Part shown: piece by piece, positions 1-64,000 of the stretch | How positions within the stretch are numbered: position 1 is the stretch's first letter | Layout: each line of letters opens with the position of its first letter | From: Aporrectodea caliginosa | Taxonomy: Eukaryota; Annelida; Clitellata; Crassiclitellata; Lumbricidae | Assembly (NCBI GenBank): GCA_020284085.1 | Contig: JACEVL010000050.1 | Coordinates: forward strand, 346,248-410,247 | Direction of reading: 5' to 3' | DNA: 64,000 nt | The notes under the pieces: model-generated | Seen by the model: only the letters and a program-made list of their open reading frames with translations | The model's database searches: none | What the model was told of the DNA's origin: nothing | Made by a program: the position numbers and the translations under genes

Positions 1-684
1 TTTGACCATTCACCAACATTTCACGGATTTCGCCTTTCTGAGGAGGTGATGGCGTGCCGCCGTACAATTATGCTTGCTGGAGCTTATTCAAGTCTATAGG
101 ATGCCAAAAATGGCTGTTTAGTTGGCTCCGGAATCATAATTGTGATGGTACTCAAATAAAAAAAATTATCATGTTAAGATTTTTTTACACTGTATGCCTA
201 ATAAACTAACAGTATAAAAAAGTTAAAAATTTAAATACGACACAGTGTTCATACATAGGTTTAATAAACGGTTTGAAACACGCAGCAGTAGCACAAATTA
301 ATAGGCTAAGCCTATAGTTGTGAGAAACAGTTGCAATAAATTATTATGAAATCTAAATTTAGTATAGCATGATGTGTTATCGACCGATGTAATGTAGGCA
401 GGTCTGCGATAAAGCTGGTAAAGCAAGTACCAGGTCACATTAATTATCAAAACCAGTTTGGGAAGCATTGCCGTAGCGAACTTTTTAATGCTGAAAATTC
501 ATCCATTCACACTAGTCGTTTGCAAATTAGTTCATTAGTTCTCTGATTGCGTTGCAAGATGATGTACAACAAACGCAAACTCCAATAATGCAAAATAATA
601 TAGCGTCAAATGCAAACTCAGGTAATGAAAATGATATTGCGGCAAATGCAAACTCAGATATTACAAACTATTATAGCGTCAAAC

Positions 685-720
685 GCAAACTCAGATAATG
701 CAAAATGATGTATCGGCAAA
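685..720 (+). repeat. 36-bp direct repeat at LINE left boundary
   Basis: A 36-bp sequence starting GCAAACTCAGATAATG is repeated perfectly at 3518-3553. The two copies bracket the LINE insertion. It is either a long target-site duplication or simply one more unit of the local CAAACTCAG repeat, which also exists in the right palindrome arm. Confidence 0.7.
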
Positions 721-3517
721 TCGCCGCCTGAGAATTATAGTGTTCTATCTGCAGTTTTGTTTACTTTTGAGTTAGACTCAGGGTAATTTGTTCTATCTTC
801 GTGCAAAATGGCGCTTGCTGAAATGGTGCCTTTGGTGGGAAAAGAACAGATGTATTTTATTCTATTTGCATATTCTTACCAACTGATAGGCATTATAATA
901 TTCTGTGTGAACCACAACCAATTATATTCCAGAGATTTAATCACGTGGATATTACAGAACACGCTGTTTCTTGATTATTATACACATGGTCCAGGATTAT
1001 CTTGTTCTATTACGGTCACGTGGTCTGAACGGCAAACTGTGATTCGCACATGCATATAGAACATAATAATAGTAAGCGTGTTCCGCTACAGAAGGATAAT
1101 AAAAAAATATTACATAGATGGACTGTGTCAAGCCGCAGATGAACACTGTCCTAAAACCACTGCGTCGCATTATAAGCACTATTGGGATGGTGAGCTCATG
1201 GATTTGAAGAACAAGTCTATAGCTGCTCATGACCTGTGGAAAGCATGTGGACGACCCAGTCAGGGACCAATACATGATGCCAAAAGGTGTGCGAAAGCTG
1301 AATATAAGCGTGCCATTAGGAACAAGAAATCTAAGGAAGATGCCTATGCTTCTAATGACTTACATGAATATCTTCTGGCAAAGGACACAAATTCTTTCTG
1401 GAAAACTTGGCAAGCCAAATTTAAAGCTAACCATAAACCTCCCTTAGCTGTAGATGGTTGTAGTGAGCCAAGAGACATTTCTATGGCCTTTGCTTCAAAT
1501 TTTAGAACTGCATGCTCGCCTAATAATGCAAAAACCAGTGAGAAACTGAATAAGCGATTTCACAATAGGCTTAGCCAATATTATCCAGCTTCTCAATATA
1601 AAGTGATAACAGTAGAACTAGTTGACCAATGCATTCGTAAAATGAAGCGGGGTAAAGCCCCTGGTCTGGATCGCATTGAGACTGAACATCTAATTCATGC
1701 TCATCCTAGACTGGTTGTTTTGCTCTCACTTTTATTCAACCAAATGCTTGTGCATGGCAGAGTTCCCACCAGTTTTGGTTTAGGCATAATTGTACCCCTG
1801 GAAAAAGGGCCTACCTTAGACAATGGCAATAGTGATAACTACCGTGGCATCACATTAAGTTCAAATCTATCGAAACTCTTTGAAATGTGTGTGCTGGAGC
1901 ATTATGGCAGCTATTTATGCACATCTGATTTGCAGTTTGGGTTCAAAAAGGGATTGGGTTGTTCACATGCAATCCTTGCAGTCGGAACAGTGGTGGACTA
2001 CTTTACAAGTCATGGGTCAACTATCAACTTATGTGCATTAGACATGTCAAAAGTTTTGACAAAGTGAATCACTTTGCTTCGTTCAATAAGCTAATGGACA
2101 GACAGGTTCCTCGTGAAGTTCTGACCACCCTTATAACCTGGTATAGTCTCAGTGCAGCCTTCGTGAGGTGGGACAATATATTTTCAGATATGATAACTCT
2201 AACCTGCGGAGTTAGGCAAGGTGGTGTTCTATCTCCAGTTCTATTTGCTGTTTATGTAAACGACCTAATTGAAAGGCTAAGTCGATCCGGTCATGGATGT
2301 AGAATTGGGGAGACGTACTTAGGATGTGTCATGTATGCAGATGACCTCATTTTAAAGTCAGCATCTCTGTGTGATCTCCAAGCTATGGTTGACATTTGCT
2401 CTGTTGAGCTAGAGGGTATTGACATGAAGTTAAATGTAGCCAAATCTCAAGTGATAAGGATTGGATCACATTTCCGTAATGCGTGCAAGAACATCAATGT
2501 CAACGGAGTAGAAATCAATTATGTGGAGAAGCTGAAATATCTTGGCTGTTTTCTGGTTGCAGCCAAGTCATTTAAACTTAGTTTGCATGAAATGCGTGTG
2601 AAGTTTTATCGGTCATTTAACTCATTGTATAGCAAATGCTACAAATTTACTGAACCTGTTCTGTTGTATTTGGTTAGTGCACACTGTAAACCATTTCTCC
2701 TGTATGGAATGGAGGCCATCAGCCCTACCAACAGTGAGCTGAACTCCTTGGAGTACACGTACAGCTCTGCTATATGTACAATTTTCAAAATATGTCATAG
2801 CAGTGTTGCATCGGTACTGCAATTCATGCATGAAAAAGCTATTAAAGACTGTTGGTTTACCAGAAGACTGCGTTTTATGCACAAATGCCGTTCGCATGAC
2901 AATGAGGTTGTCAGGTTTCTGTGTCTTTTCTCAGACACCATAAGTGGATGAGATTTTCTTGTTTTGCTTTTCATGTTCATTTTTTTGTTGTGCTACCAAT
3001 GTTTTTGGTGAATTAAAGATTGATATAAAGAGACAAAATGGAGAGACTAAGTCGAAAATAATGCACATATAGGGCCTATACAATGATAGCAAGTATCACA
3101 GTTAAAAATGATATTACAAAAATAGCGTTTTCTAGAATTATTATGTAATGTAGGCCTACTTTTAGAACTAATTACAGCAACAGTCATAATTCATTTCGCT
3201 AATAATTATAATGTTCCATGTAATGACGAATCATCATAACATTTAATTGAATAGAGCTATTTCTGTAATATTTTGTTCTATTTGAACAAATTCCGAAAGT
3301 TGCCTTCAAATTATGTTTTCTTATGCAAGAGGCTTCAATCGTCGTGATTGTTTAAAATTGCCGATGTCCACATAAATCTTTTCTAAACATTCTTTCTCTA
3401 TTTTGTTCCACCAAAGAGTTTTCAGTACTAAATTCTAAGTCACTAAACTTTCTTTTTCGATTTTCTCCGTTTCACCAAAAGTGCACATAGAACAGTCTAC
3501 TTCTCATGCAGCGAAAT
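721..3517 (+). mobile_element. Non-LTR retrotransposon (LINE), 5'-truncated insertion
   Basis: This block is absent from the homologous right palindrome arm, so the insertion limits follow from comparing arms. It contains a reverse transcriptase pseudogene (1078-2951) and about 550 bp of AT-rich 3' sequence. No long terminal repeats are visible and no endonuclease domain is recognisable upstream of the reverse transcriptase, so the copy is probably 5'-truncated. The ends lie between 36-bp perfect direct repeats. Confidence 0.8.
1078..2951 (+). pseudogene. LINE reverse transcriptase, frameshifted
   Basis: Two overlapping frames together cover a non-LTR reverse transcriptase. The first frame (1078-2067) carries the basic N-terminal region, the GKAPGLD motif near 1650, the NYRGITLSS motif near 1840 and the QFGFKKGLGCS motif near 1935. 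The second frame resumes at the palm motif with SFDKVNH (near 2055), followed by GVRQGGVLSP (near 2210), the catalytic YADDL (2334-2348) and KYLG (near 2535). The switch occurs inside the first catalytic aspartate motif, at about 2047-2060, so a single-base indel has disrupted the gene there. The clade (CR1, RTE or Jockey-like) is not resolved by eye. It would act in target-primed reverse transcription if intact; it is dead as written. Confidence 0.88.
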
Positions 3518-3600
3518 GCAAACTCAGATAATGCAAAATGATGTATCGGCAAAATGCAAACTCAGATAATGTAAAATGATGTAGCGGCAAAAACAAGCTG
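3518..3600 (+). repeat. CAAACTCAG short tandem repeats (left arm, resumed)
   Basis: Units of about 37 bp beginning GCAAACTCAGATAATGCAAA resume here after the LINE. The same repeat runs at about 570-720 and, reversed, at 14990-15210. Unit sequence varies, with cggcaaat, cgtcaaac and similar junctions. Confidence 0.75.
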
Positions 3601-4179
3601 ACCGATATTGATTACGTCAAAACGGTGCAGAGTGGCTCTTTGCAGTAAACAGAATTATTAATACCCTACGGAGTGCTCTATTAGCACGGCACGTTGTCGT
3701 GACGCATCATTATTTTCTGTCCCTGACCTTTGATATTATTGGTCTGTATACTACGGCAGTGGAATTACCAGTTGAAAACCAAACATCTCAAACTGTTGAC
3801 CTTACTGACACAATGATATATTCAGCGGCGTACACCTACTGTATTTGCATCGATAATTAATTAGTTGCTGTTAAATTACACCTGTATAGTCCATCAACAC
3901 CTGGGATAACTCTCTCCAGGATGATAATAACTTGTGATTCCACTGCGGCAGAATACAGTATGAATTGTAATATTATTATACTGCGTTTGTCGGTTCGAAA
4001 TAATAAAGAATATAATTTTTTATTTTTTTATTATTATTTAATTATATTAATAAGGCAGAACTGAGAGATGCGACGGCGGACAGAAGGAAAGGGAGAGGCT
4101 TGATCATGAAGGTCGCTAGAGTTCTAAGAACTGACAGCACAAGGTAACAAGGTAATAAGGCATGTATGACATTGTATGT

Positions 4180-4315
4180 GAACTATATACATATATATGT
4201 AAGTATGTATGTGTATATGTATTTATGTATGTACATGTATGTATGTACGTATACATGTATGTATGTATGTATTTATGTACATATGTAAGTATGTATGTAT
4301 GTGCGTATGTGTGAC
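4180..4315. repeat. TATG/TGTA-rich microsatellite
   Basis: Imperfect (GTAT)n and (ATGT)n runs on the + strand. The apparent reading frame on the minus strand, rich in HTY and YIHTY, is an artefact of the repeat. Confidence 0.9.
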
Positions 4316-4564
4316 AAAGTACGTCTAAATCGCTGAGAAGCAACGGCGACAGAATTAAAAGTTCCACGCAAAGACCCATGGTAGGTCATACTAGAAGTAA
4401 GGAAGAAGGAAACCTATCAACTGATTCCATCTTTGACCAACTAATTGATCAAAAATGACCAGCACGCAAGAGAAATACGCGGCCATTTTGGCCACGCCAC
4501 TGCCGCAGTCTCCAAGTTTGATGCAGCTACCTACGAGTAACTGCAGAGCATCAGTCTGTTAAAG

Positions 4565-4858
4565 GTGCACGGTAGTTCTAGTGGTTAGTGTGCTGGACTG
4601 TCAATCGAGAGGTCGGGGGGTTCAAATCTATGCCAGGGCAGAAATTTGGTTGGAGATTTCTGCTCCATCTGCGCCTCTAGCCAAATCAGGTATAAATGAG
4701 TACATTGGCCGTACTTTGTCGGAGGGAAGATAAGACGGCGAGGTAGAGGACTGATCATCCGCCCTCATATGCCGAGGTTAAGAAAATGAAGTCGACAACA
4801 CTTCATAACCATGGCTGCCTCTCAGGCTATTATCTCAAGGGACTGAACTTCTTCTTAT
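4565..4858 (+). mobile_element. tRNA-derived SINE (family A), + copy
   Basis: The head resembles a tRNA gene with an internal RNA polymerase III promoter: an A-box-like TAGTTCTAGTGGTTAG and a B-box-like GGTTCAAATC at 4619-4628. It is followed by a body shared with the reverse-strand copy at 42034-42331, including CCAGGGCAGAAATTTGGTT and GCCGCCCTCATATGC-like segments, and a CTT-rich tail near 4847-4858. This is not a functional tRNA: the stem pairing is not preserved and the body runs on for another 200 bp. Confidence 0.85.
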
Positions 4859-4882
4859 ATTGAGCTGCACAATAATAATAGA

Positions 4883-5222
4883 ATAATAATAATAGCGACA
4901 ATTTATGTGGCGCCGTAACACGGCCGTACCACCCCAAGGGCGCCTCGTAAACAGCTAACAAGCAGGGTAAGCCTTAGCGAACAAATAAGAGTTATAACTT
5001 AAATTTAAAGGAATCAACTGAGTCGGCCGATCTGATGGTGGGTCGAAGACTGTTCCAACAGCTGGGACCGGCGGCGCGATCGCCGAAGCGCGTCCTCATC
5101 CTACGTACGCTGGTGTCGCTCTTTTTAAGCGAAGACCAGACGCGGAGGAATGTGTCCCGTACATGCAGTGATTTAAACACAAGCAGACAAAGAGTGAACT
5201 CGATGCGGAACGGAACATGCAG
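4883..5222 (-). mobile_element. CR1-type LINE 3' fragment (left-arm copy)
   Basis: On the minus strand the translation gives pieces of the C-terminal end typical of CR1-like reverse transcriptase ORFs: MFKSLHV, AGPSCWNSL and RSADSVDSFK. These are followed by a GGCGCC..ATAAATTGTCG segment and an ATT-rich tail (4862-4895). It is the inverted counterpart of 13390-13760. Only the last hundred codons or so remain. Confidence 0.8.
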
Positions 5223-5593
5223 CCAATACTGTGAGAGGGGCTTTATAACTGTCTAAATACAATAAAATACAACACAATACAATACAGGACATCGCGAAGT
5301 AACGGCATTATGTACGCTACTGTTGAGTTTCGTTTAGGCAATCAATCTTCCTTTTTAGTATCTTGTGCTGTTATATTATCTGCTCAGCATGAACTGGGTG
5401 TTATCTGCAACCAGGATCGGAATTTTATTGACAATTTTTACAAGCATTTCTGCAACCTGTGCATTTGGCATTGTGTCTGTATTTGGCACTGTTGAGATAC
5501 AATGTGTTTGGCTTGGTTTTCTGCCTTCTGGTTGTCCTTCTTGTCATAGGTTGCATTAAAGAATTCGTCAAGGTCCATATGCGGCATTTATTT

Positions 5594-5765
5594 CATGGGC
5601 GTACTTGGGGTTTTACGGGCTCAAACCCCAGGTCCCCCGCTAAATATATACCCGAAAAAATTATATCCGTAATTAAATGTGTGAAACTTTGAAAAATACC
5701 AAAAAACCTAACTCTGCCACCATGTCCAATGGAAACTCCCGAAATTGCTTCCTGGCTACGTTTCT
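5594..5765 (+). mobile_element. Degenerate hAT-type MITE, left arm
   Basis: It begins CATGGGCGTACTTGGGG and ends near CCTGGCTACGT, like the better preserved element at 38432-38594, whose ends are CATGGGCGTA and TACGCCCATG. The body keeps CCCGAAAA, ACCAAAAAAC and CCAATGGAAAC segments seen in the relative. Target duplications are no longer exact. The copy predates the arm duplication, because it is also present, reversed, at 12797-12968. Confidence 0.6.
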
Positions 5766-5897
5766 GATTTAGTCGTGTCATTAGGAGCACTTGTGGTGCC
5801 TTCTAGGAAACTCTTAGACGTGCTGCTCTCTAGACCAGTTATTGTTAGAATTAAAAAAAACTTTCGTCAAGCTCGTCCTTGTATGAGTGATGACCGC

Positions 5898-8098
5898 CAT
5901 AGGCGCCGACTCCACAGGGGCAACAGGGACTTCGCCCCAGTACTCGCCAAGGTTCTGGGGCGAGAGTATAGTTTCGCCCCAGTACTTTTTGGCCATTGAA
6001 AATTCAAAATGCTTAATAAAACTTATTCATTTTTAGTTAAAGAACAAGGAGCGCCTCTGCGGCCTCCATATTCAGAAAAATGCCATATCAAAAGCCGCTT
6101 ATAAAACGCTGTGTGACTCGGGTTTTTAACCGCAGCCTGCATTAGAAATTTGATATGCCTACATACCAGAGACTCTTTATAGAAAATGGCAGGCCACATG
6201 TGTGATAAATCGTTGATGGACATGTTTCATCTGTCTGAGCGCTGAAACTAGTTATGTTGGGTAGAGTATCATATCGAGGGTGAATCATTCACTGTGCATG
6301 CGGTTTGTGTGCGGATGACTCGATCGGTTGCACTCGGGAACGCTTAGTCTATAGCCTACATCCTGAGAGTAAGACACTTCGCTCCATCGCAGTGAGGGTC
6401 AATTTAAGGTCAATCTTGCATGGCATGTCAATGCTATCTATCTCTCTAACCCCTCCGTCCCTCCATGCTTACATACATTAGGATGAACAGAACAGCAAAA
6501 TTTAGGGAAGCACAGTTGAACGTAGACCTATCGGAAAATTATTGGTATAGCGCGAAAACGGATCGGTAAGCCACTCTCTGAAAGCTTGGTGTCTATAAAT
6601 CTTTACAAATCTTTCACAATTGAATTATTGATGGTCACAGTTTTAAAGGTTAGTAGTTACTAACTATAGACTTACTATTGCAATTGCAATGGATAAGTTT
6701 GTTGTGAAACGTTCGCGCTTAGAAGTACCGCAACAGGAGACGCTGCTGCCGCTGCCGCCGGTGAAACTGTCACAACTCACTGAAGCGGCTGTAGCGGCCT
6801 CTGGTAGGCCTACTAGTGGTACTGCTTACACAGTGCCTGGAAGCGATGGACTTGCCGCCCGTACGAGTACTGGTCTGGTAAGCGACCATTCAATAATAAA
6901 TGGCTCACGACGTATCCTTGGCTAACTTTACCTGTCACTAAATGTACTGCTGAAAAGGCATTTTCTGGTCTTAGGTCTTAATTGGCAAACTTTATGGGTG
7001 TATCTGTAGCCTAACTGCGATAACATGAGATTTGTTAGTGAAAGAAATTTGTTAGTATTAGTTAGTAGTTTCAGAAAACTGAAATGTTATTTTAATTAAT
7101 ACTCATGGTTGTTGTTTGCTCGTCGTTATGATTGAGCAAAGAGGAGGCAATGCATGTTGCATAGTTGGTTCAGTTGAAAGGGCTGGAGGAAAGGGGGACT
7201 CGGGTAGAGGGAAGACACGGTAGAACAGGGTCGTTTTAAGGTCGTCGTAGACGGTAGCCCCCTATACATGTAGGCACTCTTGCTTTCATAGGCCCCAACT
7301 CAACTGCCAGCTCTGAAAGACTGAGATTGATGTTTTTAATGGCGAGCCAGTGGCAATACTTTTCCAGCAAGTGGCGGGACAGGGTGCCGACGGAGCTTGA
7401 GCAAAATATTGGGTAGGTATGGGAGGGAGCTGGGTGAGCCCGTCCATAGAAAAGTTTTGCAAAACTAAATCTTAAACGGTGCGGGTGGTTTTTTACCATA
7501 ACAATCAAATTAGGTTTTAAAATTTTAATTTTGACCTTCATTATCAGTACAAACATCAAATAAAACTCACGAATGCGCTAAAAATGACAAATTTAATCTT
7601 TATTCTCAAACTGCGTAGTCCTTAGGCATTTTCCGAAGGCCAAAAATAACTCATCGGTGGGCCAGAAATTGCCCTTGGGCCGGCTCTTTGACACCCCTGT
7701 AATGCCTATAAGTGATTTTGCTAATGCAAAGAGCTGTAAAGGTCACACAGTCTAGGGCTCTAGGCTGTTGCACAACTCAACTTAACTCTAAGTTAATAGG
7801 CCTATCTTAATGTTAAACGGTTTCAGTACAGTTACACAATATTGATTTAGAAATTGAAATCTGCCTTTTTTCATTTTCGAGTCCAATTCAATCGTTAAGC
7901 TTATTTTTCAATATCTCATTTTCAGACTTTCGTAGCCTCGTAGGCCCTGAGAGGTTCTTAGACCATAGGCCCAGTGCCTACTGTGCCTATAAGGATAAAA
8001 CGGTCCTTGAGCAGGATAGGCGAAGCGATCGTCCGATCACGGAATCATGGGAACGAAATTCTTGCCCCAGTACCTTTTACTAAAAGTCGGCGCCTATG
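5898..8098 (+). mobile_element. hAT transposon derivative with 8-bp TSD
   Basis: The 2201-bp element starts CATAGGCGCCGACT and ends with its exact reverse complement AGTCGGCGCCTATG, giving 14-bp perfect terminal inverted repeats. It is bracketed by the perfect 8-bp duplication ATGACCGC (5890-5897 and 8099-8106). Eight-bp target duplications and CA..TG ends are hallmarks of the hAT superfamily. The right palindrome arm lacks it. The interior holds transposase remnants (6689-6981) and a stretch near 7620-7700 ending GGCTCTTTGACACCCCTG that resembles the end of a further hAT-type repeat. Confidence 0.93.
6689..6981 (+). pseudogene. hAT transposase remnant, internally deleted
   Basis: The frame from 6689 encodes a 78-residue N-terminal piece starting MDKFVVKR, typical in length and basic character of the start of KIAA1586/TTF-type hAT transposases. 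In the next frame, 6898-6981 reads KWLTTYPWL followed directly by LPVTKCTAEKAFSGLRS and a stop. KWLTTYPWL resembles the N-terminal TTF zinc-finger entry; CTAEKAFSGLR matches the C-terminal hAT dimerisation motif. The whole catalytic middle is missing, so this is a non-autonomous derivative. Confidence 0.7.
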
Positions 8099-8584
8099 AT
8101 GACCGCGAAGCTGAAACAGGTCTCACGCAAACACTTAGAGCTCGATCTGCAGCCTATTTCCATCTGCGACTAACGCGCATTCAGAGGCATGGTCGGGCAT
8201 GCGCCAAAAGGAAGAATTACAATGATCCGAATGAAGGGCTTTTGTTCTCTTACGAGGGACAAAAGGCGATACATAAATGTAAATGTTCGCGTTTTTCTAT
8301 GGCCTCGACCCGACTCAATTTTCCATAAATTGATCGGATGCGATCTTTCACCACCGCTCTCCCATTTGAATGGACGCCACGCCATTCAAGCATTTCAAGG
8401 TCCCCGTGTAGGCCTACGGACCGTACTAGCCCGAGATTTAAATATATGATAGACCTATAAGTTTGCATCAGGAGGCGAACCGCGATTCGCATGCTCTGTT
8501 TCACAGAGGCGCATGAGACGCGCAGCCTACGCTCTTATCAATGTAGCTAACTGGACCATACATAGTGATTATAGTACACAAAAT

Positions 8585-8750
8585 AATTATATACATGCAT
8601 GTATACATTCATACGTAATACACACACACGCACACACATACACATACATGTATATATACATACATAGCTGCACGCATACATACGAGCATGCATACATAAA
8701 CATTAAACACACATAAATTCATGCATACGTAAATGCATACATACATTCAC
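8585..8750. repeat. ACATACA microsatellite, left arm
   Basis: An imperfect (CATA)n run with CACACACG interruptions. The corresponding place in the right arm, 12250-12420, carries the complementary TATG-rich run, so the microsatellite was already present before the inverted duplication. Confidence 0.85.
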
Positions 8751-9140
8751 TGAATACTCCTAGCCGTCATCGGGAAGACTCGAAAGCGCACATTTCGTGC
8801 TACAAGTCGAGCTCTTGACCAATCAACAATTGCTTTACACAGTCAATTGCATTTCTAACCTTGGAAATTAAAAAGTGTGTATATCTCTTCTTAAAATGCA
8901 CATTTCTTCGTGTTTATTTTTTGGAATGAATCTTCATTACTCGGTCACTTGAACATTTCAACGCACTTACAGAAAAAATGCAGGTTAGTCAAATAGTAAA
9001 ACCGTAGCCTACATTGTGGATTTCATATTGTGTTCTTCCTCCTTTCTTTTGGTGACTATTCTTATTAGAAGGAACCAAAACGCTCTCAAGGTCAACTATA
9101 GTTTGCAATCTGCACTGTTGATTCGGCTACTAGCGTTTCT

Positions 9141-10484
9141 TTAAAAATGTTTTTAAATGATAGTCATGAAAAGGCTTTCTCTACAAAAATCACCTTTTGA
9201 GCGGCTTCCATTCTCTGTTCTGTACCAACTGAAAAAAGAAATTAGATGGTGAGTTAACTTACCTTTTCTTGTAAAACGCTGACAATTGGCTGCAGGAAAC
9301 TCGCCTTTCTGAAAACAGTGAATCGATCACCGCACCCGAGTCAAGTGGTTTTTTTTTTAAAATAGAGTCGTCAGGCTTGGCTTGCTAACTGCGAGCTTGC
9401 TGCGCGAGTTATAGGTATACACCTATGCTTCTTCGTCACAGGTGTAGCAAGACTACTTAATATGTCATGGCGGAACAGCACCATACCCTCCGAACAGAAC
9501 CCGTCAAATGGAACCAATAGCCGCACATTTCTCATCACCAGAAAGACGTTTATCAGCGCTGGAATATAATTTTTGCAATTCAGGTAGCTGTAGCAGATTC
9601 ATTGGCGCACATTTTGAGGTAAACATCATGGTGGTAGCCCACGCCATTCAAAAGTTATACCCGATATACCCGAGGCACCAGAGGGGTGGATACCACCCCC
9701 TCTAGTTTTTCGACTATAGCTTATTGACTATTCTTCACAGAAGAGAAACAAATATACCATTCTTTAGAGGGAATGTAGGGCTTCATTTGCATACTTACAA
9801 GTTTGTCTTTTGAAAACCGGAAGTGATCAAAATAAATAATAATACGCGTAATCTGTGTGAAAATGGCTGAATGCAGCATTACAACGTACATGTATGCATG
9901 CATACATGTATGCATGGATGCATATTTATACATATATAAACATGTGTAGGTATGTATTTGTGTATCTTGGATACACAGATCAGTTTCAAAACACACATAA
10001 TCGTATATTTGTATATCCAAAAAGTACAAAATGTACGCAATAATATTAAATATCGCTAATTATCGGTTCCTTTGTTAAAAATGATGTAATTTCGAGGTGC
10101 ATTCACATAATGTACAACTAAATATACCATTCTGTACAGAATTGAATCCTGAATCCATTGGTGTATTACAAGAAATGATATGTGAAACCAAACCCGAAAT
10201 CCAGGGGGGTGGTAAATACCCCCCCTTGGTAGCCAACGTCACAAAAAAAGCTTGGTAGCCCGATGGTTAAGTGTTTTGTAAATATTTTCTCCGTAAGGGT
10301 TTTACGTCTCCCCATCCGGAATTGGATTTGAGAAACTTTGGCTGGCGATGGTTTAGATTCAGCAAACGAAATCTCAGTAAGTTCACAGCCGCAAAACACC
10401 CACAGATGCAGAAAACCAAGGCGCCGAACGTTTTCCAAGTACGTTTTTGGGATGGCTTGGCCCCTCAAATTCAGATGTCATGTG
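9141..10484. other. Palindrome spacer, left part; no gene seen
   Basis: This non-coding part of the spacer has no convincing coding frame. Bases 9141-9490 are similar to 39320-39830 in reverse orientation, including the GAAACTCGCCTTTCTGAAAA segment. Short hairpins occur at 9673-9702 (AGAGGGGTGG/CCACCCCCTCT) and near 10204-10227 (GGGGGGT/ACCCCCC). A CATG/TATG-rich stretch lies at 9883-9960. Confidence 0.6.
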
Positions 10485-11073
10485 TCCGTCTTGCTTCTGG
10501 ATACACCCTAACTTTTCGGTCTTGTTTCTGGATCCACCCTAACTTTTCCGTCTTGCTTCTGGATCCACCCTAACTTTTCCGTCTTGCTTCTGGATCCACC
10601 CTAACTTTTCGGTCTTGCTTCTGGATCCACCCTAACTTTTCCGTCTTGCTTCTGGATCCACCCTAACTTTTCCGTCTTGCTTCTGGATCCACCCTAACTT
10701 TTCGGTCTTGCTTCTGGATCCACCCTAACTTTTCCGTCTTGCTTCTGGATCTACCCTAACTTCTCCGTCTTGCTTCTGGATCCACCCTAACTTTTCCGTC
10801 TTGCTTCTGGATCCACCCTAACTTTTCCGTCTTGCTTCTGAATCCACCCTAACTTTTCGGTCTTGCTTCTGGATCCACCCTAACTTTTCGGTCTTGCTTC
10901 TGGATCCACCCTAACTTTTCCGTCTTGCTTCTGGATCCACCCTAACTTTTCGGTCTTGCTTCTGGATCCACCCTAACTTTTCGGTCTTGCTTCTGGATCC
11001 ACCCTAACTTTTCCGTCTTGCTTCTGGATCCACCCTAACTTTTCTGTCTTGCTTCTGGATCCACCCTAACTTT
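10485..11073 (+). repeat. 31-bp minisatellite, about 19 copies
   Basis: The unit is CTTGCTTCTGGATCCACCC plus TAACTTTTCCGT, 31 bp, and is repeated about 19 times with few changes. The main variation is CCGT versus CGGT at the unit end. Each unit carries a BamHI-like GGATCC. It lies in the spacer of the palindrome. Since 31 is not a multiple of three, the array cannot encode a protein repeat in one frame. Confidence 0.95.
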
Positions 11074-11112
11074 GCATACCGTAGATCTAGTAGGCTATAT
11101 CTAGACAGCGCT

Positions 11113-11255
11113 CGTGAATAAGCTGATGCACGCCAATCATATTTACTACTAATAAGCTGATGCCGTGCGCTTTACATTCAGTGACATCCATCCACTTTCG
11201 AGTGGCGCTTTAGAAGTGTGGAGATTACGTTTACGATTACTGTTACGATCTATCG
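11113..11255 (+). mobile_element. LINE/SINE 3'-tail remnant with GATTAC end
   Basis: Contains GCGCTCGTGAATAAGCTGAT, then GTGGCGCTTTAGAAGTGTGG, then a GATTACG-type short repeat. Similar tails are at 27945-28030, 31908-31990, 38296-38395 and 47500-47550. The shared hexanucleotide end suggests 3' ends of one LINE family. Confidence 0.6.
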
Positions 11256-12244
11256 AACAAGTAGTTTTATCCTTAATTGAACGAATTGCTAACCGTATTT
11301 CGGTGTACACTATGAAGTATATAATCACGAGTAGGCCTAAATCATCTTAGTAATAAATTTTTGCGTGCCAGACTGTCTGCAGCAGGTAGAATTCTGTCAC
11401 GTTTACGTCGACGTAGCACGTATAGGCCTACTAAAGGTTTAATTGGGAGCAGTAGGTCAAGTACGCGTCCTCGGGACAACGAATTGGCTACGGGCCGAAG
11501 ACCGAAGGCAGGAACGACTATAGCCGAATCAACAGTGCAGATTGCAAACTATAGTTGACCTTGAGAGCGTTTTGTTCCCTTCTAATAAGAATAGACACCA
11601 AAAGAAAGGAGGAAGAACACAATATGAAATCCACAATGTAGACTACGGTTTAGCTATTTAACTAACCTGAATTTTTTTCTGTAAATGCGTTGAAATGTTC
11701 AAGTGACCGAGTAATAAAGTTTCGTTCCAAAAGATAGACACGAAGAAATGTGCATTTTTAGAAGAGATAAACACACTTTTTAATTTCTAAAGTTAGAAAT
11801 GCAATAATGACTGTGTAAAGCAATAATTGTCGATTGGTAAAGAGCTCGACTTGTAACACGAAATGTGCGCTTTCGAGTCTCCCCGATGACGGGTAGGAGT
11901 ATTCAGTGAATGTATGTATGCATTGGGATGGGGAGAGTCACTCAGCACGGAGCGAGAATACGCATCAACTCTCCCATGTTATATGATTAGGTGGAGAGTC
12001 TACTAGTTAAGCTAGACTAGGCTAAAATTAAGGAGATTAATATAAAATAATACATAATGTTAGAAGAACCATCAAAGGACCTATTTGACAGACACTGTTG
12101 GGTATCCCCGACTAGCGGGACCATCGGTCCTTTCGGGGACACCATTTGCCTCAACTGACAACGCTCTTGGTGTATGAGCATATTATGATAACTTTTTTAT
12201 GATGTTTTGTTTGTTAAACTCTGATGCTCAGTTGCTGCAGTTGA

Positions 12245-12425
12245 TGCAATAAAGTTATTGATTGATTGATTGATTTATGTATGCATGTATTTATGTGTGT
12301 TTATGTGTGCATGTTCGTATGTAGATCTATGCGTGAAGCTATGTATGTATGTATGTATACATTGTACCGTATTTGTACGTATACGTGTGTGCAAGTATTA
12401 CGTATGCATGTATATAATTATTTTG
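12245..12425. repeat. GATT then TATG-rich microsatellite, right arm
   Basis: (GATT)n at about 12259-12275 is followed by imperfect TATG/TGTA repeats. It is the counterpart of 8585-8750 in the left arm. Confidence 0.85.
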
Positions 12426-12796
12426 TGTATACTAATCACTCATAATTATAATATTATGGTCCCGTTAGCTACAATGGTAAGAGCGTAGGTTGCGCGTCTC
12501 ATGCGCCTCTGCCAAACAGAGCATGCGAATCGCGGTTCACCTCCTGATGCAAGCTTATAATATTATTATAATAAATTTTAATATCGGGCTAGTACGGTCC
12601 GTACACGGGGACCATGAATGACGTGACGTCCATTCAAAGGGGAGATCGGTGGTGAAAGATCTGACCCGATCAATTTATTGAAAAATGAGCAGGGTCGAGG
12701 CTATAAAAAACGCGAACATTTACATTTATGTATCGCACGTATAAGAGTTTCCTAGAAGGCACTATTAATAAGTGCTCGTAATTACACGACTAAATC

Positions 12797-12968
12797 AGAG
12801 ACGTAGCCAGGAAGCAATTTGGGGGGTTCCTTTGGACATGGTCGCAGAGTTAGGTTTTTTGTATTTTTAAAGTTTTACACATTTAATTTCGCATATAATT
12901 TTTTCGGGTATATATTTAGCAGGAGACCTGGGGTTTGAACCCGTAAACCCCCTAAATATGCCCGTGAA
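12797..12968 (-). mobile_element. Degenerate hAT-type MITE, right arm
   Basis: Reverse-strand counterpart of 5594-5765. Read on the minus strand it runs from a CACGGGCATATTTAGGGGG-like start to CCTGGCTACGTCTCTG. It shows the same relationship to the intact relative at 38432-38594. Confidence 0.55.
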
Positions 12969-13284
12969 ATAAACGTCGCATACATGGACCTTGAAGAAAT
13001 CTTTAATGTATGACAAGAAGGACAACCAGAAGGCAGAAAACCAAGCCAAATACATTTGATCTCAACAGTGCTACAGACACAATGCCAAATGCACAGGTTG
13101 CAGAAATGTTCGTAAAAAACTGTCAATAAAATTCCGATCCTGGTTGCAGATAACACCCAGTTCATGCTGAGCAGATAATATAACAGCACAAGATACTAAC
13201 AAGGAAGATTGATTAGCTGAACGAAACTCAACAGTAGCGTACATAATGCCGTTACTTCGTGATGTCCTCTATTGTATCGAAGGT

Positions 13285-13358
13285 AGTCGGGAGCGCCTCT
13301 GAGTAGTTCTCTGGAAGGGGCGCCAAATAAATTTATGAATGAATGAATGAATGTATTG
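13285..13358 (+). mobile_element. CR1/SINE-type 3' hairpin tail with GAAT repeat
   Basis: GGGAGCGCCTCTGAGTAG is followed by GGAAGGGGCGCCAAATAAAT and a (GAAT)n tail. The GCGCC..GGCGC arms can pair. The same tail closes the LINE at 30046-30831 and the SINEs at 48882-49153, 51946-52172 and 57949-58176. Confidence 0.75.
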
Positions 13359-13389
13359 TATTGTATTTAGACATTTATAAAGCCCCTCT

Positions 13390-13760
13390 CACAGTATTGG
13401 CTGCATGTTCCGTTCCGCATCGAGTTCAAGCTTTGTCTGCTTATGTTTAAATCACTGCATGTACCGAGACACATTACTCCGCGTCTGGGCTGCGCATAAG
13501 GAGGGCCACACCCGCGTTCGCAGGACGAGGACGAGCTGCGACGATCGCGCTTCTAGGCCGCCGGTCCCAGATGCTGGAACAGTCTTCTAACGCCATTAGA
13601 TCGGCCGACTCAGTAGACTCCTTTAAATCTAAGTTAAAGTCTTATTTGTTCGCCAAGGCTTATCCTGCTTGTTAGCTGTTTACGAGGCGCCATCGGAACG
13701 GTACGGCCGTGTTACGGCGCCATATAAATTGTCGTTATTATTATTATTACATTATTATTG
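13390..13760 (+). mobile_element. CR1-type LINE 3' fragment (right-arm copy)
   Basis: Translated pieces include FRIEFKLCLLMFKSLH, AGPRCWNSL-like and RSADSVDSFKSK-like segments, in different frames with stops. These belong to the C-terminal end of CR1-like LINE reverse transcriptases. The 3' end is ATATAAATTGTCG plus (ATT)n. It is the inverted partner of 4883-5222. Confidence 0.8.
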
Positions 13761-13979
13761 TGCTGGTCAATAGAAGAAGAATTGTAGTCCCTTGAGATAG
13801 AGCCTCGTCCTACATGTATGTGTGGTATCGAGACACCGAACAGGAAGACTTGTAGGCCTAATGATCCGACTAGTTCGGCTATTCTGTATTTCTTGTGAGG
13901 GACAGAATGACATGTAGGTCTATATATATGCCTTTACAGATGCGAGGGAAAGATGGTGCTAGCAATCTAAGCGACTTAT

Positions 13980-14215
13980 GCGCACATATATGCATGTATA
14001 TGAATACGTATATACATGCACATACATACATGCATACATGCATACATACATATATATACTTACATACATGCATACATACATATATGCATGCATACATACA
14101 TAGTTACATACATGCATACATACATACATACATAGTTTGCATACATACATCTCAATACAATGTTATGCATACATACATACATACATAAATGCATATACAC
14201 ATAAATACATGCATA
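13980..14215. repeat. CATA/CATG microsatellite
   Basis: Long imperfect (CATA)n with CATG interruptions. Both strands are open in several frames, purely because of the repeat. It is expanded relative to the left arm. Confidence 0.92.
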
Positions 14216-14267
14216 ACAATGCAGGATAGCTAAACTCGATAGTATGGATTCGTCCATTCACAGGGTT

Positions 14268-14402
14268 TGCTGGTACTAACTAACTCCGCCACTACCCTAC
14301 CTGTGGTAGTGCCAGTCCCAAGCCTGGAGAAAGGAGGAGGGGCGACACTAATCATCTTTGTTATGACACAGTGTCGTTAAACAGCAACCAAGTGGTACTA
14401 AC
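14268..14402 (-). repeat. Unclassified dispersed repeat X, copy 1
   Basis: On the minus strand it reads GTTTAACGACACTGTG, then CCCTCCTCCTTTCTCCAGGC, then TTGGGACTGGCAC and a GGTAGTGGCGGAG end. Two further copies lie at 24918-25018 and 35430-35522. It has no clear tRNA boxes; it could be a MITE or a SINE tail. Confidence 0.65.
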
Positions 14403-14989
14403 TGTCGAGAATCATTTGGTAATGCATGCAATAGAGTCCCCGGATAAACAGCTATAGCAATTCACAGTCAGAGCAGGTAACAGACTATTGTTTGGAGCTA
14501 TTGACCCACGTACGTAAGTAACACATTATCTAGCATGCCATATTAATAAAATAAATAATAATAAATTTACTGACATTCTTCATTATTTCAAACCGACAAA
14601 CGCAGTATGATTACAATTCAGTATGAACGTATGATCACAAGTTATTATTATCACCTGAGTTAGTAATTGCAGGTGTTGATGGGCTGTACAGGTGCAATTT
14701 AACAGCAACTAATTAATTATCGATGCAAATACAGTAGGTGTACGCCGGTTGACGTATATGTCTGCGGAGATGTGTGATTGTGACAGTAACGTCAGCAGGT
14801 GACGTCCAGGTGTTTGGTTTTCAACTGGTAATTCCACTGCCGTAGTATACAGACCAATAATATCAAAGGTCAGGGACAGAAAATAATGATGCGTCACGAC
14901 AACGTGCCGTGCTATAGAGCACTCCGCAGAGTACTAATGCTGTGTCCTGCAAAGAGCCACTCTGCATCGACATGACGTGAACAATACCT

Positions 14990-15210
14990 GTGAGTTTGTA
15001 TTTGCCACCACATCATTTTGCATTATCTGAGTTTGCATTTGCCGATACATCATTTTTGCATTATCTGAGTTTGCGTTTGCAGCTATAATAGTTTGCAATA
15101 TCTGAGTTTGCATTTGCCGCTATATCATTTTCCATTACCTGAGTTTGAATTTGACGCTATATTATTTTGCATTATCGGAGTTTGCATTTGCTGTAGGCCT
15201 ACATCATTTA
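14990..15210 (-). repeat. CAAACTCAG short tandem repeats (right arm)
   Basis: Five to six units of a roughly 37-bp repeat with core TTATCTGAGTTTGCATTTGC. It is the counterpart of 570-720 plus 3518-3600. Confidence 0.8.
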
Positions 15211-15703
15211 GCAACGCAATTAGCGAACTAATGAACTAATTTGCAAACGACTAGTGTAAATGGACGAATTTTCAGCATTATAAAAAGTTCGCTACGACAG
15301 TGCTTCCCAAACTGGTTTTGATAATGTGACGTGGTACTTGCTTTACCAGCTTTATCGCAGAACTGCTTACATTACATAGGCCGATAACACATGCTATACT
15401 AAATTTAGATTTCATAATAATTTATTACAACTGTTTCTCACGACTATAGGCTAAGCCTATTTGTGCTACTGCTGCGTTTCAAACCGTTTATTATGTATGA
15501 ACACTGTGTCGTGTTTTAAATCTTTTAATTTTTACACAGGCCTACAGTGTAAAAAATCATAGCATGACAATTTTTTAATTTGAGGACCATCAAAATTGTG
15601 ATTCCGGAGTTAACTAAACAGCCATTTCTCTGTCATCGGAGACTTCAATTAGTAAGCATAATTGTACAGCGACACGCCATCACCTCTTCCGAAAGGCGAA
15701 ATC

Positions 15704-16190
15704 CCTATGCAGCCATAGGCATAACATTCTATTTTTTAATATATATATATATTCGTTTAATAGTGAATCACTAGGTTGACACACCGCAACCCATTACAGA
15801 AAGTCGTATTACCAGATAATAAGAAGAATGAAAATAATTAATAGTTTTTTAATAATAATTAAAATATCTGTTCCAGCAAAGGGCGACTTGGTCAACGGGG
15901 CAGCATCATACTCTTAAATTAACTCTTTAACGGTGGGCTGCTGATCCTCTGGGTGCTTCTGGACCCTTGAAGATCATCCACCTATTAAGCGCGTCTGAGG
16001 GGTAGCTGATTCTGGTGGCAGCATGTGCGTTTCCGTTGCCCTCGCAGGGGAGGTCAAGGTTACGACAACCTGCCTTCAGCAGAGGTGAAGAAGGCGAAAG
16101 TGCCAGCGTAGAGGCATGATGTATCCCTAGTCACCGCCCTTCGCTGGAAGGGATGTCTGAAGAAACGTAGAATTAGGTGTTATGTCCCTA
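15704..16190. other. Intergenic, no gene recognised
   Basis: AT-rich at first, including (AT)n near 15738-15752, then a G-rich unique-looking stretch at 15930-16150. I see no supported coding frame. The phrase ATCCACCTATT..GCGCGTCTGA occurs here near 15975 and again near 16350, hinting at a small duplicated segment. Confidence 0.5.
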
Positions 16191-16194
16191 TGTC

Positions 16195-16640
16195 TTCTAA
16201 GATATCTGTGGCGAGCGCATTGTCTCCATTAGCCTAGATTACTGTAACTCGATACTTACTGGTATCACAAAGTCAAACTTGCAAAAACTCCAGAAGGTTC
16301 AGAGCTTCTCAGCGAAAGTCATGGAAATAATTACTCGAGATATGAGCATCCACCTATTCAGGTGGATGCGCGTCTGATGGGTGCTCAATCACTGCATTGG
16401 CTTCCCATGAATATATTTCGAAATGGGGCTTAAGGTTGATTATTTATTTAACTGCAGCCAATCGCAGTTTTAAACTCAGTCTTTATTCTTCAGCGTAGGT
16501 CACTATTCAGCAGGGTCATCCCGTCCTTCAAGTTGTCTCAGGAATGCTCTGAACCATATATAAAACTTCTATATCTACAAGCAAATGTTTGAGTAACAGA
16601 TCCATTATTTGCTTGGCAGCTCATCACTAATGCACCTATT
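16195..16640 (+). pseudogene. CR1/Jockey-type LINE reverse transcriptase remnant
   Basis: The + strand reads LDYCNSILTGITKSNLQKLQ at about 16236-16295, followed by KVQSFSAKVME. This is the conserved region downstream of the catalytic palm in CR1-like LINEs (S.LDYCNSLL..L....L..LQ.VQN.AAR.I). Further on, CIGFP near 16395 matches the LHWLP motif. Stops and frame changes follow. Only this piece of the element is recognisable. Confidence 0.75.
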
Positions 16641-16755
16641 TACCTGACGACTCTATGCAGTAGCTCGTCAAAAGCGCCGTGTAAAGATCAACGTGTCATT
16701 CGACCGTAACATGAACACGGCCACTATTAGGTCACGGCATTCAAACGACTCCACA

Positions 16756-17339
<584 letters not shown>

Positions 17340-17347
17340 CCTCCACA

Positions 17348-18424
17348 TGTTTACCGTTTGAGTAAAAACATTAGATTTAGATATAACAGTAATAAGTGTT
17401 TTTTAGATATCTTAGACTCCTTAAAATTGCCTCTATTTATCATTCCTTTGAAGACTTCATATATGTTCACCATTTGAGAAAAGCATTGGACTTGACAAAT
17501 GACCGAAATAATTTGCTGGCACATCGCTGCAAAAAGGCTGGTGTTAGGAAGTGATGGTGATGATGAAGAAGTTGATGATGATATTTCTAGCGAAATGGAT
17601 AATCTAATGATAAATATGCGGGTGAAAGGCGTGCCCAGAGTTTGCCAAGTATACGGACCAGGTGAACCTCACAAGGTCCCCATAGAAAAGGTTAGTCTTC
17701 AACGAGTTTGAAACTTTTCCTTTGAGATTTGTATTGAAAGAGATCAACAATTTTTGAAAGTTACCATAATTATGGCTTAAAACAGACCAACTAGTGAACA
17801 TTTTTAGATCAAGGTGTACGGTTATAGAGAAGGGTTGTTGCCTTTAACCCAATCAATATGGGGAGGTAATATGTGCATTCATTATCATTAGGGTTAGGGT
17901 TAACTCAAAACCCATTGCAATAAAAGCTAGTAGTTGTGGGAGGTATAGGATTCTTATGAGCAAATGCCTCTTAGCAATATAATATTCGGTTAGAACTTAA
18001 AACTTTCACTGACAATAACTGACTAGATGAGGATCATCGTCGTTTACCACAGACTGTCGCCTTTAGGCCTACTTGTAATAGTAATAAGTTCAAAAAGATT
18101 TTAGGTAATTCAAATACGAAATCACAGTTCTGATGCAACACTTACGCCTACATAAAATTATAGGGCGAGGCCATCAAATACGCATTTACATGGTCAAAAA
18201 GGAAAAGCCATCTGGATTAGGTGCGTCTTAAACCGGCGCTTTGAGCAAACATTCCAGCGTCGATAGAGCCCCTTAGTTTAAGTTCTTCACAGTTTATGCT
18301 GCATTCCGAACAGAATATCCTACCTTTAATGTTGATAGGCCTATTGGCTGCAGATCAGAGATCAGAACATAACGTAATCATAACATAGCAACGTAACATA
18401 ATGATAATATAATCATGACCTAAC
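17348..18424. other. Intergenic, no gene established
   Basis: A 70-codon + strand frame (17499-17711) with an acidic GDDEEVDDDIS segment ends near AAG/GTTAGT, a possible splice donor, but I cannot link it to any family or to other exons. A short telomere-like TTAGGGTTAGGGTTAA occurs near 17888. Nothing else is recognised. Confidence 0.4.
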
Positions 18425-18655
18425 CATAAACGCGAGCCTTTGCCTTCATTGGCCCTGCACTATGGAACCAGCTTCCTCCTTTGACTCGTTCCTGTTTATT
18501 AACTGGTGGGCTAAGTGCCTCTTTTCGTTGTCTCAAGACTTCTTTCTTTTCTCTGGGTCTTTCGCACTGGGAGCGCCTCTGATTGGTGTGCACTGCGAGA
18601 GGCGCTATACAAATTGATAGATACAATACAATACAATACAATACAATAACGTAAC
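18425..18655 (+). mobile_element. CR1-type LINE 3' fragment with ATACA tail
   Basis: The + strand translation contains PALWNQLPP and SFRCLKTSFF, the extreme C-terminus of CR1-like ORF2. It is followed by the hairpin tail GGGAGCGCCTCTGATTGG..GAGAGGCGCTATACAAAT and an (ATACA)n end at about 18622-18650. Confidence 0.78.
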
Positions 18656-20689
18656 AACAACCTAACATAGCATAATATAACATAATTAATAATTATAGCG
18701 TACCACCTCTAATGAGTTTCTCTTAAAGTGACGCTTTATATTGCTTTTACAGTTGCAATAACAACATAACATAACCGACAATAGTCAGCAATAAGTACAA
18801 TGCGTGAAACCTGCCCTTTGACTTTTTATAGGAGACTTCCAATGAGGCGTCTCCTCTTTTACAACTTCATTCCAAACCCCCTACAAACGGACAGATAACC
18901 TTGGATGAACAACGATGTACTAAATTATGCCTCAAGAAGTCACTATACTTTAATTTAATGATTTAATCGAACATGTTTAAAAAAATCCGCTGAAAACAAC
19001 CGAACTAAATTGATGAAATTTCTAAATTAATTTGAGACTAGGCTATAAGAACAGTTGCAGAAACAACGACGTTAACAATATGTATGCTGCTTAATTTGTA
19101 TTATTCTAACAAGTTGTTTCACTACTAGCGTGTGTTTTATTAGCTTTTTTCTCTAATCACAAGCCTTATCCTAGATGTTCTTTACATGTCAAAACGGACA
19201 ATGTATAAATCACTTGATTAGCTAAATTGTTAGAAGCGTTTAATCTTCAACGGTGATGCTCTTTACCTTAAAAGACCACATTGGCTGTCGGCCTATAGTT
19301 TTAAAACCATCGAAGGTATTGGCGTGCTCTTTCGAATAAGCAGTGGCGTCTGCAGCTATGCAATTTCAGCAGGTCGCGTCAGGGTCATGGGATTTATTCA
19401 GCAGAAAGAAATTAATGTTTGAGTTTGAGACAGGTTGTCAAACAGGCATGGGAAGCTCACGGTTATGGGACCGTGGCCTCAGGGAGTAGCGCGATTGCTT
19501 GATCGGCGGTATCAATTTATGCAATACATGACAAGGATTGTGCAGCATACAGGCCTAGGCCTACTAGATAAAACGTAAAAAATCGTCTAGATTTAATTAT
19601 TGTACTAGTGATCTTGTGGGACAGATGTTGATGTTTTAAATGTAATGTGCACCGTTATGGACCAAACAGTCTGGCTCTTGTGGTTTTGAAGTCAGATAGA
19701 GCCGGTGAATAAGAGGGTCTCCCTGGTGCGGCATTTTGTGTGAAATTTTAGATCTGATCTTGAGTTGCGCTATATAAATGCTCGATTATGATTACGATTA
19801 CGATTACTTTCTTGACCCATTTCAATGAGCCGGTGTATAAGCAGGTTTCCCTGGTATGGCTGTTGTGTAGCGATGAGTAGTCTCTGAGACTTAAATTTAA
19901 TCACAGTTGAATTCAAAGATTATTTTAGGGTGACCCTTGTTAGCGCGGCTTAGACCCTTTTAGGACTCTCCCTTTGAGTCCAATATCTTCGTTGTAACCA
20001 ATTGCATATGTCAAACCCGTTTTTGTTTGATTGGTTTCAATAAAAACTGTGGCTATGGTTATGGTTACATTACTTTAATCGATTTGCAAATCCGATCGCG
20101 ACTCGACCTGTGTCCACATTCGCAGTAACTGTCGTTGTGTAACCGAGTACTAATTAGCATTAAGTTGCAATGCACATAATTAAGCAACATACTAAAATTA
20201 ACATTTCTTGACAATTTAATAGTAACTGTTCGCTTACAGGGCGCTACGCTTTCTTCGCTAAGCATCGATCTCACACTGCTTAAGCTTAGTACGACCGCAC
20301 CACTCAATTTCGTGAACGATCTTGAACAATGCAGAACATTTATACAATGCGCTTCGATCCGAATTGAGTGTTAACTATGAGAAGGATCAGAAGGACTTAA
20401 CGCTTACGTAGCGTGTAATCATTCTGATGGTTAACTGAACAATCTTTAAGACAGCAGTCCCGTGTCTTTACTTTATAAAAAGTCAAACGATCGAGGTTAT
20501 TCGACTGAGCTCCTACTCTCCGTATTGATGCAGAACACGGTAGTGACGGTAGGCATACTTCAGCATAGCCTACTTGACATTATTGTCTTATTGTGCTGGT
20601 CTGTTCACTATTGTTGCCAATAAATAATAGGACAAACATAATTATTATACATTTTATTTTAACTATAGCATCATGTTTCGTTTTACAGC
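18656..20689. other. Intergenic, no gene seen
   Basis: Mostly unique AT-rich DNA. A LINE-type tail (GCGCTATATAAATGCTCG followed by GATTACGATTACGATTAC) is at about 19765-19806. Several TAGGCCTA palindromes occur, for example doubled near 19550. No coding frame is supported. Confidence 0.5.
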
Positions 20690-21100
20690 TGCTTGCAAAT
20701 GCAGAAAATATTATGATTTAATGTCCTCTATTATTCTCAGGCAGCGATACGCAAATGAAAATAATGATGTCTTTTCATTTCAAAATTACACAAAATATTG
20801 TTAAAATTATTTTCCAGTAAAATAAGGCAGCCTTTTTTTAAACGCACTTGTCTATGTCAATTATACACCAGCGCACCTGAATCCGACATGATGGGGCTTC
20901 GCATTTCTTGCAGCCTTTGTCATCGGCTGCCTTTGAGACGTCAGTAGATCAAGCTCTCTGTTTGTCTGTCTGCATAGGCTTGACAAACACAGGTATCAGC
21001 GTGTCTGTTTGCTTGCGTGTGTAGCTGTGTACCCGTCAGTTTCCCTCGCTTCGGTTTCAACGATGGCATGCGGTCATAAAGGGAACTCCTTTAATTCAGA
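20690..21100 (+). repeat. Segmental duplication block, partner of 47785-48270
   Basis: It shares long stretches with 47785-48270, such as GCTGCTTGCAAATGC, TTACACAAAATA.TGTTAA, AGTAAAATAAGGC and GTGTCTGTTTGCTTGCGTGT. The two blocks lie upstream of methyltransferase-like gene copies 1 and 3, so they are probably the outer part of one duplicated unit. Confidence 0.8.
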
Positions 21101-21133
21101 AGTTTTGTGAATTGCCACTACAATTACTCAAAG

Positions 21134-21673
21134 CAGTGTGATTCTCGTTAATGATAGTTAATAATTTTTATTTTAGTTAACGAAAATAAACTGATTTCGT
21201 TAACGATAACTATAACTATAACTAAAAATATCATTAACTATAACTGTAACTATAACGAAAATAACAATAACGAAAATTCATCTTTATTTTCGTTAAATCA
21301 AAAAAATAAAAAGAGAAGTGCAATATGGACGATTCGACATAAATGAGAACGAAAATGCGATATTTTTATTATGCAATTTGTCAGTTACTTTGGAAACTCG
21401 TGTATTCGCGAAGCTGAATGCACCAATGCTTCAACGGCTTTAAAAGCTCTGAGCAAATTGTGAAACAGCGTGCTAATACGCACAATTTTGCTTTTAGCCT
21501 TAATAATTGTAACTAAGTAGTAACTAAAATTAACTAAAATAAAAATCCATTAACTATAACCATAACTATAACTAAAAAATACTATCTATAACTATAACTA
21601 TAACTAAAATAAAAATCCATTAACTATAACTGTAACTATAACTAAAATAAAATCTGTAAGGAGAATCACACTG
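21134..21673 (+). mobile_element. hAT-type MITE (CAGTGTGATTCTC ends) with perfect TSD
   Basis: The 540-bp element starts CAGTGTGATTCTC and ends GAGAATCACACTG, a 13-bp perfect inverted repeat. The target duplication ACTCAAAG is perfect at 21126-21133 and 21674-21681. Both inner flanks are made of (ACTATA)n/(ACTAAAAT)n-like simple sequence around a unique centre. No coding capacity. Confidence 0.93.
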
Positions 21674-21689
21674 ACTCAAAGAACCTATG

Positions 21690-23020
21690 TATGCATGTGT
21701 TTGTATGTATTGTAGGCCTACAGTATGTGTTTGTATGCATGTGCTTGCATGCCTGTGTGCACGTACATGTATGTAAGCAAGTATATTCTTTATTAACTAG
21801 TTGCTGATCGCACTTTGGTGTGCAGAATTGAATTGAATTGAATGGTAATCTTTTATAATAAACACAGTAAAAAGTATATAGCTTACATGTACTAACAATA
21901 AATGTTCGGCGTATCAGGCTTTCGGATGGGGGATTATGCGGTCATGAGCACGGGATGGAGGGTGTGTTGGGTGGGTTTGGTTGGAGGACAATGGAGGTAG
22001 TAGTTGGTGCAGGACGTGACCAGGGGCTGTCAGGACAGCACCAAGGGGCGAGTGACGTAGAGTTGCTTAAGCGTTGGGGGAGTCCGCGGGGAGGTAATGA
22101 AGGCATGTCTGTGTAATATTATACATCGTGTAGTAATAATATATTGTCCATTTCGACTGCCATAATATTTGAGATGACAGGTATGATCGCATGTTTAGAC
22201 CTACCTGTAATAGTGCTTCGAAGATTATGAGCAAGGCCCAGACTGTAGTCGTCTTGTCAGGCGCCCTGTGTATATTGGCAAATTAATATAATAAAGGAAC
22301 AGAAATGTCATCATGTTTGTGCGTGTGTGTGCCTGTGCGTGTGTGTAGATATGTAGGTATGTGTGTGTTTGTCTGTGCGATGTTACGCTACAGTTTAACG
22401 ACCAGACACAGCTAGAGGGCCTCAAGTCCCGCGTAACGGTGAGAACCAGACACCGCTAGAGGGCGCTCGAGCCATTAATCAAAACTGGCATTCTGCAACG
22501 ATTCTTATTTAGGTGACGTAAGTCCATTCTAACAAGGCCACAGATGAAGCTATTCACAGGTTTCCATCTACTGGAGCCATAATAACTCTATACCCGGAAT
22601 TCTCACGTGCGAGCAGAGCATCTTCTTGCCTAAAGGTGTACCTAACACCAGAAGAAGCACCAGCCAGTATTGGCAAGCATTAGCTCAAGTGGTAAACTAA
22701 ATGAGTTAGCTCATTGAGGTCATTGGCATGTGCATAGATGCATTTACAAGCAGAGAAGAAAGATGGCCTAACAATGTCTTTATTGAAGGTAAGAGATTTC
22801 CTGTGATAAATCACCCCCTTGGGTATTTCATTGATGGCACCCATGGAACTAAAGTGGCCCGAAAAACACGGTATCAGAAACTAAATTAGCAAACTTAACT
22901 TAATTTAGTAATGCAATATGACTTTAAAGGTTAGCACGGCAGATGTGTGTATCAATGGAAACAGAAAAGCCTAAATCTAGCATGTCTTGAATCCCGTTAA
23001 CAGAGGGATATAGCGGTAGC
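21690..23020. other. Intergenic, no gene seen
   Basis: Contains GT-rich microsatellites (21700-21780, 22310-22375), a G-rich stretch at 21925-22110, and two near-identical phrases ACCAGACACAGCTAGAGGGC/ACCAGACACCGCTAGAGGGC at about 22402 and 22445. No supported coding frame. Confidence 0.5.
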
Positions 23021-23034
23021 AATATATCACCAGC

Positions 23035-23400
23035 CAGTGTTACTTTTGTGAACGAAACTAAAACGAGAACGAAAAAGATTAGGCAATCGCTGACGAAAAC
23101 GAGAACTAGAAAGAAATTGTTAACTAAAACTGAAACTAACACGCAGTCACGTTCCGAGGCACTTTCGCCAACCAGGACAACGACGAGTAGGGTCATCTCC
23201 AGACAAATTACATTGACAGCTAGTAATATCTAGTCCATGAGGGATCCGGTATACCTTAAAACTAAAATGATTTGATAAATAAAAACTAAATTAAAACTAA
23301 TATGATCATCAGAAATAAAACTAAAACTAAACTGAAATGATTGAAACTGAACTAAATAAAAACTAATATAAAAATGATTTTTTGAACTAAAGTAACACTG
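23035..23400 (+). mobile_element. hAT-type MITE (CAGTGTTACTTT ends) with perfect TSD
   Basis: The 366-bp element starts CAGTGTTACTTTTGTGAAC and ends GTTC..AGTAACACTG in inverted form. It is flanked by the perfect 8-bp duplication TCACCAGC (23027-23034 and 23401-23408). The interior is A-rich with repeated ACTAAAAC units like the elements at 21134 and 56584. The short coding frames it opens are not genes. Confidence 0.93.
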
Positions 23401-23512
23401 TCACCAGCTTAAAGTTAACTGGCACTTTTAAGGTGAGGATATGACGTCGTGCCAAAACGACCGCTAGGGAGCGTAAATCATGAAAGAAAAATTGGCAACA
23501 GCATTTTTCTGC

Positions 23513-23706
23513 TTCAGACCTATGATAAATCATGAATTCAAGCTTCATTGATATTGCCAACATTCCACCCAAAAATTTTATAACCCTTATTTTTGTGACA
23601 TAAGCTTATGTCAGCCTATGTCACAAAAATAAGGGTTATAAAATGTTTGGGTAGAATTTTGGCAATGAAGCTTAGGCCTACATTCATTATTTATGATAGT
23701 TCTGAA
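23513..23706. repeat. Fold-back: 90-bp arms, 14-bp loop
   Basis: Bases 23513-23602 pair with 23617-23706 as an imperfect inverted repeat. The innermost parts (AACCCTTATTTTTGTGACAT and its complement) are perfect and the outer parts diverge slightly. There are no obvious 8-bp duplications outside. It is a MITE-like or fold-back element, or a template-switch product. Confidence 0.88.
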
Positions 23707-24099
23707 TCCACTAAAGACGACAGTGAATTAAAAACGAAATTTGTATGACAACTCACGTCAAAGTGACGCAAGTAGGCCTAGGCCTACGCACCAAAATGAT
23801 CATGAAAACATTAAGAAGAGGTCGTTGGGAGACTATAATACTGCCTCACAACAGAAGCCACGGAACAATACGAAATACAACTCCTTCAACACGTTTTTAC
23901 AGAAAAGTTACTTTGCCAGTTGCCACACAGCTACTACTGATAGATTATGCCCGTTCGCAGCAATAAATCAAACAGTTCGATGTTCTCAATGCTGTCAAAG
24001 TTTCCTAATCTCCTGCGGAGCCATAAGCCATAAACACGACTACTCTTATAAAAATGTATAACAGCTGCTTTCAGACCAAAAAATTAATAGCCTCTGTAC

Positions 24100-24420
24100 A
24101 GCCCACTACACGACTAAACCCGAACTGCAAATATAGACTTGCAAGAAGAAGCGCACGCGAATATTGTGAAGTAGGCTTTCAAATGAATTGAGTCACGAAA
24201 GGGGTTTGCTCTTTTCGATTTTCATCGGAGTCAATAATAATCATTCAAATCAAATTGCATACATAATCGAAACCGTGTGTCTCTTTTCGATTTTCATCGG
24301 AGTATAATCTTTCAAATGAAGCTGCCGTCTCACAAGCTGTTTATCATTCTGTTCGATTTCGCAGTTTTAAAACTGAAATTGTTCATCTTTCAAATGAAGT
24401 TAATAGTTGACAGCTGTAGT
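24100..24420 (+). repeat. Local direct repeats around TTTCGATTTTCATCGGAGT
   Basis: CTCTTTTCGATTTTCATCGG occurs twice (near 24210 and 24282), each followed by a TAAT/CTTTCAAATGAA phrase that is also repeated. The end of this stretch (CATTCTGTTCGATTTCGCAG..CTGAAATTGTT) matches 49444-49480, another trace of the segmental duplication. Part of the >300 bp non-coding interval. Confidence 0.65.
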
Positions 24421-24499
24421 TAATTGAAGTTCACCATTACTAAAAGTATTCTCAGACAAAAAAATTATTCAAACTGCCCGCTTTTAATTGGTCTTTCAG

Positions 24500-24918
24500 T
24501 CGCGAAGCCAAGATTCAGAATTCTTTATTACGGTCGAGAGGCAAATAGATTTACGCAATTAATAAACTATGACCATAGCAATAACCATCAATTTATTGGT
24601 TCAAATATTAACAAAGTAACATCTCGCTAACTAAGAACAAAGTTCTATTGGCCACAAAGGGAACCCAGAGGGGACCAGAGTCTGCTGGTTAGGGCCACCT
24701 CTATAGCCTACTGGTAGGGCCTACAAAGTCTGTTGCTAAGACAATAACGAAAATATTGGCGATTCAGGTTTAAGTTAGGAAAACTTTCAAATGTTCCGCT
24801 AAGCCAAACTTCAGAATTCTTTATTACGGGCTAAAGGCAAATAGATTAACGCAATTAATGCAAAGATAATAAGCTTAATGAAAATATTGGCGATAAAATT
24901 TTAAGTTAGGTGGTGGTT
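24500..24918 (+). repeat. Tandem duplication of about 300 bp
   Basis: AGAATTCTTTATTACGG followed by AGGCAAATAGATT.ACGCAAT appears near 24518 and again near 24816. AATGAAAATATTGGCGAT followed by TTTAAGTTAGG appears near 24750 and 24880. The pattern indicates a local tandem duplication with divergence. No gene. Confidence 0.7.
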
Positions 24919-25018
24919 TTTCTGTTTAACGACTAGCTGTGTGGTAACAAAGACCATGAGATGTCGCCCTCCTCCTTTATCCAGGCTTGGGACTGGCACT
25001 GTCAGAAAGCGAACAGTG
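24918..25018 (+). repeat. Unclassified dispersed repeat X, copy 2
   Basis: TTCTGTTTAACGACTAGC, then TGTCGCCCTCCTCCTTTATC, then CAGGCTTGGGACTGGCAC and CAGTGGCGGATTT. The same modules occur at 14268-14402 (reverse) and 35430-35522. Confidence 0.7.
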
Positions 25019-25134
25019 GCGGATTTATTTTAAGTTAGGAAAACTTGTTCCGATATGAAGAAGTTCTCCGGGCAGCAAAACTATAGAGAGCATCGGCCTG
25101 TAAAGTAAAGTATAATGATTGGCGGGTTCCAAGA

Positions 25135-25365
25135 CGATCATGATGATGATGATTATTATTATTATTTTATTTTTTATTATCATTATTATTAGAAGGAGGA
25201 TGGTTGCGGCGATGATGTTGATGATGACGATGCTGGTGGCACTGGTGGTGATAATAATGTTTCTATGGTTGAGTTTTGACATGGTGGTGGTGGTGGTGAA
25301 GCGTTGGTTGTCGTGGTGGTGGTGGAGGTGGTGGTAGTGGAGGTGGTGGTATGCTGTGGTATGGT
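25135..25365. repeat. GAT/ATT/GGT trinucleotide-rich tract
   Basis: Imperfect (ATG), (ATT), (GGT) and (GTGGTGGA) repeats. Frames on both strands (poly Ile/Met, poly Thr/Ser) are low-complexity artefacts. The duplicated unit at 42960-43050 keeps GGTGGCACTGGTGGT. Confidence 0.85.
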
Positions 25366-25375
25366 AGAAATTAAA

Positions 25376-25612
25376 AGGTTCATTATTCTCTGAGCGTAAT
25401 TAACAAGGTATGCAAGAACATGCGAGCATAGAGGATGCCTGCAGATGTCCAGTCAATTATACATTAGACGTAATTATTCTCTCGCAGCATGGATGTCTCA
25501 TTCATATTTAATACGACCTCGGCTGCAGACTGCGTCTCATTTGCATAGTTATTTAAATGCAAGGGAACACTCATGACAGATCCATAATAACTGTAGCATA
25601 AAAATATGATTG
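25376..25612 (+). repeat. Segmental duplication block, partner of 43075-43305
   Basis: Shared segments with 43075-43305 include CATATTTAATACGACCTC, GGCTGCAGA and ATGACAGAT. The block lies upstream of methyltransferase-like copy 1 as 43075-43305 lies upstream of copy 2. About 110 bp of it is repeated again at 25965-26080. Confidence 0.8.
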
Positions 25613-25622
25613 CTCATACGTG

Positions 25623-26136
25623 TAGGGCTGGTACTGATTAAAATAACGGCCTTTAATCGATTAATCTTCAAAATTTAATCGAGATTAATCGATTAAATTC
25701 GATTAATTTGGTCCATGATTACGTAAAGCGTGAACAACTGTTTACACTGTATATACTGCAAGATCCTTTAGTCATTCAACAGGTATGCTAAAACTCAAAT
25801 TGTCAAACTGAGAAATGTAGTCAGTAGTAACTACCTTCTATTTACAAAAATCTTCAATAATTTCGCCATTTTAGATTTTTCCCTCAGCATTTACCATAAA
25901 TGCAAAATGGTCGCTTAATTTTCTATGGTTGACTCAAATGTTTTCACATTATTACTGTTCAAAGGTTCATATTCTCTGAGGGTAATTAACAAGGTAAAGA
26001 ACATGCGTGCATAGAGGAATGCCTGCAGAAGTCCAGTCGATTACATCGTAATTATTTCGCAAGCAAGCCAAAATTAATCGATAAATTTTTTTTAACGATT
26101 AATCGATTAATTAATCGCTAAAATCACGCAGCCCTA
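25623..26136 (+). mobile_element. TAGGGCTG-ended MITE with ATTAATCGATTAA motifs
   Basis: Starts TAGGGCTGGTACTGATTAA and ends ATCACGCAGCCCTA. Just inside each end lie repeated ATTAATCGATTAA palindromes. Elements with a TAGGGCTG end and ATTAATCGATTAA subterminal palindromes are common non-autonomous hAT-type repeats in animals. The flanking 8-mers are not identical, so the insertion is old or the limits are off by a few bases. It contains a copy (25965-26080) of upstream flanking sequence. Confidence 0.7.
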
Positions 26137-26139
26137 CTC

Positions 26140-26350
26140 AAATGACTTCTGCAGCTCCTTTATCATGATGTCCAGACATCGTGGGAAATTCTAAGCAATA
26201 TTGTAATGCATTTGAGAAGATGGATCGAATTCTGATGAGTAAGAGACATCTGAATCTAAGCCAAGGTGGATAAAAATGTTTAACAAATAAGCTGGGACTA
26301 TTATTACTGACAGAAATAAGTCTTGAGATTTAGACCTGACTGATTTACGT
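26140..26350 (+). repeat. Segmental duplication block, partner of 44262-44440
   Basis: CTTCTGCAGCTCCTTTATCA, CATCGTGGGAAATT and AATCTAAGCCA.GGTGGAT are shared with 44262-44440. This continues the upstream duplication of methyltransferase-like copies 1 and 2. Confidence 0.82.
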
Positions 26351-26951
26351 AATGTCATTTAGCATCATATAGGCTAGCGCAGATAGCGCCTCGAGATCTG
26401 TGTAGATGTCTTGAAGGGGAGCTATATAAATGTTCAATTACATCACATTACATTAAAGTATGAGAATGTAAGAACTTTACTTTTTCAAAACTAAGAATAT
26501 ACGAGATAGGGGCCTAGCCATAAAAGTGTGACAAAATACGAAAGAAAATGTCGGAGAAGGGTACAAAATTCACCTTAGCTCTAAAGAGAGCATGGAAAAA
26601 GATTTATGACTGGAGAAGAAATTTAAACGACGAAAACAATCGTCAATTGGTTAATTTTTGGGATGGAGAGTCAAGTTCTGGACCCTTTCTTAGCTTCTCG
26701 ATTCACAAGTGACTACATGTGAAGGCTCACCTGCATTGCACCTGTATTGGCTAACCTAATACGTGAGCAGATACTAGGCCGGTAGGAGAGATCAGCGAGT
26801 ATGAGAAACAGAGATAAAAACCCAGAGAGAGAGAGAGTGAGAAAGAGGGAGAGACATGGTTGGAGAAACGAGAGAATAAGTGAGAAATCGATTGTGTCAG
26901 TTGAGGGATTTAGAGTTAGAGAGAGTGAAAGAATTAACGAGAGAGAGTGAC

Positions 26952-27011
<60 letters not shown>

Positions 27012-27784
27012 GGTTGGAGAAAACGAGAGAATTAGTGAGAAATCGATTACATGACATCTTGCCTGTGGCGCAGAGAGCGCAGTTGTGGGAGATAGAGTAA
27101 GGGAGAAAGTCAGAGAGCGAGGGAGAGGGGGCGGAGGAAGGTAGGGAGGGAGAAAGAGAGTAAGAGAGGGAGAGAGACGGTGCTTATATTTACCTGTAAA
27201 TAGAGGACTCGGGCCTGGAGATAAAACAACGGGTGGGGAGAGACGAAGACAGACAGCGACAGAGACAGAGACCATACGACGTCATTGAACCTCAGCACGA
27301 AGAGAATAGTGGCTCCGCCCAGCGATCGATATCTCCAAGTGCAAATGCAGGCAGCTCTCTACGGGTCAGAGTTCAAATCATATATTTACAGATAATAGTC
27401 ATACAACGTGAGCGGGATAAACAAAGCCATCGAATAATTTCAATAGCTAATGAAGAGTATCATTCATTCATTCATTCATTCATTCATTCATTCGAGGATT
27501 AATATGGCATCTCTTCAAGGGAACTACTCAAAGCTTCGAGGTCCGACTCCAGTACGGCCAAAAAGAACAGCTTTCAAGCGCTTATAGAATGTGTCAGAGA
27601 GTAACCTAGCGAGCAGGCGCAGCTCTGTAGGCATTATTCCACAACACTCACCACCGAAAAAGCGCTGCTTTTCTAGTCAGTCGAAACTCAAGTTTAATCG
27701 AGACGAGAAAAATTCTAGTTTAATTAATTTAGATTTCACTTAGGCTAACTATTATCGAAGCTGAATTTTTATTCAAAATTCATT
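26351..27784. other. Purine-rich microsatellites; no gene
   Basis: (GA)n and GAGAGAGG-rich repeats dominate 26810-27180, with a clean (GA)n at about 26957-27010. The phrase GAGA.TAAGTGAGAAATCGATT is repeated near 26872 and 27028, showing a local duplication. (CATT)n is at 27461-27492. A LINE-type tail fragment (GCTATATAAATGTTCAATTA) is at about 26420. Nothing codes. Confidence 0.75.
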
Positions 27785-27832
27785 CATTCATTCATTCATT
27801 TCAGGAGATTTATATAGCGCCCCTTCACTGAC
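27785..27832 (-). mobile_element. CR1/SINE-type 3' tail remnant
   Basis: (CATT)n TCAGGAGATTTATATAGCGCCCCTTCA is the reverse form of the TGAAGGGGCGCTATATAAAT tail with its (GAAT)n end. Confidence 0.65.
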
Positions 27833-27944
27833 TTATCTACGGCATCTAGTTCCAGCTGATCGTTATCTAGAATTTGGAACTGAAGTCGCTGTGTTCTTTT
27901 TTTATAACATGGACCGCACAAATGTGAGATCTATTTATCGCCCA

Positions 27945-28030
27945 TCAGCGCTCGTGAATAAGCTGGTGCCCTGCGTTTGGGTTTCGAGTGACGCTTTAGA
28001 AGTTTCGATTTTGCAATTACGATTACGAAT
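27945..28030 (+). mobile_element. LINE 3'-tail remnant with GATTACG end
   Basis: CAGCGCTCGTGAATAAGCTG, then GGGTTTCGAGTGACGCTTTAGAAG and ATTACGATTACG. Same module as 11113-11255 and 38296-38395. Confidence 0.6.
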
Positions 28031-28587
28031 GATTAAGAAAGATTCGTTTCGATCGAAACTTGTAAATATTAAAATCATTAAGTTAATTTACTTGACATGA
28101 AATAAAATTACGAACGTTCAGTTTATCGTTCACAGTCTGTAGAGAGGAGAGGTTGACTACAGGCTCAATATAATTTGGCCACTTCAGAACAAAACTAGTC
28201 ACGAACGGGCCTACTGTTATTGATCTATAGGCTAATTTAGAGCGCTTCAATTTCTAACATGCGGTTCATTCCCAGCCAGGTGCAATATTTCTCAGCAGCG
28301 AGATGAAGAGCATGCATAGTGCAGGTCGTTTCGCATTTGGCCTCTGAAACTTTCTGAAAGGCCATTGACATCTTTACGCCTCTGAAAGGTGATTGACTTC
28401 TTTAACCCAATTAACTGAGAGGCCTTGAGCTACAAGAAATACTTGTTTTTGTTTTTACTTTGGGAGCGGTTGCATTGCGCAATCCCTAGCCAAGATAACT
28501 GCTTCTTGATTGAATAACCGAGCTTCTACTCTGCTCATAGATCGTCCAATGGCTTAAGGCACTGAGTTGAGAATAGATCGATACTTT

Positions 28588-28607
28588 TCTGTGTTTTGTT
28601 CTTTTAG
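28588..28607 (+). other. Putative 3' splice acceptor, copy 1
   Basis: TTTTCTGTGTTTTGTTCTTTTAG is a pyrimidine-rich tract ending in AG, six bases before the ATG at 28614. Copies 2 and 3 keep the same arrangement. It suggests a spliced non-coding 5' exon upstream; the donor was not located. Confidence 0.5.
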
Positions 28608-28613
28608 ACGACG

Positions 28614-29474
28614 ATGATTTCGTTCGTTCGCCGAAACTTGGATCAGCGCTTCGTTGTCATATTTTGTGTGGTAATTCTAACAGCTGGAGCATTCTTATAC
28701 AGATCTAATACGTTTGGGATTGAAATCGTGAAGAACGAATTCAGACTGCATTTCATTCCTGAGAAATATAAAAGATGCGAAGATCTTCTTCAGAATAGCT
28801 CACTATACGGGATCGAACTGTCGTCAATGAACAAGCTCAAAAGTAAAGAGTTCAATGAGGCAGTCATAAACGTCACTCGTGCGGGAGGAGTTGAAGGCCA
28901 CTCCGGACAAGTCACGGGCGAATACCTAATCATGCATCACCTTGCGGGACAACCAGCTGCCAAAGTAATCTGTGAAACGGGGTTCAATCTCGGACACAGT
29001 TCCTTCAACTATCTCACAGCTAACGAAAAGGCAATCGTCCATTCCTTTGATCTCGGAAATCACGATTACGCTCATAAAATGTCGGACTACCTGAAGAAAA
29101 TCTTTCCGACAAGATTCTTCATTCATTTCGGCGATTCGACGAAGACGATTCCAGAATTTATTCGCAACAATCCGGGATTCCAGTGTGACTTAATGTTCGT
29201 CGACGGAGGTCACGTGTATCCGGTCGCTCTCGCTGACATCAAGAACTTCGCGAAAATTGCTAATTTGGAGGAAAATCTTATGGCATTCGATGACTACCCG
29301 ACCGACTGGGGAAAGGGTTTCGGCAAGGCGTGGGACGATGTAATAAAAGAAGGAATTCTTAAGGAATTTATGCGCTGCACTTTTCAGCACTTCGTTGGTC
29401 TTCAGCGTGGTTTCACCATTGGTCGGATTGTGAAGAAGCCCGTGGAGGACGTCATTACTACGCAGAAACCATAA
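28614..29474 (+). CDS. Membrane-anchored SAM-methyltransferase-like protein, copy 1
   Basis: The 286-residue product has a hydrophobic segment at about 12-29 after a short basic N-terminus, predicting a type II signal anchor. The rest resembles the class I SAM-dependent methyltransferase fold (Methyltransf_24-like): ETGFNLGHSS at 121-130 occupies the glycine-rich SAM loop (motif I), HSFDLG at 143-148 gives the motif II acid, and CDLMFVDGGHVYP at 191-203 matches the DG-H motif. FDDYPTDWG follows at 225-233. Possible N-glycosylation sites are NSS 61 and NVT 86. The coding region has no intron. The ATG was chosen because all three paralogues share it directly after an acceptor-like AG. The substrate is unknown; a Golgi/ER lumenal orientation is an inference. 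It is one of three tandem paralogues in duplicated DNA. Confidence 0.85.
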   Translation: MISFVRRNLDQRFVVIFCVVILTAGAFLYRSNTFGIEIVKNEFRLHFIPEKYKRCEDLLQNSSLYGIELSSMNKLKSKEFNEAVINVTRAGGVEGHSGQVTGEYLIMHHLAGQPAAKVICETGFNLGHSSFNYLTANEKAIVHSFDLGNHDYAHKMSDYLKKIFPTRFFIHFGDSTKTIPEFIRNNPGFQCDLMFVDGGHVYPVALADIKNFAKIANLEENLMAFDDYPTDWGKGFGKAWDDVIKEGILKEFMRCTFQHFVGLQRGFTIGRIVKKPVEDVITTQKP

Positions 29475-30045
29475 ATTTTATATCCTCTTCTAACACATGC
29501 ATGTATGGGTGTATCCGAATAGTGATAAAGTTCATTATGGAGACCATCAGACCATTATTTATATTCGTTGATCATGCAAAACAGACTGGCACACCGCAAA
29601 CGGGGACATTCAGACAGAGTAGACATATGCTATGTTGTGAGGTAAGGAGGGAGTAATCAATGATGTTTAATCGTTAGCTTCGGGGCTCAGAAAATATGTT
29701 TAGATATAATCGTGGATATAAAATTCCTATCGTTTGTGTACATAGCTATAAACGGATCTAAGAAGGTGCAACTTTATTGTTAAGTTTCAAAATGTTTTCG
29801 GAGCTGTTTGTGGTGGAATGAAGTGAATTGTTTCGTTGAAGATTTAAACAAAAGTAGGCTCTATAGTGGACTTTGGAATCAGACTCTGAATTTGAGCTTT
29901 AACAGGGCGATTGATGCTAGGATTAGGTTAAATGCACCATGCGTTTAGAGCGCGAAGCGTGGCATGCTTTGTGCCTCACTCTTGGCACTAACTTTGTTTC
30001 GTAATAATTGTGTTATATGCGTGTAGGTATGTACGTGTATATACT
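29475..30045 (+). repeat. Segmental duplication, 3' flank of copy 1
   Basis: Shared with 45625-46170 downstream of copy 2, and in its first part with 51235-51400 downstream of copy 3. Examples are TCTAACACATG, ATGCAAAACAG, TTAATCGTTAGCTT.GGGGCTCA and AACGGATCTAA. No additional coding frame is supported. Confidence 0.82.
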
Positions 30046-30831
30046 TCTGAACCCCTCTAAAACCCAATTCATCTGGCTTGGTACACGTAGACAATTGGCA
30101 TCCATTGACCTGCACCTACTAGCGGAGACTTTTCCTCATATCTCACAGTTCGAGACCTCGGAGTCACTTTGGATCAAGAGCTCAATTTCTCACAGCATAT
30201 TAATTCGATCACTCGTAGTTGCTACTATCAGCTTCGTCAACTACGAGTTGTCTCACGATCCCTCTCTCATAATGCTACTGTGACTCTTGTGCATGCCTTT
30301 GTCACTAGTAGACTTGATCAATGCAGTTCGGTACTTGTAGGTCTACCATTGGGGCTAATTGGGCGCCTTGATCGAGTTCTGCGTTCCGCTGCTCGCCTCA
30401 TTGGCCACCTGCCTAAATATGCTCCTGTCTCTGCCTATATGCGTGATGTTCTTCACTGGCTCCCTATTTCTCAGCGCATCTCCTATCGAGTTGCTGCACT
30501 TGTATAGAGGTGCCTTCTTGGCTGTGCTCCATCCTACTTGTCAGATCTTAGTCGACCTGTCTCTGACCTCGCAGCTCGTAGATCTCTGCGCTCTTCAGAT
30601 AGGGGGAGCTTTTGGTCCCGCGAGCTCACACTTCCATAAGACAGCGTCGAGCCTTTTCGATTGTGGGTCCCTCCATCTGGAATGGTCTCCCACTACACTT
30701 GCGATTAATGCCTCGGCTAGATTCGCCTGCCTTATATATAAATAGCCGTGGCTGGGCTGGGAGCGCCTCTGAGTAGGTTTCTTGAAGAGGCGCTATATAA
30801 ATTCTCGGAATGAATGAATGAATGAATGAAT
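30046..30831 (+). pseudogene. CR1-type LINE, 3' end of reverse transcriptase ORF
   Basis: The reading starts LNPSKTQFIWLGT (RT thumb side of the palm), shifts frame near 30150 to LDQELNFSQHIN and LVHAFVTSRLDQCS, then LRSAARLIGHLP and VLHWLPISQRI. An in-frame TAG at about 30505 interrupts the RT just before CLLGCAPSYLSDL. It ends with the hairpin GGGAGCGCCTCTGAGTAGG..AGAGGCGCTATATAAAT and a (GAAT)n tail. These are diagnostic of CR1-like LINEs. The homologous flank of gene copy 2 lacks this block, so it inserted after the duplication. 5'-truncated and dead. Confidence 0.9.
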
Positions 30832-31040
30832 TTGTGTTTTAAGTATGTGTGTATGCATCAAGGCATTTGATATTGTAGAGTCTGTCGTGTGTTGCGCATA
30901 AAGTGCTGACGCCCATCATAGCTTCAATTGATTTAGTGGATATTGTAATGGTTTTAGACTCCTAGTTATTATAATAGCTTTCACATAGCTAGGCTTCAAT
31001 GCATCACTCCCAACATCCAGCAGCGTGTTGTACATTGCCG
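30832..31040 (+). repeat. Segmental duplication, 3' flank of copy 1 continued
   Basis: GCATTTGATATTGTAGAG, GTTGCGCATAAAGT.CTGAC, CAATTGATTTAGTGGATATT and GGTTTTAGACTCC are shared with 46540-46710, and in part with 46240-46365. Confidence 0.82.
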
Positions 31041-31444
31041 CTTCAACAGTTTCTCGCTTAGGCCTATAATTATTCACTTTTGTCATCGCTTCATCCGAGA
31101 CATCGTAAGAATTTATTGTACGAACCCAACCTATTTGGAAATCTATGGCTGTGCAGTTGAAGTTGTTACTGCCGTTGTCTAACGTCTGATCTCATGCGGC
31201 CATTCAGTGATTCATAGCCAAAATTTCACTTTGAATACATGCTTGTGTTAGACGAGAAAGGTTCCTTCTATAATGGTCTCTTAGCATGTCTATCGCTATT
31301 TTGTAAACAGCTGTTATGCACGTTTTAGGTGAGAATATTTATTCTAGTTTTGTTAGTTTATTATAATATACACTCAATATAATAGGATGGAGAAGAATCG
31401 TCTACAATGCGACCAACCCTCGTATCGAGGACGGTTGAAGAGAT

Positions 31445-31480
31445 ATATATATATATAGATATATTTATATATATATAATA
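31445..31480. repeat. AT-rich microsatellite
   Basis: Imperfect (AT)n with a second short run at 31625-31636. Confidence 0.8.
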
Positions 31481-31519
31481 GAGCGCCGCACTAAAGCACT
31501 ACGTTCAGGCGTGATGTTG

Positions 31520-31620
31520 TTATTACAACTGTTCTGGGACAAAAACGCACCTGTTATTGGTCCAACCCTTTGGAGCTATTTGCATAAAACTAGTCTGTCT
31601 GATCAGAGCTTTATATTGAA
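31520..31620 (+). repeat. Segmental duplication block, partner of 51402-51500
   Basis: CTGTTCTGGGACAA, GATCCAACCCT.TGGAGCTATTTGCAT and ACTAGTCTGTCTGATCAG are shared with the 3' flank of gene copy 3. It marks the right edge of the duplicated unit. Confidence 0.8.
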
Positions 31621-31639
31621 ATTTATATATATATATCGA

Positions 31640-31790
31640 TGGGGCACGGTGGTGTGGAAGTCTGGTGCCTTGCCGGAGGGTTGCGGGTTCGAATCCACCT
31701 CAGGGGGTTGATTTGCACGGAGGGTTGCGGGTTCGAATCTACCTCAAGCCGCCGCGTGCTGGGCAAGTCCTTCATCTATGCCTCTTTCAG
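31640..31790 (+). mobile_element. tRNA-derived SINE (family B), 3'-truncated, doubled head
   Basis: Starts GGGGCACGGTGGTGTGGAAG with GGTTGCGGGTTCGAATCC as B box. The segment GGAGGGTTGCGGGTTCGAAT occurs twice (near 31675 and 31720). CGCCGCGTG..GGGCAAGTCCTTCA follows and then homology to the family is lost. Confidence 0.8.
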
Positions 31791-32450
31791 TTGACTTATC
31801 TACCGACTACACGATCTAAATACTTATGAATAATTACTGAAGTGTAGGTATATACATGTACATCTGGATTTTAACCCCCTGCGACTATCGATTTTGCATT
31901 AACTAAGCGCCCGTGAACGAGCTTGTTTCCACGACTTCGCTTTTCTGGGCACTGTAGAAATTTCGAGTTTACGATTACGTTTACGATGAGTATCTATGAC
32001 GCCCAACAATTGGCATTAATGAAGCCGTAACATCCAACGACAATTATTGACTGGTGATGAACCATTAATTTTCATTGTACTGTCGTCTTTAATCGTGTGC
32101 GGTTCGTTATTTGAGCGTTCCGCTTAACATAACTTTGATGCGTGTTCAAACATGTTGCATGCTAGTCTTTTTAACGGGGTTTCACATAATTTGTATCGTG
32201 ATCATACTGTGTTTAAACTTTAAAACTTTAAACATAATTGTAGGCATTGTATTTGTAGCCCCATTAGCTTGATTGAGTCAGCTGATATTGAGAAAAATCG
32301 TAGGTCTAAATAATGTTAAGGAATATCCGGTCATGAGCAGTTAGCTGGCTGTTGAAGTGCCTCAGATCTTATGGAACAGTTGCACAATACTGAAATCAGT
32401 TTTTCCATTAGCTCTATGAATTCATTCAAGAACCACTGCCATTTTGTTTT
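31791..32450. other. Intergenic, no gene seen
   Basis: Contains a LINE-type tail remnant at 31908-31990 (GTTTACGATTACGTTTACG end). The remainder is AT-rich unique DNA. Confidence 0.5.
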
Positions 32451-32454
32451 ATTT

Positions 32455-32640
32455 AATCATGAATAGGGAGAATGGAAGGGAAAAGAGGGAGGGGAAGACC
32501 GAGGCAGATGATGCTGGGGTGGATGGCCGACGGATACAGCAAATTAAAGGAAAAGGCACAGCACAGAGAAGAGTGGCGTCATTGGAAGTTGAAATCTGCC
32601 GAAGGGCAGAGAACTTAAAGAAGAAAGAAGAATCATGAAT
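32455..32640 (+). pseudogene. RTE-type LINE, C-terminal ORF fragment
   Basis: The + strand encodes KRGRGRPRQMMLGWMADGY, then KLKEKAQHREEWRHWK. This matches the extreme C-terminus shared by RTE-type LINE ORFs (GKR.RGRP....W.D.....A.DR..WR). It is followed by an AAGAAGAA tail. Only about 60 codons remain. Confidence 0.75.
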
Positions 32641-33012
32641 ATATGTAAAAACTGGAGGTTGAAACTTTTATTTTACTTCAGAAACGCCATCTATTGAAAT
32701 TTTATCGGAATGGTTGCGCTTTAATTATAAATGAATGTTAGTCGCCTAACTTTAAGTACCATCCAATGGCTATAGCGTGCGCTTGAATATACTGTGGGGC
32801 TTTGTATCGTTGCGAGGTCAAGAACGCCTATGCCGGTAAAATAGTGTCGCTCTTGACCGTTGGACTGTTTGTGTTTTATTGGTTGTGTGGTTTGAAGTAA
32901 TCTCCGAACTGAGATTAACAACAGCTCAAAAGAATTACACCTGTCGTGTCTAGGCCATATATGTTGTAGCGCACATTTGCTTTATTCGTTTGCACAGGTT
33001 TTGTTGTTACGT

Positions 33013-33124
33013 GTGTTTTGGGGTGTATTAAAGGCCTAATATTAAAAAGAACTAAAATAACAGCTTGATATGAGTGTTCAATTGTATACCATTGCACCTC
33101 CAAATATCAAAAGAGACCTAAAGC
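33013..33124 (+). repeat. About 112-bp direct repeat, copy 1
   Basis: A nearly identical copy lies at 34549-34660, including AGGCCTAATATTAAAAAG and TTGATATGAGTGTTCAATTG. Only a couple of mismatches are seen by eye. It is not bounded by inverted repeats. Confidence 0.85.
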
Positions 33125-33732
33125 CACCATCTGAAGAATTGAAAAGAATGAAATATTACGTTGGGCGTTTATTTATCAAAATAGTGCATACAAATGCTTA
33201 GATGACAAAGAAAAGAACTGTTTGGTTGAGAGCTCAGGCTACGAAGCGTTGCGACCTGTGACCTTTTGTAGAATAACATAGAACTTAACTGGTAATACGT
33301 TCTGAGAAGATATTTGAATACACTGAGGCAGAATGCATAAATGTAAATGTACAATGTTGTACATGTATTTATATAGCGACCGTATAGCCTCCACCCTGTT
33401 AATTTTTCAGACATTTGATCCGGCAAGATACTTTCGCCCGTTTGAATGGACGCCGTGCACGATAGACTGGCTGGAGGATACGCGATGTTTTAACCACTGC
33501 ATGTTTCTGATCTTTCTGTGCGACATCATGGATGACCTTAGACATTTAAGTACGCTACGCCGATTTATTTTCAGAATGAGACAAAGACGATTAGAGAAAT
33601 GTCAATTACGTAATGTTATTTTAATCGGCGTTGACTACATGCAAGATTCAGCAGCGGAGAGACAAAGAAATCGCGCGATGGTCTGCATGTAAAAAACTAT
33701 GTGTGACCTTGAATCCACATAGTTACTACATA
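33125..33732. other. Unassigned stretch with one 119-codon frame
   Basis: The + strand has a 119-codon open frame (33333-33692) containing a basic FRMRQRRLEKCQLRN segment. I cannot match it to a family; it lacks low-complexity bias but also lacks any supporting paralogue in the window. I therefore do not call a gene. Confidence 0.35.
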
Positions 33733-34164
33733 GGGGCCGTCCATAAATGACGTCACGCACCTAGGGGAGGGGGTCGAAAATTTGTGACTGTATGACATGG
33801 GGGAAAGGGGTCAGCGAAGTGTGACGTCACATCAGGTCTGTGTAATTAAATTTAACAATTAACAACAATTTAATTTTATAATAACAGCACTAATTTTGAG
33901 TATTAAAATTTTCAAAATTTTTTGTTTATTTTAATGTATGGGCACCATTATTAATAATTATTTAAATATTTGTCACCATCATTTTTTAAATACTTATTAC
34001 AATGACAATAAATGGGATTTGAAACCTGTTTTATTATCAAGTGGAAATTCGGTTTTGGGGAAGCTTTGTGACGTTATTTTGAATGAGGGGGTGTTACTTT
34101 TGTGACAAAGTGTGACAAGGGGAGGGGGTGCCGAAATAGCGTGACGTCATTTATGGACGGCCCC
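33733..34164 (+). mobile_element. MITE with 26-bp perfect inverted ends
   Basis: The 432-bp element begins GGGGCCGTCCATAAATGACG and its last 26 bases are the exact reverse complement of its first 26. The interior is AT-rich and non-coding (33840-34080). Flanks are ..ACATA and ATATAT.., compatible with a 2-3 bp target duplication (TA or ATA). Elements with this terminus are widespread in invertebrate genomes; I leave the superfamily open. Confidence 0.9.
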
Positions 34165-34194
34165 ATATATAGCGATTCAGTCATTCAGAGTAGG

Positions 34195-34790
34195 CTACTT
34201 ATATACAGAGCACTTTGTAGAAATAAGATCGACCATTTCTTCTTCTGGTTCTCTGCCTCTAGACAAGTTCAAATTCCACACGTCACTATTCCACACGATG
34301 TTGGGCCTCTTCTTTGAGCTTTCCATGTCCATCTGTCATCATCCAATCCAGCATCATCTGTCTTGGTCTTCGTCTTGTTCGCCTGTACTCCGTTTTTCCT
34401 TCGATGACCTTCTTAGCAGCTTGTTTCCACTCGGCTTGTGTCCAATCCTTTTCCTTTGTCTCTCTCTCATGTTGTGCGTATCAGATCTCTTTCTTCTGCA
34501 ATCGTTCTCATCACTTCATTTGTTGTATGTTCCGTCCAACTGATTTTGTGTTTTGGGGTGTATTATAGGCCTAATATTAAAAAGAACTAAAATAACAGCT
34601 TGATATGAGTGTTCAATTGTATACCAATGCACCTCCAAATATCAAAAGAGACCTAAAGCTTGTCCATGTCCGCATTTCGAAAACCTCTAGAACTCTCATT
34701 CTCCTCTTTTCTGATGGTCCATATCTCTGATCCGTACATCACCACCTCAGTGTTTTTATCATCAATTTATTCGGATTGCTGTTTATTTCC
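34195..34790 (-). pseudogene. RTE-type LINE, C-terminal ORF fragment, minus strand
   Basis: On the minus strand, bases 34790-34662 read VVMYGSEIWTIRKEEN (the YG.E.WT motif late in RTE-like ORFs). After an inserted 112-bp repeat (34549-34660) the sequence continues with ELIRT, QRQRKRIG-like and a basic RRTRRRPRQMMLDWM segment, then KLKEEAQHRVE. Frame changes are present. The element is split by the direct repeat, so that repeat arrived later. Confidence 0.72.
34549..34660 (+). repeat. About 112-bp direct repeat, copy 2, inside a LINE
   Basis: Almost identical to 33013-33124 and in the same orientation. It interrupts the LINE fragment 34195-34790. Confidence 0.85.
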
Positions 34791-35429
34791 CATCTCAGTA
34801 GTCCTCTCCTCCTCCTCCTTGAGATCGCTTCTTTTCCTAGTGCTATCCACGCACAATCAACAGTAATCCACCTGCCACCTATCGAATTCGTTTGCATAAC
34901 ATTGTTCCTGTGACTCGCAATCATTCATCGTATCTTGTCTACAATACAGAGTCTCTGTTATGTGCCCGAAGTCATGATTATTGTCTGTCGTAAACTGTTC
35001 ATCTCGAGTGAAGGAATTACCCAAATCTCGCATAAATCTATCCACGAGTCAGAAACACTGAACTGTGTTGCATTATGGAGAATCGCCTCGCTCTTCAAAC
35101 AGTGGGGATCTCCGGGCCCATAGAACGAGTATGCGCCGGGCTAACCCCAGTGAGAGGTCAGCAAGGCGACTGACACTTTGAGCCTGAGAACTGTAACAGA
35201 GGTAAATTTGGGTGTTGCAATAATTATAGCTATTCTTCTTTGTTAATCCAACGAGGGAGGACGATTTGACGTGACAGCTGCTATGTTTCATTCCTAGAAA
35301 GGGCGATTGGAATTATAGAAAGACAGTGGTCAGGTTTAGATAGAAGAGAAGGCGATTCCGACCTGAGCACAAATATTATATACGGTAACATAAGGTATGG
35401 CACCTATATAGGAGATTAGAGTAGTTTCA
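34791..35429. other. Intergenic, no gene seen
   Basis: No coding frame is supported. Mixed-composition DNA without recognised repeats. Confidence 0.45.
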
Positions 35430-35522
35430 GTTAAACAACACTGTCTTATAACAGAGATCATCGGAGTCGCCCTCCTTTATCCAGGCTTGGTACTGGCATA
35501 TCCAGAGTACAAACAGTGGCGG
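35430..35522 (+). repeat. Unclassified dispersed repeat X, copy 3
   Basis: GTTAAACAACACTGTCTTAT, GTCGCCCTCCTTTATCCAGG, CTTGGTACTGGCA and CAGTGGCGGAGTTT modules, as at 14268-14402 (reverse) and 24918-25018. Confidence 0.7.
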
Positions 35523-35548
35523 AGTTTAGGGGTTTAGAGGTCCATGCC

Positions 35549-35654
35549 TAAGTATATAATACACGGTGCGTGTATCTAAAGCGCGCGCATGCACCGGGTA
35601 TTATATACTTAGAGATTATATGTTATTGCGTAAGTATATAATACCCGGTGCGTG
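35549..35654. repeat. 24-bp motif in direct-inverted-direct arrangement
   Basis: TAAGTATATAATACACGGTG.. at 35549-35572 is inverted at 35588-35611 (CATGCACCGGGTATTATATA..) and direct again at 35631-35654. The first two can form a hairpin with a 15-base loop and the last two another. Confidence 0.85.
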
Positions 35655-35817
35655 TGCTTCAGGTAGAGAGAGGGCGGAGAGAAAGGGAGGGGAGATAGAG
35701 ACAGAGGGGCAGTTCACAGAGTTGAAACTCGATAGGTTTGCAAACTGTGCACAATGAGACCCGAAGATTACCATGGCCCAATATTTAGTTCTTTTGATAA
35801 TGGTAATGATGATCGCA

Positions 35818-35860
35818 AATTTATATAGCGCAATTTTCAGAGGCGCTCCCGACCTAACGC
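35818..35860 (-). mobile_element. CR1/SINE-type 3' tail remnant
   Basis: AAATTTATATAGCGCAATTT then CAGAGGCGCTCCCGACCTA, the reverse form of the GGGAGCGCCTCTGA..GCGCTATATAAAT tail. Confidence 0.6.
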
Positions 35861-35977
35861 AAAGAAAGCACGATCGAACGAAATGGTCTTCAAGCACGTC
35901 TTCAAGCCTTTGCGGACATAGGTGCTGCCCAGTGACGGATTTAGCCATAGGCTGGGGGCGCCCCTCCTGGTTTGCCG

Positions 35978-36332
35978 GTGTCACGAAATAGAGTATCCCC
36001 CATACATGAGCACCCCTTAGCGAAATGGAGTATTCGGTTTAATTTGCATTTTTGGCGGTTTCTAAGTGTATTCAGTCGTACTGTTTGGATTTATTGTACA
36101 CATAACATTTTTAAATTGCGTATCTTTAGTTTGTAAGTCGACCGGAAATCAATTTTCTTCGTTTTTGGTGATTTTGACTCGAAATTCGTCGAGGCTATCG
36201 TGATGCGTATGACGAAGGGGAATAGAATCGTTTATCCCCCCGGATACTCTAAACCGGTTTATTCCATCCGGGGGGATAAATTTATACATCCCCCGGATAG
36301 TCCTAGGACGGATACTCTATTTGGTGATACCG
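35978..36332 (+). mobile_element. MITE-like element with AAATAGAGTATCC ends
   Basis: GGTGTCACGAAATAGAGTAT near 35975 is matched in inverted form by ATACTCTATTTGGTGATACC near 36311-36330. The inside has GGATACTC/CCGGGGGAT short repeats. On both sides lie GCGCCCCTC-type sequence and GTGACGGATTTAGCC (35932) versus CCGCCCGTCA (36352), suggesting insertion into an older hAT-like repeat. Confidence 0.65.
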
Positions 36333-36352
36333 GCGCCCCTCAAGACCAGACC

Positions 36353-38290
36353 CGCCCGTCATGCTGGGCTGCCAGAACGAGCCACAGACATGGCCGAGGT
36401 TTTGCATTTTTCTTAACCTCAATAAACAATGCTCGTCACGATAGGTATACGTTCAACTGTGCTTCTTCAAGTATCGCTGTTCTATCTTAACTTAAAAAGG
36501 GGCCAGAGGGAGTAAAGAGACAGACAGTATCGATAGACAATGGAAGATTGGCATGACCCTTAACTGACCCGCACTCTCTGAGTGGGCAAAGTGTATCACT
36601 GTCATGATGTAGGCCAACAGTTCCATAATGCAACAGAATCACCAGCAGACAAAAAGCAGTCAATGAGTCATCCTCGATATGACATTCCTTCCTATATTGA
36701 AAGTTCAGAATTAAACCTATCCATCATCAAACATTCGGCATGTCATGCTACAAGAGCTGGTAGTACAGTAGGCTATAATTAAATTTCAAGTGCAGTAGGC
36801 ATCTATACCCAAATCACAGCGTTTTGGATAGGCCTATTTAACAAATTGCAATTATCTGCAAGTGGCTTTCGGATTGGCGATCCACATATTATTGGATTAT
36901 TGCTATGAAACGAAGACTACTTGGTATTAATAAAATCAATTAACGTTCTAGAAATAAATAACATTAACTTTAATTGTGATAAATTGGATATGATTAAAAA
37001 TTATATTTCGTGATGGCTGAAGCTACTAAACGCAAACCGCGGAAAAACAGATGACACCTGGGCGTCCTTAATCGATAAGTACTGTATGAAATATAGCTCA
37101 CTCTTTCTGTTGTGTCGGCTAAAGGAGAAAGAATTTTTGCAGATTGAAAATGATTAAAATTTACTCGCGATTGGCTTGTATACACCATGATAAATGAGCG
37201 CCTGTCTGGACTAGCATTATTATCGACCGAGAGAGATGATATTGGCTGAGAATATTGATTTAGAAGCAATTATCAATCGCTCTGCACTGATGAATAGAAG
37301 TCTCGTCGAAACCAATTCATGTAAATGCCTGATTATTCTGTAAAAACTTTTCGTCCTGGAACATTTCGTCGCTATGAAACAGCTTTATATAGAATAGTTA
37401 TATAGGCCTACTACAGTAACTGGCCTGCTACACCTGACATTATTTCAAATTTACATATAATGTCATTTAAAGTTAATTACCATATTTACTCTAGAAGTAG
37501 GGTAGAAAAAACTCTTGCCCCCACACAAGAAATCCTGGATCCGCCACTGGCGCTGTATTATCTTTTACACGATCACCATTTAAACGTTAAAATTTAGCGT
37601 GCAGATTAATTATATGTCTTTTAACTTTTCAGGGAATAAGATTAGAATTGAGTGAGGCTAATTTGTCCCCAATAACTTTAATTGTTTAACCTGGTGTGTA
37701 ACTGACTTGAGTAGCTCTAGTGGGCAGGCGTTGACCAGTAAAGACGACTGAGGGGCTACGGTGCTCGCAGCGGAAGCCAAAAAGGAGAGAAGTGCCACAG
37801 AGGAGCCGCACGACGAATTCCCAGTCCTCCCATCTTCACCGGCATTATCATTATCGTTGTCTATTTTTGATATTGTATTATTATTATGATTATTTGTTAT
37901 AATTCACAGTATAATTTACGGCTTTCCTTGTTTTGGCCATCCCTGCCTAGATGCATATGACTGTCTCTTACCGAAAGGTCTTGGCATAGGCGTAGGAGTA
38001 ATTTCAGTGGTGTTTGTTTAGCATTTTACCCCAGGCCTACTTGCCCGCAAAACAGGAAAGGCCGAAATTAGAGGGGGTAGCCTACCTATCGGCCTCGGTT
38101 CCATACCAAACATGACTGAAGTCTCACCTCTTCAACAATTCCTACCCCGAATCATCTGATCCGCCGCCTTACAATTCTCCACCTAAAATGACACCCGCCT
38201 TAGCAGCTACTCTGCCTCCTCTCTTGATCTGGATCTTATGGCAATCGAACTCGGACCTCCTTTTGACTGCCATTTGGACAACCCATTTGA
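36353..38290. other. Intergenic, no gene seen
   Basis: AT-rich, non-coding. A fragment ending GGATCCGCCACTGG at about 37538-37552 resembles a hAT-type end. Bases 37680-37900 form a G-rich non-repetitive block ending in (ATT)-like repeats. No supported coding frame. Confidence 0.5.
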
Positions 38291-38295
38291 ATCGA

Positions 38296-38400
38296 CGCAG
38301 CGCTCGTGAATAGGCTGGTGCCCTGTGCTTAGCTTTCAAGTGGCGCTTTATAAATTGGAAGTTTACGATTACGAATATGCTATTACGATTACGAATGAAG
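38296..38400 (+). mobile_element. LINE 3'-tail remnant with GATTACGAAT end
   Basis: GCAGCGCTCGTGAATAGGCT, CAAGTGGCGCTTTATAAATT and TTTACGATTACGAATATGCT. Same module as 11113-11255 and 27945-28030. Confidence 0.62.
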
Positions 38401-38431
38401 CGAAGGCCTGCAATCGAAGCACAGCTGTAGG

Positions 38432-38594
38432 CATGGGCGTATTTGGGGGGTGTATGGATTCAACCCCACCCGAAATAAGTTTCCAAAATGTTTTTACATG
38501 CAATATACCAAAAAACTGAACTTTTGCGGTCATTTCCAATGTAAACCCCCGAAATCTTAAACCCCTCCGAAAAATTTTTCTGGCTACGCCCATG
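38432..38594 (+). mobile_element. hAT-type MITE (CATGGGCGTA ends) with perfect TSD
   Basis: The 163-bp element starts CATGGGCGTATTTGGGGGG and ends CTGGCTACGCCCATG. The 8-bp duplication GCTGTAGG is perfect at 38424-38431 and 38595-38602. It is the best copy of the family whose decayed members lie in both palindrome arms (5594-5765, 12797-12968). A truncated relative starts near 39118. Confidence 0.92.
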
Positions 38595-38869
38595 GCTGTA
38601 GGCCGTGTCTAGCTTGTCGTAGGCTATCTTTTACAAATGTCTGTGCGGTAGTCAAGAAATATATATATATATTATATTAAGGATTAAAATATATATATTT
38701 AAAGGTCGTGGATACAGTCACGCTCAACGTGATCCTAATACCTGGGACTAGAATCACGCCCGCTACGCTATCGGTCAATGCTTGTCACATGATTTTGTGC
38801 ACGTGAAAGGAACCAGCCGTAAAACTCTCCGGAATGCAGTGGAAGATTGTTCACCATGTTTCCTAATAA

Positions 38870-38975
38870 CAAAACTAACCCTAACCCTGACTCTAACCGA
38901 CCCTCACTACGCATAATCTCACCCTAACCGAACCTCACGACGCATAACCTGACCCCAACCGACCCTCAAGATGTC
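38870..38975 (+). repeat. Telomere-like and CCGACCCTCA minisatellite
   Basis: AACTAACCCTAACCCTGACT is followed by about three diverged units with CTAACCGACCCTCA and CGACGCATAA. It looks like a short interstitial CCCTAA-like array of local origin. Confidence 0.65.
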
Positions 38976-39059
38976 CGCCATTTCAAATTCCAAGGGAAGT
39001 AAGCAAGTTAACGCTACATGCTTTGGCCAATAACGCGACGGGCGTGAATGTATACCATT

Positions 39060-39118
39060 CATTCATTCATTCTGGAAATTTACATAGCGCCCCTTCAAGA
39101 AATCTACTCAGAGGCGTG
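39060..39118 (-). mobile_element. CR1/SINE-type 3' tail remnant
   Basis: (CATT)n CTGGAAATTTACATAGCGCCCC, then TTCAAGAAATCTACTCAGAG: the reverse of the GAAT-ended hairpin tail. Confidence 0.68.
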
Positions 39119-39372
39119 GGCGTATTTGGGGGGTTATGGAACATTTCCACTGTGGTTCCGCTAACGCCCCTGGCGTGAACGGATCGACTACGATACCGGT
39201 ATTTAAAGGATTAAACGTATCCTGCAGAAACGTGTTCAGTCAACGCAGCGAGAGAACGTGGCACGTGAAAACGTGCCTCTGACGACGAGATACATGTGAG
39301 GCTATCGCTTCCATTTGAATGAATTGGATTGGTTCAGACAGTGTGGCGTTGTTCCGCTTCTGTCGTCCTAAA

Positions 39373-39568
39373 CAGTGAGCAGTGGCGTAACGAATGGGAG
39401 AGGGGGCAGAGGGGGCAACCGCCCCAGGTGCAGCACAAGGGGGCGCAAAACTGGCGTTCAGTGGTACACAGTACTATGACAAGACGATAAAAAGTCAACG
39501 AGGAAATTAACAGGGGCTTAGTCCTGAACTCTTGCCCCTGGGCGCTGAAATCATTCGTTACGCCACTG
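39373..39568 (+). mobile_element. hAT-type MITE (CAGTGGCGTAACGAA family), copy 1
   Basis: The inner left end CAGTGGCGTAACGAATG starts at 39380 and the right end ATTCGTTACGCCACTG closes at 39568. Flanks GTCCTAAA (39365-39372) and GTCCTAAG (39569-39576) fit an 8-bp target duplication if the extra CAGTGAG at 39373-39379 belongs to the element. The related sequence at 9440-9480 lacks it, giving an empty site. Confidence 0.82.
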
Positions 39569-39576
39569 GTCCTAAG

Positions 39577-40212
39577 TAGTCTTGCTGCACATTTGAGTAA
39601 TAAGCACAGGTCTATACCTATCATTCACTCAGCACGCTCGCAGTTAGCAAGTCAAGCCTGAGGACTCCATTAAGAAACACTTGCATCAGGTGCGATTCTC
39701 GATTCACTGTTTTCAGAAAAGGCGAGTTTCCTGCAGACAACTGTCAGCGTTTCACAAGCAAAGGTAAGTTAACTCACCATCTACTTTCTTTTTTCAGTTG
39801 GTTAAGAACAGAAATAAAGCCACTCAAAACGTGAATTTGTGGATAAAGTAGGCCTAACAATTGTTTAAAAACATCTTTTAAGAAACGTTCAGAAACGCTA
39901 GTACATAGTCCTATGAACAGCGTAAAGAACACAACTGGCCTAGAGCGTTCTGATTTTACTTCTGATAAGAACGGTAACTCAGAGGAAGGAGGGAGAACAC
40001 AGCATGAAAACCACAATGTACGACTTAACTAGTTAACTATCCTGCATTTTTTTTTCATGCAAATGCTTTAAACTGTTAAAGTGATCGAGTAGTTAGGATT
40101 CGTTCCCAAGAAGTTAACACGAAGAAATGTGAATTTTAAGAAGAGATTAAAGCATAAATAAGGTTAGAAAATGCAATCGAATGCGTAAAGTAATTGTCGA
40201 ATGGCATAGAAT
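39577..40212 (+). repeat. Third copy of the palindrome inner-arm sequence
   Basis: Matches 11530-11830 in the same orientation and 8830-9480 in reverse: TTAAGTAGTCTTGC-like start, GCGAGTTTCCTGCAG.CAA, GGTAAGTTAACTCACCATCT, GGAGGGAGAACACA, AAACCACAATGTA and ACACGAAGAAATGTG. It shows that this sequence is dispersed and not unique to the palindrome. It includes part of the palindrome spacer. Confidence 0.82.
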
Positions 40213-41220
40213 GCTTCGTATACGGACATTTGAACGATAGTCAATTTAACGGACGACACTAGACAGGCGTACTTTAACAGGAGATAGGCTTAGTAGGAGA
40301 GCTCACAATAGAACAGGTGACAATTAACCGGGACTTTTATATTACTACCAAGGAACAAATCACAAGGTGCGGCGTTGTATACTATAATCGTATTTGTATT
40401 CGTTTATTTTGTAACCCAAGATTGCACGTTACAATTTACACTGAGGTGGCTCAACTTAATTAAGGTCACACAGGAGACCCAGAATGGGCCGGAGGTCCCG
40501 CTAACCAGGGCCACCTGAGAACAGTTTGTAATAAATGACATAGTGTGGCCAGCAGTAAATAAAATAACGAACTTATGTATAGCTTAACTATTAATTAACA
40601 AATACCTTATCTAATTATATCTAATTATACACCGTTCGGCAGTCGTCAATCTCTTTCAAATGACGACCAGCGTAGGCTATACTCTGTATAAGCTTACTCA
40701 CTAAGTGTATTTTGGCACTCTCATTGGTGTACACTGTGAGAGGCGCATTATACATTTTTAAATAGAATAGAATACAATTCTGAATGTTGAGCGGGACATT
40801 GTTTTAGTTAGCTGGAATTTTAGCGGAACGTTGTATTTGTAAAAATAATTTTTTAAATATCGAGAACTGAACGAACTCGTCACACGCGCAGTCGCCACCT
40901 ACTACAGAGCAGAAATTTTATGGTATTTACGCTGAATTACCTATTTGTTCAAAAACTTAATATCGAGCGTGGTACATGTTCAAGACTATACATGCTCAAT
41001 TGCTTTTAAGTTTTAATCACATTCCCGATATATTTTTCATCGTTCATCTGTTACTCGTTGAACTGTTCGGCCGTTCATTAACATCTAATGCTCTCTGAAC
41101 TGTTCACCGTTCATCAGTTACTCGTTGAACTGTTCGGCCGTTCAACAGTCTCAACGTTCATCTAATTGTACACCGTTCGGCAGTCGTCATTCTCGAGTCG
41201 CTCTTTCAAATGACGTTCGT
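40213..41220. other. Insertion within the third copy; internal direct repeats
   Basis: Relative to the palindrome arms this roughly 1 kb is extra. ACACCGTTCGGCAGTCGTCA followed by CTTTCAAATGACG occurs at about 40630-40665 and again at 41170-41215. GTTACTCGTTGAACTGTTCG occurs twice (41050, 41118). A LINE-like tail (GTGAGAGGCGCATTATACAT) is at about 40735. No coding frame. Confidence 0.6.
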
Positions 41221-41224
41221 TCAT

Positions 41225-41530
41225 ATTTTCATCCAATCGATAGCTAGACTTGAAACACGAAATGTGCGCGTTCGAGCATTCCCGACGACGTCAACACAGC
41301 ACGGCTGCGCTATTATGCAGCGCCGTGCCTTTTCTGTTGCTGGCCCTGCAATCTGGAATGAGCTCCCTGTGGATCTACGCCTAATGCATAGAGCCCTTGC
41401 GGCCACATTCTTCTCTAACCTCAAGACTGTTCTCTTCAGCCGGGGTTGAGTCGGGAGCGCTTCTGAGTAGATAATCTTGAAGGGACGCTATATAAGTCTA
41501 AATCTCTGAAATGAATGAATGAATGAATGT
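41225..41530 (+). pseudogene. CR1-type LINE, C-terminal fragment
   Basis: The + strand frame gives TRNVRVRAF, then RRAFSVAGPAIWNELPVDLR and SNLKTVLFSRG, then a stop. RAFS.AGP..WN.LP and LKT.LF are the conserved C-terminal motifs of CR1-like reverse transcriptase ORFs. The tail has the hairpin GGGAGCGCTTCTGAGTAG..GGGACGCTATATAAGT and (GAAT)n. 5'-truncated. Confidence 0.85.
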
Positions 41531-41640
41531 ATGCATCCATTTATGCATGTATTTATGTATGTATGTATGTACGCAATGCATGTATGTTTGTAGGCCTATG
41601 CGTGCGTGTGCATGTATACATGCATATTATGTGTGTGGTA
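41515..41640. repeat. TGTA/TGCA-rich microsatellite
   Basis: Follows the LINE tail; the same order (LINE-like piece, then TATG repeat) occurs in the palindrome arms. Confidence 0.8.
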
Positions 41641-42033
41641 GTTTGTCCCTCGCAAGAGCACAGGAAACTGGAAGGGCTTAATTTGGGTCATTGTAATTCT
41701 CCCTTGCCCGACCTTGCCTCTGAATGCGCGTCAATCGTTGATGGAAATAAGCTTCAGATTGGACTCTACATGTTTGCGCGTGACTGCCAGTTGAGACCTT
41801 CTTCAGCTGCGCGGCCATCACTCGAACCAGACGAACTTATAGAAAGTGTTTGAAATTCTAGCATTAACTGGTCTAAAGAGAGGCACGTCTAAGAGCTTCC
41901 AAAAGGTACTATAGAAGTTCCTAATTGCATGAATAAATGCCACATAATATAATTATGGACCTAAATTAAATTCTTAATGTATGACGAGCACCTCATTAAA
42001 CAAGAAGGTAGAAAACTAAGCCAAATATTATCT

Positions 42034-42331
42034 AAGAAGAAGAAGAAGAGCAAGAAGAAGAGCAGTCATTCAAGCAAACCCTGAGGCAGCCATGGGTATG
42101 AAGTGTTAGCGACTTCATTTTCTTAGCCTCTGCATATGAGGGCGGGTGGCTAGTCCTCTCACTCGCCGTCTCATCTTCCCACGACGGCGTATGGTCATTG
42201 TACTTATTTATTGCTGAGTTGGTTATGGGGCGCAAGTGAAGCAGAAACCTCGAACCAAATTTCTGCCCTGGTGGGGATTTGAACTCCTGTCGGTTGACAA
42301 TCCAGAAGGCTAACCACTACGCTAACGAGCA
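42034..42331 (-). mobile_element. tRNA-derived SINE (family A), minus copy
   Basis: On the minus strand: GCGTAGTGGTTAGCCTTCTG (A-box region), GGAGTTCAAATCCCCACCAG (B box), the body shared with 4565-4858, GAAGTCGCTAACACTTCATA and a (CTT)n tail at 42034-42060. Confidence 0.88.
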
Positions 42332-42807
42332 CAAATATCTTAACAGTGCTACAAGCACAATATCAAATGCACTGGCTACGGAAATGTTCGTAAACACTGT
42401 CAATGAAATTCCGATCATATAGATGTAGATAACATCGAACAAAGGCGAACAGATGAAGCGACACAAAAAATATTCGGCTATCACCGTAGCCTCTTAGCGT
42501 AGGCCTACTAAATTATTCTTTAATGTCTTCGGTTACCGTAGTTTACGTTGCACAATTATTTTAATGTCTTTAGGGCCGTACTTGACGCTGGTAAGTTTAC
42601 AGTCTATCAATGTCCATGATAATGGACATCAATCCAGCTTCATTTAAGAGAAATTGTTTCATCAATCGAACGTCTGTGTAAGCAAGAATTTATTGTAATC
42701 GATCCAACATCAGTTTATGCTTGAATAACCAAGAATTGCTTAAGTCAAAAATCTTCATCTTCAGCTTCTAATGAAGCAGAGATTTTAATCAATCTTACTT
42801 CTGAGCA

Positions 42808-42956
42808 CTTGTTATAGCGCCCCTTCAAGATTTCTTCATCGACTCCAGCTTCTAATCGAAGCAAAGAACATGAGCAATTGCGAGTGAAATCAATCATACG
42901 CGGCGGCTAGGTGTACCTGGAGGCTGCAAGGCAGAACATACCCCTAAACCACCGGG
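42808..42956 (-). mobile_element. tRNA-derived SINE (family B), minus copy, degraded
   Basis: Reverse of the family B order: TTATAGCGCCCCTTCAAGAT tail, GAGCAATTGCGAGTGAA body, CGCGGCGGCT, then the head CTGCAAGGCAGAACATACCC with CTAAACCACCG. The B-box segment is mostly lost. Confidence 0.75.
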
Positions 42957-43320
42957 GAGAGGAGATTATGGCGATAGTGGTGGCACTGGTGGTAATAATC
43001 AAGTTTCTATGGTCTAGTTTATTGTGGTGGTGTTGGTATGCTATGGCATGGTAGGAATTCAAATTTTCAATATTGTATAGGTTCTCTGAGCATAGCAAAG
43101 TATACAGGAGCATGCGAGCATAAGAGAATGCGCGCAGCCGTGCACAAGTTAATAAGTTTTGTGCAATAGACGTTATTGATTATACTTTCTCACGCTATGA
43201 ACGTCTCTTTCATATTTAATACGACCTCAGCTGCAGAGTTCAATTCATCATCAGCAAAGTTATTAAAGTGCAAGGCAAAGCCCATGACAGATTTTTAAAA
43301 CGGTACTTAAAAAATTGATT
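42957..43320 (+). repeat. Segmental duplication block, 5' flank of copy 2
   Basis: Matches 25200-25612: GGTGGCACTGGTGGT, TTTCTATGGT, CATATTTAATACGACCTC and CATGACAGAT. No gene. Confidence 0.8.
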
Positions 43321-43573
43321 GTTCTTTTGTCGGGAAACCCGGGGTCTTCTCAGTTCCTCTAAGTTGACGAGTGGTTCAGCGATCCAGGATGCCCGAAACC
43401 CCGGATTTCAACAAAGGGATTTCAACAAAGGAATCGTCATCGGTACGGCCGTCGTGGTATGTCGAGGGGCTTAACAGATTCAATTATGCAGGCACACCCG
43501 TAGAACACCGGGATCTCAACACAGGGATCGACAAACTTCAAATCGATCGCAACTTGACTGTTGATATCGCGAT

Positions 43574-43900
43574 AACTGCTTCGTTCTATAGCCGAGCAGG
43601 TTTTCTAGCGACATCTTCACGGATGGCTGGTCATATATATATGGTCCGTAGAACGACGTCATTTAGTCTTCACAAGTCGAGACTTGAAGGTCGATGCTTA
43701 GCTCAAATCTCAAGCCTCTCTTCTCCGACTTGTCTGTTTCATGCTGGTTGCTGTCTAACGACTGTGCATAAACAAAGATGATTCGAGGAGAAGTGCTTCC
43801 CCTTTCAATTGCCGAGCAGGTACCACTAGGGTAGCGACAGCTGTTCTAGGATGGCCTGGTCCGTAGAACGACGTCATGTAGTCTTCATCAGTCACGATGA
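43574..43900 (+). repeat. Local duplication around GGTCCGTAGAACGACGTCAT
   Basis: GCCGAGCAGGT, then GCGACA, GATGGC and GGTCCGTAGAACGACGTCAT followed by TAGTCTTCA occur at about 43590-43670 and again at 43810-43885. The 136-codon frame at 43371-43781 overlaps the first unit and I do not regard it as a gene. Confidence 0.65.
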
Positions 43901-44261
43901 TCCATGTATCTAATGCACCCGAAGTGTCCTATGTCCTAAAGACTTGTAAATTTACCTATCCTGCCAATGCATTAACAGGTGGCCAAAACCCAAAAATGAA
44001 ACCCGGCACCATTCAGCCAAAGGCGCTCCACAGGGCGTCGATCTATCGATCGGCCTAATGAAATTCTCAATGCGTTCAACTCCAAATCGTCACCAATACA
44101 GTTCTCTCGGTGTAAATAATTATACAGTACAATAATACAGATTTATTAAACTAAAACCGCTCCATTGGGTGTCGATTTGAAATATCATACTACAATGACT
44201 TCAAAGGTAATGACGATGAAATGACACCCTGAGGCAAAAGTTTAATCTCTCAAAACTATTC

Positions 44262-44440
44262 TAATCAAATAACTTCTGCAGCTCCTTTATCATGATATCC
44301 AGGCATCGTGGGAAATTGTGGGCAATACTGTAATCCGTTTGAGAAGACGGGTCGAATTCTGAGTAAGAGAAACCAGAATCTAAGCCACGGTGGATAACAT
44401 ATTTTAACAAATAAGTCTTGAGTTTTTGATCTGGTTGATT
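44262..44440 (+). repeat. Segmental duplication block, partner of 26140-26350
   Basis: See 26140-26350; CTTCTGCAGCTCCTTTATCA and CATCGTGGGAAATTGTG identify it. It lies 350 bp upstream of methyltransferase-like copy 2. Confidence 0.82.
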
Positions 44441-44554
44441 TAGAAGAACTGAAAAGAACAAGCGAAGAGGGCAGTCATTGTCAGGCTTTGAAAGAGGAAT
44501 TGAGTGAACCCAACAATGTCCTGGTATAAGATTGAGGTGAAATGCTATTGGTAT

Positions 44555-44708
44555 ATATGGGAGAGGAGGGAGAGAGGAAGAGAGAGAGGTGGAGGAGGAG
44601 GGAGGAGGGAGGGAGAGAGAGGGAGGAGAGAGGGAGGGAGAGAAGGAGGGGAGGAAAGGGAGAGAGCGGGAGAGAGAGGGAGAGAGAGGGAGAGAGAGAG
44701 AGGGAGGA
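44555..44708. repeat. GAGGGAGA purine microsatellite
   Basis: Imperfect (GGGAGA)n/(GGA)n, 80 bp upstream of gene copy 2. It stands where copies 1 and 3 have a conserved upstream segment (GGGAGCGG.TGCAT.GCG), so the proximal upstream region of copy 2 was replaced. Confidence 0.9.
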
Positions 44709-44757
44709 AGTGCGATCTTCCACTGCCTTTAGGGATTGAGCTGAAAATAGTTAGATA

Positions 44758-44781
44758 TTTTTCTGCGTGTTTTTGTTTTAG
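44758..44781 (+). other. Putative 3' splice acceptor, copy 2
   Basis: TTTTTCTGCGTGTTTTTG..TTTTAG is a pyrimidine-rich tract whose AG lies six bases before the ATG at 44788, as in copies 1 and 3. Confidence 0.5.
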
Positions 44782-44787
44782 AAGACG

Positions 44788-45621
44788 ATGATTTCATACA
44801 TTTGCCGACACTATGATCAGCGCTTCATCGCCATATTTTGTCTGGTCATTCTCTCAACTGGAGCATTCATCTACAGGGCTAACATCTTTGGGATTGAAAT
44901 CGTGCAGAAAGAATTCAGACTGAATTTCATTCCTGAGAATTATAAAAGATGTGAAGATCTTCTTCAAAATAGTTCAAAAGACGGGATGCAACTGTCGTCA
45001 ATGAACAAGCTCAAAAGTAAAGAGTTCGACGAGACTGTCCGAAATCTCATTGGCACGCGAGACGTTGAAGGTCACTCGGGACAAGTCATGGGCCAATACC
45101 TAGTCATGCATCACCTTGCGGGACAACCACCTGCCAAAGTAATCTGTGAAACGGGGTTCAATCTCGGACACAGTTCCTTCAACTATCTCACAGCTAACGA
45201 AAAGGCAATCGTCCATTCCTTTGATCTCGGAAATCACGATTACGCTCATAAAATGTCGGACTACGTGAAGAAACTCTTTCCAACAAGATTCTTCATTCAT
45301 TTCGGCGATTCGACGAAAACGATTCCAGAATTTATTCGCAACAATCCGGGATTCCAGTGTGATTTAATGTTCGTCGACGGAGGTCACGTGTATCCGGTCG
45401 CTCTCGCTGACATCAAGAACTTCGCGAAAATTGCTAATATGGAAGAAAACATTATTTCATTTGACGACCACCCGACCAACTGGGGGCAGGGTTTTGGCAA
45501 GGCGTGGGATGATGCGGTAAAAGAGGGAATTCTGAAGGAATTAATGCGCTGCACTTTTCAGCAGATCTTTGGTCTGCAGCGTGGCTTCACCATTGGTCGG
45601 GTTGTTAAGAAGGCCGCGTAG
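44788..45621 (+). CDS. Membrane-anchored SAM-methyltransferase-like protein, copy 2
   Basis: The 277-residue paralogue of 28614-29474 has a hydrophobic anchor at about 12-29 (FIAIFCLVILSTGAFIY). The SAM loop ETGFNLGHSS, the HSFDLG acid and the VDGGHVYP motif are all intact at the same positions. Bases about 45108-45435 are almost identical to copy 1, synonymous sites included, while the N-terminal third and the last 60 codons differ clearly. An in-frame TAG ends the protein after KKAA; the downstream codons still read like the ends of the other copies up to a TGA nine codons later, so the stop is probably a recent nonsense change that removes a non-catalytic tail. Probably functional; substrate unknown. 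Confidence 0.85.
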   Translation: MISYICRHYDQRFIAIFCLVILSTGAFIYRANIFGIEIVQKEFRLNFIPENYKRCEDLLQNSSKDGMQLSSMNKLKSKEFDETVRNLIGTRDVEGHSGQVMGQYLVMHHLAGQPPAKVICETGFNLGHSSFNYLTANEKAIVHSFDLGNHDYAHKMSDYVKKLFPTRFFIHFGDSTKTIPEFIRNNPGFQCDLMFVDGGHVYPVALADIKNFAKIANMEENIISFDDHPTNWGQGFGKAWDDAVKEGILKELMRCTFQQIFGLQRGFTIGRVVKKAA

Positions 45622-45624
45622 GAC

Positions 45625-46710
45625 GTCATTACTCCGAAGAAACCATGAACGTCCATTCACTTCTAACACATGCGTATGGGCGTAGTCAGAATAGTCATAT
45701 AGTTCACATGAAGACCCTAAGAAAGGCGCTGGAACTTATTTCTATTATATTCTTTATTATGCAAAACAGGTTGGCACTTCGCAACCTGGGACATTGAGAC
45801 ACAGTAGATAGTAATAAGAAGTATGGTATGGTGGGAGAAATCAACGACGGTTAATCGTTAGCTTTGGGGCTCATTATAGTATGTTTAAACAGAATTCTTG
45901 AGACAACGTAACTATCGTCTTTGGACATAACTGCAAACGGATCTAAAAAGATGCGATTTAGTTGTTAAGTTTGCAGAAATGTTTCCTTAACTGTCTGTGG
46001 AGGAATTAATGAATTGCGCTTTAATTATGATGAAGCATAATTAGAGGAATTTGGAAACAGACCAAGAATTTGAGCTTAAGAGGGCGACATGATGTTAGGA
46101 TCAGGTGTGTTTCACTAGTTTTGAGAACAATGCGTATGCTTTATGCACTTTCCACTTTATTTTATATCGCGGTTGTGTTATAAGGGGTATGTGTTGGTAT
46201 TTGCAGCCGTATGTTTGTTGTAAGTATGTTGCGAATCCAGCTTTCCAAGCATTTGATTGCGTATAGCCTGTTGTGAGTTGCGCATAAAGTTCTGACGACT
46301 CGCAATAGAGCTCATGCGCTTCGGCGTAGTAGATATTTTAATGGTTTTAGACTCCATCCTATAGCTTTCCTTTAGCGCCTCTGAGTGTATCAATCTCCAC
46401 ACCCAGCGCCTATAACAAGTGCTCATACATACAGTACATGCATACACCCTTGCCACTAACATTTGTTATCGTTATTGTGTTATAAGCTTATGCAATTACG
46501 CATGTTGGTATTTTCGGGAATGTATGTTTGTTGGTAAGTACATGTGTGTGTGCATGCATCCAGGCATCTGATATTGTAGAGCCTGTTAAGTGTTGCGAAT
46601 AAAGTACTGACACCTGTCATTGAGCATTTTCAATTGATTTAGTGGATATTAACACTGGTTTTAGACTCCTATTTATAGCTTTCCGATAGCCAGACTTGAA
46701 TATATGCCAA
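45625..46710 (+). repeat. Segmental duplication, 3' flank of copy 2, with internal repeat
   Basis: Matches 29475-31040 but lacks the LINE present there. Within it, a roughly 290-bp segment is present twice (about 46155-46385 and 46455-46695: GTTGGTATTT.C.G..TGTATGTTTGTTG, GCATTTGAT/GCATCTGAT, CTGACG/CTGACA, GGTTTTAGACTCC), a tandem duplication private to this copy. Confidence 0.75.
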
Positions 46711-47784
46711 GTCCAGTATCCAGCCGCCTAGTATACATTGCCGCATCAATAGTTTATCGCTTATGGCCTATTTGCCTTATTTTCATTGCTTTATTGGAGG
46801 CATTGTTAAAATTTATTGATCAAACCCGACCCATCTGTGGAGATCTGTAGCTGTGCAGTTCAAGCTGTTGCTTTTCCCAACTTTTCCACTCGGCCTTTCA
46901 ATGATTCATATTCATACCTGTGCACACACGTCAATGAGTGATCTGTGCTATCGTGTGAGCTCCATGAATATTCGTTTATTCAGTAGAGTCAAACTGACAC
47001 AGACGCTACCTGGTTACGTCCCATGATCATTATTCGATTAGTAAGCCAAGCCAAGTCCTCGTACGCCGCAGAGTAATAGCTAAACGGGATCTCATAAGGT
47101 AGGGCTCTTTAATGTTTTAAGTGTACTTAATATATATTAATATATGTTCTTATAGAGAATATAAGAGATATATAATGTTGTTCATCGACTGCTGTCTTGA
47201 GCTTTATGGCAGTGGCGCTATTATAGAAGGCCTCCGATAATTATTTAACAACGATTTTATTAGAGCATTTATTAGTAGGCCCTATTTGTCATTCGAGCAA
47301 TTCCGGGCAGAGATACATGGCCTACATTCTAGAATCTTCTTTCACTCGCTTCCTATTCTATACCACTAATTCGTCTAGTAAAACTATACGATACGTATAA
47401 CTGCAATGCGACTGAATTATATTCAATTGCAATGCACTTTGAATGACAGTGCATTAATTTTGGAATGGTCCAGTGTGAATATTGCCCTGCGCTTCGCTTT
47501 GAGGTCCGCTTTAGAAGTTTGGAGATTACGATTACGATTACAGTACGTTTAGGTCCGTTTGGTTGCTGTGTTAGTCCTACTAACAAATAGGTAGTCAAAC
47601 TATCGGTGTCGGTGTATGAAGAAATTGCCTCTTAGGTGGCGATATAATTATGTATGAACCAGTGACAAAAACCCAATGGGCAAACAGTGAGTTATAACCT
47701 CCAGATGGCTTTAGAATAAATGGGATTACGTGTGGCGCTCAGCGAGGAACTGCGTTAGACCGGTTTCTACGTCGACATTTTCGT
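46711..47784. other. Intergenic, no gene seen
   Basis: AT-rich. A LINE-tail remnant with GATTACGATTACGATTAC is at about 47500-47545. No supported coding frame. Confidence 0.5.
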
Positions 47785-48270
47785 TTACAACTGCTTGCAA
47801 ATGCTGTTAACATTAGGCCTACGATTTAACGTCTGATTAATCTCGAGCAGCAAATATTTCAATTTCAATTTGATTCTTCCCAGAAAAAAGAATAAAATGA
47901 AAGAACAGTAAAGCAAATGTCAAACACATAGTGCAGATGATTAAATACGTAAATTAAATGCTGTGTTTTTACTTCAGAATTACACAAAATACTGTTAACA
48001 TTTTTCAGTAAAATAAGGCTTATGCAGTCTTTTAAACGCACGTGTTTATGTCAATACACCAGGCCAGCTGCATCGGACACGAGAAGGCTTCGCATTTCCT
48101 GCAGTCACTAGATGTCCTTGGCCGCCTTTGAGAAGTCAATTAGATCAGGCTGTGTGTGACTGTCTGCATCGATCTGACAACATCTGTACCAGTGTGTCTG
48201 TTTGCTTGCGTGTGTACCTTTCCGTATCTCTCACTTCGATTGCAACGCCTGCGGTCATAGAAGGAACGCC
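47785..48270 (+). repeat. Segmental duplication block, partner of 20690-21100
   Basis: Contains TGCTTGCAAATGCTG, TTACACAAAATACTGTTAA, GGCTTCGCATTTC.TGCAG and GTGTCTGTTTGCTTGCGTGT. Bases 47905-47960 are extra relative to the partner. Confidence 0.8.
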
Positions 48271-48459
48271 TTTATTTCCTCAATCAATGAAGCTGTTTTA
48301 ATATTTTCGATCGCATGCGTAACGGTATTGAGGTCACGGCAAAAATAATCGCAATGCACAGTAGAAATCTGTTGAGAACCGTGTTGGTAGAAACCCAGCG
48401 TGGTCAACTGCCCAACTAAGATTCAAATAACCATGATAATAGCATCAATATTACAATAC

Positions 48460-48790
48460 AGCATACTATATGGCATATGCCGTTCTGTGCCTTCCAGTTG
48501 GCACTCAAACTGGTCTGCAGGGTGCTATGGGCTGCCTCGCGAAAAGACCCTGCTTTGAACGACCTGCTCGTCGGGACTTCTCGATTGCTTTGCGATGGAT
48601 CTGGAATGCTCTTCTGCCTTCCGTTCGTGCCATGCACCAATGCTGCGTGTGGCTATATGGTCTTCTCTTATAGGCCTACTCTTAAAGACGCACTTTTTCA
48701 GCTTTTTGATGACCAAGTGTTGAACACTTCTGAGAGACTCAAGTGGCGCTTTATAAATGTCTTGTTACATTACATCAGGTTGCATATAAT
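48460..48790 (+). mobile_element. CR1-type LINE C-terminal fragment with CATTA tail
   Basis: Translated pieces in different frames: GLWNALLPSVRAMH-like near 48596 and LKTHFFSF-like near 48688, followed by CAAGTGGCGCTTTATAAATG and TTACATTACATCA. These match the C-terminus and 3' tail of CR1-like LINEs. Short frames in other phases are not genes. Confidence 0.72.
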
Positions 48791-48881
48791 AACCTGTTTG
48801 ACTTTCAACTGAGCGTCTTACTCACGCAGACATCTGTGAAGCAAGCGTATCAGTTACAAGACTTCCGATTCGCCTTCTCGA

Positions 48882-49153
48882 GTTCATTCATTCATTTCAG
48901 ATATTTATATAGCGCCCCTTCAAGATTTCTACTCAGAGGCGAGCCGACTACAGCGCGGGCACTGAATCGGAGTTTCAAGCCGAAGCGCATGAGCAATTGC
49001 GAGTGAAGGACTTGCCCAGGGTCCCTACGCGGCGGCTTGAGGTGGATTCGAACCCGCAACCCTCCGGCTGCAAGGCACCAAATATACCCCTTTAATGGAT
49101 TCGAACCCGCAACCTCCGGGTTGCAAGGCACCGAACATACCTCTACACCACCG
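48882..49153 (-). mobile_element. tRNA-derived SINE (family B), minus copy, doubled head
   Basis: From the right end on the minus strand: GGTGGTGTAGAGGTATGTTC, GGTGCCTTGCAACCCGGAGG, B box GGTTGCGGGTTCGAATCC; then the head is repeated (GGTGCCTTGCAGCCGGAGGG). The body GGGCAAGTCCTTCACTCGCA, the hairpin CGCCTCTGAGTAG..GGGGCGCTATATAAAT and a (GAAT)n tail follow. Confidence 0.88.
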
Positions 49154-49234
49154 AAAGGCGCTATATAAATGGCCATTAAACAACCTTCAGTTTCATCATC
49201 TATAATTATTTAGAACAGCTGCCGTCTTACTCGC

Positions 49235-49440
49235 TATCTATCTAGACAGAGACCGAGAGGTACCGAGTTCGAGCCCCCGTTGGGCGGATATGCTTTGTAG
49301 GCTGCTATTAGCGCCGTTGTATTGCAAGCTGTCTGTTCTGTTAGAAGTTAAGATTTCAATTGCATAACATGTAAATGTACAGCGCAATGCGTTTGTCAGG
49401 CGCTTATTAAAGAAAAGATATTATTATTATTATTTATTAT
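49235..49440 (+). mobile_element. SINE-like repeat (family C), + copy
   Basis: GACCGAGAGGTACCGAGTTC GAGCC is a B-box-like entry (GAGTTCGAGCC). The body includes GGGCGGATATGCTTTGTAGG and GCAATGCGTTTGTCAGGCGC, and the tail is TTATTAAAGAAAAGATATTATT. A reverse copy lies at 54468-54700. Confidence 0.82.
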
Positions 49441-50190
49441 TATCATTCTGCTCGATTTCCTCAGTTTTGTAACTGAAATTGTTTTATTAGTCTTGCGAAG
49501 CGAAGTTCGGAGATCAAATCGTATGAGTAGCCTATTAGGGTCTACGCGTGTGGACGGGATAAACAAAGCCATAGAATAGGCTACATGTAGGCTAGTCCCA
49601 AAAGCCAATGGAAAGTGTTAATCGAAACTCAAGTTTACTAGAGGATAGAAAGATGTTAGTTAACATATCACATATTTAATTTAACTATATATATTTTAAC
49701 GGAATTTTTATTCGAAATGTCCTCAATCGATTTCAACGCAGACCACAAGACATAGGACCCACACACCAATGACTTAGTTACGACAGCATCGACTTCTAGT
49801 TGATCGCCATTGAGTTTTCAGAAACGAAGTCCCTGTGTTCTTTTTATAACAGGAACTTCACAAAAAATTTAATTTATTTATCATTGTAGTAATAATAAAG
49901 AAAGATTCGATTGGATTTAAATTTGTAAATATATTGCAGATAATCATCTTGGCACTAAATTTTAAGGTTCGGTTTATCGTTCTCAGTCTGAAGAGAGGAG
50001 AGGTAGACTACAGGCTCAATCTAATGCGGCTACCTCAGATTGGTTTAGAGGGGTTATTATTTCTAACATGCGGTTCATTCGCAGCCATGGGTGAAAAACA
50101 ACAGTCAGATGGAGAATATAGTGCAGGTCGCTCTATGTTTGAAAGTCCATTGACAGCGGTATCTTTATATTTCACTAAAATTTAATGCTT

Positions 50191-50228
50191 GCTCCCAAAG
50201 TACAAACAGTAGTTTGTACTTTGGGAGC
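50191..50228. repeat. Perfect 17-bp hairpin upstream of copy 3
   Basis: GCTCCCAAAGTACAAAC (50191-50207), loop AGTA, then the exact complement GTTTGTACTTTGGGAGC (50212-50228). Only the right arm, in weaker form (TTACTTTGGGAGCGG), exists upstream of copy 1 (about 28458-28472). Confidence 0.9.
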
Positions 50229-50345
50229 GGGTGCATGGCGAATTCACTAGACAGGTTTACTGCTTCTTGACTGAATGACCTAGCTAATACTCTGCTCATA
50301 CGATTATTCAATGTCTTAAGGGATTGAGATGAGAATAGTTAGATA

Positions 50346-50369
50346 TTTCTCTGTGTGTTGTTCTTATAG
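50346..50369 (+). other. Putative 3' splice acceptor, copy 3
   Basis: TTTCTCTGTGTGTTGTTCTTATAG is a pyrimidine-rich tract with AG six bases before the ATG at 50376. Confidence 0.5.
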
Positions 50370-50375
50370 ACGACG

Positions 50376-51233
50376 ATGATTTCGTTTGTTAGCCGAAACT
50401 TGGATCAGCGCTTCGTCGTCATATTTTGTCTGGTAATTTTAACAGCTGGAGTAATCATCTACAGGGCTAACATCTTTGAGATTGAAATCGTGCAAAACGA
50501 ATTCAGATTGAATTTCATTCCTGAGAATCAAAAAAGATGCGAGGATCTTGTTCAAAATAGCTCAATATACGGGATCCAACTGTCGCCAATGAACCAGCTC
50601 AAAAGCAAAGAGTTCGAGGAGGCAGTGCGAAACGTCACAGTCACGGGAGGCTTTGAAGGTCATTCGGGACAAGTCATGGGCCAATACCTAATCATGCACC
50701 ACCTTGCGGGACAGCCAGCTGCCAAAGTAATCTGTGAAACTGGGTTCAATCTCGGACACAGTTCCTTCAGCTATCTCACAGCTAACGAAAAGGCAATCGT
50801 CCATTCCTTTGATCTCGGAGAGCACTATTACGCTTATAAAATGTCGGACTACCTGAAGAAACACTTTCCGACAAGATTCTTCATTCATTTCGGCGATTCG
50901 ACGAAAACGATTCCAGAATTCATTCGTGACAATCCGGGATTCCAGTGTGACTTAATGTTCGTCGACGGAGGTCACGTGTATCCGGTCGCTCTCGCTGACA
51001 TCAAGAACTTCGCGAAAATTGCTAATTTGAAGGACAATGTTATGGTTTTCGACGACTTTCCGACCGACTGGGGACAAAGTTTTGGCAAGGCGTGGGACGA
51101 TGCAATAAACGAAGGAATTCTTAAAGAATTAATGCGCTGCACATTTCAGCAGATCTTTGACGGTCTGCAGCGTGGTTTCACCATTGGTCGTGTTATGAAG
51201 AAGCCCGCGGATGACGTTTTTACAGCGAAGTAG
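50376..51233 (+). CDS. Membrane-anchored SAM-methyltransferase-like protein, copy 3
   Basis: The 285-residue paralogue of the genes at 28614 and 44788 has a hydrophobic anchor at about 12-29 (FVVIFCLVILTAGVIIY). The SAM-loop ETGFNLGHSS, HSFDLGEH, VDGGHVYP and FDDFPTDWG motifs are present. Distinct changes include GEHYYAYK in place of GNHDYAHK after the motif II acid, and one extra residue in the QQIFDGLQ region. Intact reading frame, no intron, same acceptor-like sequence before the ATG. It lies 5 kb beyond copy 2 in tandem orientation. The enzyme reaction is inferred from the fold motifs only; the substrate is unknown. Confidence 0.85.
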   Translation: MISFVSRNLDQRFVVIFCLVILTAGVIIYRANIFEIEIVQNEFRLNFIPENQKRCEDLVQNSSIYGIQLSPMNQLKSKEFEEAVRNVTVTGGFEGHSGQVMGQYLIMHHLAGQPAAKVICETGFNLGHSSFSYLTANEKAIVHSFDLGEHYYAYKMSDYLKKHFPTRFFIHFGDSTKTIPEFIRDNPGFQCDLMFVDGGHVYPVALADIKNFAKIANLKDNVMVFDDFPTDWGQSFGKAWDDAINEGILKELMRCTFQQIFDGLQRGFTIGRVMKKPADDVFTAK

Positions 51234-51401
51234 CCATGAACTTTATATCCTTTTCTAACACATGTATGTATATATTGTCGTATCTGGATTGTTATATAGT
51301 TTATATGAAGACCTCAGAAAGGCGCTGGAAAATCATTCGTTTATTATGCAAAAAAGACTGACACACTGCAGCCTAGGACATTGAGAACGAGTCGACATAA
51401 T

Positions 51402-51539
51402 ATGTCTGTTCTGGGACAACAGAGCTGTTAGTGATCCAACCCTATGGAGCTATTTGCATTTAACTAGTCTGTCTGATCAGTACTTTGTGTTGCTCTCGGA
51501 TCGCTACAGTAACTGTAACACCCTACCGACATTAAATTC

Positions 51540-51540
<1 letters not shown>
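51402..51540 (+). repeat. Segmental duplication block, partner of 31520-31620
   Basis: CTGTTCTGGGACAACAGAGC, GGAGCTATTTGCAT and CTAGTCTGTCTGATCAG. It is the right edge of the duplicated unit for gene copy 3. Confidence 0.8.

Positions 51541-51621
<81 letters not shown>
51541..51621. repeat. (TA)n microsatellite
   Basis: About 80 bp of near-perfect (TA)n, directly after the duplication edge; the equivalent place in unit 1 (31625) also has a short (TA)n. Confidence 0.97.
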
Positions 51622-51624
<3 letters not shown>

Positions 51625-51945
51625 GGTACATTAGCCGCACATATAGGCCCTACGCCCACACGTATGTCCAAATCGATGACATAAACACACTTGAAGGAGT
51701 ATACATTAGGGTAGGGCAAATCGTGGTTGCCTCAACCAGACAATGATAAATAGAAGCTCCCTCATCTACTGGTTAATGAAATAATTTATTTTCATATTTT
51801 CTATCATGTCTAGGGGTCGCAACTTTAAAAGATGTGTGACGTAATATATTTCATTAGAAATTAATACACATTTATTAATATTATTACAATGGGGTCATGG
51901 AAACTCAATAATTGCTACTATAATATATTGCGCTATATTATATTG
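51622..51945. other. Intergenic, no gene seen
   Basis: AT-rich, no recognised repeat or coding frame. The phrase GTATACATTAGGGTAGGGCAAA near 51700 is echoed in reverse near 53770-53788 (TGCCCCACCCTAGTATACAT), so the block 51700-53790 has inverted ends. Confidence 0.5.
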
Positions 51946-52172
51946 TGGGGCGTGGTGGTGTGGGGGTATGTTCGGTGCTTTGCAGTCCGAGGGTTGCGGG
52001 TTCGAATCCACTTCGAGCCGTCGCGTGGGGACCCTGGGCAAGTCCTTCACTCGCAATTGCTCATGCGCTTCGGCGTGAAACTCCGATTCAGTGTCCGCGC
52101 TGTAGTCGGGAGCGCCTCTGAGTATAAATCTTAAAGGGGCGCTATAACAAGTGATCATGCATACATACATAC
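51946..52172 (+). mobile_element. tRNA-derived SINE (family B), + copy
   Basis: GGGGCGTGGTGGTGTGGGGG head, B box GGTTGCGGGTTCGAATCC, body CCCTGGGCAAGTCCTTCACT and GTGAAACTCCGATTCAGTGT, hairpin GGGAGCGCCTCTGAGTA..AGGGGCGCTATAACA, then a CATA tail. Confidence 0.9.
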
Positions 52173-52229
52173 ACAATCACATTAATACACACGTTAGACA
52201 ATACACACACAGTTACAGTTACTCATCGA

Positions 52230-53480
52230 AAAAATCTAAGAAGAACAATGTGTTCTGGCATGCATCCCTAGCCGAAGTTATGTTGAACATCTTGTTGCTG
52301 CATCAAGAAATCCTGCAGATATTTTAAGAGAAATTTTGTCCGTGAACCAACGTTACGAGCACCCGTTTGTGCTGGAACAGCTGTGAATACCGGTTGAAAC
52401 AATGGAGTAATCCGAAACATTGAACTTCATCTCAGAAGACCTCTTCAGTGTTTAATTTGTTTAATGCATGCTCACGAATTGATTCAAAAGAAGCTAATGG
52501 AAGTCGTTGATGGGAAGACCACTTGTCCAAGAACTGCAGAAGGACAGATATCAGACATGTTGGAATTTGACTCACAACATGAACCAATCATTGAATTTTC
52601 TCCTGTTTCAGGCTGTGTTGCTGAACTTGAAGATACGATGATGAATGACCTAAGTAAAGATCAGTTGTAGGCCTACTTGCTTAAAATATGTCTGCTGATT
52701 CGATGTGGCTACAATGCTAGTGAGAATTACATCTCCTACTTGCAGACCGCTCAACCTGGTGCACTCAGTCATGCCATATGGCTAATTAAAGCCAACCGAT
52801 TGCTTAGGTTGTATGCTTTCCAAGAATGTCCTTCCTATAATCTGCAACGCTTTGTAAAATTCATACTGAATTTCTATGCACCGTCATGGTTTAATATCAT
52901 ACCTCCTCTGTCGTGCCAGGATGGAGCAAAGAACTTCTTCTTCATACTATAATTGTACCAGAAACTTGACAACATTGATCAAGCTGTCATCACTCCAGTA
53001 GGCCTACTTCAGAACAACAGCTACCGTACTTTGCCATCCTGAGAATATCTTGTTGGCAGCCGTTGGCGATGAAGATGAATATAATAGAGACATTTTCATG
53101 TGAGAAAAATCTAATGGCTAGAAATACTCACTCCAGTGATACAATTCGTTGCTTTGACAAGAAAACTATTACAGTTAAATTTACATCTGATTCGTACATA
53201 AATTTATATGGCTGACTAGGAAAAATGCGCCTTCGACGCACTCCACACCTGCAAGACATCACGTCGAAAGCTGTTGGCAGTAATGAACGAGTAGTTCTAC
53301 CTCACTATCCGTGTCATTAGCAAGAAGTGGAGAGAAATATACAAGATGCAGTCACAAATATGCAGTCTGTGGCCGAGTTACGGACATGACTCACGCCACG
53401 GTGATGCCATACAAATGAAGAAATCAAGATTGGACTTGCCAACTATAGAAACTAAAGCTGATTTTCTGAACTAGGTTAAA
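52230..53480 (+). pseudogene. Multiply disrupted pseudogene, unnamed repetitive family
   Basis: Fragments in different frames line up on the + strand: an open piece at 52464-52670, then LSHAIWLIKANRLLRLYAF with NLQRFVKFILNFYAPSWFNI (52760-52905), then NTHSSDTIRCFDKKTITVKF (near 53130) and LPHYPCH, stop, QEVERNI (near 53302). The combination of a SRW..KA.R.LRLY block, a Y.P.WF block and a PCH..AVER block is one I associate with repetitive uncharacterised invertebrate proteins; I cannot name a domain or prove transposon origin. At least three frame changes or stops. Not functional. Confidence 0.55.
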
Positions 53481-54035
53481 GCACTTACACTGCAGCATTG
53501 TGCCGGATGTTTTTTTCATTTTTAAATACGCATTGTTGTTTGTAGCTCTAACTTTTTGTTCTAAATTTAAAAGTCATAACCATTAAACCGGCTGATGTAA
53601 GACTAGCTCTCATTTTACAACATATTGCGTTTTTGGGCTTGCGTTTCAGACAAAGTTGCTAGAAAACGGTGATATATATGAGAAATCCATTTTTGGTACA
53701 ATATTGCATTTAACATAGACCCCTGATTTACGTTTGTCCGGAAACTGAATTCGAATTTTCGTTACTTTTTGCCCCACCCTAGTATACATACTGTATATAG
53801 GCTTCTCTGTGCGTTCTAGATAATATTTAGGCCGGTAGATACACTCCTGCAAATTTGACCGATGTTTACTATAGTATGCGCGTGGTAGGTTAAAGGCGTA
53901 AGCCTACACCTTGTATAGGCTACACAGCGTCTATGACCACTCTGTCGGTTTTTTGGACGTCTGTAGGCTACCTCATGTAGCTCTGCCAAATCAACTACGT
54001 AGAATATATCCTAGAATAATATATTGTATCGTATT
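53481..54035. other. Intergenic, no gene seen
   Basis: AT-rich. TTTTTGCCCCACCCTAGTAT at about 53765 is the inverted counterpart of 51695-51720 and may mark the right end of an element containing the pseudogene. Confidence 0.5.
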
Positions 54036-54225
54036 CAATTTGTTAATTTATATAGCGCCGCTCACACACAGTGGCCATTCGGCATTCAGTAGCGCTCCCA
54101 GTGCGACAACCCCTAGAGAAGAAGATGGTTTTGAGGAGGGACAAGGCTGCAGGAAGAGACCCAGGAACAATGGTAACACGTAGAGAGGAGGGAAGGGCAT
54201 TCCATAGGTAGGGCCCAATAGTGAA
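54036..54225 (-). mobile_element. CR1-type LINE C-terminal fragment
   Basis: On the minus strand: GPYLWNALPSSLR, then LLKTIFFSRGC, then CACTGGGAGCGCTACTGAAT..GAGCGGCGCTATATAAATTA and ATACAAT repeats. Same module order as 18425-18655. Confidence 0.75.
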
Positions 54226-54246
54226 ATATTATTATGCTGCTGCATT

Positions 54247-54397
<151 letters not shown>

Positions 54398-54467
54398 TCT
54401 TTAATTGATCACCATAATACTATCACAAACAAACACAATCAAGACATTCATGTGCAGTGGCGTCAAT

Positions 54468-54700
54468 AATAATAATAATAATATCTTTTCTTTAATAAGC
54501 GCCTGACAAACGCACTGCGCTGTACATTTACATGTTATGCAATTTAATCTTAACTACTAACAGAACAGACAGCCTGTAATACAACGGCGCTAATAGCAGC
54601 CTACAAAGCATATCCGCCCAACGGAGGCTCGAACTCGGTACCTCTCGGTCACTGTGCCAGAAGTTATCCAAGCGCCACGGCCCCAGTAGGCAGACCCAAA
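54468..54700 (-). mobile_element. SINE-like repeat (family C), minus copy
   Basis: Reverse of 49235-49440: AATAATATCTTTTCTTTAATAAGCGCC tail, CCTACAAAGCATATCCGCCC body, GGCTCGAACTCGGTACCTCT (B-box side). Extends a little further at the head end, to CCAAGCGCCACGGCC. Confidence 0.82.
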
Positions 54701-54919
54701 GGGACATAAGGTTCCGCTAGCAGGGTCACCCTACTTTCATCAATCATTAATCTCACAGTATTTTATTTATTCATCATTTACAACAGTACGTCTTCAAACA
54801 ATCCTTGTTATGGTGTCCATAGTTATTCTTACAGGAAATAAAACAATCTTCAAACAACAAATGCAGAGTTAACTAGTATCATAAAAAACAGAGCAATGCA
54901 TACACAATCCATGTAGTAA

Positions 54920-55345
54920 GTCTTAAACAGTTGCAGACAAAAGGTGAACTTTTAATTTATTTTTGAACTGATAGACTGTGGGTAGACAAGTAAGTTCTTT
55001 GGGCAGGGAAATCCAAAGCAGCGGTCCGTATGTGCTGATAATATGCTGCCTAATATTGGTGTGCACACTTCTTTTGTGGTAATTGCTTGATGATCTTGTA
55101 TAGTGGTCGTGCACCTCAGAATTTTTACAGAACCAGTGATCAAAGTTTGATAATATTTGGCGCGAATGAATTTTGTACATAAATAGCGCCACTTGCAGCT
55201 TATTAATGCATTCGAATTTCGAAACGTAATATTTTCATGTTCAGGAATAAAAGTTTGGTGCTAGCTCTGTAGGGTACATTACATATGATTCGAATAACTC
55301 GCTTCTGTACGGATTATCCTGCTCAGAGAAAAGTCACGCGACCGA
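54920..55345 (-). pseudogene. LINE reverse transcriptase C-terminal fragment
   Basis: The minus-strand frame 55192-54923 gives INKLQVALFMYKIHSR-like, YTRSSSNYHKRSVHTNIRQ, GPLLWISLPKEL and FKNKLKVHLL. Upstream in another frame: KRVIRIICNVPYRAS-like. The order QKR..R.I, ALFMYK, TR...N, GP..WN.LP, FK.KLK is the conserved thumb and C-terminal region of Jockey/CR1-group LINEs. No active site remains. Confidence 0.8.
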
Positions 55346-55522
55346 AAACCCGTTGTTCAAGATTAGGGTCATATATAGGCCTATAATTATCACGATCTCA
55401 CGAAGGAGTACGTGATATGTAAGAAATAGTGAAATATAGCTGTAATTCTATCTAATATCGGTAGATGACTTTCAACTACAACCAACAGGTGCTATTGAAG
55501 CAGTCAGTCAGATGTTATGTTC

Positions 55523-55525
<3 letters not shown>

Positions 55526-55613
<88 letters not shown>
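55526..55613. repeat. (GAT)n microsatellite
   Basis: About 88 bp of (ATG)n. The poly-Met, poly-Ile and poly-Ser frames are artefacts. Confidence 0.97.
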
Positions 55614-55732
55614 GCGTTTTCTGAAGCTTTGCATCGGATGCGACATTCTGTGGCTGCGGCTTGCCTCCTACCTCTCGCTCTGTGGGCCACAGTTCTGCCA
55701 GACAAATTCCCAATCGTTTACGGTAGGCGGTT

Positions 55733-55955
55733 AATCTAATCTAATCTAAAATCTGATCTAAAATCTAATGTAGTCTAATCCAAAATTTTATCTAAAATCT
55801 GATCCAAATTATAATCTAATCTAATCCACTCTAATCTAACACAATCCAATCCTATCAAATCCAGCCCAGTCCAATGAAAATCCTCAAAAATCTAATCTAA
55901 TCTAATCTAATCTAATCTAATCTAATCTAATCTAATATAATCTAATATAATATAA
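55733..55955. repeat. (TAATC)n-derived tract
   Basis: Imperfect TAATC/TAAAATC units, cleaner at 55890-55955. TA-rich end. Confidence 0.88.
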
Positions 55956-56094
55956 TTGCTTCAATTGGTCCATCATAATACATTCTTAGAGCATGTATAG
56001 GCCTACAGAGGTTTCTGAAGGTGTATTATAATTGTTGATAGAATTTGATTGAGTAATTTATTCAGAAATGTTGTAGTTTAATAATACTATATGG

Positions 56095-56583
56095 CGAGGA
56101 GGCATGAGAGGGAGGTGGCATGAGAGGAAGGTGCCATGAGAGTGGGTGGCATGAGGAGGTGGCATGAGACAGAGGTGCCATGAGAGGGGTGGCATAAGAG
56201 GGAGGTGCCATGAGAGGGAGGTGGCATGAGAGAAAGGTGCCATGAGAGGGGTGTCATAGAAGGGAGGTGGCATGCGAGAAGGAGGCTGACTTGAGAGGAA
56301 AATTGCCACGGAGGGGTGGCATGAGAGGGAGGTGGCATGAGAGGAAGGTGCCATGAGAGTGGGTGGCATGAAGAGGTGGCATGAGAGAGAGGTGCCATGA
56401 GAGGGGTGGCATGAGAGGGAGGTGTCATGAGAGGGAGATGGCATGAGAGGGGTGTCATGAGAGGGGCATGGCATGAGAGCAAGGTGCCATTAGAGGGGTA
56501 TCGACGTATCGTGAGAGGGAGGTGGCATGAAAGGGAGTTGCTATGGTGTTATGAGAGAAGAGTGGTCTGAGAGGGGTGACATG
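56095..56583. repeat. GGCATGAGAGGGAGGT minisatellite, part 1
   Basis: A purine-rich unit of about 16-18 bp (GGCATGAGAGGGAGGT with T/C and GGAAGG variants) continues at 57041-57290 beyond a MITE. The long frames on the minus strand (repeating MPPSHDTPL-like) are repeat artefacts. Confidence 0.92.
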
Positions 56584-57040
56584 CAGTGTTATTTAAGTTA
56601 ACTAAAACTGAAATTAAGTTTATTATTAACTGAAAAGTTCTATTTCAGTTAATTGAAACTAAAACTAAACTGAAAAGTACTAAACAAAAACTAAAACTAA
56701 ACTTGAAAGTTCAAAACTGAATTAATTTTTTCTGTGTGGCTCACAGACCGAGTAGCGGACATGTATGCAACGGTTAGTGGCGAGTGCCTAAAACTGCAGC
56801 TCAATAGCATGAAAACATGAATTTAATAAGATCTGTTGTTCTTTCTAATCAAACAAATTTCATTAATAAAAAATTGACATTTAATTGCTTGTGCTGAATG
56901 TTTACAGAACTGAATTAAAACTGAAAAGTTTTGAAAACTGAAACTAAAACTGGAAAGAGTTGAAAACTAAAACTAAAACTAAACTGAAAAGTCAAAACAA
57001 AACTAAAACTGAAAAGTAAATTGAAACTTAAATAACACTG
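56584..57040 (+). mobile_element. hAT-type MITE (CAGTGTTATTTAAGTT ends) with perfect TSD
   Basis: The 457-bp element starts CAGTGTTATTTAAGTT and ends AAACTTAAATAACACTG. The target duplication GTGACATG is perfect at 56576-56583 and 57041-57048 and is itself a minisatellite unit piece. Subterminal zones consist of ACTAAAACTGAAAAG units on both sides. Inserted into the minisatellite. Confidence 0.94.
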
Positions 57041-57290
57041 GTGACATGAGACGGAGGTGGCATGAGAGGGAGGTGTCATGAGTGGGAGGTGACATTAGAG
57101 GGATGTGCCATGAGAGGGGTATCATGAGACGGAGGTGGCATGAGAGGGGTGCCATGAGACGGAGTGTCATCACTGTCATGAGCGGGAGGTGCTATGAGAG
57201 GGGTGACATGAGAGGGAGGTGTCATAAGAGGGGTGTCATTAGAGGGAGTTGGTAGGAGAGGAAGGTATCATCGGAGGGTGGCATAAGAGG
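57041..57290. repeat. GGCATGAGAGGGAGGT minisatellite, part 2
   Basis: Continuation of 56095-56583 after the MITE; units are somewhat more diverged. Confidence 0.88.
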
Positions 57291-57754
57291 GAGGTGCACT
57301 GCGGTCAATACAACCATAATCTAAAGCCTCTTTAGTCTCGTCTTGATTCTTCCCTAAGTACAGACCCCTGCAGAATCTGCCTCTGTAGCACGCTGCTGGC
57401 AAATTACTCCAGTAAGCTTATTTTTTGTTTCTTTAGATTCGCTTAGGCAGACATACAGACAGGAAGACAGACATATATACAGATAGACATGAGAGGGAGA
57501 TGGCAGACTGACTATGAAGTAAAGCATTGGAGTTTATAAATTCAATAAAGCTGCTAGGTCTATTTTAATCGTATATTCATATAACTTAACTTAAGAGCAA
57601 CTCGTCAAAGTCACTGCCTACCTGCGAAGACAAAACCACGATGGAATGGAATGGAGTAGCTTGAATTCTTGGGCTTTCGAATAACCTGGTGCTATTATAT
57701 ATTCTTCATTTCATTTACGAAAAGAGGCAGAGAATGGAGCTGAGATGCCACGCC
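57291..57754. other. Intergenic, no gene seen
   Basis: Short CAGACAGA repeats at 57450-57490; otherwise unremarkable. Confidence 0.5.
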
Positions 57755-57932
57755 AGTGGCGTAACGAAGGGTTTCAGTGCCCACTGCCCAGGGCAAGTGT
57801 TGATGACTGCGCCCCTTTTAATTTTCTTGTTGACTTTTAGTCGTTCTTGAAATAGTACTGTGTACCACTGAAAGCTAATTTAGCGCCCTCTGTGCTGCGC
57901 CCGGGGGCAGTTGCCCCTTCGTTACGCCACCG
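57755..57932 (+). mobile_element. hAT-type MITE (CAGTGGCGTAACGAA family), copy 2
   Basis: 178 bp, starts CAGTGGCGTAACGAAGG and ends CTTCGTTACGCCACCG. Perfect 8-bp duplication TGCCACGC at 57747-57754 and 57933-57940. The body is shared with 58265-58462 (GTTGATGACTGCGCCCC, TTCTTGTTGACTTTTA). Confidence 0.94.
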
Positions 57933-57948
57933 TGCCACGCTGCAATTG

Positions 57949-58176
57949 TGGGGCGCGGTGGTGTTGGGGTATGTTCGGTGCCTTGCAGCCCGGAGGGTTG
58001 CGGGTTCAATCCACCTCAAGCCGCGGCGTAGGGACCCTGGGCAAGTCCTTCACTCGCAAATTGCTCATGCGCTTTGGTCGTGAAACTCCGATTCAGTGTC
58101 CGCGCGCTGTAGTCGGGAGCGCCTCTGAGTAGAAATTTTGAAGGGGCGCTATAACAGAAGTGCTCATACATACATA
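57949..58176 (+). mobile_element. tRNA-derived SINE (family B), + copy
   Basis: GGGGCGCGGTGGTGTTGGGG head, GGTTGCGGGTTCAATCC B box (one base short), body CCCTGGGCAAGTCCTTCACT, hairpin GGGAGCGCCTCTGAGTAG..AGGGGCGCTATAACA and CATACATAC tail. The short frames crossing it are not genes. Confidence 0.9.
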
Positions 58177-58264
58177 CAATCTACATTGCACCCGCTCACT
58201 CGGTACAGGTAATCTTCAGTAGTCTTTACTACTTTGCTGGCTGTTTTCCTTATTTACCTAGATG

Positions 58265-58462
58265 CAGTGGCGTAACGAATGGTTTCAGCGCCCAGGGGCA
58301 AGGGTTGATGACTGCGCCCCCTTTTAATCTTCTTGTTGACTTTTAATCGTTCTTGTCATAGTACCGGTACTGTGTATTACTGAAAGCTACTTTTGCGCCC
58401 CCTGTGCTGCGCAGGGGGGGGGGCGGCTGCCCTCCTCTGCCACTCCCTTCGTTACGCCACTG
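58265..58462 (+). mobile_element. hAT-type MITE (CAGTGGCGTAACGAA family), copy 3
   Basis: 198 bp, starts CAGTGGCGTAACGAATGG and ends CCTTCGTTACGCCACTG. Perfect 8-bp duplication CCTAGATG at 58257-58264 and 58463-58470. A (G)n run near 58415 lengthens it relative to copy 2. Confidence 0.95.
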
Positions 58463-58470
58463 CCTAGATG

Positions 58471-58945
58471 TTTATTCATATAGTCAAAGTAAAAGAGTAG
58501 GCCTAAAGTTTTACTGTCACTGTAGAGCTTTTTAAATCGATTAATTTTTAATAGCTAATTTGTAACTGGTATTACTGTTTTCTGTAATGGGTTGTGATGT
58601 ACCAACCTAGTGATTCTTCAATAAACGAATATTATTGTGAAATGCTGCTCAAGAGCTGATACATATATATGTTATGTATTTCAGATGCACGCGTACATAT
58701 ACAGCTGCAGATAATCTTACAACAGCGGTTTCACAATAAATTATGGTGATGAGCAGATACATTTTTAGTTTAATGTAACATTTTTGAAGCATCCATTTCG
58801 TAACTGCTGAATCGTAGTTGAGGATCAAGGAACAGCAGATAGCAGTGATTTGAATGGTTAGTGTTCATCATATCCGTTTCCTCCATTTGTCTTAAACTCT
58901 GCTCTAAGCACCTATTCAAACTCCGTGGAAGACAGACACTGGAGA
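58471..58945. other. Intergenic, no gene seen
   Basis: AT-rich, no recognised element. Confidence 0.5.
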
Positions 58946-58953
58946 CGAATAGC

Positions 58954-58986
<33 letters not shown>

Positions 58987-59047
58987 CAGATAGATAGATT
59001 GCTAGATAATGAATAGATAGATAGATATGCAATAGATAGAAAGATAG

Positions 59048-59103
<56 letters not shown>

Positions 59104-59156
59104 TGCAGATAGATAGTTTAGATAGATAGATAGTAGATAGATAGATAGATGGTGAC

Positions 59157-59230
<74 letters not shown>

Positions 59231-59232
59231 GT
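58946..59232. repeat. (GATA)n microsatellite
   Basis: About 285 bp of (GATA)n with several phase breaks and a few TGCA/TGGTGACA interruptions. Minus-strand poly (Tyr-Leu-Ser-Ile) frames are artefacts. Confidence 0.97.
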
Positions 59233-60341
59233 AGACAATACGACACTGGCGCCTGACTTTGAGGATGCGTGAAGACAAGTGGCAAGGAATAACTTTCTTT
59301 TCCACAAAGATATCTATGAAGTTCAGATTTTGAGCTCAGAGTTCGACACACTACGACGATGATAGTTTAAGCCTGTCCTCGTCCGTTTAAAATGAAACTA
59401 TGTTAACATTTATCCGTACACATTGCTCATTTCGTCAAGATTAAAAAGTTACATTAATCAGTTCAAGATGATTAGCCTCTGCTTGGGTGTCAATGCATAT
59501 CGCCCATTCAAGTTCAGAAATTATTTATTTCGCTCTGGTTTAAAGTTACATAACGTAGTACAAATGGTTATGGCTAATCATATTTAAACACGTATATGAT
59601 GTCAGTGCAAAGCCACCAAATGCCAAGATAATAAAAAATCATCAAATTCATAGACGTGGCTATTCTAAATTATATCTTAACAAGATGAATACAGATTAGC
59701 AATAGACAACGATTGCGCTCTAACTGCTGTAAAGATTCTTTTGCGATTCTTCATAAGGCGGTCACTATCGACATGCTAATAGTTAAGAGAGGATATTTGG
59801 GAGGTTTCCCTCTTGTTGCCTGTAACAAGCGCTGGGGCTCCACAGAATACATGTGTTCTATGGAGCAGATTAAAGGAGAAGGTTGTGAGGAAAAACATGG
59901 ACCGAACTCAGATATGCTTTTCGAGGAGGAAAGTCCCAGGTTGAAGGTCGCTGACACCATGGATTCCGTAGAAGCTGGACGGCGATACAGTGGAGCTGTA
60001 GGTCCGAGTCTTTCTTATCCAATGCCTCCCTCCCCTTGTGGAGCAGTGAAAGAAGGTGGGAACGATCTTTTATTCATTGCGATGAAATTGGCTTCCTTTT
60101 GGGTCTGCAGATCCTGTCAGCCGAGTTTCCAATCCCCGCACTGACAAAGCAGAGTGTATGTTTTCCAAACTAGAAAGGCGAGAATTTTCTAGACTGGATT
60201 GGCTTTTCATTGACAACGGTCGATAGCCTGGTCACGCGACAATACCTTAGATGAAGGTTTCTGTATTCAGCTTCACATATCACGAAAATCATATTTCACA
60301 TGAAAACAGAATTTCGTCGCTGATACGATGAAACCCTGGAA
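59233..60341. other. 3' flank of the Mab-21 gene; one unassigned frame
   Basis: A 143-codon + strand frame (59713-60144) has non-repetitive composition (CNKRWGSTEY, SLSYPMPPSPCG) but no recognised family. It overlaps the likely 3' region of the minus-strand gene. A TTTATT at about 60070, i.e. AATAAA on the minus strand, is a candidate poly(A) signal 270 bp beyond the stop. Confidence 0.4.
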
Positions 60342-63224
60342 CTATTTTTTAATAATAATATGTAGCTTTCGTATAAGAAATCTCCGAATGATGTGCTCAA
60401 ACGGAAGATTGACTTTCTTAGCAGCAAATTCAGTCACTGCTTCTTCATATGGAAGATTGCAGTCCATACAACATCTGACTTTCAAATATCTTGCAACAAA
60501 ATGTCTTCCAAGAAAAAAGTGACGCATTATGCGTTTGTGAAATTCAAGAGAAACCAGTACACGCCTATTACGATATACAAATCGGGCAAACCATTGGTCA
60601 AACGTTGATTCCTCAGTTAACTTATCTTTCCCCATATCGTCATTCAGATATGATAAATAATAAAAGAGTGTGTGAAATCCAAGCAAAGACTGTACGTCTC
60701 CATCGAAGAAAGAATCAAGCGGTGGCAACACCAAGACATTGGCAAATGAAAATTTCTTCAGGTCGCTCTGAAGTTCAGGCTGCTGTAGAATTCGTTCACA
60801 TAAATGCAACATTTCATCGTATTGACGACTCTTGTAAAGATACAAAGCACGATAGCAGTCAGTTGTGTTGCACTGGATGCCAAAGTCGTTTCGAATCACA
60901 CTGTAGAATGAAGTCATATTTTCTAAAGCACATTCCATTAGAGCACCAATTACTGTTTCTTTAACAACCATGGAACTCAAACTTGAAGACTCGGTTTCTG
61001 TAAATGAATCTGTTCTGCGATAAACTGTCCGTCTGGCAGCATTGAAATGATTACCTGACTTCATCGAATCAATACATCGCGGTTTTAATAAATTCTTCAA
61101 ATATTCGTCCATAGGGAATGCTGAATCCGGAAAATCACGAGAAAAATTTAAATGTCTGGATGTTCTGTTGGTGGACAATACAGTTAAATAATGAGCAAAC
61201 ACCTCTGGTGAAAGACGCAGATCAAGATAAAGCCGCCTGCCAGTGTAACGAAGATTATTAGTAATCTTCCTGTAAAGCACATACAATCCAACGATTCTTG
61301 CGACATCGTCAATAAACAACAAACAACCTGCATTCAGTGTTTCCTTATCCTTTTGAGAAGTCTGATCCACAAGAACTGCCAAGCAGTAGCCTACTGCTAT
61401 CTGGTAATCTGATGTGCCGAAATGGAGAGCAGCCAGATAGGCCAAAGCAGCAGGAGCAATGCCATTTGATTTAGAGTCGTCATATTGTACAGCCTTTCTA
61501 AGAAACTCTTTTGACATCAGAGACACTAGTTGAAATTCTGAACGGCTATTTGATCCAGTTAAATTTTCCATGAGACCCTGAGCTCGCAGGAATTGAAACT
61601 GACTACTTTGTGCTGTGTACGCTTTCGGAAAGTTATGAAACTTAGACCTTGTAATTTTGCGTTGCATCGAAATTGAGTTTACGAGTTCAACAAAGAGACT
61701 GCTATCCCATGAAATCTCTCCGCAGCCTAAACCATATGCAGCATTCAAAAGATGCAGTAGGATATCATAGTACGTGAAACATGAGACGTTCTGTATTGTT
61801 CGAAGATCTATTGATCGATCGTAATTCCTCAACTCAAAACATCTTAAATAATATCCTAATGTTAAACTGTTTTGCAGTCCTGAACTGTACCCTTTCTTTA
61901 TTATATTATGACTGTTATTATGAGAATATGTGAATGTGCAATAAAATAAAAAATCCAGTGATTCTGAATCAGTCGCTTTCCAAAATTCAATAAGAGGCAG
62001 CATGTAATCCATAAAATGTGTCGTTTCTTTCAGAGTTCTTTTAACTTCGAAATGTTCCTGAATGAATGACAGTATGTAATTTTCCACGAACCAATGACAA
62101 AGAATTCCAGATTGGCAGAATACATTCAATTGTCTTTCAGCATTGTCAAGGATCGTGCAGTTCGATGGCTGATGAAATAAATTTGCTTCAGGAATAAAAT
62201 AGTTTGGACAGTGTCTCCTCTTTAGCCATTCTGAAAGCTTTTGTAGCAACTCACAGCAGATCGCAATAACAGAAGAGGAATTCCACCATTCTGGTGACAT
62301 CTCTTCACAAGTCCATAACATCAGCGTCTTTAAATGATAAGGACAGAGAACCTCATCCTCCTTTGGACAATCCTTCTGTATCAGTTCTCTTTTAGCGAAG
62401 AATCTCAGTAAATGGTAGACAATCTGTTGAATTTGAGTCCAACTCTGAAGTAAGATTACCTCCGCAACTGAAAATGACATTCTCCACTGTCTTTCATCGT
62501 CTCTGCAAGAACGATGCTGAACGTAGACAACATGACAACCATTTTGAACAACCTCGGCAATTGTATCAATGGTCGGCCATCCGTTATTCCTAGGTCGTTT
62601 AATCCAACCTTGGGCTTCTTTAGGCCATTGAGGGCACCACACGCTGCTGACGAGATCACTCTTGATAAAATGACCAGGTGACTTTTCTCCTTGACTCTGA
62701 ATTGCTGGACCATGGACAATGTTTGGCAACACATTCCTTTCGCCTGAACTATGGGAAATTTCAGCTGCAAGGCGATTCATATTTAGCGACACGTAGCCAT
62801 TTATATGCGTTGCATGGTTAAATTCGTACTTCTTATATTTCCAATTATAGATCATTTTCCCCCAAAGTCGTAATCGAACAAAACCTGGATACATGTCACA
62901 TGATTCAATCTTGAGGCAATCGATTGTATCGGCTAGGCCACTCATATCACTTGGCAACACTAAAATCTCACCACTGAAGGCCAGTTCATCAGCTTTGGCG
63001 AATAAGAAATCGGTGTCGTCAATGAATGCATTCAGTGGTCGGATATAGAACTCCATAGCGCTGCCACAGTGAATTGAGTACTTCGTTGGTTTAGGGTCCG
63101 ATGACGCCATTAACTCATGGATGTTATCAGAAAGAACAAGAGACGATTTTGGAAGCATTTGACATGTGCTAACGATGAACGCAGATGCCAGTTCTTCATT
63201 CGATTTATCCGCAAATTTCGTCAT
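60342..63224 (-). CDS. Mab-21 domain protein, cGAS-like nucleotidyltransferase fold
   Basis: The 960-residue intact single-exon protein has a Mab-21 region at about 45-330. HCGSAMEF at 52-59 carries the nucleotidyltransferase GS pair; DDTDF at 69-73 fits the first two metal-binding acids (D70, D72); D190 in SDLVSS fits the third. HGPAIQ at 171-176, CPQWPKEAQGWIKRPR at 197-212, GWP at 205-217 vicinity, QWRMSFSVAE at 246-255 and LCPYHLKTLMLW at 293-304 are Mab-21 family signatures. Residues 400-960 form a helical half with TPR-like pieces, APAALAYLAALHF...YQIAVGYC (590-614) and YRALYLYKSRQYDEMLHLCE (791-810). The protein is about twice the length of vertebrate Mab-21 or cGAS proteins. Known relatives include nucleic-acid sensors (cGLRs) and enzymatically inactive developmental proteins; retained acids make activity possible but unproven. 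The ATG at 63224 is the first in frame. Confidence 0.9.
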   Translation of the reverse strand: MTKFADKSNEELASAFIVSTCQMLPKSSLVLSDNIHELMASSDPKPTKYSIHCGSAMEFYIRPLNAFIDDTDFLFAKADELAFSGEILVLPSDMSGLADTIDCLKIESCDMYPGFVRLRLWGKMIYNWKYKKYEFNHATHINGYVSLNMNRLAAEISHSSGERNVLPNIVHGPAIQSQGEKSPGHFIKSDLVSSVWCPQWPKEAQGWIKRPRNNGWPTIDTIAEVVQNGCHVVYVQHRSCRDDERQWRMSFSVAEVILLQSWTQIQQIVYHLLRFFAKRELIQKDCPKEDEVLCPYHLKTLMLWTCEEMSPEWWNSSSVIAICCELLQKLSEWLKRRHCPNYFIPEANLFHQPSNCTILDNAERQLNVFCQSGILCHWFVENYILSFIQEHFEVKRTLKETTHFMDYMLPLIEFWKATDSESLDFLFYCTFTYSHNNSHNIIKKGYSSGLQNSLTLGYYLRCFELRNYDRSIDLRTIQNVSCFTYYDILLHLLNAAYGLGCGEISWDSSLFVELVNSISMQRKITRSKFHNFPKAYTAQSSQFQFLRAQGLMENLTGSNSRSEFQLVSLMSKEFLRKAVQYDDSKSNGIAPAALAYLAALHFGTSDYQIAVGYCLAVLVDQTSQKDKETLNAGCLLFIDDVARIVGLYVLYRKITNNLRYTGRRLYLDLRLSPEVFAHYLTVLSTNRTSRHLNFSRDFPDSAFPMDEYLKNLLKPRCIDSMKSGNHFNAARRTVYRRTDSFTETESSSLSSMVVKETVIGALMECALENMTSFYSVIRNDFGIQCNTTDCYRALYLYKSRQYDEMLHLCERILQQPELQSDLKKFSFANVLVLPPLDSFFDGDVQSLLGFHTLFYYLSYLNDDMGKDKLTEESTFDQWFARFVYRNRRVLVSLEFHKRIMRHFFLGRHFVARYLKVRCCMDCNLPYEEAVTEFAAKKVNLPFEHIIRRFLIRKLHIIIKK

Positions 63225-64000
63225 TCTAAATGAAAAACATCTCTATCCTAAAAACTCAACAGCATTACTATTATTTTTATCATCATGAGCGGCAACAGAA
63301 GGAAGAGAAGTCTAGTTATCACCCATATCAATTGCCGAAAATCACCTTAATTAATCACAGTTCGAACAATAATTGTAATTGTAATCGAAAATCTCTGAAG
63401 TGCAACGACAGTGGCGCTCCCGACCCGGAACAGTGCCATTGCTGGGACGGCCTTCCGATTTCAAGGACCTTGGATTGATTAAAAGGATTCTGGTCAAAGT
63501 AGAAGTTGGATTGATGGAAAATAATTCTTTAATAAAATAAAAATTTGGCGGTGATTAAAAAAACAAGTAGGCCTACCAATGATTTTTCTTAAATAGAAGT
63601 GGGATTGATGAAAATTATTACTCAGTAAATAGAAGCTGGATTGATGAAAAAATTATCGAGAAAGTAGAAGTTGGATAAACACTTTTACCCATAGGGCCTA
63701 ATACACGCGAAATAACGCTACCATATCACGGATTACTTGTCATCCATAGCAGGTCTACGGAGACTAACATGAACGATCGCTTTTAAATTGTTACTTTCCA
63801 CGTCGGAGTAGTCGCCAGTGGATTTCGATAACCTATAAAATTATGTGTAATCTGCAGGCAATGCTTTAATGTAATCTGTCATTTTGGAATTTAACAATTT
63901 AAGTTCAAAATATTTACGAAACTGAACTCGTGAACGACTACAGATCGAATATATCAGTTGTCCACGAGTTGAAATTGTCGTCGTAACCTTTCCACTTTAC
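63225..64000. other. 5' flank of the Mab-21 gene; short repeats, no gene
   Basis: The phrase AGTAGAAGTTGGATTGATG and close variants recur at about 63498, 63595, 63632 and 63662, spaced 30-100 bp, forming a loose repeat. No convincing TATA box or second gene is seen. An 82-codon frame at 63230-63478 is not supported. Confidence 0.5.

Follow-up and report, generated by a model that had tools for sequence, protein, structure and literature searches.

Is the large palindrome at the start of this Aporrectodea caliginosa sequence a mobile element, a duplication, or an error of assembly? The first-pass annotation had offered all three: a single giant element with long terminal inverted repeats, an inverted duplication, or an assembly fold-back. 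The window (the whole stretch analyzed, 64,000 nucleotides) sits in contig C49 of a 1.1-Gb genome, and the left flank of the contig was added to the comparison. We conclude, with a probability of roughly 0.87, that two paralogous methyltransferase gene units of a local family lie head to head (divergently) here, with the palindrome as the middle of the pair. This value covers what the structure is; the fold-back and simple-inversion rivals discussed below share that identity and differ in mechanism alone.

Table 1. Features of the locus in window coordinates; negative positions lie left of the window. L and R, left and right arms; S, E, and I, successive segments of a gene unit; C, third copy; D, half unit in the left flank.
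Feature	Position	Strand	Remark
Gene A	C49:342609-343472 (window -3638..-2775)	-	Left of window; intact methyltransferase frame
Left arm (L)	1..9129	-	I segment (upstream/intron-like DNA) of gene A's unit
Apparent outer edge of L	22..25		L lacks ~10.8 kb found at 15705-26545 of right arm
LINE, left arm only	722..3553 (approx.)	+	Inserted in 37-bp minisatellite
~290-bp repeat in left arm	4565..4856		Further copies at 42052-42338 and on C133
hAT-like element, left arm only	5898..8098		14-bp terminal inverted repeat, 8-bp duplication
E segment	9130..9561	-	Conserved, exon-like (predicted)
S part of spacer	9562..11520	-	10267-11520 collinear, with gaps, with C3236 and D
Rearrangement junction, no N	11520..11521		S side ...GGAACGACTA / TAGCCGAATC... 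right arm
Right arm (R) as first described	11521..15704	+	I segment of gene 1's unit, cut at E/I boundary
Right-arm insert, 351 bp	11922..12272		High-copy repeat
Right-arm stretch without collinear counterpart in L	15705..26545	+	At least partly ancestral
Outer right-arm continuation	26546..35980	+	Inverted match to -6901..21, gapped, gene 1 included
Gene 1	28608..29471	+	Methyltransf_24 (PF13578), intact frame
Third copy (C)	39269..42472	+	Upstream of gene 2; ~75% identity in best block
Gene 2	44782..45618	+	Paralogue of gene 1
Gene 3	50370..51230	+	Paralogue of gene 1

Arms 25-9140 and 11510-15704 share an inverted identity of ~88-93% in long aligned blocks. The mirror order described in the first-pass annotation is borne out, with left blocks 25-721, 3514-4057, 4824-5823, 8266-8749, and 8732-9140 corresponding to inverted right blocks 15704-15037, 15078-14536, 13805-12735, 12736-12259, and 11924-11510, respectively. 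The top inverted match scored 784 bits, compared to a maximum of 30.1 bits in 50 dinucleotide shuffles, and inverted matches with E<1e-10 cover 3275 of the 4195 bases of the right arm. Between 4057-4831 and 13799-14536, the arms have little in common except tetranucleotide repeats. Segment by segment, the K2P distance between L and R runs from 0.046 to 0.143 (about 5-14%). Thus, one locus holds two homologous segments in opposite orientation, as in an inverted segmental (gene) duplication.

Each arm carries inserts of its own. The LINE in the left arm has an RVT_1 Pfam match (E 1e-18); it is broken, since its reverse transcriptase region is split over two overlapping frames, and its ends are blurred because the host sequence is a minisatellite. 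The hAT-like element, also confirmed in the left arm, is flanked by the 8-bp duplication ATGACCGC at 5890-5897 and 8099-8106. The right arm lacks this element and ~236 bp surrounding its site, so the right-arm junction is not an empty hAT site; the empty site is found in copy C (41811-41820). The 351-bp repeat of the right arm has at least 30 copies at 91-95% identity, with 40 of 17789 candidates scored. The ~290-bp repeat occupies the same position on C133 as in L and is absent from R and C3236. The arms had been thought equal in length once the LINE and hAT insertions were subtracted. Both insertions stand, and the ~236 bp absent on the right and the 351-bp insert there are corrections to that account. 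Nine ORFs from the arms, the hAT element, and the spacer had no Pfam match, the window had none in Rfam at gathering scores, and a comparison with a plasmid collection was also negative.

These differences bear on whether the palindrome is an assembly artefact, in which a read folded back or two haplotypes were misjoined. A single N does occur in the left flank, but the central junction and the whole window are free of N, and L and R run for kilobases into different gene copies. No near-identical second copy was found for the E-I region (8 of 8 candidates scored) or for the right arm (40 of 17789 scored). The first-pass annotation had itself cited substitutions and arm-specific insertions against an artefact, and the ~5-14% K2P divergence and the independent LINE, hAT, and 351-bp inserts agree with that argument. 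We consider an artefact very improbable, at the central junction in particular.

What the arms belong to is indicated by the genes beside them. Each arm carries a methyltransferase gene, and related units occur elsewhere, as expected of ordinary genomic content; the proteins of gene A and gene 1 are 87% identical. By sequence, a unit runs along its gene as S, E, and I segments followed by the methyltransferase gene. Unit one, on the minus strand, consists of L, the spacer, and gene A, and unit two, on the plus strand, of R and gene 1. The E segment carries a GTAAGT splice-like site in four of five aligned copies (GTTAGT on C133) and is probably an exon. The S part contains 19 copies of a 31-bp tandem repeat at 10485-11073. 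The arms are, to judge from their related copies, gene-flanking DNA, because gene 2 has copy C upstream of it and the C133 copy (972033-977115) leads into a related gene (977907-978770). Copy C, absent from the earlier annotation, is older and stops short of the LINE site. The E segment also bore a weak likeness to the sequence upstream of gene 3 (3 of 200 shuffles were as good, and it was picked from eight comparisons), which was left unused.

With the left flank included, the inverted match extends, with gaps, through both genes to -6901 and 35980, which fits the inverted-duplication option. Past GGCGAAATCC, a common continuation is found in the right arm, C133, and C3236, and L jumps to the equivalent of 26546. 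The edge at 25/15704 is, on the evidence of these copies, the point of ~10.8 kb absent from L and not the end of an element. Of the 15.7-kb palindrome with 4.2-kb arms first described, the inverted arms hold and the sizes do not, since both come from the window edge and the sequence missing from the left arm. Likewise, 25 and 15703 are not outer boundaries: the match resumes at 26546 on the right and goes on left of the window. Parts of the intervening right-arm stretch recur elsewhere, 15923-16305 on C3236 and 25220-25615 and 26134-26291 upstream of gene 2. From -21582 to -6902, no collinear counterpart in the right arm was found, only short repeats and out-of-order matches (e.g. -15751..-15290 with 21673..21219).

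This continuation weighs on the proposal that the whole is one giant mobile element whose terminal inverted repeats are 4.2 kb long. Long inverted arms would suit such an element, as would the presence of both arm ends on C3236; against it, homology runs past both outer edges, copies of the E-I region are few (three full, two half, and one partial), and the nine ORFs gave no Pfam match. Copies of such an element would share conserved outer boundaries and target duplications. The arm copies on C133 and C3236 run on beyond the right-arm edge, and no target-site duplication was seen when the flanks at 25/15704 were compared by eye. With no ends, no flanking duplication seen, few inner-boundary copies, and the same sequence upstream of genes elsewhere, we rejected the giant element, which retains almost no credibility.

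How the gene pair arose can be approached from the central junction, where R begins at the E/I boundary; next to it, with no N between, is the upstream end of the first unit's S segment. In a search with the E/I boundary, for which 8 of 8 candidates were scored, L, C3236, and C133 have E-I in full, D has query 1-433 only, R has query 421-811 only, copy C has query 102-742 plus a 49-bp piece, and C44 has a single 57-bp match. D and R lie on the same strand, 33.9 kb apart, and are complementary halves that meet within ~2 bp in L coordinates. Most likely, D (window -29135..-22425) is the S-E half that gene 1's unit lacks. Next to D come a young multi-copy element of 841 bp and then the single N, at -21583, so it is an assembly join that places D beside the inverted segment. 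A "TA target duplication" at the ends of D and R was dropped, as the element beside D looks like a retroelement. It leads into (ATT)n in all five other copies fetched, and its duplication is unreadable because the N cuts D's copy before the (ATT)n tail. A 399-bp match (-14848..-14452 with 39052..38694), tried as an outer arm, was also dropped as probably a repeat, because its coordinates place it in extra sequence of copy C that is absent from D.

We tentatively propose, at somewhat less than even odds for the two steps jointly, that gene 1's unit would have broken at E/I and that the break would hold an inverted copy of a sister unit, ~33 kb including gene A. The unequal arm lengths would have come later, from deletions and from insertions gained independently, the LINE and the hAT element among them. 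Alternatively, a break at the outer S end could have been followed by folding of that end onto L and copying to yield R and gene 1, with the spacer as a single-copy loop and D as an unrelated half unit. The spacer is not duplicated between the arms, though parts of it recur in D and C3236. Its 2,391 bp fall inside the range reported for human fold-back duplications (766-70,466 bp, median 3,428, 21 junctions; PMC3907307). L and R are also sisters in the longest I piece. However, this fold-back leaves the D/R complementarity to chance, and inverted microhomology where spacer and arm join is weak, since random pairs do as well in 1044 of 20000 cases with C3236 as the paralogue of S and in 4467 of 20000 with D. 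We regard it as possible but unlikely.

Similarly unlikely is a simple inversion within a direct tandem array, in which one member would have been turned around by breaks upstream of the S segment of gene A's unit and at the E/I boundary of gene 1's unit. In its favor, the plus strand carries genes 1, 2, and 3, and gene A alone is reversed. It would also place D on the minus strand, yet the assembled D is on the plus strand, so the scaffold piece with D would have to be reversed at the N. That N adjoins a multi-copy element, where joins are fragile.

Trees and distances were compared across the copies. In the E segment, L groups with D (support 80, K2P 0.072), and two S pieces place L nearer to D (0.148 and 0.099) than to C3236 (0.193 and 0.208). 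In the I segment, L groups with R (support 92-93, K2P 0.061-0.071). Since L is equally near C3236 there (0.060-0.061), this grouping rests on the tree and not on distance; the trees of two shorter I pieces were poorly supported (33 and 54). The genes disagree with this: the partner of gene A in the tree is the C133 gene (support 100, K2P 0.072, compared to 0.109 with gene 1), although its synonymous distances to the C133 gene and gene 1 are nearly equal (0.132 and 0.137). This grouping and the 290-bp insert shared by L and C133 suggest gene conversion or another order of duplication; like the uneven L-R distances among segments, they count against our reading.

The palindrome is, as we read the locus, gene-family growth by rearrangement. 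Gene 1 may have been cut from its own promoter and first exon (D) and now lie downstream of gene A's upstream region, with the 2.4-kb spacer perhaps acting as a bidirectional promoter, although we consider this improbable. If true, its own inverted sister caused a promoter swap for gene 1, whose frame nevertheless stayed intact. More broadly, a gene-family rearrangement can show itself in an unannotated window as a large palindrome that is its visible middle, and the apparent ends of the palindrome can come from the window edge and sequence missing from one arm. Given reads or a relative, the markers at this locus (complementary half units, differing inserts, and intact genes) suffice to order the steps of an inverted duplication.

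Comparable structures have been reported in other animals. Attacin A2 of Drosophila subobscura, like the gene here, was duplicated in inverted order; that duplication, for which the authors propose template switching and backward copying, lies at the breakpoint of a known chromosome inversion (PMC7584159), and the methyltransferase locus is tied to no known inversion. As in the human fold-back duplications, inverted arms flank a short spacer, here one that is unduplicated between the arms. The cases listed in that report are megabase-size patient rearrangements, many with terminal deletions (PMC3907307), and our locus differs from them in the weak microhomology at its junction and in D, where the spacer sequence has a second half-copy. 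In Folsomia candida, 11 collinear blocks are arranged as palindromes, one with a synonymous rate of 0.2 between copies (PMC5490193). These resemble our locus as gene-bearing, inverted duplicated blocks in one scaffold; unlike the palindromes as described there, our locus has different transposons in its two arms and one unit that appears to be split at an exact point inside it.

A self-comparison of the window shows the inverted arms, as the first-pass annotation had claimed for an imperfect palindrome. The left arm (L, 25-9140) and right arm (R, 11510-15704) are about 88-93% identical without gaps in long aligned blocks, leaving out the LINE and hAT-like element inserted in L only. Small indels between them are many, and the alignment is poor around 4057-4831 / 13799-14536. 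The inverted match scored 784 bits, compared to at most 30.1 bits in 50 trials with shuffled arms. The palindrome is a real, ordinary inverted duplication inside a gene family and its arms are gene-flanking DNA; we have high confidence in its identity as an inverted pair of gene units. The duplication is larger than in the earlier description, and its edges lie elsewhere.

Inverted matches connect the left flank with the window's right half, out to a limit near -6901/35980 (see table). Past 15704, R continues as do the copies on two other contigs, C133 and C3236, and L jumps to the equivalent of 26546. The 10.8 kb that R has beyond 15704 is at least partly ancestral: 15923-16305 recurs in C3236, and two other pieces (25220-25615 and 26134-26291) have matches upstream of gene 2. 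R may have gained some of it by insertion, as seems to be the case for 15735-15922 when compared to C3236. Positions 25 and 15703, proposed as palindrome ends, thus mark sequence that L lacks.

Features in the window and to its left (negative coordinates)
Feature	Coordinates	Strand	Remarks
Half unit D	-29135..-22425	plus	segments S and E; stops at equivalent of L 9128
841-bp young retroelement-like repeat	-22424..-21584 (L015:7576-8416; C49:323823-324663)		directly after D
Inverted flank match	-6758..-6009 with 35902..35175		
Inverted flank match	-5404..-4888 with 35180..34665		
Inverted flank match	-4874..-4723 with 34547..34394		
Inverted flank match	-4238..-2718 with 30043..28551		
Inverted flank match	-2721..-2307 with 28381..27942		
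Inverted flank match	-1189..-275 with 27949..27089		
Inverted flank match	-294..21 with 26854..26546		
Gene A	-3638..-2775	minus	intact frame; protein 87% identical to that of gene 1
31-bp tandem repeat	10485-11073		19 copies, 96% match; in palindrome spacer
Interspersed repeat, ~355 bp	11922-12272		copies 91-95% identical, at least 30 in genome (best 40 of 17789 candidates scored)
966-codon open frame	60342-63242	minus	Mab-21 nucleotidyltransferase and C-terminal domains; 179 relatives at E<=0.001

Segments in the unit run S, E, I, gene. E is joined to I in L, C133 and C3236. R begins at 11521, which corresponds to L 9129, and abuts S; S ends here at 11520 and runs on in C3236 and D. In a genome search with the E-I boundary region (all eight candidates scored), L, C3236 and C133 were full-length, a third copy in the window (copy C) matched 102-742 plus a further 49-bp piece, and contig C44 gave one 57-bp match. 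Since D matched only 1-433 and R only 421-811, they would most simply be two halves of one unit. Copy C (39269-42472), partial, oriented as R and more diverged (~75% in its best block), is collinear with L through 9140-9551, within the reported spacer; the repeated unit is therefore longer than the palindrome arm, and R is the truncated arm. Short versions of the spacer's tandem repeat occur in C3236 and D. The E copies conserve a GTAAGT ... TTTTTTCAG pair around ~34 bases (9225-9330, minus strand), possibly a very small intron.

The E tree groups L with D (support 80) and the I tree L with R (92-93), at similar distances. Several results speak against a simple L-R sister relationship: the K2P distances in I (L-C3236 0.060-0.061, L-R 0.061-0.071), two shorter I pieces with unresolved trees (support 33 and 54), the gene-part tree, which places gene A with the C133 gene (100), and a 290-bp insert that L and C133 have in common and R and C3236 lack. 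These conflicts would be accounted for by gene conversion or additional duplications. Five other contigs carry copies of the element after D at 98-99% identity (best 40 of 2380 candidates scored), all five followed by (ATT)n; D's copy ends before its tail at a single N (-21583), so D meets the inverted segment at an assembly join. The central junction shows weak microhomology. For the mechanism, we tentatively favor an inserted inverted unit (probability about 0.45); a fold-back and an inversion are less likely, and about equally so. Given the conflicting L-R results, the join and the weak microhomology, identity is kept apart from mechanism.

The left-arm element carries inverted terminal repeats of 14 bp and is flanked by an 8-bp duplication; its empty site is seen in copy C. 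It is called hAT-like from features of that superfamily; a Pfam search of the ORFs tested gave no match.

The right end of the window (C49:346248-410247 of a 1.098-Gb assembly) is also the contig end. Among 116 listed relatives of the gene 1 protein, the five with a named organism are all from Capitella teleta, at 36-44% identity, so the host would probably be an invertebrate animal. Genes 1-3 are direct methyltransferase paralogues with related flanks (28608-51230), and gene A brings the total to four in the 134 kb of C49 that the analysis covered. Next to the arm copy on C133 lies a related gene. The gene 1 protein found no further copy in C49:276248-346247 or the rest of C133:952500-982499. 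Synonymous distance from gene A is 0.137 to gene 1 (Ka/Ks 0.46) and 0.132 to the C133 gene (Ka/Ks 0.16).
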